From contig JAFWPA010000042.1 in the NCBI GenBank assembly GCA_017509685.1, positions 1 to 43,559 on the forward strand: DNA of 43,559 nt. Direction: 5' to 3'. The notes beneath the pieces were generated by a model. The model was not told the DNA's origin, did no database searches, and saw only the letters and a program-made list of their open reading frames with translations. Source of the DNA: Bacteroidales bacterium. Its GTDB lineage: Bacteria > Bacteroidota > Bacteroidia > Bacteroidales > UBA932. Positions 1 to 43,559 of the stretch are shown one piece after another. A program made the translations under genes and the position numbers. Each line of letters starts with the position of its first letter. The first letter of the stretch is position 1.

Positions 1-311
1 AGCCGGAGAAGAAGGAAGAAGTCACCGCCACCGCCGAGGTCAAGCAGACCTTCAAGATTTCCAAGGTGGGCACCATCGCCGGCTGTCTGGTGAAGGAAGG
101 CAAACTGGTGAACAAGGCCGATGTGCGCCTCATCCGGGACGGCATCGTGGTCTACACCGGCACCCTCGCCTCCCTGCAGCGCGGCAAGGACAACGCCAAG
201 GAAGTCCCCGCCGGCATGGAATGCGGCTGCGGCCTGGAGCGCTACAATGACATCCACCCCGGAGACATCATCGAGGCATTCCAGATTGTGGAGATCAAGC
301 GCAGTCTATAG
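1..311 (+). CDS. infB: Translation initiation factor IF-2, C-terminal fragment
   Basis: This is the last 102 residues of a protein whose start lies before the window; the reading frame is open from base 3 to the stop at 309-311. The visible part matches the IF-2 C-terminal beta-barrel domain (domain IV/C2, which binds the formyl-methionyl end of initiator tRNA): [13 protein letters not shown], then [19 protein letters not shown], a lysine-bearing loop, [21 protein letters not shown] and a final IVEIKR. IF-2 is the GTPase that brings initiator tRNA to the 30S subunit. The GTPase domain is off-window, so nothing can be said about it. A strong hairpin terminator follows within 30 bp, so this is probably the last gene of its operon. 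Confidence 0.95.
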
Positions 312-339
312 GTTTTTTCGGGGGATTCCGTTTTTTTAG

Positions 340-390
340 CACGCGGACATCAGAACTTGTTTCGGTGTCCGCGTGATTGTTAATTTTTTT
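340..390 (+). terminator. Intrinsic terminator after infB
   Basis: CACGCGGACA (340-349) and TGTCCGCGTG (366-375) form a perfect 10-bp stem with a 16-nt loop. A run of seven T (384-390) follows shortly after the stem, and another T run (331-337) precedes it. The position just after the infB stop fits an intrinsic terminator. It lies immediately before the -7 box of the next gene. Confidence 0.8.
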
Positions 391-391
391 G

Positions 392-399
392 TATCTTTG
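392..399 (+). promoter_or_regulatory. Bacteroidetes-type -7 box of the CotH-like gene
   Basis: TATCTTTG matches the TAnnTTTG consensus and lies 18 bp before the ATG at 418. A GTG codon in the same frame at 373 lies upstream of this box, so transcripts made here could not use it; that favours the ATG at 418. I see no clear TTG -33 element at the expected distance. Confidence 0.65.
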
Positions 400-417
400 T
401 GGACTCAAATCCAAGCC

Positions 418-2160
418 ATGAGAATACGTCATCTAATTGCTTCTTTTGTTGCGCTTATTTGCTTAATCGTTTTAGCCGATTGTACGAAGAAGGAACTGAT
501 CCAAACCGTACCCGTTACCGGGATCAGTGTTTCGCCCACCACGCTCACTTTGACCGAGGGGGAAACCCGGCAGCTGTCCGTACAGCTGGAACCGGAGAAT
601 GCTTCCGACAAGCGGGTGCAGTGGACCATTGATCATCCCAAGGTGGCTGCTGTTGATGACAAAGGGCTTGTTACGGCAGTCCACGCCGGTACGGCCACGG
701 TCGTGGCCGAAAACCCTGCCAGCGGACTGACTGCCACTTGCAAGATTACGGTCCAGGTGAAGGCCGAGCCCGGCCCTGACCCCGACCCCGATCCCAATCC
801 CAATCCTGACCCGGATCCCCAGCCTACAGACTACCGTGTATGGGAGGATACCGGTGCCGACCTGCCGGATTATCCCACTTATAATAAGGTATCGGCCGTG
901 GCCGATTTCCCCCGTTTAGACATCACCTGGACCACTCCCACGCAGAGACTGGCAGAAGGCGAGTATACTTGGGTGGAAGGCACGGTCCGTTTCCGTGATC
1001 CCAAGGAAATGTACAGAGGTGCCCATGCCGAAACGTATGAGAAGGATTCCCAGGTCTTGAAGATGAAGATACGCGGACGCGGCAATACTTCCTGGGACGC
1101 CGAGGGCGGCATTAAACATTCTTACAAGATGAAGCTGGAGGAGCATCGCAAGGTCTTCGGCATGAAGGGAGACAAGGACTGGATCCTGCTGGCCGATGTC
1201 CAGGACCCCAGCCTGCTGCGCAATGCCGTCGCCCTGCGTATCTCCCGCATGGTCTCCATGCCCTGGACGCCCAAATTCCGCACCGTCGAGGTCTATTTCA
1301 ACGGTGAATACGGCGGCTGCTACCTGCTGGTGGAGGCCAAGGAGGTGGACAGCGAGAACAAGATTCCCATTACCGTGGTGCAACAGGGCCAGACAGACGG
1401 CGGCTACCTGCTGGAGATTGACAACAAGCAGGACTATGACCGTTACTTTCGTACAGAGACTTTCCAGAAAAAGATCAAGTTCAAGGATCCGGAAGACCCC
1501 GACGCCGACCAGTACAACTACATCACGGGATATGTAAACGACGTGGAGCGACTGCTCAAAGGGCGCTCCTTCGACCCTGTGACCGGCTACCAGTCTATGG
1601 TGGACCTGTACACCTTCATCGGCAATTACATTGTGCAGGAACTTACCATGAACGTAGACGGCGGCATGCGTCTTTCTACCTACTTTGCCAAGGACAGGGA
1701 TACCAAACTGTTCATGCCCATGGTATGGGATTTTGACCTTTCCCTGGGCAACTGCAGTTACCTGGAGCGGGACTTCAACCTGGAACCCGGTATGGGAGGC
1801 CCCGAGGGCTGGTTCATCAAAATTCGCGGCGGCTCCTTCGAAAACGGAGACTGGGACGGATCCCGGAAGAGTTATTATCAGTACATGTTCGAGGACGAGC
1901 ACTTCGTGACCGCCCTGAAAGAGCGCTGGAACCTGGTAAAACCGCGCCTGGACAAGATTCCGGCCTTCATCGACAAAATGGTGGAATACAATAAACCCGC
2001 CTTCGACCACAATGTGGACGGCGGCAAGAATCCGCGCGCAACACAGTGGTATAACTATCCGCCGGATCAGTTCACCTCCTGGTCGGAAGCCGTGGACTAC
2101 ATGAAGGATTTCTACACCAGACGCCTGGCCTGGCTGGACGTCAACATCAACGCGCTATAG
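418..2160 (+). CDS. CotH-family surface lipoprotein with Big2 domain
   Basis: A 580-residue exported protein. The N-terminus is a signal peptide ending in LADC (Cys22), a lipobox-like site with an unusual Asp before the Cys. Residues about 29-112 form a Big2 bacterial Ig-like domain (VTGISVSPTTLTL..., GLVTAVHAGTATV). A low-complexity Pro-Asp/Pro-Asn linker follows at about 113-138. The rest is a CotH domain: RGRGNTSW at 219-226, KGDKDWILLADVQDPSLLRN, and VWDFDLSLGN near 436, where Asp438/Asp440 correspond to the metal-binding DFD of CotH kinases. CotH proteins have an atypical protein-kinase fold and phosphorylate secreted proteins in spore formers; in Bacteroidetes the substrate is unknown, so kinase activity here is inferred. 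It has its own promoter and runs tail to tail with the next gene, overlapping it by 6 bp. Confidence 0.85.
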   Translation: MRIRHLIASFVALICLIVLADCTKKELIQTVPVTGISVSPTTLTLTEGETRQLSVQLEPENASDKRVQWTIDHPKVAAVDDKGLVTAVHAGTATVVAENPASGLTATCKITVQVKAEPGPDPDPDPNPNPDPDPQPTDYRVWEDTGADLPDYPTYNKVSAVADFPRLDITWTTPTQRLAEGEYTWVEGTVRFRDPKEMYRGAHAETYEKDSQVLKMKIRGRGNTSWDAEGGIKHSYKMKLEEHRKVFGMKGDKDWILLADVQDPSLLRNAVALRISRMVSMPWTPKFRTVEVYFNGEYGGCYLLVEAKEVDSENKIPITVVQQGQTDGGYLLEIDNKQDYDRYFRTETFQKKIKFKDPEDPDADQYNYITGYVNDVERLLKGRSFDPVTGYQSMVDLYTFIGNYIVQELTMNVDGGMRLSTYFAKDRDTKLFMPMVWDFDLSLGNCSYLERDFNLEPGMGGPEGWFIKIRGGSFENGDWDGSRKSYYQYMFEDEHFVTALKERWNLVKPRLDKIPAFIDKMVEYNKPAFDHNVDGGKNPRATQWYNYPPDQFTSWSEAVDYMKDFYTRRLAWLDVNINAL

Positions 2161-3204
2161 CAGCACCAGAATAGCCAGCATGACCACGCAGAAGCCCTGC
2201 GCCGTGATGCGGCGACGGGTGACGTGGCGGGTGGAAAGGGCGTCCGGGTCACCGGCGATGTCTTCGGCCAGGTCGTTCGGGAACTGACGGACGCTCCATT
2301 TGTGCATGAGTTCACCGTAATAGAAATAGGTGCCGCCGCCGTTGGAGCGGTTCATCGTGATGAGGGTCTTGTAATCGGAAAAATAGGGTTCGATATCCTG
2401 CGGCAGGTGAATCTGTTCCGGTATGCCCGCGACAAGCAGCAGCGGCCGGGCCTCGGTGAGGTCTGCGGTGCGGTAATGCGTTTCCAGCGTTTCCCAGTCC
2501 ACGGTGACGGGGTCGTAGACAGAGAACACCACAACTTTGCCTTCGGTGGCCAGTTCGTCCTGGTATTCGCCCTGGGCGTCATAGAAACTGAGGATGGGAG
2601 CCTTGCGGAATTCTTTCTCGGTGGCTTCGTCGTCCAGGGAGGCGAACAGCTGGGAGCCCCAGTTGAAGGGCGTAAAATCTACCACCGGCAGGTATAGATT
2701 GCTGTAAATGGTGGCTACGATGATAGCCAGCATGGCCACCACGGCAGCAACGCCCCGGTGCACCTTGGCGCGTCCGAACTCCTTGAACGGGGTGAACGCG
2801 ATGACGGCAAACACCAGCAGGATCACGTTTTTCCAGAAACTCTGGGCATGGGTGAGATGGACGGCCTGGCCAAAACAGCCGCAGTCCATGGGCGCATCCC
2901 AAATCCATAGGGCCAGGGTAAGGAGGGTGAAACCGCCCAGCATGATGTATACCACCAGGGCCGACAGTTTCCGCAGTACACCGGTGATGAGACCGATGCC
3001 CACGGCGCATTCCGTGAAGGGCAGGGCGATGGCTACCGCCCTGGCGGCGGGGATGAGCCCCGGCAGATGCAGGAACTTGAAATACTCCGTTACGATGAGC
3101 GTGGTGCCCACGGGGTCCCACAGCTTGAGAATACCGGATATCAGAAAGACGATACCCAGCAGTCCGGCGGCGTGTCGGCGGAATCTGAGGTATCCTCTCT
3201 TCAT
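2155..3204 (-). CDS. DoxX/MauE-like membrane protein
   Basis: A 349-residue integral membrane protein. Four hydrophobic segments in the first 150 residues (around GLLGIVFLISGILKLWDP, AIALPFTECAVGIGLITG, LVVYIMLGGFTLLTLALWIW and NVILLVFAVIAF) form a DoxX/MauE-type bundle, with the CGCFG motif typical of MauE-like members in the second half. A further hydrophobic stretch near 155-170, a soluble probably periplasmic part of about 150 residues and a final C-terminal helix follow. DoxX/MauE members are linked to disulfide or redox maturation outside the cytoplasm, but the role in Bacteroidetes is not established. The ATG overlaps the stop of tmk by 4 bp (ATGA), so the two are probably cotranscribed. 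The C-terminal half is not recognised. Confidence 0.75.
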   Translation of the reverse strand: MKRGYLRFRRHAAGLLGIVFLISGILKLWDPVGTTLIVTEYFKFLHLPGLIPAARAVAIALPFTECAVGIGLITGVLRKLSALVVYIMLGGFTLLTLALWIWDAPMDCGCFGQAVHLTHAQSFWKNVILLVFAVIAFTPFKEFGRAKVHRGVAAVVAMLAIIVATIYSNLYLPVVDFTPFNWGSQLFASLDDEATEKEFRKAPILSFYDAQGEYQDELATEGKVVVFSVYDPVTVDWETLETHYRTADLTEARPLLLVAGIPEQIHLPQDIEPYFSDYKTLITMNRSNGGGTYFYYGELMHKWSVRQFPNDLAEDIAGDPDALSTRHVTRRRITAQGFCVVMLAILVLL

Positions 3205-3881
3205 GGCAGATACGGGTCTACGGCGGCTTTTACCTTGGCGAAGATGGCTTCCGGGGGCAGCATGGCGCCCTTCTCATCGGCACAGTCAATGCGCTGGAAC
3301 TGAGGATCACGGGCGGTTTCACCCACGTACATTTCCCGTACAGCCTGCTGGAAAGCGATGGACGCCTCGTGGATATCTTGCGCGCCGGAGAGGTAATTGC
3401 GGTCATCGCCTTCCCGGTGCATGGTAAGGCTCTGTTCCACAAAGCCGATGGGTACGTCCAGGAACAGGTTCAGGTCCGGTTTAGGCAGGTCGAAGATGCC
3501 ATACTCCGTGTTGAAAATCCAGTCCCGTAACTGCTGGCGCTGTTCTCCGGCGGGCAGTTTGGCGCACTGGTAGGCGATGTTGGAATACACGTAACGGTCC
3601 AGCAGCACGGTTTTGCCGGCTTTCAGCGCCGCACGCATCCGGGGGGCCGCTCCGTGGCGGTCTTCGGCAAAGAGCAGCGCCACCAGCTGCGGATGCACCT
3701 GGTCGTTGGCCCCGAAATCTCCGCGCAGGAAGCGGGAGATAAGGTCTCCGTACACAGGAGCGTCGTAGCGCGGGAAATGGATGTATTCCAGCGAGCCGCA
3801 GCGCTGCAGCAGATATTCTTTCAACTGCTTGACCTGGGTGGATTTTCCGGCCCCGTCAAGTCCTTCCAGTACGATGAGCAT
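3201..3881 (-). CDS. tmk: Thymidylate kinase
   Basis: Converts dTMP to dTDP with ATP, for dTTP synthesis in the cytoplasm. From the chosen start the protein has 226 residues, normal for the family. It begins MLIVLEGLDGAGKST, with the P-loop at residues 7-15. LLDRYVYSNIAYQ carries the DR(Y) signature, HFPRYDAP fits the dTMP-binding region, and the segment around EGDDRNYLSG fits the LID region. The frame stays open seven codons further upstream, but those codons begin at the predicted -7 box (3900-3907), so the ATG at 3879-3881, which also places the P-loop normally, is preferred. It overlaps the DoxX-like gene downstream by 4 bp. Confidence 0.93.
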   Translation of the reverse strand: MLIVLEGLDGAGKSTQVKQLKEYLLQRCGSLEYIHFPRYDAPVYGDLISRFLRGDFGANDQVHPQLVALLFAEDRHGAAPRMRAALKAGKTVLLDRYVYSNIAYQCAKLPAGEQRQQLRDWIFNTEYGIFDLPKPDLNLFLDVPIGFVEQSLTMHREGDDRNYLSGAQDIHEASIAFQQAVREMYVGETARDPQFQRIDCADEKGAMLPPEAIFAKVKAAVDPYLP

Positions 3882-3899
3882 AGCGTAAGTGTAAGTGTA

Positions 3900-3907
3900 C
3901 AAAGATA
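3900..3907 (-). promoter_or_regulatory. -7 box of the tmk operon
   Basis: On the minus strand the sequence reads TATCTTTG, 18 bp before the tmk ATG. The box lies within the left arm of a 10-bp inverted repeat (AAAGATACAA 3901-3910, TTGTATCTTT 3918-3927). Confidence 0.6.
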
Positions 3908-3927
3908 CAAAAAATAGTTGTATCTTT
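3901..3927. repeat. Inverted repeat overlapping the tmk promoter
   Basis: AAAGATACAA and TTGTATCTTT are perfect 10-bp complements separated by 7 AT-only or nearly AT-only bases. The repeat lies between the vapC stop (3936) and tmk. It could be a weak AT-rich terminator for vapBC or an operator over the tmk -7 box; the sequence does not decide. Confidence 0.55.
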
Positions 3928-3935
3928 TTTCGGGA

Positions 3936-4334
3936 CTATATCCAGGATTCCATCTTCAATCCCCGGATACGTTCCATGTGCCGTGCATTGCCGGTAATCA
4001 GCGTGAAACCATAAACCCGGGCCGTGCACGCAATCAGCAGATCCATGTCTTCTAATGGAATTCCCGCCTTGGCCAGCCGCTGTTTTTCTTCGGCGGCCTC
4101 CCAATAGGCATCACTAGCGGGAATCACCGCCAGTTTTTCAAAAGCGTCCTCCAGCATTTTCCGATTCTTTTCGGGGTTGGCGCTGGCCGCCGCACCACAG
4201 TACAACTCGTATACCGAGACGTCGGCAACTACGCAGTGGTCAATACCGATTTTCAGCACTTTTTGTACGATATCTTTTCTCTTATTTCTCAAGATATCTA
4301 TCAGAACATTTGTGTCCAGAAGATAACGTATCAT
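3936..4334 (-). CDS. vapC: VapC-type PIN-domain toxin ribonuclease
   Basis: A 132-residue PIN-domain protein. The acidic residues that bind metal in this family are in place: Asp7 in LLDTNVLID, Glu43 in SVYELY, Asp96/Asp98 in LEDMDLLIA, and Asn116 in LITGNARH. VapC toxins are Mg-dependent endoribonucleases that usually cut tRNA or rRNA and are held inactive by the partner antitoxin. The start codon overlaps the stop of the upstream gene by 4 bp, the usual antitoxin-then-toxin order. All active-site positions look intact, so the toxin is probably functional. The RNA target cannot be read from the sequence. Confidence 0.9.
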   Translation of the reverse strand: MIRYLLDTNVLIDILRNKRKDIVQKVLKIGIDHCVVADVSVYELYCGAAASANPEKNRKMLEDAFEKLAVIPASDAYWEAAEEKQRLAKAGIPLEDMDLLIACTARVYGFTLITGNARHMERIRGLKMESWI

Positions 4335-4636
4335 AAAGCGTGCACCTCCCGGATGCCTTTAATTGATTTCCCAGCCTGTAGAATCTCTTCTGCAGTTTCA
4401 TCACCTACCCACGCCCCGCAGAATTGATCGATAAACTCCTGGGTCAGTTTGCGGCTGGCTTCCCTTTCCTCTTCAGATTCAATGTCACGGGTGGCCTCTT
4501 TCAGGGTTTCGTTTACATATTCATTGATGCTGAGGTTCTTGAGTTTCGCGGCCTCTTTCACCCGCGAAAGAACCACTGGCTCCAGCCGGAATCCAGTTTG
4601 TACTCTGTTAGCTCTTTGTGTTATCATAATTTTCAC
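4331..4636 (-). CDS. vapB: Ribbon-helix-helix antitoxin partner of VapC
   Basis: A 101-residue protein upstream of and overlapping vapC. The N-terminal half (GFRLEPVVLSRVKEAAK, then NLSINEYVNETLKEA) fits the beta-strand and two helices of a ribbon-helix-helix DNA-binding domain. The C-terminal half is charged and carries FCGAW-GDETAEEIL, plausibly the toxin-binding tail. Such antitoxins bind VapC and repress their own promoter. A second in-frame ATG three codons in (4627) is an alternative start. The family assignment rests on pattern and operon position rather than on a diagnostic motif. Confidence 0.8.
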   Translation of the reverse strand: MKIMITQRANRVQTGFRLEPVVLSRVKEAAKLKNLSINEYVNETLKEATRDIESEEEREASRKLTQEFIDQFCGAWVGDETAEEILQAGKSIKGIREVHAL

Positions 4637-4647
4637 AAACTTGTTAG

Positions 4648-4655
4648 CAAAGATA
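4648..4655 (-). promoter_or_regulatory. -7 box of vapBC
   Basis: The minus strand reads TATCTTTG 11 bp before the antitoxin start at 4636. This box and the folP -7 box (4687-4694) face away from each other, so the AT-rich segment between 4637 and 4696 is a divergent promoter region. Confidence 0.6.
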
Positions 4656-4686
4656 TGAAAACACTTTCAGATTGCAAAATAAATTG

Positions 4687-4694
4687 TAACTTTG
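4687..4694 (+). promoter_or_regulatory. -7 box of folP
   Basis: TAACTTTG on the plus strand ends only 2 bp before one ATG (4697) and 8 bp before the next (4703). A transcript from it would have almost no leader. Confidence 0.55.
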
Positions 4695-4696
4695 AA

Positions 4697-5500
4697 ATGC
4701 ATATGGTTGGCAACATTCATATCATGGGCATCGTGAACCTGACGCCGGACTCCTTTTACGCGGGGAGCCGGGTGCAGGCCGATGTTGCCCTGGAGCGCAT
4801 ACAGTCCATGCTGGAAGAAGGGGCCGATGTCATTGACCTGGGAGCCTGCAGCACCCGTCCCGGCTCTCCCCAGCCTTCCCTGGAGGAAGAATGGCGCCGT
4901 CTGGAGCCGGCAATTAAATCTTTGCCTTTAGGCGTCAAGATCTCGGTAGACACCTACCGCTCAGAAGTTGTAAAAAGGGTGTATGACACCATCGGACCGT
5001 TCATCGTGAACGATATCAGTGCCGGGCAGATGGATGAAAAGATGCTGGAGACGGTGGGACGGCTGGGACTGCCGTATGTGGCCATGCACATGAGGGGAAC
5101 GCCGGAAACCATGCAAAGCCTGACGGATTATGAAGATGTAACCCGGGCTGTCATTGATTATTTCAGGGAATTCTCCCTAAAAGCGCAGGACGCTGGCATA
5201 AAACAATGGATTCTGGACCCGGGATTCGGTTTTTCCAAGACACTGGAGCAGAATTACGAGTTGCTGGAGCGGCTGGACGAGGTGGTGAAGGCTTTCCCGG
5301 AGCGGAAGATGCTCATTGGCGTGTCCCGTAAGAGCATGATCTATAAAAAGCTGGGCATCACCCCGGATGAGGCGATGCCCGCTACGCAAGTGGTGCAGTT
5401 TGCTGCACTGGAAAAGGGAGCTACCTGGCTGCGGGTCCACGATGTGGCCGCAGCGGTGAACACCGCCAGGCTTTATTCCGCAATTTGTTTAACACGATAG
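4697..5500 (+). CDS. folP: Dihydropteroate synthase
   Basis: Condenses p-aminobenzoate with hydroxymethyl-dihydropterin diphosphate to make dihydropteroate in folate synthesis; it is the sulfonamide target. Family motifs are clear: IMGIVNLTPDSFYAG, GADVIDLGACSTRPG, ISVDTYRSEV, FIVNDISAG, MHMRGTP, ILDPGFGFSKT, IGVSRKSM and the C-terminal RVHDVA. Three in-frame starts are possible: 4655, 4697 and 4703. The -7 box at 4687-4694 lies inside the longest version, and the motif MGIVNLTPDS normally starts within the first 10-30 residues, so 4697 or 4703 is preferred. The RHS gene follows after only 10 bp, which suggests readthrough into it. Confidence 0.93.
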   Translation: MHMVGNIHIMGIVNLTPDSFYAGSRVQADVALERIQSMLEEGADVIDLGACSTRPGSPQPSLEEEWRRLEPAIKSLPLGVKISVDTYRSEVVKRVYDTIGPFIVNDISAGQMDEKMLETVGRLGLPYVAMHMRGTPETMQSLTDYEDVTRAVIDYFREFSLKAQDAGIKQWILDPGFGFSKTLEQNYELLERLDEVVKAFPERKMLIGVSRKSMIYKKLGITPDEAMPATQVVQFAALEKGATWLRVHDVAAAVNTARLYSAICLTR

Positions 5501-5510
5501 TTTGTTCCAT

Positions 5511-8500
5511 ATGCGCACTCGAGTCTTCTTCTCACTGATTGCCTTCCTTGTACTTTGCCCGGCAACCTTTGCCCAAGATAGCTTTAAGGACTGGACCGGC
5601 CCCGCACAAGATTTTACACCTAATGCTGCAGAACTGGGGAAATATGGCAAAACTCCTGTCAACTATTTCACAGGGTTGCCGACCATACAAGTCCCGCTGA
5701 CAGAGTTACGCGGAAAGAATTTCACGCTACCCATCTATTTGAGTTATCATGCCGGTGGCAATAAACCGGATCTTCATCCGGGTTGGGTGGGCTTGGGTTG
5801 GTCTCTTCACGCAGGAGGATGTGTCACCCGGGTCATCAATGGCATGAAAGACGAAACGAATAAATTCGAACGACAGGCTCTTGGCGGTTTAACTGATGGA
5901 GACCATCCCGGATACTATTACCACGCTCAAGAGATTCAATCTACTGACTGGACAGATACAACCACCTTTGCTCAATCTTTAGACTATTCCCGTCGGGACT
6001 GGGAACCCGACGAGTTCATGGTTTTTCTGGATGACTTCCAGGCGTCATGTTATATCACAGGTCCCAATGGTGCAATGACTGTTGTTACAAAGTCGGGAGA
6101 ATACGCCAAAGCAGAAATACAAATCGACGACGGAGAGAATAAACCTATTATGGTCTATCCCGGACCGACAAACGACGTATCAAAGACAGCTAAACGATGG
6201 AAGTACTTTAGCCGAATTGTTCTCACTCGATCTGATGGAACAAAGTACATTTTCGGAGAAGAAGAATCGGCTATAGAGTACTCCATTTCCCTTCATCCCG
6301 GCTACCACATTGTGAATGGAGAATGGGTTAACAACAATGACTGGAACGCATATGCAACAGCAAATACTTGGAACTTAATTCGAATCGAAAGACCAGATGG
6401 AGAGATTATCCGTTTCCACTACGAGAATGACGGTATCCCAATTATCCGCCACGACTGTCATATTTCCGAGTATTATTACGACATCGGAGACAAAAACGAC
6501 CCCCTCTTAATTCAATCATTGCTTGGGATTGCATTTCACCCATCGTTTTTTCTTTATTATGACGATACGAGAATTAATCCCAGCCTTAAAAGGAACATTT
6601 CTTTTTCCCTACTGAAACCATCTTATCTTTCATCAATAGAGAGTTCTGTATCAAGAGATTCTATCGTTTTTCATAGGTCAAAAACCACTGAACTCGAATA
6701 TGCAACAACTGCTGAAGAGTTCCATAAAAGAGCCGGCAACTTTAATCAACTATACCAATCCAATGTTTATTTCAGCTATGAGCAATTAAAAGCATTGGAC
6801 TACTATATGTGTCTTGATGGAGTGTTCTCTAAAAGAGATACGATTGCACTGCTATACTCAAACAATCCCGCCCAACGCCTGCATTTGAATACAATTCTCT
6901 CTTTTTGTGACCGCAGAGTTGAATTTAAATATCAAATGCAATACAACACCACATCAATGCCTCCATATCATTCTAGACAAACCGACAGTTGGGGGTTTTT
7001 TAACGGTGTCTCTTATTCCACTGCCCCTCTGGACACGACGATAAAAGTAAGATGGCCTGATTCCGAGAAGATACAAGCCGAAATGTTAACTGCAATTTCC
7101 TATCCAACTGGAGGAAAAACAGAATATATATACGAGCCTAACACTTTCTCAAAAGAAATTTCTCCTGGATATGCGGGCCTTTCTTCTTTGCCCACTGACA
7201 TGGCTGGAGGAGGTGTCCGAATCAAAGAGATTCGAGACATTCCTCAAGAGGGGAAAGTCGAGAGCCGATATTATACATATTCTAGCACATACGGTCGTTC
7301 AAGCGGTATTTCTGCGGGAACACCAAGATACTTCATCAACGCGGAAGCGCAGCTAATCCAGTATTATGAGGGAATGCAATGGAATTTTCCCGACCCCACT
7401 GTGGAATACAACAGTGGCTATTTCGTAATTAACGAAAACCCTGTCCGCCCCTTGTCAAAAACCGATGGATCGTATGTTACGTATAGCCAAGTTAAGGAGA
7501 GCTTCCCCGACGGGGCCTATACCGTTTATTCTTTTTATAACCATGATGCTGTCAATTGCAAAGATACAGCGCCAAACCTTTGCTTTGAAAGCCATAAAAA
7601 GCTGTTAACCAATCCTTTTAACTCCAGGCAGCTTTCTCGCGGACACTTGAAGAGCCGAATGGATTACTCACAACAAGGGATTGTCAAAAAAGAAGAGAAC
7701 TTCTACCATGCAGACACAACCCAATTCGTCAAGGCTGTTTTCTATGATGATCATATAGGTACATCACTGGGAAGTAGTAAAGTCTTAAGTTGTGCCTATT
7801 ATAAAGTATTTTCGTACTATCCCTATTTATCCCAGCGAGTGATTACCACATATCCGGATAACGGGGCAGGATTATCGACGGAATCTATTTCATACTCGTA
7901 CGACTCTTACCGTAATAACACGCTGTGTATGAGAACACATGGTTCCGAATCGTTATCCATTCTAACTTCATATAGCGGTAGCATATCCGGAGGGATATAT
8001 GATGAAATGCGCAGTCGGAATATGGTTTCACTTCCCGTGGAAAAAAGAGAATTCAAGAATGGGAATACGATTAAAGCGACCCTTATCACCTATACTGGAA
8101 CAGAGAACAATCAAATAAAACCAGATGCCATATATAAAGCCTCGCTTGGATCGGGCGTTTCCAACTTCGCTCTATTCAATGGAATAGATAAAGACAGCCG
8201 CTACGGAACGGCCGAAACAATGGTTACCGCTTATGACGGTTTGGGAAATCCACGACAGATTGAGAAAAGAGCCGGAGCAAATGAAGTTTATTTCTGGTCC
8301 CCTGACGGACTGTATCCTTGTGCTGTCTTCAAAGGGAGTAATGTCTCTCTATCAACCCCGGCTGTCACATACCAGGATCAAACTTCAAACATTTCTCAGC
8401 CTTTAACAACGGGTATGGATAACGGTACTATCCTTTTGGAATTTGATTGTCTTGAAGCATTTTCGATGCCGGTGCAGTTAATCAGTCCTCCAGGACAGAA

Positions 8501-11500
8501 CTGGTGCGTCTTGCTTCAGATTGATAACGGCAGTACCCTCTCTCTTGCTCATATCAACAGTAATAATACATCTTCACCCTGGAATGTATTTCAGAGTTAT
8601 TATCAACAATCCGGAACTTTAAACATTTCCTCTGGACATCATGTTTTCAGATTAATGTCCAAAGTATACTATACAGAGTCAAATAGTAATCCTACAATGG
8701 GCATCCTTGCATACACGGTGAATTTGAAGTCGGCTATCCAAGGCACTTCGGGCCTTCAGACCGTGTATTATGATGGGTTTGAAGCATCCGGAAATACCAA
8801 TAATGGTTATTTGAGCGAGAGAAGTCATACAGGAACTTATTCCATCACCATGGATGCAGGCCCTTCGGCATATTGTGTCGATTATCATGTTTTGCAAAAT
8901 GGAGAATGGCAGTTCAAAAGTATTGCCTTTTCCGGGACATCATATACAATCAATGAAGGGACAAAACCCATTGACGATATCCGGGTATACCCGACAGGGG
9001 CTCTTGCCACCAGTTATTCTTGGTGGGAAGACGGATCTCTACGCAGCCATACCGATGCCAGGGGCGTCTCCGAATCATATTCCTATGACAGTCATGGCAG
9101 ACTGATTTCTATAATAGACAATAATCTTCATCCACAGACAGAGTATACATATCATTTCGCCACAGAAGGTTATCCAACAAATACTAATCCTCACAATTAC
9201 TTATTAGAAAAGAAGTACATCTCTACTAGCGGTGATAACACAGAGGATATTTCGTACTATGACGGCTTGGGGAGAATCCTTCAAAAAGTTCAACGAAACG
9301 CATCGCCTGAAGGTGGTGACTTACTTGATTTAACGGAGTATGATCGAAATGGTCGGGATAGTACTTATTGGCTTCCGGTTCCCTTTGTCGGAAACAACGG
9401 AAATCCGAGAGCTATTAACGATATTACCCAGCATATTTCTGTATACGGAGACAACTCTCCTTTTTCATTGAAAGAATATGATGGAAGTCCTTTGGACAGA
9501 ATGAAAGCACTAACCGGACCGGGTGAAGCATGGCACTCCCTTTCTAAAAAAGCTTCTTATGAGTATTTGCTTAGTTCCCAAGCTACGGAAGCGCTGAAAG
9601 TACCCCGTTATACCACTGGCTACTCCAATGGTGTCATTGCCATCCTTTATTCTGGTCTCGCACAGGCAAATGAATACTGGGTGAACAAAACAACCGACGA
9701 AGACGGATGCGCTCTATTCATTTTCCGTGATATTGATGACAGGATTGTTCAGACAGTTCAGCTCTTGACATCTGCAACCGGGACAGAGTATTTGCGCACA
9801 TGTTATGTATATGACAATGCCGGACACCTTACCGCTGTCTTGCCACCGATGCTTACCAATATCCTATCAAACGGACAGGTATGGTTATCCAATAATACGC
9901 CGGCCATTAACCAATATGGTTACTTCTACGTCTACGATATGCGCGGTCGTGTCATTGCCAAGAAGTTGCCTGGAGCAGATTTCATCTATTATATCTACGA
10001 TAAAGGTGACCGGCTTATCTTTAGCCAGGATGGCGAACAGCGTCAGGCGGGGAAATGGGCTTTTTATTTGCAGGACATTCACAATCGAGAGTGTTTAACC
10101 GGCACCTGCTCCAACTCTCTTTCTCCATTCAATGCGCCTTTCGACAATGTGAATGTCTATGTCACACGGGGAGGGACGCAATCCTCATATTATTACTCCA
10201 TCCAGGGAGGTGTAGCGCTTGCTTCTCCGTCATTTCTGAATGTCAATTGGTGGGATGATTATGGTGTCCCTATTATGATGCAAATGACCCAGCTGGGGTT
10301 TTCCACTCCTGAAAGTCCATATGGGAACCATTATAATGTGAGCACGAAAGGATTGCTTACCGCATCTTTGTCGAAAGTACTTGACACTTCATCCGGTACT
10401 CAGTACCTTTGGACGATACATTATTATGACGAAAAGCAGCAAGAGGTTCAATGCGTAAAAACCACACATCTAGGTGGAATCGAACGGTCGTTCTATGCTT
10501 ACGATTATACGGAAAACGTTACGGCAAGAAAACTGGTTCACACATCCTCTTCTAATTCTACACTCACGGAGACATATACCTATACTTACGATTCCAGAGG
10601 ACGGTCATTGGCCACATTGTACACTTTGGGGAACGCAATATCATCTTACATTTCCAACAATAGTTATGATGCCATCGGGAGAATTAGTAAAGATACCAGA
10701 AACGGGGCAACTAACCTGGACTCCCGATATAATTATAATGCTCGAGGATGGATAACTGGGTTGACCGTCGGCTATTCGCCTTCTAGCAATACTGTTGGAA
10801 CTCTTTTCTCTGAAAGCATTTTTTATAACACATCACCTGTTTCAGGAGGCACAACGCCACAATGGGGTGGTAATATAAGTAATATTCAATGGACGGTTGG
10901 ACAGCCAGCGTTAATTCGGAAGGTCAGTTATTTTTATGATAGCTTATCCAGAATCATAAGCGCGGATTATTCCGGAGGAAATGGAACCATGACGCAGCAT
11001 AATCGGACATACCAATATGATTGGCATGGTAATATCACATATTCGAGCGGTTCCGGAGTATTGAAAGCATTTACTCATACCGGGAATCACGTCACCGGGA
11101 TGAGCCTAAGCGGGCTAAACTTGTCAAATACCTATGATATGAATGGCCGTATGACTGTCTTTGCGGGAAATACCTCATTTACCTATAATGAGTTAAACCT
11201 CCCGCAAACAAAGACATTATCCGGGGATACAACAACATGGAAGTATTCTGCTGATGGGACTAAATTGCAAAGAACTAACGGAACTTCGACCACCGACTAC
11301 GTTGGAAGCTTAGTATATGAGAACGGTACGTTAAGTAAAGTTCTTTTCGAAGGTGGTTTTGTATCAATGACCGCCACAGTCCCCAAAATGCGATTCTTTG
11401 TAACAGACCATCAAGGTAATGTCCGCTTTGTAACTGATACCGCAGGAAACATCTTGCAGGAAAATCATTATGACCCGTATGGTAGTGACCTTTCATTAAG

Positions 11501-12281
11501 CGGAGCCTCAACCGCTTCGGCTGATTCGCCATATAAATACAGTGGGAAAGAATGGGATTCTCTCCTGGGGATGTATGATTTTCATGCTCGAACGTTAAAC
11601 CCCATAATAGGACGCTTTACGACTTTGGATCCCAAAATGGAAGACTATTATTCCATCAGTCCCTATGCCTATTGTGCCGGGAATCCCGTGAATCTAATAG
11701 ATCCGGAAGGATTAGATATTTGGGAAGTGGACAAGAATGGGAATATTAAATGGAAAGAGAATAGCACTGAGCATACTCTTTTTTTTGTTAACGATAAAGG
11801 TGAACGTCAGAGTAGTGTTTTTATTGTTAACAGATCCATTTTAGACACTTTTTCAACGGACGCCAGAGACGCCGCACTATTCTATTCTTCTGATAAAGAT
11901 GCAAGAGATCTTAAATCATTATTTGTTTTTTTATCGAAACACACAACTGTCGAATGGGCTTTGCATCAGAAAGATAAGTCTTATACTTTGGGAACACTAT
12001 ATCATAAAGATGATGCAGGAACATGGCAAGATTATGGGCTAGTATCCCGTCCGAATAAAAGTTATCATTCCCATCCTGAAATAGCGACAACTGAAACTTT
12101 CGAAAGGTATTCTATGGTTAATGATTATTTTAACATGAAAAACTTTCCCCACACAAAGGCTCCTCTCTATTATGTATATTTCCCAGAATCAAATAATGTG
12201 TATCAACTAACTAGTTCTTATGCGAATAAATTAGAACTCTCTATTTATCAGCTACTCGGTATTCCTGTTCCAAAGCGATAA
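5511..12281 (+). CDS. Giant exported RHS/YD-repeat protein with C-terminal JAB-like toxin domain
   Basis: About 2256 residues starting with a Sec signal peptide (MRTRVFFSLIAFLVLCPA, Ala-rich cleavage before QDSF). A TTG three codons upstream is in frame, but the ATG at 5511 directly precedes the signal peptide. The N-terminal half begins with a SpvB-like region (NYFTGLPTIQVPL, GWVGLGWSLHAGG). A DUF6443-like segment (YYDGLGRILQKVQR, YDRNGRDSTYWLP) and many YD repeats follow, then the RHS core (NHYDPYGSDL, YKYSGKEWD, YAYCAGNPVNLIDPEGLD) ending near residue 2065. The last 190 residues form a variable tip: VEW with Glu2148, YHSHP with His2186/His2188, and a following S..ND. This fits the JAB-like (JAMM metallopeptidase) toxin class of polymorphic toxins. 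RHS shells encapsulate toxic tips; the role in killing competitors is inference. The gene is visibly AT-richer than folP. Confidence 0.85.
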   Translation: MRTRVFFSLIAFLVLCPATFAQDSFKDWTGPAQDFTPNAAELGKYGKTPVNYFTGLPTIQVPLTELRGKNFTLPIYLSYHAGGNKPDLHPGWVGLGWSLHAGGCVTRVINGMKDETNKFERQALGGLTDGDHPGYYYHAQEIQSTDWTDTTTFAQSLDYSRRDWEPDEFMVFLDDFQASCYITGPNGAMTVVTKSGEYAKAEIQIDDGENKPIMVYPGPTNDVSKTAKRWKYFSRIVLTRSDGTKYIFGEEESAIEYSISLHPGYHIVNGEWVNNNDWNAYATANTWNLIRIERPDGEIIRFHYENDGIPIIRHDCHISEYYYDIGDKNDPLLIQSLLGIAFHPSFFLYYDDTRINPSLKRNISFSLLKPSYLSSIESSVSRDSIVFHRSKTTELEYATTAEEFHKRAGNFNQLYQSNVYFSYEQLKALDYYMCLDGVFSKRDTIALLYSNNPAQRLHLNTILSFCDRRVEFKYQMQYNTTSMPPYHSRQTDSWGFFNGVSYSTAPLDTTIKVRWPDSEKIQAEMLTAISYPTGGKTEYIYEPNTFSKEISPGYAGLSSLPTDMAGGGVRIKEIRDIPQEGKVESRYYTYSSTYGRSSGISAGTPRYFINAEAQLIQYYEGMQWNFPDPTVEYNSGYFVINENPVRPLSKTDGSYVTYSQVKESFPDGAYTVYSFYNHDAVNCKDTAPNLCFESHKKLLTNPFNSRQLSRGHLKSRMDYSQQGIVKKEENFYHADTTQFVKAVFYDDHIGTSLGSSKVLSCAYYKVFSYYPYLSQRVITTYPDNGAGLSTESISYSYDSYRNNTLCMRTHGSESLSILTSYSGSISGGIYDEMRSRNMVSLPVEKREFKNGNTIKATLITYTGTENNQIKPDAIYKASLGSGVSNFALFNGIDKDSRYGTAETMVTAYDGLGNPRQIEKRAGANEVYFWSPDGLYPCAVFKGSNVSLSTPAVTYQDQTSNISQPLTTGMDNGTILLEFDCLEAFSMPVQLISPPGQNWCVLLQIDNGSTLSLAHINSNNTSSPWNVFQSYYQQSGTLNISSGHHVFRLMSKVYYTESNSNPTMGILAYTVNLKSAIQGTSGLQTVYYDGFEASGNTNNGYLSERSHTGTYSITMDAGPSAYCVDYHVLQNGEWQFKSIAFSGTSYTINEGTKPIDDIRVYPTGALATSYSWWEDGSLRSHTDARGVSESYSYDSHGRLISIIDNNLHPQTEYTYHFATEGYPTNTNPHNYLLEKKYISTSGDNTEDISYYDGLGRILQKVQRNASPEGGDLLDLTEYDRNGRDSTYWLPVPFVGNNGNPRAINDITQHISVYGDNSPFSLKEYDGSPLDRMKALTGPGEAWHSLSKKASYEYLLSSQATEALKVPRYTTGYSNGVIAILYSGLAQANEYWVNKTTDEDGCALFIFRDIDDRIVQTVQLLTSATGTEYLRTCYVYDNAGHLTAVLPPMLTNILSNGQVWLSNNTPAINQYGYFYVYDMRGRVIAKKLPGADFIYYIYDKGDRLIFSQDGEQRQAGKWAFYLQDIHNRECLTGTCSNSLSPFNAPFDNVNVYVTRGGTQSSYYYSIQGGVALASPSFLNVNWWDDYGVPIMMQMTQLGFSTPESPYGNHYNVSTKGLLTASLSKVLDTSSGTQYLWTIHYYDEKQQEVQCVKTTHLGGIERSFYAYDYTENVTARKLVHTSSSNSTLTETYTYTYDSRGRSLATLYTLGNAISSYISNNSYDAIGRISKDTRNGATNLDSRYNYNARGWITGLTVGYSPSSNTVGTLFSESIFYNTSPVSGGTTPQWGGNISNIQWTVGQPALIRKVSYFYDSLSRIISADYSGGNGTMTQHNRTYQYDWHGNITYSSGSGVLKAFTHTGNHVTGMSLSGLNLSNTYDMNGRMTVFAGNTSFTYNELNLPQTKTLSGDTTTWKYSADGTKLQRTNGTSTTDYVGSLVYENGTLSKVLFEGGFVSMTATVPKMRFFVTDHQGNVRFVTDTAGNILQENHYDPYGSDLSLSGASTASADSPYKYSGKEWDSLLGMYDFHARTLNPIIGRFTTLDPKMEDYYSISPYAYCAGNPVNLIDPEGLDIWEVDKNGNIKWKENSTEHTLFFVNDKGERQSSVFIVNRSILDTFSTDARDAALFYSSDKDARDLKSLFVFLSKHTTVEWALHQKDKSYTLGTLYHKDDAGTWQDYGLVSRPNKSYHSHPEIATTETFERYSMVNDYFNMKNFPHTKAPLYYVYFPESNNVYQLTSSYANKLELSIYQLLGIPVPKR

Positions 12282-12294
12282 ACAAAATGAGACC

Positions 12295-13122
12295 ATGAAA
12301 AACACAATCAATGTATTATTCACAATACTCGTTTTAGTATCATGTTCTTCTCAAGCATCCAGACATGAAGAGTTGTTCCTTTCTGCTGAAATGAACGAAA
12401 TCCTTCGGGCTTTTATTGATTCCTCTCCCCAAAAAGAAGGAACGAACTATTATCAGGTTAATATTGGTATCAACAGACAAGGTGCCAAGATAAGCATAAT
12501 GGAGTCCGCCTGTTATGTGAATGAATCGTTTTATTGGTTTGATTCTTTAGAGCCCAAGTATTTAGGCTTCTTTCTTTTGGATTCTGATTCAATTCGCGTA
12601 TTTGCCTCATCTGATGAAAACATACAGAACTATATTAATATGAATGTTTTAAATAATTCGAGTATTACGACCGACAGAATAAATGACAACCTTAAAGTTA
12701 GAGCAAGCTATTATCAAATTAGTGGCGTACTTATTAAACAAGTGTTTCCAGAAGAAGTTGAATTACTGACTCGCCAATACTATTATCACCCTTTAAATGA
12801 CGGCTTAACATCTCAATTACTACTCTTGCTAAGCGAACCCAAATACTATGAAATGGTATTGTCGGACATGGTGATCTTCGGCACATGGGAAAAGGATTCT
12901 GAAGACATAATCCGCTTTACACCCTTTAAATTCTATTATTATTCAGCCTCCAGAAGCGAACTTGTTGAAGAGCCGGTCAATTGGCAAGAAAACAAGAATC
13001 CAAGGACTAGACAATGTGCTGCCATATCAGAATATAGCTGCCACGGCGATACTTTGTTTCCTTTAAATATCGCATCAAAAGAATATGACTATTTTTGGAT
13101 TCAAAACCCGCAGAAGAATTGA
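12295..13122 (+). CDS. Putative lipoprotein, candidate immunity protein for the RHS toxin
   Basis: A 275-residue protein with signal peptide and lipobox (VLVSCSSQ, Cys17), so probably membrane-anchored outside the cytoplasm. I recognise no domain. It is rich in Tyr, Asn and Ser, with short tyrosine runs (NYYQV, RQYYYH, KFYYYSAS), and has several Cys in the last third. The start lies 13 bp after the RHS stop, on the same strand and with the same AT-rich composition. A gene directly behind a polymorphic toxin tip is typically its immunity gene, and for a secreted toxin a periplasmic lipoprotein is a sensible location; this is positional inference only. It ends tail to tail with the division gene at 13159. 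Confidence 0.6.
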   Translation: MKNTINVLFTILVLVSCSSQASRHEELFLSAEMNEILRAFIDSSPQKEGTNYYQVNIGINRQGAKISIMESACYVNESFYWFDSLEPKYLGFFLLDSDSIRVFASSDENIQNYINMNVLNNSSITTDRINDNLKVRASYYQISGVLIKQVFPEEVELLTRQYYYHPLNDGLTSQLLLLLSEPKYYEMVLSDMVIFGTWEKDSEDIIRFTPFKFYYYSASRSELVEEPVNWQENKNPRTRQCAAISEYSCHGDTLFPLNIASKEYDYFWIQNPQKN

Positions 13123-13158
13123 ACCAACATAATACTTTGCAGTGCGCCCCGCCCGGCT

Positions 13159-13470
13159 CTATTCCACTATATATACGTCGTCCCCGGGGGCGGCGAAGTG
13201 ATAAGTCTCCCGCGCGAAACTTTCCAGGGTGTCCCTGTTGTTCCGGAGATTGTCAATCTCCCGGTCCATTTCCTGGATTTCGGCCTGCAAACGGGCCATT
13301 TCGGCCTCCTGGTTCTTTTCCTCAACGGAGGCTTTCACCCAGTTGAGCACACTGTTGTGCGCGAAAAGCAGGAGCCACAGGGCCACCCCCACCGTGACAA
13401 TGATCACGAAGGGCAGGAGGTAATTGTGGTCCCGGCGCTTGAGCCAGGCCCATTTGTCTTTCTTTTCCAT
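13159..13470 (-). CDS. FtsB/DivIC-family septum formation protein
   Basis: A 103-residue bitopic protein: a basic cytoplasmic start (MEKKDKWAWLKRRDHN), one membrane helix (LLPFVIIVTVGVALWLLLFA), then a long heptad-patterned coiled coil (ASVEEKNQEAEMARLQAEIQEMDREIDN) and a short C-terminal segment (ARETYHFAAPGDDVYIVE) with the conserved R-x-x-Y-x-x-P-G-x-x-x-Y pattern of FtsB/DivIC proteins. These bind FtsL and FtsQ in the divisome. The start overlaps the stop of the upstream CPBP gene by one base (TAATG), so the two are translationally coupled. FtsB and DivIC cannot be told apart reliably at this level. Confidence 0.85.
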   Translation of the reverse strand: MEKKDKWAWLKRRDHNYLLPFVIIVTVGVALWLLLFAHNSVLNWVKASVEEKNQEAEMARLQAEIQEMDREIDNLRNNRDTLESFARETYHFAAPGDDVYIVE

Positions 13471-14408
13471 TATTCTTCTGCTTGAAGTTCAACAGGGTCG
13501 ATGTTACCATGTTTCTGCTCGAGCGGAATGCGTTTGAAGGCCCAGAAGCAGCCGATAAGTACCAGCACGCTCACAACATAAAGCACGGCATAGGTTCCCT
13601 TGTCCATCAGGTCGATGAAATAGGCGTCCTCGTCGAAGGAAGTGAACTGGGCCATCACCACGGACGTGCCGTTGTTCACGAAGTGGATGAGCATCGTGAG
13701 CCACAGGGAACCTGTCTTGTAGTAGATATAGCCCATGATGACGCCGATGATGAAGGCGTTGAGCGCCTGCCAGGGATTCATGTGGATGAGGGCGAAGAAC
13801 AGGGCGCTCACCACGATGGCCCATCCGGGTTTCATCTTGGTGAGGAGACCGCGCAGGACCATACCCCGGCACAGCCATTCCTCGAAGATGGGGGCGAAGA
13901 TGGCTGCCAGCAGGAAGGTGCTCCAGAAGGGACCGTTCATCATAGTACCCATCAGTTCCACGAACTTGTCATAGGCGCTGCTGAGGGCCGGAATGGAGGA
14001 AGTGAACCTGTAGTTCAGGTAGTTGGGAAGGTCTGCGGCCATCATGGTGGCATAGGTGACGGCCACCGTGATGAGGACGATCTGCCAGGCCTTGAACGGG
14101 CCGAAGTGGCTGCTTTCCAGCTTGTAACCGGTTTCGAACAGGCTGTTGCGCTGGCTCTTTCCGGCGGCGAAGATCATGGCCGGCATGAAGGACAGCGGAT
14201 ACACTACCAGCATACCATAATCGATGAGCACCTTGGGCGGCAGGAAAATGCCCAGGATAGCGATCAGGAGGCTTCCCAACAGGGTGCCCACCAGGAACCA
14301 GCCAAACAGGGCGAACATGCCACCCACGCCCGGCACATACCAGGCGTGGTTGGCATAGAGATCATAATTCCGCACGTTGCGGGCTTTTTTCAGAAGAGGA
14401 ATGGCCAT
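13470..14408 (-). CDS. CPBP-family intramembrane metalloprotease
   Basis: A 312-residue polytopic membrane protein with about eight hydrophobic segments. It has the CPBP (CAAX protease and bacteriocin-processing, Abi) signatures: Glu176-Glu177 in EEWLCRGMVLRG (EExxxR) and His209 in FALIHMNPWQALNAF. Members are glutamate-type intramembrane proteases; bacterial substrates are mostly unknown, and some act in bacteriocin self-immunity. Here it sits in a cell-envelope operon between the nucleotidyltransferase and the FtsB-like gene, with one-base overlaps (TAATG) at both ends. That placement suggests a housekeeping envelope role rather than bacteriocin immunity. Confidence 0.85.
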   Translation of the reverse strand: MAIPLLKKARNVRNYDLYANHAWYVPGVGGMFALFGWFLVGTLLGSLLIAILGIFLPPKVLIDYGMLVVYPLSFMPAMIFAAGKSQRNSLFETGYKLESSHFGPFKAWQIVLITVAVTYATMMAADLPNYLNYRFTSSIPALSSAYDKFVELMGTMMNGPFWSTFLLAAIFAPIFEEWLCRGMVLRGLLTKMKPGWAIVVSALFFALIHMNPWQALNAFIIGVIMGYIYYKTGSLWLTMLIHFVNNGTSVVMAQFTSFDEDAYFIDLMDKGTYAVLYVVSVLVLIGCFWAFKRIPLEQKHGNIDPVELQAEE

Positions 14409-15343
14409 TATTTGTACAGGGGGCTAGGGTAAACGCCATCCTTCACCAGCTGGGCGAACTTGGCCACCACGGCGGGACGGTCTTCCTTATAGGTGACGCC
14501 AAACCAGTGGGACGGGGTGCCGATGACTTCGCACTTGCCCTTGCCTTCCTTCACAATCACATCTACGGCGTAAGGGATGTAGTATTCCTTCTTGGGCTCG
14601 GTGATGTGTTCCTTGAGGAAGGTGACGAAAGAGGCCTCGCTCTTTTTGAAGTAATCCGGGGTGAAACCCCACATGTTCATGGAGCACAGGGCCTTGGCGG
14701 CCAGCTTCACATGCTGCTCGCCGGTGACGGAGTTGTTGCCGTACACGTTGCCGTCGGCCTCCTTGGCGATATCCAGGTGTTCGGCGATGCCGGTGAGGAT
14801 GTTCTTGCTGTCATAGTAGCAGATGCCGCGGGACACGCTGCCGTTCTCGCTGAGGGTGTTCTCCAGCTCGAAGCCGATGATGCAGTACTCCCCTTCCGTC
14901 TTCTCATGGGCGCGGCACCAGTCTCCCAGCACCTTGAAGGACTCCTTGCCATAGAAGTCGTCGCCGTTGATCACGGCGAAGGGTTCGTGGATCACGTCCT
15001 TGGCCATGAGCATGGCGTGGGCGGTACCCCAGGGCTTCACGCGGTCTTCGGGCACGGTGAAAGGAGCGGGGATCTTGTCCAGTTCCTGGGTGACGAAAAC
15101 AAACTCCAGGGGCTTTCCGTCAATGGTTTTCACGTTGCCGTATTTCTGCTTTACGTGCGCTTCCATATCGGCCTTGAAGGATTCACGGACAATGTAGACC
15201 ACCTTGCCGAAACCGGCTTCCACGGCATCGTGGATGGAATAGTCGATGATGGTTTCCCCGTTGGGGCCCAGGCCGTCCATCTGTTTGAGTCCGCCGTAAC
15301 GGCTGCCCATACCCGCAGCCAGCACAAGTAATGTAGGTTTCAT
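14408..15343 (-). CDS. Sugar-phosphate nucleotidyltransferase family protein
   Basis: A 311-residue nucleotidyltransferase of the GT-A-like NTP_transferase fold. It starts MKPTLLVLAAGMGSRYGGLKQ, with the nucleotide-binding GxGxR...K signature, followed by PNGETIIDYSI. INGDDFYG supplies the metal-binding Asp pair. Relatives transfer UTP, dTTP or similar to sugar-1-phosphates such as glucose-1-phosphate. Neighbours do not fix the substrate; the position downstream of murQ hints at cell-wall or surface-sugar metabolism. It starts 12 bp after DUF4293 and overlaps the CPBP gene by one base. Confidence 0.85.
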   Translation of the reverse strand: MKPTLLVLAAGMGSRYGGLKQMDGLGPNGETIIDYSIHDAVEAGFGKVVYIVRESFKADMEAHVKQKYGNVKTIDGKPLEFVFVTQELDKIPAPFTVPEDRVKPWGTAHAMLMAKDVIHEPFAVINGDDFYGKESFKVLGDWCRAHEKTEGEYCIIGFELENTLSENGSVSRGICYYDSKNILTGIAEHLDIAKEADGNVYGNNSVTGEQHVKLAAKALCSMNMWGFTPDYFKKSEASFVTFLKEHITEPKKEYYIPYAVDVIVKEGKGKCEVIGTPSHWFGVTYKEDRPAVVAKFAQLVKDGVYPSPLYK

Positions 15344-15355
15344 AGTACTAGGATT

Positions 15356-15787
15356 TTATTTGTTGTTTTTTCTTCTGTTTCTGATACGTTGGGCGCTCTC
15401 TACCATCAGCTGGTCCTGGAAGCATCCGCGCGCCGCCATGAAATTGCTGATGCAGATGAGCAGCGGGAAAATCACCGTCCAGCTGAAGACGGGGCCCTTG
15501 AAGGTGAAGTACATCCAGGCCAGCCATCCCTCCATGCCCAATGCGATGATGCCGCCCAGGCTGGACAGCCGCATCTGCAGGATGAGGGATTTGAACGTGA
15601 CCAGCGCCAGCAGCACCAGGCCGGTGAGGATGCCCAGCAGAATACCGAAATAGGGCTTCTGGAGCTGCCAGTAACTCACGGCGGTGAGGCCGTCGGGATC
15701 CGTCACCCGGTAGGCCGTGCCGAAACACATGGCCAGGACCAGGGCGGCCGAAATAAGCAGGTAAAGGGTCTGTTGTCTCTGCCACAT
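15356..15787 (-). CDS. DUF4293-family membrane protein
   Basis: A 143-residue protein with four predicted membrane helices (LYLLISAALVLAMCFGT, FGILLGILTGLVLLALVTF, GGIIALGMEGWLAWMYF, FSWTVIFPLLICISNFMAA) and a basic tail (RIRNRRKNNK). The opening MWQRQQTLYLLIS is typical of DUF4293, a Bacteroidetes family of unknown function. It starts 3 bp after murQ and precedes the nucleotidyltransferase by 12 bp, so it is part of the same transcript. Confidence 0.8.
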   Translation of the reverse strand: MWQRQQTLYLLISAALVLAMCFGTAYRVTDPDGLTAVSYWQLQKPYFGILLGILTGLVLLALVTFKSLILQMRLSSLGGIIALGMEGWLAWMYFTFKGPVFSWTVIFPLLICISNFMAARGCFQDQLMVESAQRIRNRRKNNK

Positions 15788-15790
15788 AGT

Positions 15791-16600
15791 CTATCCTTGT
15801 TTTTGCCAGGCATCCACGGCGGCGCGAACCTGCCCGTATTTGAGCAGCAGGGCTTTGGCTTGTTCGTAGTCCGTGATGCCGGTCTCTTCCATAATCATAC
15901 GGGTGCCGCGGTCCACCAGTTTCTGGTTGGTGAGCTGCATGTCCACCATCTTGTTGCCCTGAACGTGTCCCAGGCGTATCATCACGGCCGTGGAGATCAT
16001 GTTCAGGATGAGCTTGGCCGACGTCCCCGACTTCATGCGCGTGCTGCCGGTGACGAATTCCGGGCCCACCGGGGCGACCATCGTCACCTGCGCGGCCTCC
16101 GTGGAGAGGCTCTCGCTGTTGTTGGTGACAACGCCCGTGAGCAGGCCTGCCGCGCGGGCTTTCCGGAGGGCGCCCACCACGTAGGGTGCTCCGCCGGAGG
16201 CGGTGATGCCCACCAGGGTATCGGCCGATGTAGGATGATACGGCTGAAGGTCCAGCCAACCTTGCTCCCACTGGTCCTCGGCCCCTTCCACGGCGGTGCG
16301 GATGGCGCCGTCTCCCCCGGCCATCAGACCGATGAAAAGGCCGCTCACTCCATAGGTGGGAGGAATCTCCGAGGCATCCACGATGCCTAATCGGCCCGAA
16401 GTGCCGGCCCCCAGATAGAAGACCCGGCCGCCGCGGGGTACGCGCTCCACAATGCCGTCTACCAGCTCCTCGATGGCCGGAATGGCCTGGGCCACCGCCA
16501 CGGGGACCGCACAGTCCTCGGCGTTGATGTCCTGCAGGATTTCCCGCGTGGACATCCGGTCCAGATGGTCATAATGGGATGCTTGTTCCGTAGTGCGCAT
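15791..16600 (-). CDS. murQ: N-acetylmuramic acid 6-phosphate etherase
   Basis: Cleaves the lactyl ether of MurNAc-6-phosphate to GlcNAc-6-phosphate and D-lactate during peptidoglycan recycling. The 269 residues carry a SIS sugar-isomerase fold: GGRVFYLGAGTSGRLGIVDASE is the phosphosugar-binding signature, DTLVGITASGGAPYV, NNSESL, and GTSAKLILNMISTAVMIRLGHVQGN is the C-terminal family block. The ATG at 16598-16600 is preferred to an in-frame TTG four codons upstream (16612). It is the first gene of the five-gene leftward run ending at 13159. No second recycling enzyme (such as nagZ or anmK) is in the window. Confidence 0.93.
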   Translation of the reverse strand: MRTTEQASHYDHLDRMSTREILQDINAEDCAVPVAVAQAIPAIEELVDGIVERVPRGGRVFYLGAGTSGRLGIVDASEIPPTYGVSGLFIGLMAGGDGAIRTAVEGAEDQWEQGWLDLQPYHPTSADTLVGITASGGAPYVVGALRKARAAGLLTGVVTNNSESLSTEAAQVTMVAPVGPEFVTGSTRMKSGTSAKLILNMISTAVMIRLGHVQGNKMVDMQLTNQKLVDRGTRMIMEETGITDYEQAKALLLKYGQVRAAVDAWQKQG

Positions 16601-16639
16601 AGTCAAGCTCAATACTTCTTGCGAAGTTAATCATAATTC

Positions 16640-16669
16640 TTGGGATTTCCTCAAAAATCACTACCTTTG
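16640..16669 (+). promoter_or_regulatory. Promoter of fabF (TTG, 19 bp, TACCTTTG)
   Basis: TTG at 16640-16642 and TACCTTTG at 16662-16669 are separated by 19 bp, close to the Bacteroidetes -33/-7 consensus. The fabF ATG is at 16704, giving a leader of roughly 28 nt. Confidence 0.65.
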
Positions 16670-16703
16670 CAAGTCGTTAAATCGAAATGAGATAATATTT
16701 TAT

Positions 16704-17960
16704 ATGGAACCTAAGAGAGTGGTCATTACCGGTATGGGTGTCATTTCCTGCTTAGGACAGGACGTTAACACGTTCTGGGACAACTTGTGCAACGGTCGCT
16801 GCGGCATCGATTACGTGGAGGAGTTCAAGGATATGCCCGTGACTTTCGCCGGTAAAGTGAAGAATTTTGACGCAGAAAAATACGGAATAGAGAAACCTTT
16901 CATCCGCAAACAGGATAATTTCACCTTGTATGCCATGGCCGCCGCCTGGCAGGCCATGCAGCAGAGCGGTCTTTCCACGGAGGGAGAAAACGCCAACATC
17001 GATCCCTTCCGCCTGGGCGTATACGTAGGCTCCGGTATCGGCGGCTTCGACGTACAGTACCGGGAAACCATGAAGATGATTGAAGATCCTTCCGGCAAGT
17101 GGATTTCCCCGCTGTTCATCGCCACCATGATTTCCAACATCGCCGCCGGGCACGTGGCCATCAAGCACCAGGCCAAAGGACCGTGCCTGGACATTGTGAC
17201 GGCCTGCGCCACTTCCAGCCACTGTATCGGCGAGGCTTTCCGCGCCGTCCGTCATGGTTATGCGGACGCCATTATCGCCGGCGGCAGTGAGCACGCCACC
17301 ATTCCGCTGGGTGTGGCCGGTTTCTACAACGCCAAGGCCCTCACCCGCGCCACGGATCCCAAGTACTCTTCCCTGCCCTTCAACCTGAACCGTCAGGGCT
17401 TTGTGATGGGAGACGGCGCCGCGGTGATTATCCTGGAATCCCTGGACCACGCCCTGGCGCGCGGCGCCACCATCTTCGGCGAGATTGTGGGCTACGGCAA
17501 CACCTGCGACGCTTACCACGCCACGGCACCCCGCCCCGACGCCAGCACCCAGGCCCGTTCCATCAAGGACGCTCTGGAAGAAGCCCACTTCGACCCTTCC
17601 AAGGACAATCTTTACATCAACGCACACGGTACGGGCACGCATCTGAATGACCTCGCCGAAACCCTGGCCTGCAAGACCGCCCTGGGAGACTTCGCCTACA
17701 AGGCCCACATCTCCTCTACCAAGTCCATGACCGGCCACATGTTCGGCGCCGCCGGTGCCGCAGAAGCCATCGCCACCATCCTGGCGCTGCGGGACGGCAT
17801 TTGCCCGCCCACCATCAATCTGGACACCCCGGACCCGGAATGCGACCTGGACTACACCCCCAACGTAGCGGTCAAAACAGACCTCACCCTGGGCCTGTCC
17901 AACTCCTTCGGCTTCGGCGGCCACAATGCCTGCGTGGCCTTCCGGCCGTATAAAGGTTGA
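16704..17960 (+). CDS. fabF: 3-oxoacyl-ACP synthase II (KAS II)
   Basis: Extends acyl-ACP by condensation with malonyl-ACP in fatty-acid synthesis. The 418-residue length is typical. It starts MEPKRVVITGMGVISCLGQ. The catalytic Cys-His-His triad is visible: Cys168 in IVTACATSSH, His308 in INAHGTGTHLND, and His345 in SMTGHMFGAAGA; the C-terminal GLSNSFGFGGHN is present. The frame is open upstream to 16593, but the promoter at 16662-16669 and the conserved MEPKRVV start fix the ATG at 16704. The gene stands alone and converges with queF, with repeat copy 1 between them. FabF and FabB classes are not perfectly separable by eye; length and motifs favour FabF. Confidence 0.93.
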   Translation: MEPKRVVITGMGVISCLGQDVNTFWDNLCNGRCGIDYVEEFKDMPVTFAGKVKNFDAEKYGIEKPFIRKQDNFTLYAMAAAWQAMQQSGLSTEGENANIDPFRLGVYVGSGIGGFDVQYRETMKMIEDPSGKWISPLFIATMISNIAAGHVAIKHQAKGPCLDIVTACATSSHCIGEAFRAVRHGYADAIIAGGSEHATIPLGVAGFYNAKALTRATDPKYSSLPFNLNRQGFVMGDGAAVIILESLDHALARGATIFGEIVGYGNTCDAYHATAPRPDASTQARSIKDALEEAHFDPSKDNLYINAHGTGTHLNDLAETLACKTALGDFAYKAHISSTKSMTGHMFGAAGAAEAIATILALRDGICPPTINLDTPDPECDLDYTPNVAVKTDLTLGLSNSFGFGGHNACVAFRPYKG

Positions 17961-17969
17961 GTCCCTGCA

Positions 17970-18065
17970 TGCAATCTTAAGTAGTATTTCGGCTAAATAC
18001 AGACTAAGATCGTCAGTAGTGACGATCTTAGTTCGTTTTTGGGCCTGTAGCAACTTAAGATTGCA
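17970..18065 (+). repeat. Nested inverted-repeat element, copy 1
   Basis: Outer arms TGCAATCTTAAGT (17970-17982) and ACTTAAGATTGCA (18053-18065) are perfect 13-bp complements. Inside, ACTAAGATCGTCA (18003-18015) and TGACGATCTTAGT (18020-18032) form a second perfect 13-bp hairpin with loop GTAG, followed by TTCGTTTTT. TACAG and CTGTA flank the inner hairpin and could pair. It lies between the convergent fabF and queF genes, so a terminator role is plausible. Two more copies are in the window. Confidence 0.85.
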
Positions 18066-18076
18066 GCGCGGCGGGC

Positions 18077-18532
18077 CTATTCGTGATTGAAGAGGCGGGT
18101 TTCGGCCAACTTCTCCCATTTGGTGCCGGGACGGCCGTAATTTGCGAAGGGGTAGATGGAGATGCCGCCGCGGGGGGTGAAGAAACCCGTGACTTCCAGG
18201 TATTTGGGGTCCATCAGTTTCACCAGGTCTTTCATGATGGTGTTCACGCAGTCCTCGTGGAAGTCGCCGTTGTTACGGAAACTGAACAGGTACAGTTTGA
18301 GACTCTTGCTTTCCACCATCTTTTTGTCCGGAACGTAGGAAATGCGGATTTCGGCAAAGTCCGGCTGGCCGGTGATGGGGCACAGGGTGGTGAATTCGGG
18401 GCAGTTGAAACGTACCCAATAATCATTGTCCGGGTGCTGGTTCTCGAAGGTTTCCAGTACACCGGGGTTGTAGGTCTTGCTGTAGACGGTCCTGCGGCCC
18501 AGGGCCTTTACTTCTTCTCTGTTGCGTGGCAT
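18077..18532 (-). CDS. queF: NADPH-dependent 7-cyano-7-deazaguanine (preQ0) reductase
   Basis: Reduces the nitrile of preQ0 to preQ1, the queuosine precursor that is inserted into tRNA. The 151-residue length matches the short, single-domain QueF type. The catalytic cysteine is Cys51 in [30 protein letters not shown] is the QueF substrate motif, and FHEDCVN follows. C-terminal [12 protein letters not shown] completes the T-fold. The start overlaps the prfA stop by one base (TAATG), so it is probably translated with prfA. Pairing a release factor with a tRNA-modification gene keeps two decoding functions in one transcript. Confidence 0.95.
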
Positions 18533-19629
18533 TATGCGTCCTCCCCTGCTTCTTTAAGACGTTCGGCGTTTTCGGCTATCTGCAGTTGGTCAATGCACTC
18601 CTGGATGTCACCGTCCATAAAGACGGGCAGATTGTACATGCTCCAGCCGATGCGGTGGTCCGTTACGCGGCCCTGCGGGTAGTTGTAGGTGCGGATCTTG
18701 GCGCTGCGGTCACCGGTGGAAACCATGGTCTTGCGCTTGGCGGCAATGCCGTCCAGGTACTTCTGGTGCTCCATGTTGTACAGACGGGTGCGGAGCTCTT
18801 CCATGGCACGGTCCAGGTTCTTCAGCTGGGAGCGTTCCTCCTGACACTGCACCACAATGCCGGAAGGGATGTGGGTAAGGCGCACGGCACTATAGGTGGT
18901 GTTCACGCCCTGTCCGCCGGGACCCGATGCGCAGAAGAGGTCCTTGCGGATATCGGCGGGATTGAGCTCGATATCAAACTCGCCGGCTTCCGGAAAAACG
19001 GCTACGGAGGCGGCCGATGTCTGGATGCGGCCCTGCGTCTCTGTCTGGGGAACACGCTGCACGCGGTGCACGCCGGATTCGTATTTCATCACGCCGTACA
19101 CGCCGTCGTTGGCAGAGGAAAGCTTGAACACAATTTGCTTGAAACCGCCGGCCGTACCGGGTGCCTGGTCGGAGATTTCCAACTTCCAGCCTCTTCTTTC
19201 GGCAAAGTGCTGATACATACGGAAGAGGTCTCCGGCGAAGATGGCGGCTTCGTCACCGCCGGTGCCGCCGCGGATTTCCACCATGGCGTTCTTGCTGTCG
19301 TCGGGATCGGCGGGGATCAGCAGGAGCTTGATGTTCTGCTCCATCTCCGGGAGTTTCGGCTCAATATCGGCAATCTCTTCCTTGGCCATCTCCTTGAGGT
19401 CCTCGTCTTTCTCGTTCATGAGGATGTCCTTGGCCTGCGCCAGCTCATCCACCAGGCGCTTGTATTCCAGGCCGGCGGCAATGATAGGCTGCAGCTCCTT
19501 GTAGTCCTTGTTCAGCTGGACGAACTTCTTCATGTCGGCAATGACCTCAGGATCGGCCAGTTGCTCTTCCAGCTTCTTATATTTGTCCTGCAGGCTCAGG
19601 ACCTTCTCCAGCAATGTATTCTCTGCCAT
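18532..19629 (-). CDS. prfA: Peptide chain release factor 1
   Basis: Recognises UAA and UAG in the ribosomal A site and triggers peptide release. It has 365 residues, the usual RF1 length. An N-terminal alpha-helical domain ([19 protein letters not shown]) precedes [32 protein letters not shown] is present. The peptidyl-tRNA hydrolysis motif GGQ lies in [17 protein letters not shown], and the region around [20 protein letters not shown] fits the RF1 stop-codon recognition segment, including the P-x-T tripeptide type. The ATG at 19627-19629 lies 22 bp downstream of a TATCTTTG -7 box. queF follows with a one-base overlap. Confidence 0.95.
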
Positions 19630-19651
19630 GTTGCAATTGTGTTTAAGCCTA

Positions 19652-19659
19652 CAAAGATA
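19652..19659 (-). promoter_or_regulatory. -7 box of prfA-queF
   Basis: The minus strand reads TATCTTTG 22 bp before the prfA start codon. No good TTG -33 element is apparent at 19-21 bp. Confidence 0.55.
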
Positions 19660-19715
19660 GTGATTTTTTTGAGATTGCCGGTTTCCGGGAGTCTCTGCCG
19701 CAGGCGCTCATGGCG

Positions 19716-19792
19716 TAAAGTGCTGATTATCAGGTATATAAGTTTTTTTCTTGATCCCCGGCGGGGTCAAGAAAAATAATTAAAGTGCTGAT
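19716..19792. repeat. 12-bp direct repeats flanking a hairpin
   Basis: TAAAGTGCTGAT occurs at 19716-19727 and again at 19781-19792. Between them lies a hairpin (19745-19776) in which CTTGA-T-CCCC pairs with GGGGTCAAG (one bulged T) and T and A runs extend the stem on both sides. The hairpin looks like a bidirectional intrinsic terminator. The repeats may be a duplication or a target-site scar; nothing between them codes. Confidence 0.5.
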
Positions 19793-19896
19793 ATTGAATA
19801 TGTTAGCACACGTGCATAACAATACCCTTCCGCAACATTTTATATATTTGCATTCAACGCAACGGTCGTGACAGTACTGTATTACGGCCAATAAGG

Positions 19897-19995
19897 GGAA
19901 AAAATAAAGCCAGCCTGGGACGCTGACTTTAGGGCTCGAATCAAGTTTCCTTGAGAGGGTTGTCATCCCTTCCTCGCGAATTCCCTGCGACGATT
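19897..19995 (-). ncRNA. Candidate small structured RNA of unknown family
   Basis: A promoter (TTTG 20031-20028, 18 bp, TAACTTTG 20009-20002, minus strand) predicts a start near 19995. The transcript would end at an intrinsic terminator: AAAGUCAGC pairs with GCUGGCUUU (19930-19906, one G-U, 7-nt loop) followed by AUUUUUU. Between them are a compact hairpin UCAAG-GAAA-CUUGA with a GNRA loop, an adjacent GAG..AGGG/CCCUCUC hairpin, and AGGG near the 5' end able to pair with CCCU near the 3' end. Size is about 100 nt. It does not show SRP, tmRNA, 6S or RNase P hallmarks that I know. Boundaries are estimates. Confidence 0.5.
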
Positions 19996-20001
19996 CCACT
20001 G

Positions 20002-20031
20002 CAAAGTTACGAATAATTCCGATTATTCAAA
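20002..20031 (-). promoter_or_regulatory. Promoter of the candidate small RNA
   Basis: On the minus strand, TTTG (20031-20028), 18 bp, then TAACTTTG (20009-20002): one of the better Bacteroidetes promoter matches in the window. No convincing start codon with a recognisable protein follows within a short distance. Confidence 0.6.
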
Positions 20032-20041
20032 CAATCATCAC

Positions 20042-20078
20042 AAAAAACTGCCGCCAAACCGGGATGGTTGGTGGCAGT
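20042..20078 (-). terminator. Intrinsic terminator of the remnant gene
   Basis: On the minus strand ACTGCCACCAA (20078-20068) pairs with TTGGCGGCAGT (20057-20047), 11 positions with one A-C mismatch (a G-U in plus-strand orientation), then TTTTTT at 20046-20041. It lies 26 bp after the stop of the remnant reading frame. Confidence 0.65.
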
Positions 20079-20103
20079 GGTCATTCAGGACGCAGCAAAG
20101 AAT

Positions 20104-20313
20104 CTACTTCAGATAGTACGCCTTGCCGGCGGGGACGGTGGAGCCGTCGCCAATACGGTACAGCACCTTGTCAGACTTCATGATGAAGGCCTGGACACCC
20201 ACCGGGAGGTGGTAGTTCCAGGTGGCGTGGTAGAAGGTGGTCCAGTAGTACTCCTCGCCGTAAAGCCTGGCCTTGTGTGCCGTAAACTCCTTTTTTTTCG
20301 TAAATTTGTGCTG
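20104..20313 (-). pseudogene. 3' remnant of a secreted surface-protein gene
   Basis: A minus-strand frame is open from an in-frame stop at 20314-20316 to the stop at 20104-20106, with no plausible start codon. It encodes EFTAHKARLYGEEYYWTTFYH, then WNYHLPVGVQAFIMKS, KVLYRIGDGS and VPAGKAYYLK. This is the pattern of the small C-terminal domain (expected '...TFY...LP.GV.A....LY.......IPAG.AV.L') found at the end of many secreted Bacteroidales proteins. The downstream terminator is intact, but the 5' end is replaced by the promoter of the regulator gene at 20318. I read it as the tail left after deletion or recombination; very short expression is not excluded. Confidence 0.6.
20301..20308 (+). 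promoter_or_regulatory. -7 box of the AraC-like regulator gene
   Basis: TAAATTTG on the plus strand, 9 bp before the TTG start codon at 20318. An in-frame TAA at 20315 rules out any earlier start for the regulator. Confidence 0.5.
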
Positions 20314-20317
20314 CTAA

Positions 20318-21403
20318 TTGCAGCAAGTAGTGCCACTTACGCTCACATATCTTTGCGGCCTGGCGGCGGCGGTCTATGTGACCACCAGCCTGGTGTGCGC
20401 GGCGGTGCGGTGGTTCCATATGTGCGCGCCGTACAACCGGAATCCGCGGTACTACTACCCCGGCCGTCCGTATGTGACGGCGGCCTGGCTCAGCGCCATC
20501 TGCCTGCTGCCCTATGTGTTTCATCCGGAGAGCGCCGACGCCTGGTTCCTGGTGAGAATCTACTTCCTGCCCGTAACGCTGTATCACTTCACCCTTATCC
20601 TGTTCTCCTACTTCGGCAGTGTGATGGAATGGAAAAAGTGGCAGTGGCCCACGGTCATCGCCGGCATTCCGGTGGGTCTGGCGCTTTTGGCCGCGCTGGT
20701 GCTGGCCATCATCCCCGGAGACCAGATGGGAGACGACACCGTGGAAACCTTCATTCTGCACATCCTGGGTCTTTTGATTTCGGGCGTATGCTTCACCTCG
20801 GTGGCCGTAGTGCGCGTATGGGCCGGCCGCTTCGATTCCGACGATTATTCCAATCCGGCCGATTTCCCCGTGCTCCAGGCCCGCGCATGGGTAGTGCTGA
20901 TTGTAATCAACGTCATCCTCTGCTGGACTGGGTCCCTGCTGGACAGCCCGGCGGTGATGGCCGTGATCATGCTGCTCATCGGCATATCGGCCGTCCTTCT
21001 GCTGATCACCGCCCTGAACCCGCACCGCAGTCTTCGGGCCGAGGATGAAGAATCGGCCGATGCTACCGAACACGTCTACAAACGCGCCATCTCCAAGAAA
21101 AAGAAGGAGGAGATGCTCTCTGCCATCCGCACGGTGGTGGAGGAGCAGCAGGCCTTCCAGGACCCGCACCTCACCCTGCACGAGGTGGCCGAACGCTGCG
21201 GCTACAACCGCACTTATATATCGGCCCTGGTAAAAAGCGACCTGGGCGGTTTCTTTGCCTATGTAAACCGCCTGCGGATGGCCTATGTGGACACCTATCT
21301 GCGGGAGAACCCCGACGCCACCCTGGGAGAAGCCATCGAGGCCGCGGGCTTCGGCTCCCGTCCCAGCTATTACGCCGTAAAAGCCAAACTCAAAACATCT
21401 TAG
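20318..21403 (+). CDS. Membrane-anchored AraC-family transcription regulator
   Basis: A 361-residue protein: six or so membrane helices in residues 1-235 (LTLTYLCGLAAAVYVTTSLV, AAWLSAICLLPYVF, YFLPVTLYHFTLILFSYFG, VIAGIPVGLALLAALVLAII, FILHILGLLISGVCFTSVAVV, AVMAVIMLLIGISAVLLLI), a short basic linker, and a C-terminal AraC-type double helix-turn-helix (PHLTLHEVAERCGYNRTYISALVKSDLG, then TLGEAIEAAGFGSRPSYY). Proteins of this layout in Bacteroidales probably sense an envelope signal and act on DNA at the membrane; the ligand is unknown. The start is TTG at 20318, since the frame is stopped at 20315. The flavodoxin gene follows after 2 bp and is a likely target or partner. Confidence 0.8.
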   Translation: MQQVVPLTLTYLCGLAAAVYVTTSLVCAAVRWFHMCAPYNRNPRYYYPGRPYVTAAWLSAICLLPYVFHPESADAWFLVRIYFLPVTLYHFTLILFSYFGSVMEWKKWQWPTVIAGIPVGLALLAALVLAIIPGDQMGDDTVETFILHILGLLISGVCFTSVAVVRVWAGRFDSDDYSNPADFPVLQARAWVVLIVINVILCWTGSLLDSPAVMAVIMLLIGISAVLLLITALNPHRSLRAEDEESADATEHVYKRAISKKKKEEMLSAIRTVVEEQQAFQDPHLTLHEVAERCGYNRTYISALVKSDLGGFFAYVNRLRMAYVDTYLRENPDATLGEAIEAAGFGSRPSYYAVKAKLKTS

Positions 21404-21405
21404 AT

Positions 21406-22197
21406 ATGAAACGGATTATGACACTTGCTGCCATTTTGCTGGCCGTCTCCTGCGGCCAGAACAAGCCCCAGAAAGCCCTCGTGCTCTATTATTCCCAGAA
21501 CGGCACCACCAAAGCCGTGGCCGAAGCCTTCGCACAGGCCCTGAACGCCGACATGGAAGAAGTGGTTGCCGTGAACCCCTACGACGGTGACTTCGGCGCC
21601 ACCATCGCCCGCTGCCAGGAAGAAATGGCCCAGGGCATCCTCCCGGAGATTGAACCCGTCAAGGCCGATTTAAGCGCCTACGACGTCATCTTCCTGGGTT
21701 ATCCCATCTGGTTCGGCACCTATGCCCCGCCCGTGAAGACCCTGCTGGAAAACATCGACCTCAACGGCAAGAAGGTAGTCCCCTTCTGCACCTTCGGCAG
21801 CGGCGGACTGGATTCTTCCACCCGTGACCTGGCGGCCAAGTTCCCCGAGGCCGAAATCCTGCCCGGTTACGGCGTACGCACCGCCCGCATCGAAGCCATG
21901 CCCACCGAGGTAGACCGCTTCCTCAAGGAGAACGGCTACATCGCCGGCGAATACGCCAAGCCCGCCCCGTTCGGGGAGGCACACGCTGTGAGTGAGGAAG
22001 AATCGGCCATCTTTGACGCCGCCGTGGGCGACTATCCCATGATTCACGCCAAAGCCGCCGAAGTGGCCGCCCGCAACGTAGAAGGCGGTATGGAATACAT
22101 CTTCACCGCCAACAACGTGGATAACCCCGGCTCCATCAAGGTCTACGTCCTCGCCCTGGACGGCCAGGCCCCGGTATTCACCCAGGTGCTGCGGTAA
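21406..22197 (+). CDS. Exported flavodoxin-fold lipoprotein
   Basis: A 263-residue protein with signal peptide and lipobox (ILLAVSCGQ, Cys16), then a complete flavodoxin fold: LVLYYSQNGTTKAVAEAFA is the FMN phosphate loop, DVIFLGYPIWFGTYAPPVKTLLE and PFCTFGSGGLDSS are the flavin-ring loops. A C-terminal extension of about 85 residues (from about YIAGEYAKP) ends in FTANNVDNPGSIKVYVLAL and is not recognised. Flavodoxins are normally cytosolic electron carriers, so an exported, lipid-anchored version implies redox work in the periplasm or at the surface, for instance quinone or flavin chemistry; the partner is unknown. It is cotranscribed with the AraC-like membrane regulator. Confidence 0.8.
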   Translation: MKRIMTLAAILLAVSCGQNKPQKALVLYYSQNGTTKAVAEAFAQALNADMEEVVAVNPYDGDFGATIARCQEEMAQGILPEIEPVKADLSAYDVIFLGYPIWFGTYAPPVKTLLENIDLNGKKVVPFCTFGSGGLDSSTRDLAAKFPEAEILPGYGVRTARIEAMPTEVDRFLKENGYIAGEYAKPAPFGEAHAVSEEESAIFDAAVGDYPMIHAKAAEVAARNVEGGMEYIFTANNVDNPGSIKVYVLALDGQAPVFTQVLR

Positions 22198-22199
22198 GA

Positions 22200-22295
22200 T
22201 GCAATCTTAACGTGTTTTACGCCCTTATACAGACTAAGATCGTCAGTACTGACGATCTTAGTTCGTTTTTAGGCCTGTGGCAAGTTAAGATTACG
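22200..22295 (+). repeat. Nested inverted-repeat element, copy 2
   Basis: The same element as at 17970. The outer arms GCAATCTTAAC (22201-22211) and GTTAAGATTAC (22284-22294) pair with one mismatch; the innermost outer pair is C-G here and G-C in copy 1, a compensatory change. The inner part is a perfect 30-bp palindrome (22233-22262, half-arm ACTAAGATCGTCAGT), followed by TTCGTTTTTAGGCCTGTGG, nearly identical to copy 1. It lies between the convergent flavodoxin and cydB genes. Confidence 0.85.
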
Positions 22296-22313
22296 CCGAA
22301 AGCACTCGCCAGG

Positions 22314-23453
22314 CTAATATTTGTGCTCTTCCTCCATGATTTCTTCGGCCGTAATCTTCTTGCGGTCCATCTGATGCCAGGCGTAGGCGATGTAGGCTAC
22401 CACAAAAGGAATCAGCAGGGATACCCAGGACATCACCTGCAGGGTGAAGTAGCTGGAAGAGCTGTTGCGGATGGTGAGGGAGCTCTGCAGGTCCGTGCAG
22501 GAAGGGTAGTAGGCCGTGTTGTTGAAGCCGGCCAGGAAGAACACGCTCATCACCACCAGCACGGTGCCGGGCATGGCGAACCAGATGCCCTTGCGGGACT
22601 CTGTGAATGCCCCCTGCCAAATGCTGTACAGCACTAGCACCACACCCACCAGCAGCATCACCAGCACCGCCGGCATGGCCAGCAGGTTGTGGAGATACTT
22701 GAAGGGTTCCAGAAAAACAACCCCTTCAGGATCTACCGCAAATCCCTTCTTGGTGAGCAGCATCACCGTCCAGGACAGGAAGAAAAAGAGGAACGGGCCG
22801 ATAGCAAGCTTTACGGCACGGCGCATCTGTGCGTGAATGCCTTCGTCCTCTATATTATTAAGGACATAAAGCGCACCCAGAATGGCGGCCAGGAGCATTA
22901 CCGTGCAGCCCAGCAGGATGGCGTGGTACTGTCCCAGGGCTTCCAGGCCATGCCAGCCATTGCCCCAGGTGCTGATGACCGGGGCCGAAGGATCCGTGAT
23001 GGCCACCTTGTTCACCGTGAAGTCCGAGCCCGTGAAGAAGGTGCCCACCGCCGTGCCCACCAGGAAGGGAGCCAGCAGGCCGTTGGCCATGAGGGCAATG
23101 CGGAAGCCCTTTACACCCAGCAGGTTGCCCTTCTTGTTCTGGAACTCGTAGGCCACGGCCTGGAACACGAAGGTAATCAGGAGCAGCACCCATACCCAGT
23201 AGGCACCGCCGAAGCTGGTGCTGTAGAACAGCGGGAAGGAGGCGAAGAAAGCGCCGCCAAAGGTAACCAGCGTGGTGAACGTGAGTTCCCATTTCCGGCC
23301 GGTAGAGTTAAGAATCATCCGCTTCTGGGTATCGCTGAGCACACGGTTCCCCAGGTGCAGGTTGGCGCCCTGCACAAACATCAGGGCCACTAGCAGACCG
23401 CCCAGCAGGGCAATCAGGCACCACCAGTAGTTTTGTAAGAATTCGTAACTCAT
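22314..23453 (-). CDS. cydB: Cytochrome bd ubiquinol oxidase subunit II
   Basis: The smaller subunit of the cytochrome bd oxidase, which passes electrons from quinol to oxygen with high affinity. The 379 residues form eight or nine membrane helices. It opens YEFLQNYWWCLIALLGGLLVALMFVQGANLH, the typical CydB start, then KRMILNSTGRKWELTFTTLVTFGGAFFASFPLFYSTSF, and ends with SWVSLLIPFVVAYIAYAWHQMD and a charged tail. The ATG overlaps the cydA stop by 4 bp. In anaerobic gut Bacteroidales this oxidase removes traces of oxygen and permits 'nanaerobic' growth. It is the last gene of the DUF4492-cydA-cydB operon. Confidence 0.95.
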   Translation of the reverse strand: MSYEFLQNYWWCLIALLGGLLVALMFVQGANLHLGNRVLSDTQKRMILNSTGRKWELTFTTLVTFGGAFFASFPLFYSTSFGGAYWVWVLLLITFVFQAVAYEFQNKKGNLLGVKGFRIALMANGLLAPFLVGTAVGTFFTGSDFTVNKVAITDPSAPVISTWGNGWHGLEALGQYHAILLGCTVMLLAAILGALYVLNNIEDEGIHAQMRRAVKLAIGPFLFFFLSWTVMLLTKKGFAVDPEGVVFLEPFKYLHNLLAMPAVLVMLLVGVVLVLYSIWQGAFTESRKGIWFAMPGTVLVVMSVFFLAGFNNTAYYPSCTDLQSSLTIRNSSSSYFTLQVMSWVSLLIPFVVAYIAYAWHQMDRKKITAEEIMEEEHKY

Positions 23454-24922
23454 AGTTCGGGACCTTTATGGATGGCACGGATCATAATGCGGATTTCAAT
23501 GGCCAGGAACAGGGCGAACACGGCCAGGAATACGAAGAAGGTGGTCTTGACAGCTCCGGCGCTGAGGCTGGAGATAGCCACGTTCACGGGCAGCAGGCCC
23601 TGGATGGTCCAGGGCTGACGGCCCACTTCGGCCACAACCCAGCCGCTCTGGCCGCAGATGTACGCCAGCGGGATGCACGCGATGGCGGCCCACAGCAGCC
23701 ACGTCCAGGCGCCCAGCTTGTCTTTCCACACGCCAATGAGGGCCAGGAGCAGCACCAGGGCGATGAGCATGCCCAGACCAATCATGAAGCGGAAGGCCCA
23801 GAACACCACCCCCACGGGGGGCACCACGTCTTCGGGCTTTTCCAGATGGCCGTAGCCCATATACTGCACGTTGGCGTTCAGTATCGTAAGGGCATCGGCC
23901 TTTACGGTGGGATCGTCGTTTTCGCGGTACACCGCCAGGGCGTCCAGCGCGCGGCGGCCCATCGCCATCTTTTCGGCCACGGAAGGCACCACGTTGCCGT
24001 CGTTGTCCGTGTAACCGTTCAGGATGTCGTTGATGCCGGGCACAAAGCCGTTGATGTCATGTGTGGCCAGGATGGACAGCATCTTGGGAATCTTGATGCC
24101 CGGGACGATGGTAAAGGCTGCGCCGTTGCCTCCGTCCTGCAGGCCCTCGGCCGCCGCCAGCTTCATGGGCTGGAATTCCGCCGCGTGTACGCCGGAGGAG
24201 TCTCCGGACAACATCACGGCACCGGAGCCCACAAGGCCCACGATGGCGCCCACCAGCATACTCTTTTTGGCAAACTCCACGTGACGGTTCTTCAGCAAGT
24301 ACCAGGCGCTTACGCCCACCACGAAGATGCCACCGGTAACCCAGCCGCTGGTGACGGCGTGGCAGAATTTGCTCACCGCCACGGGATTGGAAATCACCTC
24401 CCAAAAGGCGGCGGCCGATGCCATCTCACTACGCACGGTATCGGGGTTGAAAGTGGTACCTACGGGGTTCTGCATCCAGCCGTTGGCCACCAGAATCCAG
24501 TAGGCGCTGATGGTGGCGCCGATACCCGTGAGCCAGGTAGAAGCCAGATGGAACTTGGGGCTCACCTTGTTCCAGCCGAAGAACATCACGGCAAAGAACG
24601 TGGCTTCCATGAAGAAGGCCAGGATGCCTTCGATGGCCAGCGGTGCGCCGAACATGTCGCCTACCATCCAGGAATAATTGCTCCAGTTGGTGCCGAACTC
24701 AAACTCCAGGATGATGCCGGTGGCAATGCCCACGGCGAAGTTGATGGCGAAGAGCTTGATCCAGAACTGGGCGGCTTTCTTCCAGAACGGGTCTTTCTTC
24801 ACCACATAGAGGGTCTCCATCACCGCCATCGCCAGGGCCAGGCCCAGGGTGAGCGGGACAAACAGCCAGTGGTAGGCGGCCGTCATCGCAAATTGGATGC
24901 GCGACCAGATTACTACGTCCAT
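23450..24922 (-). CDS. cydA: Cytochrome bd ubiquinol oxidase subunit I
   Basis: The haem-binding large subunit, 490 residues. Key family positions are present: His18 in AAYHWLFVPLTLGLA (haem b595 ligand), the block FEFGTNWSNYSWMVGDMFGAPLAIEGILAFFMEATFF with the acidic residues of the proton and haem site, NGWMQNPVG, the haem b558 His in KFCHAVTSGW, and the Met ligand in FRFMIGLGML. The quinol-binding Q-loop region runs from about residue 220 to 330, with an insertion-like segment around PGINDILNGYTDNDGNVVPS, which fits Bacteroidetes versions. It is 3 bp downstream of the DUF4492 gene and overlaps cydB by 4 bp. Confidence 0.95.
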   Translation of the reverse strand: MDVVIWSRIQFAMTAAYHWLFVPLTLGLALAMAVMETLYVVKKDPFWKKAAQFWIKLFAINFAVGIATGIILEFEFGTNWSNYSWMVGDMFGAPLAIEGILAFFMEATFFAVMFFGWNKVSPKFHLASTWLTGIGATISAYWILVANGWMQNPVGTTFNPDTVRSEMASAAAFWEVISNPVAVSKFCHAVTSGWVTGGIFVVGVSAWYLLKNRHVEFAKKSMLVGAIVGLVGSGAVMLSGDSSGVHAAEFQPMKLAAAEGLQDGGNGAAFTIVPGIKIPKMLSILATHDINGFVPGINDILNGYTDNDGNVVPSVAEKMAMGRRALDALAVYRENDDPTVKADALTILNANVQYMGYGHLEKPEDVVPPVGVVFWAFRFMIGLGMLIALVLLLALIGVWKDKLGAWTWLLWAAIACIPLAYICGQSGWVVAEVGRQPWTIQGLLPVNVAISSLSAGAVKTTFFVFLAVFALFLAIEIRIMIRAIHKGPEL

Positions 24923-24925
24923 AGC

Positions 24926-25174
24926 TTAATCGGTTAAAATGTTCAGTGTATCTGTGTTATGTGGTTGAGTCAGGGCGGCACCCACCTTTTCGCTCTTTTC
25001 CTCCTCCGTGAGCCCGCTCATGGCCGGCTTGAAGAAGAAAACACGAAGGATGCCAAACAGGATGATAAGTTTGAGCACGATGAGCCACACCAGGGGCTTC
25101 CCCCAGGTCATATTGCGGAACCCGTCCCGGTACAGGGAGGCAAAAAAAGAGAATATGCCGGCAGGTTTGGGCAT
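24926..25174 (-). CDS. DUF4492 protein of the cytochrome bd operon
   Basis: An 82-residue protein: FFASLYRDGFRNMTWGKPLVWLIVLKLIILFGILRVFFFKP is an amphipathic start plus one membrane helix, followed by a charged soluble tail. This is DUF4492, found just ahead of cydA in Bacteroidetes. By position it may be a small accessory subunit comparable in role to CydX of proteobacteria, though not homologous in any way I can see. It is the first gene of the operon; cydA follows after 3 bp. The ATG at 25174 follows a TAACTTTA box (25202-25195), one base off the -7 consensus. Confidence 0.8.
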   Translation of the reverse strand: MPKPAGIFSFFASLYRDGFRNMTWGKPLVWLIVLKLIILFGILRVFFFKPAMSGLTEEEKSEKVGAALTQPHNTDTLNILTD

Positions 25175-25194
25175 AGGTGCGGTTAGATTCTCTG

Positions 25195-25202
25195 TAAAGT
25201 TA
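25195..25202 (-). promoter_or_regulatory. Possible -7 box of the cyd operon
   Basis: The minus strand reads TAACTTTA, one mismatch from TAnnTTTG, 20 bp before the DUF4492 start. Repeat copy 3 begins 8 bp further upstream, so the repeat occupies the place where a -33 element or a regulator site would be. Confidence 0.4.
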
Positions 25203-25209
25203 GTAAAAA

Positions 25210-25301
25210 AATCTTAAGTGGAAAAACCCGTAAAAACAACCTAAGATCGTCACTGCCGACGATCTTAAGTGGTATTAGGCCTTATTTCTACTTAAGATTG
25301 C
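25210..25301 (-). repeat. Nested inverted-repeat element, copy 3 (reverse orientation)
   Basis: Outer arms AATCTTAAGT (25210-25219) and ACTTAAGATT (25290-25299) and inner arms TAAGATCGTC (25242-25251) and GACGATCTTA (25258-25267) match copies 1 and 2. Read on the minus strand, the start GCAATCTTAAGTAG and the segment TGACGATCTTAG followed by TTGTTTTT align with copy 1, so this copy is inverted. Unlike the other two it lies between divergent genes, upstream of both the cyd operon and the SEL1-like gene. Confidence 0.8.
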
Positions 25302-25326
25302 TATAGTAAAGATGAAGAATTTTCAT

Positions 25327-25334
25327 TATTTTTG
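25327..25334 (+). promoter_or_regulatory. -7 box of the SEL1-like gene
   Basis: TATTTTTG on the plus strand, 28 bp before the ATG at 25363. Repeat copy 3 ends 25 bp upstream of the box. Confidence 0.5.
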
Positions 25335-25362
25335 TAAAGATAACCCTTAATACCTTGCCGCC

Positions 25363-26475
25363 ATGGACAACAGCAAAGCATATGACCTCATCCAGGAACT
25401 GCTGAACCAGTTTGACGAAGAAAACGGAAATGAATTAGAGTTTGCCAAGAAAGTTGTGCAAATCTATCTTGACAACGGAAAGCCCCAAGACTGCCTGGAA
25501 CAGTATGCCATGGCCGTGGGCTACATGGGCCAGGCCTGGTATTATGGCTGGAACGGCCTCACCGAAAATGAGCAGATGGCCTTCCCGCTACTGCTAAGCG
25601 CTTACGAAGCAGGCAACAAGAATGTCCTAGAGATTTTGGGCCTGTGCTATTACAACGGCTCTTCCACCCCCAACGGTACTCCCCAACCGGAAAAGGCCCT
25701 GGCCATCTGGAAAGAAGGCATGGAACTGGGAGACCCGGACTGCACCTTCCACGTCTGCGTAGACAAAGTGGAAAACGACCAGGTAGATGCCGAAACCATC
25801 GCCACGCTGGAAGCCCTCTCCGAAGATTACCCCGACGCCTGTGCCATCCTATACTATTATTATAACAGGGAAGGAGAGGAAGACAAAGCCTGGGAGTGGA
25901 GGGAAAAGGCCATCGAAAAAGAAAGTCCCCTCATGCAAAGCTGGATAGACGAAGAAGCCGAACAGGAGGTAGGGGAAGACGATTACACCGCTCCCGAACG
26001 CCGTGGGACAGACATGTCCATTTTCTTCGGCGACAGCGAAGAAGATGACGATAACGAATTCGACGGCTACGACGACGAAACTGAAGCCGCGCATCCCGGC
26101 TATCCGGAAGTGGGTGAAAAGTACGTCATCATTGCCGCCGTGGACGACAGCTTCCGCATTGTGCAGGCCGATGCCGCCGACTGGCGCAGCCTGCCCGCCC
26201 TCATCGGCGCCGAACGCTGCGACGACATGCGCTGCCAGAAGTTCCGGAACGTGGCCCACAAGCTGATGCTTCCCGGCACGCTGCTGGGCCAGCTGGATAA
26301 AGACGCTTTCCGCAAGCCCCATCTCAAACCCAACTGGCACGCTTCCCAGTGGTACGACGGTAATGCCGACCTCATGGGTGCCATGGTGATTTGCCTGGAA
26401 GACGCCCAGTACAATTCGTTCAGCTTCACCTCAAAAGCACAGGCCCAGAGTGTGATAGACGCCCTTTGCAAATAA
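25363..26475 (+). CDS. SEL1/TPR-like repeat protein with acidic linker and unknown C-terminal domain
   Basis: A 370-residue protein without signal peptide, so probably cytosolic. Residues about 1-190 are helical with SEL1-type repeat units (QAWYYGWNGLTENEQMAFPLLLSAYEAGN, ILGLCYYNGSS...PEKALAIWKEGMELGDPD, EDKAWEWREKAIEKESP). A strongly acidic linker follows (EEDDDNEFDGYDDETE). The C-terminal 120 residues (YVIIAAVDDSFRIVQADAAD, LPALIGAERCDDMRC, GAMVICLED) form a separate domain faintly reminiscent of DUF3846; I would not assert that without a profile search. SEL1 repeats bind proteins, so an adaptor role is possible. mazG follows after 6 bp and is probably cotranscribed. Confidence 0.65.
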   Translation: MDNSKAYDLIQELLNQFDEENGNELEFAKKVVQIYLDNGKPQDCLEQYAMAVGYMGQAWYYGWNGLTENEQMAFPLLLSAYEAGNKNVLEILGLCYYNGSSTPNGTPQPEKALAIWKEGMELGDPDCTFHVCVDKVENDQVDAETIATLEALSEDYPDACAILYYYYNREGEEDKAWEWREKAIEKESPLMQSWIDEEAEQEVGEDDYTAPERRGTDMSIFFGDSEEDDDNEFDGYDDETEAAHPGYPEVGEKYVIIAAVDDSFRIVQADAADWRSLPALIGAERCDDMRCQKFRNVAHKLMLPGTLLGQLDKDAFRKPHLKPNWHASQWYDGNADLMGAMVICLEDAQYNSFSFTSKAQAQSVIDALCK

Positions 26476-26481
26476 GAAAAC

Positions 26482-27273
26482 ATGCACACCAGAGAAGAAA
26501 AGCTGGAGGCTTTCGGCCGGCTCCTGGACATCATGGACGCCCTGCGGGAAAAGTGTCCTTGGAACGCCGAGCAAACCTTTGATTCCATCCGCCGCCTCAC
26601 CGAAGAGGAGGTGTACGAGCTCAGCGACTCCATCATCGCGGGAGACCGGCAGGCCACCGCCAAAGAAATCGGCGACCTGCTGTACCATATGGTGTTCTAT
26701 GCCCGCATCGGCCAGGAGGAAGGCGCCTTTGACATTGCCGATTCTATTGACAAGATCTGCGACAAGATGGTGTTCCGCCATCCGCACGTCTTCGGCCCGG
26801 ATGCCGGGAAAGAGACCACCGCCAAGGAGATTGCTGATACCTGGGAACTGGTGAAAGCCAAGGAAAAAGGCGGCAACAAGCGCGTGATGGCCGGTATTCC
26901 CCAGGCAATGCCCGCCCTGCTCAAGGCCCTCGCCATGCAGGAAAAGGCCCGCGGCTGCGGCTTCGACTGGGAGAAGAAGGAAGACGTGTGGGACAAAGTG
27001 CAGGAAGAGGTGGCCGAAGTGACCGAGGCCGCTGCCGGAGCATCGGCCGATGAACTGGAAATGGAGTTCGGAGACCTGCTCTTCGCCGTCATCAACGCCG
27101 CCCGCCTCTATGGCGTGGACCCCGAAAAGGCGCTGAACCTCTCCAGCGAAAAGTTCCGCCGGCGCTTCACTTACCTGGAGGAACAGACCCTTCGCAAAGG
27201 CATCTCCTTCAAAGACTTAAGCCTCGCCCAAATGGATGCCATCTGGGACGAGGCTAAAGCCAAAGGGTTGTAG
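26482..27273 (+). CDS. mazG: Nucleoside triphosphate pyrophosphohydrolase MazG
   Basis: Hydrolyses (d)NTPs to monophosphate and pyrophosphate, a house-cleaning activity. The 263 residues contain the usual tandem MazG domains. Domain 1 has CPWNAEQTFDSIRRLTEEEVYEL with the EExxE helix and then EIGDLLYHMVFYARI; domain 2 has the same pattern in EEVAEVTEAAAG and EFGDLLFAVINAARLYGVDPEKAL. The C-terminal FRRRFTYLE is typical. The start lies 6 bp after the SEL1-like gene. It runs tail to tail with the TonB-dependent receptor gene, 7 bp apart, marking the sharp edge of the second AT-richer block. Confidence 0.95.
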   Translation: MHTREEKLEAFGRLLDIMDALREKCPWNAEQTFDSIRRLTEEEVYELSDSIIAGDRQATAKEIGDLLYHMVFYARIGQEEGAFDIADSIDKICDKMVFRHPHVFGPDAGKETTAKEIADTWELVKAKEKGGNKRVMAGIPQAMPALLKALAMQEKARGCGFDWEKKEDVWDKVQEEVAEVTEAAAGASADELEMEFGDLLFAVINAARLYGVDPEKALNLSSEKFRRRFTYLEEQTLRKGISFKDLSLAQMDAIWDEAKAKGL

Positions 27274-27280
27274 CTGTCAA

Positions 27281-29281
27281 CTAAAAACAAAAGCGATAAC
27301 TGAAATTGGGAAGGATGGGCAGCAGGGCTAATTCTTTCCATGTTTCGTCTATTGTATCGTAATATACCGTATAGGGATTGAATCGGTTTAATAAGTTACA
27401 GACGCCCAATTGCAAGGCATGGGTTAAACGATCTTTTCGCCATTTTCGGCTATAAGAGATATCCAATCTAATGACAGGAGGCATCTGATGATTATTCACA
27501 GATTCATAGTACATCAATGGTACCATTTCACCATCCAAAGATGGCAGTTGATACTGCTCCCCGCGTCCATTTACCCAATTACCGCCTTGATAGATAAATG
27601 ACAGACGAATTCCTCTCCATTCCGCAGATGAATTGACAACAATGCCACGATCAAAAGGAGCATGGAAAGGCTTTCCGTCATTTATGAGAAGAAAGCCCTC
27701 ACGTGTCGCCTTTGAAAGAGTAGCCGAAATCCTGGCATAAAAATCTTTTCCTTGGTATTCATACAAGAGTTCTGCGCCATAAGAGATTCCATTACCGATG
27801 TCCACTTGTGTTTCCCACCCTGCAAAAGATGTTGAAAAAAAGGACTTGGCGTTTTTATAATACACTAAATTCTCCTGTCTTTTCACATACACTCCGGCCA
27901 GTATTCGGTTTGGACCTGAGCAAAACTCAGTCCCCACATATCCTTGAAGCATCTTCTCTTCAGGAACCAGAGCCGATGAAGGTACTATCATATCAACTGA
28001 CCAGCCCAGGGGTAACCCCTCCAACGAGTGATAAAACTGACTCATATAATCAAACGTTGCCTCGAGAGAAAAAGACTTGAGAATGGACCATTTTGCCATA
28101 AAATTAAAATCAGGGCGAATGAACCAGGTATTAGACTTGAACAAATTCCCGCGGACAGTCCCTTCTATTTCCAACGAATCCCAAGAAAAAACGCCCTGCA
28201 AATAAGTACTTGACAAAAAAGAAAGCCTTTTGTCTATAACTTCGCCAACCGAGCCAGGAGCAAAAGAAGCCATCTGTGCTTTCGTTCCGCACTTCAATTC
28301 TAATAGCCGTCCCATAGGAATACGGGCATCACCAGACAAGGTTATCTCCCGCAAAGTGGATATTAGAGAAAAATGATTGTCTTTTCCCCGATACTGCTTA
28401 TCTTGCAATTGGAGGCCCTCATAAGAGTTGTAGGAGGCGGAGATATCCCAATCAGCAGCGCTTGTGGACCTGTGAAAACGGAAGATTCCCAAATGGTTTC
28501 GCCATCCTATTTGCTCATATGAATTGTCCTGGGTGAAATAAGAGTAACTGTCTTGAGTAAAGAGACTTGACACGGAACACCAGGTTTTGGAATCAAACTG
28601 ATAAGCGGCGGTTCCATACAAATCATATACTCCTACCTTAAAATCATCAAGATTGGCCCAAGCATTTTTCAACAAGCCTCGAATAGCTCGATACTCCCAT
28701 TGTAGCGGAGAAATCCGTCCAGCCACATTAAAGGATAGTTTCTTGCCAATACCTCCTTGCACATTCGCACCCAAAAGAAACGTATTGATGGAAACGGACC
28801 CTTGTATCGAGGATGGGCTGGGGCGAGATGACATTATCTCAATATGAGAAGATGTAAAGTTTCCCTGCTTCCCGCCAAATCCTCCTTTTGCGAATGAAAC
28901 ACTGGATATGGCATCCGGCGAGATGATGGTCGTAAGTCCCAGCAGATGGGAGTACCCATAAACCGGGACGCCGTCTATCGTTATAAGATTCCCGCTAATA
29001 TTGCCACCCCGAACAAAGACAGTATTTGTCCCATCAGCCCCCGTCATAACTCCAGGTAGGGTTTGTATCCAGCGAAGAGGATCACCCTCGCCAAGAGGAG
29101 AGGTGACAGCGAGCATGTTTTCTTTCCAGGTCACAATTCTGCCAACGGAGAGAAACATGCGATTCTCTGACACGATGATAGAATGATGCAAAGAATCCGT
29201 TTTTTCCATCTCTTGTGCCCTAATGGAAAAAACCGTCAAAAAAAACATGACGCAACTAAGCGATAATCGGATAATCCTCAT
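27281..29281 (-). CDS. TonB-dependent outer-membrane receptor, DUF4249-linked type
   Basis: A 666-residue outer-membrane protein. A signal peptide (CVMFFLTVFSIRAQ) is followed by a plug domain at about 55-165 (DPLRWIQTLPGVMTGADGTNTVFVRGGNISGNLITIDGVPVYG; SSVSFAKGGFGGKQGN) and a beta-barrel of alternating aromatic strands ending in Phe (NFSYRFCF), the outer-membrane insertion signature. It is short for the family and lacks the N-terminal carboxypeptidase-like domain seen in SusC-type receptors. Such receptors import ligands using TonB energy, or in some cases export or display partners. The ATG directly abuts the DUF4249 stop (TGAATG), so coupling is strong; with the peptidase upstream, peptide uptake is a reasonable guess. 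Confidence 0.85.
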   Translation of the reverse strand: MRIIRLSLSCVMFFLTVFSIRAQEMEKTDSLHHSIIVSENRMFLSVGRIVTWKENMLAVTSPLGEGDPLRWIQTLPGVMTGADGTNTVFVRGGNISGNLITIDGVPVYGYSHLLGLTTIISPDAISSVSFAKGGFGGKQGNFTSSHIEIMSSRPSPSSIQGSVSINTFLLGANVQGGIGKKLSFNVAGRISPLQWEYRAIRGLLKNAWANLDDFKVGVYDLYGTAAYQFDSKTWCSVSSLFTQDSYSYFTQDNSYEQIGWRNHLGIFRFHRSTSAADWDISASYNSYEGLQLQDKQYRGKDNHFSLISTLREITLSGDARIPMGRLLELKCGTKAQMASFAPGSVGEVIDKRLSFLSSTYLQGVFSWDSLEIEGTVRGNLFKSNTWFIRPDFNFMAKWSILKSFSLEATFDYMSQFYHSLEGLPLGWSVDMIVPSSALVPEEKMLQGYVGTEFCSGPNRILAGVYVKRQENLVYYKNAKSFFSTSFAGWETQVDIGNGISYGAELLYEYQGKDFYARISATLSKATREGFLLINDGKPFHAPFDRGIVVNSSAEWRGIRLSFIYQGGNWVNGRGEQYQLPSLDGEMVPLMYYESVNNHQMPPVIRLDISYSRKWRKDRLTHALQLGVCNLLNRFNPYTVYYDTIDETWKELALLPILPNFSYRFCF

Positions 29282-30415
29282 TCAGGGCTTAAATTTTTCG
29301 TAAAGAACTTCCCTGTTCCAAGGTTCTACTTGCTCTACCTTGGCACCAAAAATACCCGTTCCATTAGTTATATTGGTATACAAATTCTCCCGATCAAATA
29401 TAACTGAATAATCTGTAGAATTAAGTACTCGCTCTTCATAAATAATTATTTCCTTCAAAAACCGGTCATATTCCATGGAGGGAGCCATGAATAACAGATA
29501 ACCATCAGTCGGGGATGGTTTGTCATGAAACAAATAATTACCGGAAAAGGATCCCGAAATGGAGAAACAGTTGTCACGGTCATCGGCATATCTTTCCCCC
29601 TCTTCCACACTGAGAATTCGCAGGCATTGCTTATGCAGTGGATGGCCCTCTACATACCTGTATAAAGTGTGACCGTTATCCAGACTAGGAACAAACCTGC
29701 CATATCCTGGGAATTCAGGGTCATGCCAGTGAATGGGCTCATAACCAAATATATCCTTGAAATGATAACTCTCTCCTGTCACATTGAACCCATCTACAGA
29801 ATAGAGGCTGGTGGCTATTTTGTCGGCCATGACATGCTGGCGTGAATCAGCATCGTAATTCATTCCCATGACCCATATAGGCCCTTTCGGCAGGCTCGAG
29901 ATAGGAAACTTAATTCCGTTTTCAAAAAAGCCGGTAGAATCCTCCTCATCGTATGGAGGCCGTTGATGCCAATAAGGTGGCTCGTAGGCGTAATCATGAA
30001 GAATATGTTTCAAACACAAAGATGCTGGCATGGTCGTACGCGCAGTAACAGAGTCCCTTCCGGGAAGTACTATTATCAATCTATACTCATGACCGAATAC
30101 GGGAAGATAACCCATAGACCAGCTACCGTCACCATCGCACACAAACGAGCCCACATTCGTGGATTCCGTTTCGTCAAACAAGGAGATCTTGGCTTCTTTC
30201 AGCCCATTCATGGCCTCCTCTGTCGAAATATCGGTCATAGATAAAAATAGAGTTTGGAATGCATCTCTGGTCAATATACAATATACCACTATATTCCCTT
30301 CGCCCTCCGGTTTGAGATCTGTCACTCTTGTGCAGGAACCAGCCGGATAAAAGCAAAATAAAGAAAGCACCCCAATTATCCTAAGGAATATTGAACTCTG
30401 ACGGTGACAAATCAT
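29282..30415 (-). CDS. DUF4249-family lipoprotein
   Basis: A 377-residue lipoprotein with lipobox PAGSC (Cys28). The N-terminal third (EGNIVVYCILTRDAFQTLFLSMT, AKISLFDETES, YLPVFGHEYRLIIVLPGRDSVTARTTMPA) has the beta-sandwich pattern of DUF4249, a Bacteroidetes family usually encoded beside a TonB-dependent receptor. By analogy with SusD-like proteins it may be the surface ligand-binding partner of the receptor, but its function is not established. The start lies 35 bp inside the peptidase gene in another frame, an unusually long overlap; no shorter start keeps a full signal peptide. Confidence 0.8.
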   Translation of the reverse strand: MICHRQSSIFLRIIGVLSLFCFYPAGSCTRVTDLKPEGEGNIVVYCILTRDAFQTLFLSMTDISTEEAMNGLKEAKISLFDETESTNVGSFVCDGDGSWSMGYLPVFGHEYRLIIVLPGRDSVTARTTMPASLCLKHILHDYAYEPPYWHQRPPYDEEDSTGFFENGIKFPISSLPKGPIWVMGMNYDADSRQHVMADKIATSLYSVDGFNVTGESYHFKDIFGYEPIHWHDPEFPGYGRFVPSLDNGHTLYRYVEGHPLHKQCLRILSVEEGERYADDRDNCFSISGSFSGNYLFHDKPSPTDGYLLFMAPSMEYDRFLKEIIIYEERVLNSTDYSVIFDRENLYTNITNGTGIFGAKVEQVEPWNREVLYEKFKP

Positions 30416-31880
30416 AGTGAATTACTTTATTGGTATTAAACCCGTCCCAAGAGGCGTTGACACCAACAAGATACAAATAATCGTCATGTTCTCCGTCATA
30501 CCCCCAATTCATTTTATAATAGTTCTCAATGGAGGTATGATGATTTTCCTCAACTTGCATTCCACCATAAAACTCTCCGTAAAGAGCAATCAGTTCGCTT
30601 GTGGTTTTGGTGTCATAAACTGTAATCTGAGGAGGAATAATACTGGCTGGGTACCAACCATATTTCTCAAAAGTAGTAACCTTCGTTGCCCTAAATCCAT
30701 CAATAACCCATGTATGTCCCAAACTTGTGTTGTTTATCGTTGCGGAAACAATTACTGGAGAGTCATGATATTTAAGGGAATACAGAACATTCCGAATACC
30801 ATATGTATCAGAAAAACTACTCCATGAATAAGAAAGTTTACAAGGAGCAATATTAATGAAACCATTGCTGTCTGCTGTAACGACACTTAAAGAAGAACTA
30901 TAATGCATCCCCAATCTTTGCCCGACATCCAACATTAAATCCGACACATACCGATATCCGGTAGTGGTTCCGGACAAAGAATCCAAAGGCATGCTGCCCC
31001 AACGGGACGAATTGAAAACAAAATTGCCCCGATTCAGATTGACGTTATAATAGTTAGGGCCATAATAAGATAATGGAGAAAGAGGTGTACTGACCACATC
31101 CAGGGAATGATAAAGGCCCGAAGGTAAATCCAAAGACTGGTTAAAATAATAAAGGATTTGTGCGACGGCCACTGCCACACAACCTGTAATCCACCTATCC
31201 CCACCTACATCCGGGAGACTGACATTCCAAGGATTACCCTGCCCCCACTTGGTCTGAAGAAGATGTCCGATATCGGTCATAACGGTTGTTGAAACACTAT
31301 TGGAAATCTTTATCTTTGCCCATAGCATATCCGGAGGGAGATAATCTCTGTTTCTTACTTCATGTGATAATGATTCTAACTGATTAGCATCAAGTGATGA
31401 ATTCTTGAAAGAATTCCATATACTGGAATAATCTACCGTAGGATCAGCTGATACATTATCCTTTGCTGTGAGAATCTGGGATTGAAGCTCTTCAATCCAT
31501 ATATTAAAACCACGATTCTTTGTTTTAACTGAAAGATCAAGGTTATCCGTTTCGCCGCTAATCAGTTCTAAGCCAAACCTTGAATCAGAGGGAAACACTT
31601 TAAAACCGTTCTCAAAATTTACCACATAAAAAGCAGGATTATCTTCGGTCGGATATGGCAAAACAGATACTATTGACAAACTGTCTTTACTTGTCGTTTT
31701 GATATACTCCATTATCATGCCGGGCGTCACGCAATAAGAATCCGTGGCAATCCCCACCCCCTTCGTTACGGAATTAGCGAAATAATAATCAGAAGAGGTA
31801 AAAGATGCCATCTCTTCTTTTACGGAACATGATGTCATCAGTATGAAAACCAACGTTGGGAGGAAAATACTTTTATTCAT
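30381..31880 (-). CDS. C10-family (streptopain-like) cysteine peptidase lipoprotein
   Basis: A 499-residue exported peptidase. Signal peptide with lipobox LMTSC (Cys18). Residues about 80-130 resemble the inhibitory propeptide (FYVVNFENGFKVFPSDSRFGLELI). The catalytic domain has Cys234 in WITGCVAVAVAQILYYF, equivalent to the SpeB nucleophile block, and His389 in SLGHTWVIDGF; KMNWGYDGEHDDYL near the end fits the Trp/Gly loop. C10 enzymes (SpeB of streptococci, Bfp proteases of Bacteroides) degrade host or bacterial proteins outside the cell. The gene heads a three-gene unit with DUF4249 and a receptor. AT-rich codon use sets it apart from the backbone. Confidence 0.88.
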   Translation of the reverse strand: MNKSIFLPTLVFILMTSCSVKEEMASFTSSDYYFANSVTKGVGIATDSYCVTPGMIMEYIKTTSKDSLSIVSVLPYPTEDNPAFYVVNFENGFKVFPSDSRFGLELISGETDNLDLSVKTKNRGFNIWIEELQSQILTAKDNVSADPTVDYSSIWNSFKNSSLDANQLESLSHEVRNRDYLPPDMLWAKIKISNSVSTTVMTDIGHLLQTKWGQGNPWNVSLPDVGGDRWITGCVAVAVAQILYYFNQSLDLPSGLYHSLDVVSTPLSPLSYYGPNYYNVNLNRGNFVFNSSRWGSMPLDSLSGTTTGYRYVSDLMLDVGQRLGMHYSSSLSVVTADSNGFINIAPCKLSYSWSSFSDTYGIRNVLYSLKYHDSPVIVSATINNTSLGHTWVIDGFRATKVTTFEKYGWYPASIIPPQITVYDTKTTSELIALYGEFYGGMQVEENHHTSIENYYKMNWGYDGEHDDYLYLVGVNASWDGFNTNKVIHYDLSPSEFNIP

Positions 31881-31902
31881 ACTTACACTTGATTTGGGCA
31901 GC

Positions 31903-33507
31903 TTATTTCATCAAATTTCCCAGAATGGAGCGCGTGAGTTCGCGGGTGACGGTGGTGGCGGCGCTCTTGGTGGCGCGTTTCACCATTTTTTCGCCGGTGG
32001 AAGTCTTGGAGTTGGTCTTTTTGCCCGTCACTTTGGCCGTAACGGCATCGGCGGCGACAGCAGCGGCCACGCCGGTAACGGCGGTGAGCACGCTCTTGAG
32101 TACCTTGGAGGCGATGCCGGGCTTCTTGGCCTTGGCAGCCTTCTCGGCCTCCTTGGCCTTGATGGCGGCATCCTTTTCAGCAGCGGCGGCAGCTTCCATT
32201 TCGGCCTTCTGGCGTTCGGCTTCTTCGGTGGCCTTGGTAATCAGTTCATAGGCGCTTTCGCGGTCAATGGGATGGTCGTAGCGGCCGTACAGGCGGCTGC
32301 GCTTAATCAGATTGGCCCGCTGGTCTTCCGTGATGGCGCCAATCTGGCTCAGCGGGAAGAGAATCTTGGCACGCTCCACCATAGCGGGGGTGCCCTTTTC
32401 GTCCAGGAAGGACACCAGGGCTTCGCCGGTACCCAGCTCCAGCAGGGTGTCGTAGGTCTTGAAGGCGGGGTTGGGGCGGAAGGTATCGGCCGCCACCTTC
32501 ACGGCTTTCTGGTCCTGCGGCGTGTAGGCGCGCAGAGCGTGCTGCACGCGGTTGCCCAACTGGCCCAGGATGTTGGAAGGAATGTCCGTGGGGCTCTGGG
32601 TGATGAAGTAGATGCCCACGCCCTTGGAACGGATGAGGCGGATCACCTGCTCAATCTTGTCCGTGAGTGCCTTGGAAGTGCCCTCGAACAGCATGTGGGC
32701 CTCGTCGAAGAAGAACACCAGTTTGGGCAAATCCATCTCCCCTACCTCGGGCAGCGTAGCGTAGAGTTCGGAAAGCAGCCACAGCAGGAAAGTGGAATAG
32801 AGCTTGGGCTGCAGCATCAGTTTATCGGCCGCCAGCACGTTCATGATACCCTTGCCGCCTTCGCACTGCAGGAGATCATAAATATCGAAGTCCGGTTCGC
32901 CAAAGAATTTTTCAGCTCCCTGGTTCTCCAGGGCCAGCAATGCGCGCTGGATAGCGCCCACCGAGGCCGATGTCACGTTGCCGTACTGGGTGGTGTATTC
33001 CGCCGCGTTCTGCCCCACGAAGTTGAGCATCGCGCGAAGGTCCTTAAGGTCGACGAGGAGGAGGCCGTTGTCATCGGCAATTTTGAAGACGATGTTCAGC
33101 ACGCCGGTCTGGGTCTCGTTCAGGTCCATCAGGCGGCCCAGCATCTCCGGACCCATCCGGGAAATGGTGCTGCGCATGGGGTGGCCCTGCTCACCGTAGA
33201 CGTCGAAGAAGCGCACGGGACAGCTCTGGAACTGGGGATCGGCAATGCCGAACTCCGGCAGGCGCTTCTCGATGAAGCCGCTCAGCTTGCCGGCCTGGGA
33301 GATACCGGAGAGGTCTCCCTTCATATCGGCCATAAAGCACGGCACGCCGGCCTGGCAGAAGGTTTCGGCCAGCACCTGCAGAGTGACGGTCTTACCGGTA
33401 CCGGTAGCACCGGCGATGAGTCCGTGACGGCAAGCCATCTTGCCGGTGAGCGAGATGGGACCGTTCTGTGAATGGGCCACATATAGGCCTCTTTCAGAGT
33501 GGAGCAT
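31903..33507 (-). CDS. HerA-like/DUF853 ATPase
   Basis: A 534-residue P-loop ATPase of the HerA-FtsK class, DUF853 (YjgR) branch. Walker A is HGLIAGATGTGKTVTLQVLA (near residues 30-45), Walker B is LPKLVFFFDEAHMLF, and the arginine-finger region lies in RSKGVGIYFITQSPTDIPSNILGQLGNRVQHALRAYTP. MADMKGDLSGISQAGK is conserved in the family. After about residue 430 comes an Ala/Lys/Glu-rich coiled segment and a Lys/Thr-rich tail. HerA proteins pump or unwind DNA with NurA nuclease; the YjgR branch has no known partner and no nurA is present here. It starts 17 bp after the cstA stop. Confidence 0.85.
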   Translation of the reverse strand: MLHSERGLYVAHSQNGPISLTGKMACRHGLIAGATGTGKTVTLQVLAETFCQAGVPCFMADMKGDLSGISQAGKLSGFIEKRLPEFGIADPQFQSCPVRFFDVYGEQGHPMRSTISRMGPEMLGRLMDLNETQTGVLNIVFKIADDNGLLLVDLKDLRAMLNFVGQNAAEYTTQYGNVTSASVGAIQRALLALENQGAEKFFGEPDFDIYDLLQCEGGKGIMNVLAADKLMLQPKLYSTFLLWLLSELYATLPEVGEMDLPKLVFFFDEAHMLFEGTSKALTDKIEQVIRLIRSKGVGIYFITQSPTDIPSNILGQLGNRVQHALRAYTPQDQKAVKVAADTFRPNPAFKTYDTLLELGTGEALVSFLDEKGTPAMVERAKILFPLSQIGAITEDQRANLIKRSRLYGRYDHPIDRESAYELITKATEEAERQKAEMEAAAAAEKDAAIKAKEAEKAAKAKKPGIASKVLKSVLTAVTGVAAAVAADAVTAKVTGKKTNSKTSTGEKMVKRATKSAATTVTRELTRSILGNLMK

Positions 33508-33524
33508 ATCTATTTAATTATCAG

Positions 33525-34988
33525 TTATTCACGCACAGGGGGTTGCTTGCCACGCCATATATAGAACAGCACCGCAGCCACTACAAACGTGCCGATGCCG
33601 ATCCACGGCGCCAGCGTCTGCGGCAGACGGAAGCCGGTTTTGTCGATGAGGATGAACGTGACGCAGACGGCGGTCATGAACAGGGACGGCAGCAGGGTGA
33701 TCAGGTAATAGCAGGAGCCTTTGGACTTGTACAGGTAGATAGTGGCGGTCCAGAGCATAAAGGCGGCCAGGGTCTGGTTGCTCCAGCCGAAGTAGCGCCA
33801 GATGGTGTTGAAGCCGTTGGCGTCGGCAATGTTGTACCACAGCAGGAAGGCCGATCCCACAAAGAGCGGAACGGCCACCATGAGGCGCTTGCCGATAGCC
33901 TTCTGCTCCAGGTGGAGGAAGTCGGCGATGATGAGGCGGGCGCTGCGGAAAGCGGTGTCACCGGAAGTGATAGGGGCAGCCACCACGCCCAGGATGGCCA
34001 GGATGCCACCCAGCAGGCCCAGCCAGGCCTCGGACACCTTGGTCACCACCGTAGGAGCGGCGGCCGACATGTCGGAGCCCACGGTAGCGGCGCCGCCGTC
34101 GAAGAAGAACCAGGAAGACACGGCCGCCCAGATGAGGGCCACCAGACCTTCCGTAATCATAGAACCGTAAAACACCGGACGACCCAACTTTTCGTTGGTA
34201 ATGCAACGGGCCATCAGCGGGCTCTGCGTGGCGTGGAAGCCAGAAATAGCACCGCAAGCAATGGTGATGAAAAGGCAAGGGAAGATGGGCTGGTTCTTCA
34301 CGCCGGCCTGCTCACTCCAACCGCTTAAGCCATCCCAGAATTCCGGCAGCGAGGGCCACTTGGTGAACAGGCACACCATCAGGGCCACCGCCATGAACAG
34401 CAGCGCGACGGCAAACAGCGGATACACCTTGCCGATGAGCTTGTCAATGGGCAGCAGCGTCGCTATAATATAATATAGGAAGATGATGCCCACCCACAGC
34501 ATGATGGAGCCACGTGTTCCGTCCCCGGCGATGTCGCCCAGGATGAGGGCCGGGCTGTATACGAATACCGTTCCCACCAGCAGCAGGAGTATGATGCTGA
34601 ATACCAGCATCACCGTCTTGGTGCGCTGTCCCAGGTACTTGCCCACCAGTTCGGGGAACCCGACGCCCCCGTTGCGCACGGAAAGCATTCCGCACATATA
34701 GTCGTGCACGGCGCCCGCGAAGATGCAGCCCAGCACAATCCACAGATAGCTGGCCGGGCCGAACTTCGCGCCCATGATGGCGCCGAAGATGGGACCCGTT
34801 CCCGCAATGTTCAGGAACTGGATCATATACACCTTCCAGGTGGGCATGGCAATATAATCCACACCGTCGGCTTTGGTGATGGCCGGCGTCTTACGCTTGG
34901 GATCCGGCCCGAAAACCCGGTCTACGAAGGCTCCGTAAACCACATAGCCCAAAACCAGGGCCACCATACTGATGAGAAAAGAGAACAT
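33525..34988 (-). CDS. cstA: CstA-family carbon starvation protein (peptide/pyruvate transporter)
   Basis: A 487-residue polytopic membrane protein with about 12-14 helices. Family blocks are clear: FLNIAGTGPIFGAIMGAKFGPASYLWIVLGCIFAGAVHDY near the N-terminus, SVRNGGVGFPELVGKYLG, CGAISGFHATQSPLMARCI, and VAAPITSGDTAFRSARLIIADF. CstA proteins import peptides or pyruvate under carbon starvation. The protein lacks the long C-terminal part of the E. coli version, as is usual for the shorter Bacteroidetes proteins. The start overlaps the rsmD stop by one base. The following HerA-like gene is 17 bp downstream. Confidence 0.9.
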   Translation of the reverse strand: MFSFLISMVALVLGYVVYGAFVDRVFGPDPKRKTPAITKADGVDYIAMPTWKVYMIQFLNIAGTGPIFGAIMGAKFGPASYLWIVLGCIFAGAVHDYMCGMLSVRNGGVGFPELVGKYLGQRTKTVMLVFSIILLLLVGTVFVYSPALILGDIAGDGTRGSIMLWVGIIFLYYIIATLLPIDKLIGKVYPLFAVALLFMAVALMVCLFTKWPSLPEFWDGLSGWSEQAGVKNQPIFPCLFITIACGAISGFHATQSPLMARCITNEKLGRPVFYGSMITEGLVALIWAAVSSWFFFDGGAATVGSDMSAAAPTVVTKVSEAWLGLLGGILAILGVVAAPITSGDTAFRSARLIIADFLHLEQKAIGKRLMVAVPLFVGSAFLLWYNIADANGFNTIWRYFGWSNQTLAAFMLWTATIYLYKSKGSCYYLITLLPSLFMTAVCVTFILIDKTGFRLPQTLAPWIGIGTFVVAAVLFYIWRGKQPPVRE

Positions 34989-35518
34989 TACTCAAAAAAG
35001 GTAAAATGAACACGACCGTAGGAGCGTTCCTTCACAAAATGGGGATGGTCCGTGAAGGAATACTCGTCCCCATGCTCCAAGATAAAGTAGCAGCCGGGGT
35101 GCAGTAAATCCAAAGAGAAAATAAGGTCCGGAATGCCGCCCAGGCCCTCCAGGGCATACGGCGGATCGGCAAAGATGATATCGAACTTTTCCCGGCAGAT
35201 GGGCAGGAAGTCAAAGACGTTGTCCCGCACCATGGTTACGTTGGAGAGACCCAGCCGGGCGGCCTCGGTCTTGATGAAACTGGCGTTCTCCCGGGCCATT
35301 TCCACGCAATACACGCGGGAAGCGCCGCGGGAGGCGAACTCAAAGGCAATGGAGCCGGTGCCGCCAAAGAGGTCCAGCACCTTCAGGTCCTGGAATTCGT
35401 ATTCGTTGTCCAAGATGTTGAACAGCCCCTCCTTGGCATAGTCCGTAGTGGGACGTGCCTTGTACCCTGCCGGGGGCAGGATGATTTTGCCTTTCAGTTT
35501 TCCGCCGATGATCCTCAT
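34988..35518 (-). CDS. rsmD: 16S rRNA (guanine-N2-966) methyltransferase
   Basis: Methylates G966 of 16S rRNA using S-adenosylmethionine. The 176 residues start MRIIGGKLKGKIILPP, the conserved RsmD start; ARPTTDYAKEGLFNIL, VLDLFGGTGSIAFEFASRGA (SAM-binding) and IIFADPPYALEG (DPPY catalytic motif) follow. The frame is open much further upstream, but that part is the shadow of the DUF3822 gene; the ATG at 35516-35518 overlaps the DUF3822 stop by 4 bp. The neighbouring DUF3822 gene is a common Bacteroidetes partner. Confidence 0.93.
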   Translation of the reverse strand: MRIIGGKLKGKIILPPAGYKARPTTDYAKEGLFNILDNEYEFQDLKVLDLFGGTGSIAFEFASRGASRVYCVEMARENASFIKTEAARLGLSNVTMVRDNVFDFLPICREKFDIIFADPPYALEGLGGIPDLIFSLDLLHPGCYFILEHGDEYSFTDHPHFVKERSYGRVHFTFFE

Positions 35519-36180
35519 AACTGCACCACGGCCTTGAAATAGCGGTAGAGCGACATTTCGGATTCCGGATCCAACGGGGTGCGGAAGTGAGCGGTAGACA
35601 CCTCCGGATTCAGCTGCAGGCGCTTCATGGCCAGAAACAGGAAGTACTCGGCGGTGGTGAAGTCCGGGGCCTCGAACACGTTGGCCAGGCACAGGCTCTT
35701 GCCCTGGGCAATGACCAGGTGCAGCCATCCGCCGTGCCAGGAAGCCAGAATCTTGTTATACTCCGATATATTGTCCAGTTCCCGCAGCAGGTAATACATC
35801 TCCGGCAGCACGCGAACGGGCTCTCCGGAAACGGGGAGCACCGTCTGGGCCAGGACTTTGGAAAGCGATTCGTCCAGGGAATTGGAATACACCAGCGTGG
35901 CGCCCAGGGAAGGGATCTGGATGGTTTCCACAAAGTCCGATTCCCGCAGCGAAGCCACCTGCGCCAGGGCTTTCCGGGCCGATACAGGATCTACGAAAGC
36001 GTCCGGCACCAGGGTCACCTTGGGGGTGAGGAGGGAAACCTCCACTTTGTCATACCGGCGCTGGAGCTCCGGCGTGGTGAACACGTGTTCGGCCGACAGC
36101 CAGGGCCTGCCATTAAAAGAAAATCCACTCAAGGAGACTTGAATGGATATTTCTGAATATGCGGTATTTGTCCGGTCCAT
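35515..36180 (-). CDS. DUF3822-family protein
   Basis: A 221-residue soluble protein without signal peptide. It begins with ISIQVSLSGFSFNG and contains ILASWHGGWLHLVIAQGKSLCLANVFEAPDFTTAEYFLFLAMKRLQLNP, features of DUF3822, a Bacteroidetes family of actin-like ATPase fold but without clear catalytic residues and of unknown function. It is nearly always next to rsmD; here the two overlap by 4 bp (ATGA). It starts 8 bp after the unknown membrane protein at 36189. Confidence 0.8.
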   Translation of the reverse strand: MDRTNTAYSEISIQVSLSGFSFNGRPWLSAEHVFTTPELQRRYDKVEVSLLTPKVTLVPDAFVDPVSARKALAQVASLRESDFVETIQIPSLGATLVYSNSLDESLSKVLAQTVLPVSGEPVRVLPEMYYLLRELDNISEYNKILASWHGGWLHLVIAQGKSLCLANVFEAPDFTTAEYFLFLAMKRLQLNPEVSTAHFRTPLDPESEMSLYRYFKAVVQL

Positions 36181-36188
36181 AAGGAGGA

Positions 36189-36890
36189 CTATTCCCAGTT
36201 ACCTGCGTTGTTGTTAGGAGCGGTAACGCTACCCACCTGCAGACCTTCGTACTTGTTCTGGTCCCGGCGCTCGGCGTCCAGGTTGATACGAAGCTGATTG
36301 TCCAGACCCTTGCACAGAGCCTTGTAAGGCATACGGGCCTCGAACAGAGGAACCTGCACACCGGAAACGGTCTTGATAGTGGATTCCATTTCGGTCTCCA
36401 TACCACCGGAGAACGGGATGTACTTCAGGGAGTCGATGCAGAAGTCCGGGCGGTTGTTGAACAGGGTATCCTTCACGGGGATCTCTGTTACGGTGGAGAA
36501 CACCACCTTCTGGCCGGCGGCATAGGCGGCAGCCAACTTGGCAGTCATCTCGGCGGGTTTGAGCTTCTTGTTGGCCTTCTTGATGGCTTCGGTGTTGGCA
36601 ACGGCCAGAGAGTCATCCAGGGAGCCGATCTGCATCACGATGTCCATCTTGCCGGTCTCATAGAACAGCTTGAGGGAGTCTACGGTAGGGGCAAAACGGC
36701 CGTTCACGCTCTTGAAAGCCTCCTGCAGGGTACGGATGTCCTTGAGGCGCTGGATACCCACCTGGGAGCGGGCAGCCACTTCCTTGTTGAACTGGACGGG
36801 TTTCTGAACGCTCTTGACGGTGAGCCAGACCAGCAGCACGATAACAACCCCGAGAACAATCTCTACGATGATTTTAGTGGACTTATTCAT
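36189..36890 (-). CDS. Membrane-anchored protein of unknown function
   Basis: A 233-residue protein: a short N-terminus, one membrane helix (IIVEIVLGVVIVLLVWLTVKS), then a soluble mostly helical domain probably outside the cytoplasm. Visible are a coiled segment (FNKEVAARSQVGIQRLKDIRTLQEAFKSVNGRFAP) resembling the helix after the N-terminal stem of pilin- or pseudopilin-like proteins, an Ala/Lys-rich middle and a Pro/Asn-rich tail. I recognise no family. It heads the leftward transcript with DUF3822-rsmD-cstA and has its own promoter (36925-36955). The short spacing to DUF3822 suggests the two belong together. Confidence 0.7.
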   Translation of the reverse strand: MNKSTKIIVEIVLGVVIVLLVWLTVKSVQKPVQFNKEVAARSQVGIQRLKDIRTLQEAFKSVNGRFAPTVDSLKLFYETGKMDIVMQIGSLDDSLAVANTEAIKKANKKLKPAEMTAKLAAAYAAGQKVVFSTVTEIPVKDTLFNNRPDFCIDSLKYIPFSGGMETEMESTIKTVSGVQVPLFEARMPYKALCKGLDNQLRINLDAERRDQNKYEGLQVGSVTAPNNNAGNWE

Positions 36891-36924
36891 TATTTTAGTG
36901 TTTTATAATTTTCCAAACTTCCGA

Positions 36925-36955
36925 CAAAGTTAACAAAATGATTTCTCAAAAGCAA
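36925..36955 (-). promoter_or_regulatory. Promoter of the DUF3822-rsmD run
   Basis: On the minus strand TTG (36955-36953), 20 bp, then TAACTTTG (36932-36925), 34 bp before the start at 36890. It faces away from the -7 box at 36966-36973, so this is a divergent promoter pair. Confidence 0.65.
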
Positions 36956-36965
36956 TAATCTTTTG

Positions 36966-36973
36966 TAAATTTG
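36966..36973 (+). promoter_or_regulatory. -7 box of the 36983-42865 operon
   Basis: TAAATTTG on the plus strand ends 9 bp before the ATG at 36983. It is shared back to back with the divergent promoter at 36925-36955. Confidence 0.55.
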
Positions 36974-36982
36974 CCGAGCAGA

Positions 36983-38014
36983 ATGCAACCCATGGATTTC
37001 ATCCGGAAGGAAAACATACAAACGCTTGAGCAGTGGATAGCCCGCGCCGCCTCCCCGGTGGTGCTGGGCCACACCCATCCCGACGGAGACGCCCTGGGAG
37101 CCACCGCCGCGCTGGCCCTGTACCTCCGCGGCCTGGGCAAGGACGCCGCCGTGGTCTTCCCGGACTCCCCCGCCGACAACCTGCGCTTCATCCTTCCGGC
37201 CCATGTCCCCTGCCTATTCCAGGACACGGACCCCGATGCCGCCGTCCAGCGCATCCAACAGGCCGATTTAATCTTCCTGGTAGACGCCAACGCCTTCTCC
37301 CGCATCGAAGGCCTGCAGGACGCCGCATCCGCCTCCTCTGCCCCCAAGGTCCTGATGGACCATCACCTGAACCCGGACCTGGACAGCTTCGGCCTGGCGT
37401 TCACCACTCCCAATATTTCCTCTGCCTCTGAAGTAGTCTACTGGATACTGAAAGAACTGATGGAGGAGGCACCCTCCTCCAGCATGTGGGACAGCCTGAT
37501 GATCGGCATGACCACGGACACCAATAATTTTGCGAATTCGGTGTTCCCCAGTACGTTCCGGATGGCGTCGGAGCTCATTGAGGCCGGGGTGGACCGGGAT
37601 GCCCTGCTGCAGCAAATATACTGGAGTTACCGGGAGAACCGGGTTCGCCTGATGGGATATATGCAGAGCGAAGAGCTGCACGTGCTGCCCAACGGAACGG
37701 CATATATGATCCTTACCAAGGACATCCAGGAGCGCTTCGACATGCTGGACGGGGAAAGCGAAGGCCTGGTAAACGTGCCGCTGGCCATCAAGAAGGTGAA
37801 GTTGAGCGTGCTGCTCAAGGAGGACGACGGCCACTTCCGCGTGTCGGCGCGCTCCAAGAAAGGCACCAGCGCCCAGCAGCTGGCCCGGCAGTACTTCCAC
37901 GGCGGCGGCCACGAGAATGCCGCCGGAGGGAAGCTCTTCATCGGCCAGGACATTGCATCGGCCCAGGCGGCTCCCGCCTACGTAGAACAGGTTTTAAAAG
38001 CATTCCTGCCGTGA
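36983..38014 (+). CDS. DHH/DHHA1 phosphoesterase (NrnA-like oligoribonuclease/pAp phosphatase)
   Basis: A 343-residue DHH-superfamily phosphoesterase. Metal-binding motifs: VLGHTHPDGDALGAT (motif I), LIFLVDANAF (II), VLMDHHLNPD (III, the DHH itself) and TTDTNNF (IV); the C-terminal DHHA1 domain has FHGGGHENAAGG, the substrate-phosphate loop. NrnA-type enzymes degrade short RNA oligomers and dephosphorylate pAp, a by-product of sulfate and ACP metabolism; some relatives act on c-di-AMP products, so the exact substrate is open. The ATG at 36983 lies just after the -7 box; 36992 is an alternative. It overlaps the next gene by 4 bp. Confidence 0.9.
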   Translation: MQPMDFIRKENIQTLEQWIARAASPVVLGHTHPDGDALGATAALALYLRGLGKDAAVVFPDSPADNLRFILPAHVPCLFQDTDPDAAVQRIQQADLIFLVDANAFSRIEGLQDAASASSAPKVLMDHHLNPDLDSFGLAFTTPNISSASEVVYWILKELMEEAPSSSMWDSLMIGMTTDTNNFANSVFPSTFRMASELIEAGVDRDALLQQIYWSYRENRVRLMGYMQSEELHVLPNGTAYMILTKDIQERFDMLDGESEGLVNVPLAIKKVKLSVLLKEDDGHFRVSARSKKGTSAQQLARQYFHGGGHENAAGGKLFIGQDIASAQAAPAYVEQVLKAFLP

Positions 38015-38565
38015 GACGAAGCACCGTCATCTTTGCCGCCGGCCTTGCCGCGGCCCTCATCGCAGCCTGCACCAAGCAGTCGCTGCAAACCACTTACGAC
38101 AAGCAGACTACCTATATAGAGAGCTTCGTATCGGCCCAGATGAAGGCCGATACCAACGCCACCCTCACCCGCAACGGCGGCGCCTACCGCCTCACGCTGC
38201 ACGACACGCTCCCCCCGGAGCGGGACTCCCTGCTGTGGGGGCAGAAAGTGGCCCTGTACTACGGCTGTTTCACCCTTACGTCGTCCAGCATCAACACGTC
38301 CGGCCTGGTTTCCACCAACATCAAGGAACTGGCCACGAGGGCCGGCTGGAGCCTGTCGGACACCACCCTCTTCAAGCTGGACACCATCACGCTGGACAAA
38401 AACCTGCTCACGGGACTGGCCGACGGACTGGCGGGCGTACAGCCGCTGGATGAGGGATATATCCTGTTTACGGGAAAATATGGGTACGGAAAAAGCGAGC
38501 GGGGCATGATTCCTGCATTATCGGCACTGGTTTATTATTTTGTGATAGACAATATTTTTGAATGA
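38011..38565 (+). CDS. FKBP-like lipoprotein (short)
   Basis: A 184-residue lipoprotein starting with GTG at 38011; lipobox ALIAAC (Cys20). The second half has an FKBP-type peptidyl-prolyl isomerase layout: KVALYYGCFTL, then NLLTGLADGLAGVQPLDEGYILFTGKYGYG and GMIPALSALVYYF, matching the 'L..GL..GL.GM..GE...IP....YG......IP..S.L.F' pattern. Probably a periplasmic chaperone or isomerase related to the GldI-type FKBP lipoproteins of Bacteroidetes. It overlaps the upstream stop by 4 bp (GTGA) and the following FKBP gene by 4 bp (ATGA). Catalytic activity is not certain. Confidence 0.7.
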   Translation: MRRSTVIFAAGLAAALIAACTKQSLQTTYDKQTTYIESFVSAQMKADTNATLTRNGGAYRLTLHDTLPPERDSLLWGQKVALYYGCFTLTSSSINTSGLVSTNIKELATRAGWSLSDTTLFKLDTITLDKNLLTGLADGLAGVQPLDEGYILFTGKYGYGKSERGMIPALSALVYYFVIDNIFE

Positions 38566-39593
38566 ATAAGCATCTTTTGATTCCCCTTGCGCTCCTGGCC
38601 CTTGTGGCCGGTGCCTGCGCCAAGACCAACACCAGCACCACCGGACAGGACGCCCAGACGTACCTGAAGTTGTGGATGGACGCATACTATCCCAACATCG
38701 CGCCCAACGCCGACGGCCTGTACATCCTGGAAGAGACCGTTGGAACCGGTGAAGAGCGCAACACGGATTTGCCGTACGTCTATGTAACCAGCACCATCCG
38801 CAGCCTGGGCGGCACCATCTCCAACACCACCAGCGAAGCCCTGTCCAAACAGCTGGGCACCTATAAAGAGGGAGACTACTACGGTCCCCGTTTCCAGCAG
38901 GTGGGAACCGGTGTTAGCTATGCCGGCGTGGACGCTCTGCTCAAGGGAATGAAGGTGGGTGGCGTCCGCAAGGCCGTCGTCCCCGCCTGGATGCTCAACA
39001 CCAGCCGCTACGACACCCAGCAGGAGTATCTGGACAAATGCTCCACCAGCGCCAGCCTCATCTACGAGATTGGTTTCGAAGGCCAGACCGAGGATCCCGA
39101 GGCCAACGGTATCAGTGCCGTCAAGACCTATGTACTCATGACGTACGGGGCTCAGCAGAAGTCCACCACCTATACGTCGGACCAGGAAGATGACGGCAGC
39201 TTCTACTTCGTGAGCGACTCCACGGCCTTCAAGGACGTCACCAAGATTGCCGAAAGCACCTCAGTGAACATGAACTACGTTGGCAAACGCCTGGACGGCA
39301 CCATTTTCGACACCAACCTGGAAAAGGTGGCCAAAGATGCCGGCATCTATGACCGCGAACGGGAGTACACGCCCCTGTCCGTGACATATGCAAGCGCTTA
39401 CGGCAGCATGTCCGTGGGCGGCAGCACCAGCTATATCGACGGCTTCAAGGCAGGCCTGTTCCTGATGCACTGGAAGGGCCAGAAAGCCACGGTCATCTTC
39501 TCTTCCAAGCACGGTTACAGCTCTTCCGGCAGCGGGACCAGCATCCCGCCCTACGAACCCCTTATCTTTGAACTGGAATACCTGGCCGATTGA
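38562..39593 (+). CDS. FKBP-type peptidyl-prolyl isomerase lipoprotein
   Basis: A 343-residue lipoprotein (LVAGAC, Cys19). Two FKBP-like regions are visible: one at about 50-160 (LPYVYVTSTI, ALLKGMKVGGVRKAVVPAWML) and one at about 210-340 (VNMNYVGKRLDGTIFDTNL, YIDGFKAGLFLMHWKGQKATVIFSSKHGYSSSG, IPPYEPLIFELEYL). Only the second keeps most of the FKBP core. Predicted to help fold exported proteins at the proline bond. It lies between the short FKBP-like gene and the MATE gene, overlapping each by 4 bp. Confidence 0.85.
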   Translation: MNKHLLIPLALLALVAGACAKTNTSTTGQDAQTYLKLWMDAYYPNIAPNADGLYILEETVGTGEERNTDLPYVYVTSTIRSLGGTISNTTSEALSKQLGTYKEGDYYGPRFQQVGTGVSYAGVDALLKGMKVGGVRKAVVPAWMLNTSRYDTQQEYLDKCSTSASLIYEIGFEGQTEDPEANGISAVKTYVLMTYGAQQKSTTYTSDQEDDGSFYFVSDSTAFKDVTKIAESTSVNMNYVGKRLDGTIFDTNLEKVAKDAGIYDREREYTPLSVTYASAYGSMSVGGSTSYIDGFKAGLFLMHWKGQKATVIFSSKHGYSSSGSGTSIPPYEPLIFELEYLAD

Positions 39594-40999
39594 TGAGTAA
39601 CAACGGTACCGCCATACCCACCGAACTGGGGACCAAGCCCATCGGCGCCCTCATCAAGCAATATGCCGTCCCCGGCATCATTGCCATGACGGCGTCGTCG
39701 CTGTACAATATGGTGGACAGCATCTACATCGGCCATATTGCCGATGTGGGCTCGCTCTCCATCGCCGGACTGGCCATTACCTTCCCCCTGATGAACATCT
39801 CCACGGCCATCGGTACGCTGGTGGGCGTGGGCGCGGCTACCATGATATCCGTGCTGCTGGGCCAGAAGAACTATAAGGTGGCCTGCAAGGTACTGTCCAA
39901 CGAGGTTACGCTGAACATCCTTTCCGGCCTCCTCTTCACGCTGGTCACCCTGCTGTGGATGGATCCCATCCTGCGCTTTTTCGGCGCGTCGGACGCCACC
40001 CTGCCCTTCGCCCGCAGCTATATGACGGTGATTGCGCTGGGAAATGCGGTGACGCACCTCTACTTCGGCCTCAACTCTGTGGTAAGGGCTTCCGGCAACC
40101 CCAAACTGGCCATGGGACTTACGCTGTTTACGGTGGCCTCCAACGCCATTCTGGACCCCATCTTCATCTTCGTGCTGGATATGGGCGTGCAGGGTGCCGC
40201 CATCGCCACCGTGCTGTGTCAGTTGATGTCCCTGATCTATACCCTGCGGTATTTCTTTAACCAGAACAACTTCCTGCACCTGCCGCTCTCTGTCAAAATG
40301 TTCCGCGTGGACTGGAAGATTGCCAAGGATTCCCTGGCCATCGGTATGGGACCGTTCCTGATGAACCTGGCCAGCTGCATCGTGGTGCTGTTCATCAACC
40401 AGCAGCTGGTGAAATGGGGCGGAGACCTGGCCGTGGGCGCCTACGGTATCGTGAACCGCCTGGTCTTCCTGTTCATCATGATTGTGATGGGCTTCAACCA
40501 GGGTATGCAGCCCATTGCCGGCTTTAACTTCGGGGCCCGGCTGTATGGCCGCGTGCGGGAGGTGTACCTGAAGACCGCCATGTGGGCCACGCTGGTCACC
40601 ACGCTGGGATGGATTGTGTTCCAGTTTTTCCCGGAGGCCGCCGTGAACATCTTCACCAACGACCCCGTGCTGCTGGAAAAATCGGCCCGGGGCCTGCAGA
40701 TGATGAATATCGTATTCCCCATCGTGGGATTCCAAATGGTAACCACCAACCTTTTCCAGTGCCTGGGCATGGTACGCAAGTCCATCTTCCTGTCCCTGTC
40801 CCGGCAGCTGCTGTTCCTTCTCCCCTGTATCTACATCCTCCCGGCCCTGCTGGAGTCCGAGATTGGTGTATGGTACAGTTTCCCCATCTCCGACACCATT
40901 GCCGCCATCATCACCGGCATCATGGCCTGGGGCCTGCTGGTAAAGCTGGCCAAACTCCAGGACGGAGACGATCCTTCCATTTTAGGCAGTCAAATCTAA
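39590..40999 (+). CDS. MATE-family multidrug/metabolite efflux transporter
   Basis: A 469-residue membrane protein with 12 helices in two halves. MATE features: LIKQYAVPGIIAMTASSLYNMVDSIYIGHIADVGSLSIAGLAITFP (helices 1-2), GVGAATMISVLLGQ, and the mirror-image second half GMGPFLMNLASCIVVLFINQQ and FIMIVMGFNQGMQPIAGFNFGARLYGRV. MATE proteins export cationic compounds with a sodium or proton gradient. The drug or metabolite cannot be predicted. The ATG overlaps the FKBP stop by 4 bp and the next gene starts 1 bp after its stop. Confidence 0.92.
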   Translation: MMSNNGTAIPTELGTKPIGALIKQYAVPGIIAMTASSLYNMVDSIYIGHIADVGSLSIAGLAITFPLMNISTAIGTLVGVGAATMISVLLGQKNYKVACKVLSNEVTLNILSGLLFTLVTLLWMDPILRFFGASDATLPFARSYMTVIALGNAVTHLYFGLNSVVRASGNPKLAMGLTLFTVASNAILDPIFIFVLDMGVQGAAIATVLCQLMSLIYTLRYFFNQNNFLHLPLSVKMFRVDWKIAKDSLAIGMGPFLMNLASCIVVLFINQQLVKWGGDLAVGAYGIVNRLVFLFIMIVMGFNQGMQPIAGFNFGARLYGRVREVYLKTAMWATLVTTLGWIVFQFFPEAAVNIFTNDPVLLEKSARGLQMMNIVFPIVGFQMVTTNLFQCLGMVRKSIFLSLSRQLLFLLPCIYILPALLESEIGVWYSFPISDTIAAIITGIMAWGLLVKLAKLQDGDDPSILGSQI

Positions 41000-41000
41000 T

Positions 41001-41609
41001 ATGAGCACACTTATCACCATCGGCCGTTCATTCGGCAGCGGCGGCGGCTTTATCGGCCAGGCCATCGGCAAAAAACTGGGTATTCCCTTCTACGACAACG
41101 AACTCATTTCCAAGGTGGCCGAGGAAAGCGGCTACTCCAAGAGCCTGTTCGCCGACGGCGAGGAAAAACGCAGCCTCTTTTCCATGAGCAGCTTCTTCTC
41201 GTCGGGCCGCATGGGCTACATAGACAGCGGCTACGTGAACGACAACGTGATGTTCAAGATCCAGAGCGAGGTCATCCGCAGCATCGCCCTCAAGGGGGAC
41301 GCCGTGATTATCGGCCGATGCGCAGACTACATCCTGCGGGACATGAAGTGCCTGAACGTGTTCATCTGCGCACCCGAGGAATACCGCATCCAGCGCCTGA
41401 TGCGGGAGGAAGGCCTCACCGAGGATGAGGCCGAAAAACTGATGCGCCGCAAGGACCGCACCCGCGAGACGTACTATAATTATTATACCTTCGGCGCCTG
41501 GGGACAGGCCGCCAACTACAATTTGTGCGTAGACAGTTCCGTCCTGGGCATCGAAGGAACGGCCGACTACATCATTGACTACGGTCGCCGCGCCGGTCTG
41601 GTAGGGTGA
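41001..41609 (+). CDS. Cytidylate-kinase-like protein
   Basis: A 202-residue nucleoside-kinase-like protein. It begins LITIGRSFGSGGGFIGQAIGKKLGIPFYDNELI: the P-loop is of the altered SFGSGGGxIG form without the GKS/T lysine, which defines the cytidylate-kinase-like family rather than Cmk itself. VIIGRCADYIL, LNVFICAPEEYRIQRLMREEGL and the LID-type arginines (RRKDRTRETYYNYY) follow. The substrate is unknown. The gene is 1 bp after the MATE stop and overlaps the serine hydrolase gene by 4 bp. One ATCGGCCGATG palindrome lies inside it (41310-41320). Confidence 0.8.
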   Translation: MSTLITIGRSFGSGGGFIGQAIGKKLGIPFYDNELISKVAEESGYSKSLFADGEEKRSLFSMSSFFSSGRMGYIDSGYVNDNVMFKIQSEVIRSIALKGDAVIIGRCADYILRDMKCLNVFICAPEEYRIQRLMREEGLTEDEAEKLMRRKDRTRETYYNYYTFGAWGQAANYNLCVDSSVLGIEGTADYIIDYGRRAGLVG

Positions 41610-42865
41610 GGCCGGTCTCCCTCATATTCTGCCTTTTGCCGATGGTACTGCTGTGCAGCCAGCAGCCCTCCCGGCAGGTGGCGCCCGCAGAGGAACCGGC
41701 GATAGCCTGGAAGGCCGACCTGGAGGGAACCCTCTCCAACGAGCTCTCCCAGCTGCCGCGCATGGACCACGCCATTGACAGTTTCATGAACTTCTGGGGC
41801 CTGCAGGGCGGGTCCCTGGCCATCACGCGCCACGATTCTCTCCTGTATGCGCGCGGGTACGGACGGGCCGATGTGGGCGTGCCCATGACCCCCGACGTGC
41901 GCCTGCGCCTGGCCTCCGTTTCCAAGCTGCTCACCGCCGTGGGCATCATGCGCCTGCAGGATCAGGGAAAAGTGTTTCTGGAAACGCCGGTCTTCGGCCC
42001 TTACGGGGTGCTCAAAGAATACGACAAGTATATCAAGGACGAAGATTATTACCTGATAACGGTGGAGCACCTGATGCGCCACCAGGGCGGATTCACCTCC
42101 CGCGGCGGAGACGTGATGTTCAATACATCGCGGTTTATGCAGCAGCACGGGCTCTCCACCCCGCCCACCGCCGACTTCCTGGTACGGAAGGAACTGGGCA
42201 AGCGCCTGGCCTATGAGCCCGGGACCTATCAAGAGTACTCCAACTTTGGCTATCTGCTGCTCTCGCTCGTCATCGAGCGGGTGTCCGGCATGCCTTATGA
42301 AACCTTTATGCAGCAGGAGGTCTTCGGGCCCGCCGGCTGCCACCATTTCTCCCTGGGCGGCAACTACCTGAAGGACCGCCTGCCCGGCGAGACGCGCTAT
42401 TTCATGCACAGCGACGCCGAACCCGCCCCTTCTTTCGACGGCCTGTACGCCTCCGTGGACAAGTGTTACGGCGGCAACCACATCGAGGGCCTGCTGGGCG
42501 CCGGCGGCTGGATTGGCTCTGTGCCGGAACTGGCGCGCCTGGTGTGCGCCATCGACGGCGACGGTCCCCTGCCGGACATCCTGGACCCCTTCACGGTGGG
42601 TCAGATGACCCATTTCTTCGACAAGGAAACTTTCGGCCTGGGCTGGGTAGACTGCACCCCCGAGGGCGAATGGACCCGCACGGGTTCCTTCTCCGGCACT
42701 TCCGCGCTGATTAAGGTATACCCCGACGGCGAATGCTGGATCATGGTCTTCAACACCAGCGCCTGGCGCGGCTCCCGCTTCACCCGCAACACCGCCGCCT
42801 TATTCAACAATCTTCGCGGGCGCTTCTCTTCCCAGCTGCCGGTGCGGGACTTGTTCCGGGAATAG
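41606..42865 (+). CDS. Serine hydrolase (beta-lactamase class C/penicillin-binding fold)
   Basis: A 419-residue exported protein starting with GTG at 41606. The signal peptide (LIFCLLPMVLLCSQQ) may end in a lipobox Cys. Motifs of the class C serine hydrolase family: SVSK in LRLASVSKLLTAVG (nucleophile Ser and Lys), YSN in YQEYSNFGYLLLSLVIERVSG, EHLMRHQGGF, and GAGGWIGSVPELARLV. Such proteins are D-alanyl peptidases or esterases rather than true beta-lactamases; the substrate is unknown. Last gene of the operon; the msrA promoter follows. Confidence 0.85.
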   Translation: MRPVSLIFCLLPMVLLCSQQPSRQVAPAEEPAIAWKADLEGTLSNELSQLPRMDHAIDSFMNFWGLQGGSLAITRHDSLLYARGYGRADVGVPMTPDVRLRLASVSKLLTAVGIMRLQDQGKVFLETPVFGPYGVLKEYDKYIKDEDYYLITVEHLMRHQGGFTSRGGDVMFNTSRFMQQHGLSTPPTADFLVRKELGKRLAYEPGTYQEYSNFGYLLLSLVIERVSGMPYETFMQQEVFGPAGCHHFSLGGNYLKDRLPGETRYFMHSDAEPAPSFDGLYASVDKCYGGNHIEGLLGAGGWIGSVPELARLVCAIDGDGPLPDILDPFTVGQMTHFFDKETFGLGWVDCTPEGEWTRTGSFSGTSALIKVYPDGECWIMVFNTSAWRGSRFTRNTAALFNNLRGRFSSQLPVRDLFRE

Positions 42866-42903
42866 TTTTGACCTCGTCCGGCGCAGGTTGCAGGGGCATT
42901 CCC

Positions 42904-42934
42904 TTGCAGGACAGTGAATTATTGCGTACATTTG
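42904..42934 (+). promoter_or_regulatory. msrA: Promoter of the msrA fusion gene
   Basis: TTG (42904-42906), 20 bp, then TACATTTG (42927-42934), a good -33/-7 match. The ATG at 42939 is only 4 bp after the -7 box, so the transcript would be nearly leaderless. Confidence 0.6.
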
Positions 42935-42938
42935 TCGT

Positions 42939-43559
42939 ATGAAAGAGATTTATTTTGCAGGAGGATGCTTCTGGGGTGTAGAACACTTTTTCAAAGGAGT
43001 GGACGGTGTGGTGGAGGCCACGCCGGGCTATGCCAACGGGAATACGCAGAATCCTATCTATAAAGAAGTATATATGGATACCACCGGTTTTGCCGAGACA
43101 GTGCGGGTGCGCTACAACCCCGCCCGGGTGGACCTGGCGTTCCTTACCAGGATGTTTTTCACGGTAACCGATCCGCTTACACTAAACCGCCAGGGCCATG
43201 ATGAAGGCACCCGTTACAGAAGCGGGGTGTTTTTCAAAGATGCGGAAGACCGCCCGGTGCTGGAAGCCGTTTTCAATGAGGTCTCAGCCAAACTGGGCGT
43301 TCCGCTGGTCACTCAATTGGAAGCTCTTAAGAACTTCTACCCTGCCGAAGAGTATCACCAGAACTATCTGGACAAGAATCCGGAAGGTTACTGCCATCTT
43401 CCCCTCAAGACCTTTGCTTACCTGCGTCTTTATCAGGACGCTAAACTGTTTTTGGGAGACGAGGCCGACACCGTGGCCCGTATGGCCAACCTGTGCGCCC
43501 TCATTGCTAAAAAGATGCACTTCTTCTGGACCGGATTCTACCGCGTCATAGATAACCAG
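42939..43559 (+). CDS. msrA: MsrA fused to free-methionine-R-sulfoxide reductase domain (3' end cut by window)
   Basis: 207 residues are visible; the gene runs off the window. Residues 1-150 are peptide-methionine (S)-sulfoxide reductase: catalytic Cys10 in FAGGCFWGVEHFF, GYANGNTQNP, TGFAETVRV, RQGHDEGTRYRSGVFF, and FYPAEEYHQNYL. In the lineage MsrA is often fused to MsrB. Here instead, after YCHLPLKTFAYLRLYQDAK, the protein continues LFLGDEADTVARMANLCALIAKKMHFFWTGFYRVIDN, the start of the GAF-fold fRMsr (MsrC), which reduces free methionine-(R)-sulfoxide. The two would together handle protein-bound S and free R forms. Only about 35 residues of the second domain are in view. Confidence 0.8.
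   Translation, partial: MKEIYFAGGCFWGVEHFFKGVDGVVEATPGYANGNTQNPIYKEVYMDTTGFAETVRVRYNPARVDLAFLTRMFFTVTDPLTLNRQGHDEGTRYRSGVFFKDAEDRPVLEAVFNEVSAKLGVPLVTQLEALKNFYPAEEYHQNYLDKNPEGYCHLPLKTFAYLRLYQDAKLFLGDEADTVARMANLCALIAKKMHFFWTGFYRVIDNQ

Follow-up and report, generated by a model that had tools for sequence, protein, structure and literature searches.

What kind of sequence is repeated three times between the genes of this contig, and does anything spread it? The original prediction placed a nested palindromic element at 17970-18065 (+), 22200-22295 (+) and 25210-25301 (-) of the window, by which we mean the whole 43,559-nucleotide stretch analysed here, and we located all three copies there (Table 1). 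Pairwise identity is 83% between copies 1 and 2, 73% between copies 1 and 3 and 69% between copies 2 and 3. Folded as single-stranded DNA, copies 1-3 give z-scores of -9.4, -6.5 and -6.4, each beating 200 of 200 dinucleotide shuffles. A genome-wide covariance model search, which the prediction had called for, detected 10 places with model R1 in the 79%-complete genome, seven of them beyond the window; nine of the 10 formed the R1 training set. Matching the inner core as a pattern, with at most three mismatches, also gave 10 places in the genome, against none for a backwards-read control. The fold scores, the pattern count and the R1 places together rule out chance or local duplication.

Table 1 Copies of the REPIN-like element in the window and their neighbouring genes. 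Scores are for covariance model R1, of which all three are training copies.
Element	Position	Strand	R1 score (bits)	Outer arms	Inner arms	Neighbouring genes	Gene arrangement
Copy 1	17968..18067	+	104.3	17971-17982 / 18053-18064	18003-18014 / 18021-18032	beta-ketoacyl synthase gene (+) / QueF gene (-)	convergent
Copy 2	22198..22297	+	99.3			flavodoxin-like gene (+) / cytochrome bd subunit II gene (-)	convergent
Copy 3	25205..25304	-	92.2			DUF4492 gene (-) / 370-aa ORF without Pfam match (+)	divergent

The elements are about 96 nt long, contain internal half-copies and are intergenic throughout the family (gene calls outside the window being ORFs only). Each consists of two inverted copies of a single imperfect hairpin unit of ~43 nt with the core ATCTTA...TAAGAT. 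This is the layout of a REPIN: two REP units in an inverted pair, between genes and able to form one long hairpin. The units depart from canonical REPs in two respects. Seven of 20 copies contain GT[AG]G, but its position is scattered and marks no common foot, and a count of 10 in a genome that is 79% complete compares with usually more than 100 copies per genome for canonical REPs, as given in the part of PMC2817692 drawn on here.

Pairing has been kept while bases changed. In an alignment of 20 copies from six genomes (A4), the nested fold shows both-side change in 16 of 27 pairs, with a score of 0.334 against 0.120 for shuffled alignments. The two-hairpin fold shows it in 14 of 27 pairs, scoring 0.285 against 0.136, although that number of both-side pairs was matched or passed in 86 of 500 shuffles, which counts against it. 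Compensatory change is thus present in both folds, as expected from the suggestion that alternative folds are possible. The swap from G-C to C-G noticed at the innermost outer pair recurs across the 20 copies, where columns 14/89 hold GC in eight, CG in seven, UA in two, and AU, UG and an unpaired state in one each. The original prediction had been staked on further copies and on covariation among relatives, and both were found: the seven extra places and the pair changes across genomes.

A REP-associated tyrosine transposase (RAYT) had been named as a possible companion, and such a gene exists. Beside recA, on a different contig of this genome, an ORF that we call RAYT1 (L029:1680-2591(-)) encodes a Y1/HUH protein of ~304 aa and is directly flanked by two variant copies of the element, which are 103-nt direct repeats with 77% identity. 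Because each repeat is internally an inverted pair, both sides of the gene carry units in both orientations; RAYT genes as described by Nunvar 2010 (PMC2817692, in the part drawn on here) have two flanking REPs in inverted orientation. As in a RAYT locus, the flanking units are also dispersed in the genome. RAYT1 falls short of the curated cut-off of both profiles tried, with 18.8 bits (E 0.0012; cut-off 80) for NCBIfam REP_Tyr_transpos, on which the best relative reaches E 6.6e-13, and 15.7 bits (cut-off 23) for Y1_Tnp. Across the family, REP_Tyr_transpos matches 34 of 53 members and Y1_Tnp 22 of 53 at E<=0.01. The HUH and catalytic tyrosine residues are intact: H63, H65, Y121 and N125 are invariant in all 53 aligned members, an alignment from which three of the 56 recovered proteins (L047, L058 and L099), short or broken, had been excluded beforehand. 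The C-terminal half of RAYT1 is confined to this genus in the sample searched. The near-identical multiple copies of an IS200/IS605 element are not seen in this genome, in which C21 is 44% and C79 25% identical to RAYT1 and C42 is too distant for a RAYT1 search at E<=1e-10. A Y1 gene on C51 has no repeats around it at the settings used, and Y1_Tnp matches on contig C39 were dropped, as they fall within long ORFs that are presumably unrelated genes.

The resemblance of the dispersed copies is specific to the flanks of this gene and its orthologues. Model R2, trained on six dispersed copies and on no RAYT-flanking copy, was run against 60 RAYT-family loci from which known duplicates had been removed. 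At E<=1 it matched six of the seven RAYT1-clade loci (all but L094) and none of the 53 others (p ~1.4e-7, ignoring relatedness); recA is present in seven of seven and in none of 53, respectively. Among 151 genomes of the genus, R1 elements occur in seven, a RAYT1-clade gene (at least 64% identity) in six and both in five (p 2e-7, or 4e-6 without the element's own genome, ignoring relatedness). G171 carries R1 copies at 1.4e-12 and 1.1e-11 and G150 one weak copy, with no RAYT1-clade gene found in either (G171 is 77% complete), and in G165 the gene is present, yet R1 finds no genome-wide match at E<=0.01. We conclude, with a probability of roughly 85%, that this is a RAYT/REPIN system, a divergent and fast-changing version of a known bacterial repeat system. 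With the same confidence, the window copies belong to a family of REPIN-like non-autonomous elements, present in low copy number, that are the dispersed partners of RAYT1. The REP/BIME-like reading first proposed for them is thereby borne out.

The rival that survives best is that the main function of the copies lies in bidirectional intrinsic transcription termination or in stabilising mRNA 3' ends, any link to the transposase being historical. A terminator scan picks all three window copies as a 14-pair stem followed by a T-run, but its background is high (13 found, 7.6 expected). Copies 1 and 2 follow closely on a stop codon, each between two convergent genes, the model match of copy 2 starting 1 nt past the stop of the flavodoxin-like gene, whereas copy 3 sits between divergent genes. 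Moreover, a terminator needs neither the outer arms nor the two-unit design, and of the 7 genomes carrying R1 elements, 5 have a RAYT1-clade gene, compared with 1 of the 144 others. We consider termination or stabilisation doubtful as the main explanation, and a terminator role is compatible with the RAYT/REPIN explanation.

It is unlikely, a shade more so than the terminator account, that the dispersed copies are partnered by another RAYT, related to RAYT1 but lost or unassembled. In most dispersed copies the arms are TTAGT or TTAAGT-like, versus TTACC in the RAYT1-flanking copies, so that the present RAYT1 may not be the exact partner; the orthologue flanks in G028 and RUG395 are of the GACGATCTTAAG type, nearer to the window copies, and the genome assembly is 79% complete. 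However, the genome yielded only four full-length members of the family, of which one falls in the RAYT1 clade, and all seven RAYT1-clade genes seen adjoin recA, which suggests one gene whose repeats changed over time.

The MITE-like and structured RNA alternatives that accompanied the original prediction fared poorly. The outer inverted repeats and the size would suit a MITE belonging to a conventional DDE transposon bounded by terminal inverted repeats, but the half-copies inside the element and its similarity to RAYT flanks point to the HUH gene and make a MITE very improbable. A structured non-coding or cis-regulatory RNA family, which the strong fold and compensatory changes might suggest, is just as improbable, given that both strands match R1 strongly (104.3 and 84.6 bits for copy 1), that neighbouring genes vary between copies, that an Rfam scan of the window gave no match at gathering score and that members of the family are linked to the flanks of a transposase gene. 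Phage and plasmid collections searched with copy 1 gave no match in either.

Published CGTC-tagged REPs carry CGTC at the 5' end of the unit. The present units resemble the CGTC-tagged REPs in the part of PMC3733652 drawn on here in having CGTC at a unit end and in forming inverted dimers. They differ in that CGTC occupies the other end, within the inner stem, and in being associated with a transposase. Membership of the CGTC-REP superfamily was considered on account of the CGTC end and set aside because of the position of the tag. As in the REPIN/RAYT systems of Bertels and Rainey 2011 (PMC3116915, in the part consulted), inverted pairs of REP units are intergenic, dispersed and tied to a particular tyrosine transposase. 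Unlike those systems, the present one has no GTAG foot, ~10 copies, ~43-nt units with the core ATCTTA and a longer RAYT. Compared with textbook RAYTs, it differs in the same absence of a GTAG foot and low copy number, in a protein of ~300 aa with a genus-confined C-terminal half (in the sample searched), in a fixed site next to recA and in repeat arms that differ between species. TIRYTs, or TIRtrons, as partly described here from Di Nocera et al. 2013 (PMC3733652), are also RAYT-like genes flanked by their own repeats rather than by GTAG REPs; some of these repeats are self-complementary and some fall in moderate families, whereas RAYT1 is flanked by a two-hairpin element in direct copies. As to the GGGGWSAS motif, none of the 20 element copies contains it, and 8 of the 56 RAYT-locus flanks do, roughly the number expected by chance.

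Bacteroidetes RAYTs in general are treated by Quentin et al. 2018 (PMC6006769), and the portion of that work used here offers several partial likenesses. RAYT1-clade proteins have the Y motif of TnpAREP class 2 (Y---NP in 7 of 7), and RAYT1 shares Bacteroidetes hosts with subclasses 2.4 and 2.6, atypical flanking structures with 2.6 and an extra C-terminal domain with 2.1. Median length is 179 aa in 2.6 and 238 aa in 2.1 against 304 here, and subclass 2.1 was reported, in that portion, without REP-like sequences nearby, unlike RAYT1. Judged by title and opening of the abstract, none of the open-licence papers found concerns this Bacteroidales family or a RAYT next to recA.

We infer that RAYT1 binds, cleaves and mobilises the elements. 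A copy exposed as single strand, for example on the lagging-strand template, would fold through its arms. The RAYT would recognise the folded unit, cut it via the invariant tyrosine, aided by the HUH metal site, and transfer or copy it into a further single-stranded site, usually an intergenic one. The RAYT biochemistry in the part of PMC8266576 drawn on here concerns Proteobacterial pairs with a GTAG motif.

Several paralogues carry their own, different hairpin repeats. A second RAYT of the same genome has a repeat directly 3' of the gene, with a second copy ~1.5 kb upstream and others on two further contigs. The repeat of a G016 paralogue has 42 matches in G016 and none in nine other genomes, and in G028 four of the six family members looked at have their own repeats, which are four unlike hairpins. 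Own-flank repeats were not above control in 28 of 56 distinct family loci; by eye, hairpin-like or tandem sequence adjoins C79 and C42 of the element's own genome on just one of the two sides.

Measured against the own genome, recA neighbours are 92-97% identical and RAYTs 64-70% identical, and the hairpin arms adjoining the common (A)TCTTA core vary between species. Estimates of dN/dS were saturated in 13 of 15 pairs; RUG395 with G028 gave 0.09-0.13, and G146 with G165 had a dS of 4.5, too high to use. A tentative, rather improbable extension is that a vertically inherited RAYT beside recA has repeatedly changed its partner repeat sequence. If true, this would be a recA-linked domesticated system for processing single-stranded DNA, marked by rapid co-evolution of the protein with its DNA partner and by repeat families private to the paralogues of a genome. 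Here, one gene at one locus is found in several related species with visibly different partner repeats, and paralogues within one genome have unlike repeats, offering matched protein/DNA pairs for studying hairpin recognition and pair change by RAYTs without the GTAG foot of present models.

Empty sites were also sought in relatives. An R1 scan at E<=0.1 of 28 loci holding the genes next to copies 1, 2/3 and C9 gave no matches (the scan covered 28 of 43 loci fetched, the 15 remaining being for the most part partial or second matches), and no clean empty sites were obtained at these copies, because intergenic sequence in the relatives was too diverged or gene order different. The hosts are rumen bacteria. 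Within the own genome, three of eight dispersed copies lie within 7.3 kb, for which simulation gives a chance of ~0.0016, a figure calculated after the fact for a cluster noticed beforehand.

We found the three copies of the REPIN-like element where the original prediction had placed them in the window. Each carries outer arms resembling GCAATCTTAAGT and ACTTAAGATTGC and inner arms resembling ACTAAGATCGTC and GACGATCTTAGT, the latter flanking a short centre, and as single-stranded DNA all three fold better than 200 of 200 shuffled versions. The prediction of a nested palindrome holds in that both sets of arms are present, but the element is more than a palindrome inside a palindrome. Because its two halves are roughly reverse complements of each other, with likeness highest in the arms and lower in the linkers, we describe it as an inverted pair of one imperfect hairpin of ~43 nt. 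In an alignment of 20 copies from six genomes, the nested fold (arms within arms) pairs 85.0% of cells and the alternative two-hairpin fold 79.8%. With kinship ignored, both sides had changed in 16 of the 27 nested pairs, a count that 1 of 500 shuffles attained; the covariation score was 0.334, versus 0.120 when shuffled and at most 0.104 when slid. On the same kinship-blind terms, 14 of the 27 two-hairpin pairs had changed on both sides, but 86 of 500 shuffles reach this, and the score was 0.285 (0.136 shuffled; at most 0.078 slid). Since shuffles match the two-hairpin count far more often, support is somewhat greater for the nested fold; either one is possible.

The element is dispersed through its own genome (assembly of 2.31 Mb in 91 contigs, 79% complete). 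Ten places in total were found with the covariance model R1, whose training set included nine of them, in agreement with BLAST and with a pattern search that gave ten places and none in a backwards control. Judged by ORF calls, the copies are intergenic with respect to the likely genes, apart from these overlaps: a copy at C66:55019 overlaps an ORF by a few bases, copies 1 and 2 overlap ORFs antisense to likely genes, the C43 copy overlaps ORFs of ~100 aa, and the copy upstream of the transposase gene RAYT1 overlaps only an extended TTG reading, the ATG start being clear. Neighbours were checked against Pfam for six window genes and are ORF calls elsewhere. At window 17960-18077 a FabA/FabZ-like gene is absent and copy 1 is there instead; a relative, G146 (locus L125), has a 139-aa FabA/FabZ-like gene (Pfam PF07977) between its beta-ketoacyl synthase and QueF genes, and in four further relatives the space at this point measures 443-514 nt. 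The main feature in the left part of the window is a 2259-aa ORF (+ strand, 5502-12281).

Element copies, the RAYT1 gene and hairpins at the recA locus
Feature	Location	Strand or orientation	Details
Copy 1	window 17970-18065	+; neighbours convergent	beta-ketoacyl synthase / QueF (Pfam, ORF calls)
Copy 2	window 22200-22295	+; neighbours convergent	flavodoxin / cytochrome bd subunit II (Pfam, ORF calls)
Copy 3	window 25210-25301	-; neighbours divergent	DUF4492 / ORF without Pfam match (Pfam, ORF calls)
Element places, own genome	three in window; C9, C34, C43, C50 (partial), three on C66		BLAST, pattern, R1
RAYT1-flanking variant copies	C66:58570-58671, C66:59608-59709		immediately on both sides of RAYT1 ORF
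RAYT1 ORF	L029:1680-2591	-	304 aa; adjoins recA (RecA confirmed with Pfam)
recA-locus partner hairpin	own genome		ATCTTACC, read by eye
recA-locus partner hairpin	G028, RUG395, G101		ATCTTAAGC, read by eye
recA-locus partner hairpin	G165		ATCTTAGTCACG, read by eye
recA-locus partner hairpin	G149		GTCTTAGTCACG, read by eye
recA-locus partner hairpin	G146		ATCTTAAATTG, read by eye

An associated tyrosine transposase had also been predicted, and the RAYT1 ORF indeed has a variant copy on either side. We tested the association with a second covariance model, R2, built from six dispersed copies, none RAYT-flanking, and thus free of circularity. Among 60 RAYT-family loci (known duplicates removed), R2 at E<=1 matched six of the seven loci of the RAYT1 clade, which comprises RAYT1 and its orthologues. 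These six are L029, L033, L034, L035, L095 and L099, with top E-values per locus between 1e-12 and 0.03; outside the clade R2 matched 0 of 53 loci. The seventh, L094, had no R2 match at this threshold and was matched by R1 alone (E 0.005). R1 elements occur in 7 of 151 genomes, the clade (>=64% identity) in 6 and both in 5, co-occurrence probabilities taking no account of kinship among genomes. Discordant are G171 (three R1 places with TTACC-type arms, no RAYT1-clade gene detected), G150 (one weak element, RAYT1-clade gene not found) and G165 (gene present, no elements genome-wide at E<=0.01). We conclude that the element and the RAYT1 clade are specifically partnered. In G149 (L099, contig C68) the orthologue lies in two broken pieces; hairpins and dispersed copies are still present.

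RAYT1 matches Y1_Tnp and REP_Tyr_transpos weakly. Both HUH histidines and the tyrosine and asparagine of Y---N are kept in 53 of 53 aligned homologues, an alignment that left out 3 of 56 recovered proteins (L047, L058, L099) as short or broken. The solved structures best matching the family profile are transposases (best E 0.0025), which we take to be IS200-type; the C-terminal half shows no more than faint signs of a helix-turn-helix (Xre-like in Pfam, E 0.037; PagR, E 0.22). At E<=1e-10, 32 of 37 genus genomes (the own one among them) have homologues, against 0 of 24 from other families. Across 198 genomes of the order, full-length profile matches were confined to the sample's two genus members; in 16 of the 196 non-genus genomes the match is limited to the Y1 core and never extends past profile position 180. 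A different Y1_Tnp gene of the own genome (L030, G000:C51:33684-33953; 324-aa ORF) scores above the Pfam cut-off, and flanking repeats were not found there at the settings used.

PMC6006769 already establishes that every RAYT is paired with a REP family of its own. At 29 of 60 family loci (28 of 56 distinct) the likeness between left and right flanks exceeded that in 99% of 480 cross-locus controls; the remainder fail this threshold and, by eye, several have one-sided hairpins. A second own-genome RAYT has a private, unrelated repeat at four places. The repeat of the G016 RAYT gave 42 overlapping matches, spread over five contigs of that genome, and none in nine other genomes; this RAYT (L061, G016:C4:196298-200104) sits mid-way in long own-repeat arrays with 148-nt spacing on both sides, and more such arrays lie elsewhere in the genome. 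G028 has six family members, and the four viewed have four unlike hairpins. Upstream of L041 and L042 are hairpins CGTCATTCCCGG...CCGGGAAT and CGTCATGCCCGG...CCGGGCAT, resembling CGTC-tagged REPs. Unlike in textbook REP/RAYT systems, the present element lacks a GTAG foot and numbers ~10 copies, the RAYT proteins are long and RAYT1 is anchored at recA.

recA is present in all seven RAYT1-clade loci, six at 92-97% identity to that of the own genome, and at E<=1e-10 in none of the 53 other family loci (L170-L174 hold only ~600-700 nt per side, and contig ends truncate some of the remaining ones). RAYT1 and recA therefore look like a single, vertically kept locus. The RAYT1 proteins show only 64-70% identity. 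The partner hairpins at this locus vary between genomes (table) but share an ATCTTA/TAAGAT core, single arms deviating in some copies. Dispersed own-genome copies mostly carry ATCTTAAGT, ATCTTAGT or similar, unlike the flanks of the own RAYT1, a mismatch that could mean either that a second RAYT has been lost or that specificity has turned over.

Repeats, conserved foldability, dispersal, specific partnership and intact catalytic residues are established here. By analogy with the TnpAREP/IS200 literature, the RAYT would recognise the single-stranded hairpin, its tyrosine would cleave the hairpin DNA and the element would be transferred during replication. The copies may now serve in termination or mRNA protection. 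The hosts are Bacteroidales metagenome-assembled genomes (RUG standing for 'rumen uncultured genome'), with water-buffalo reticulum named for one.
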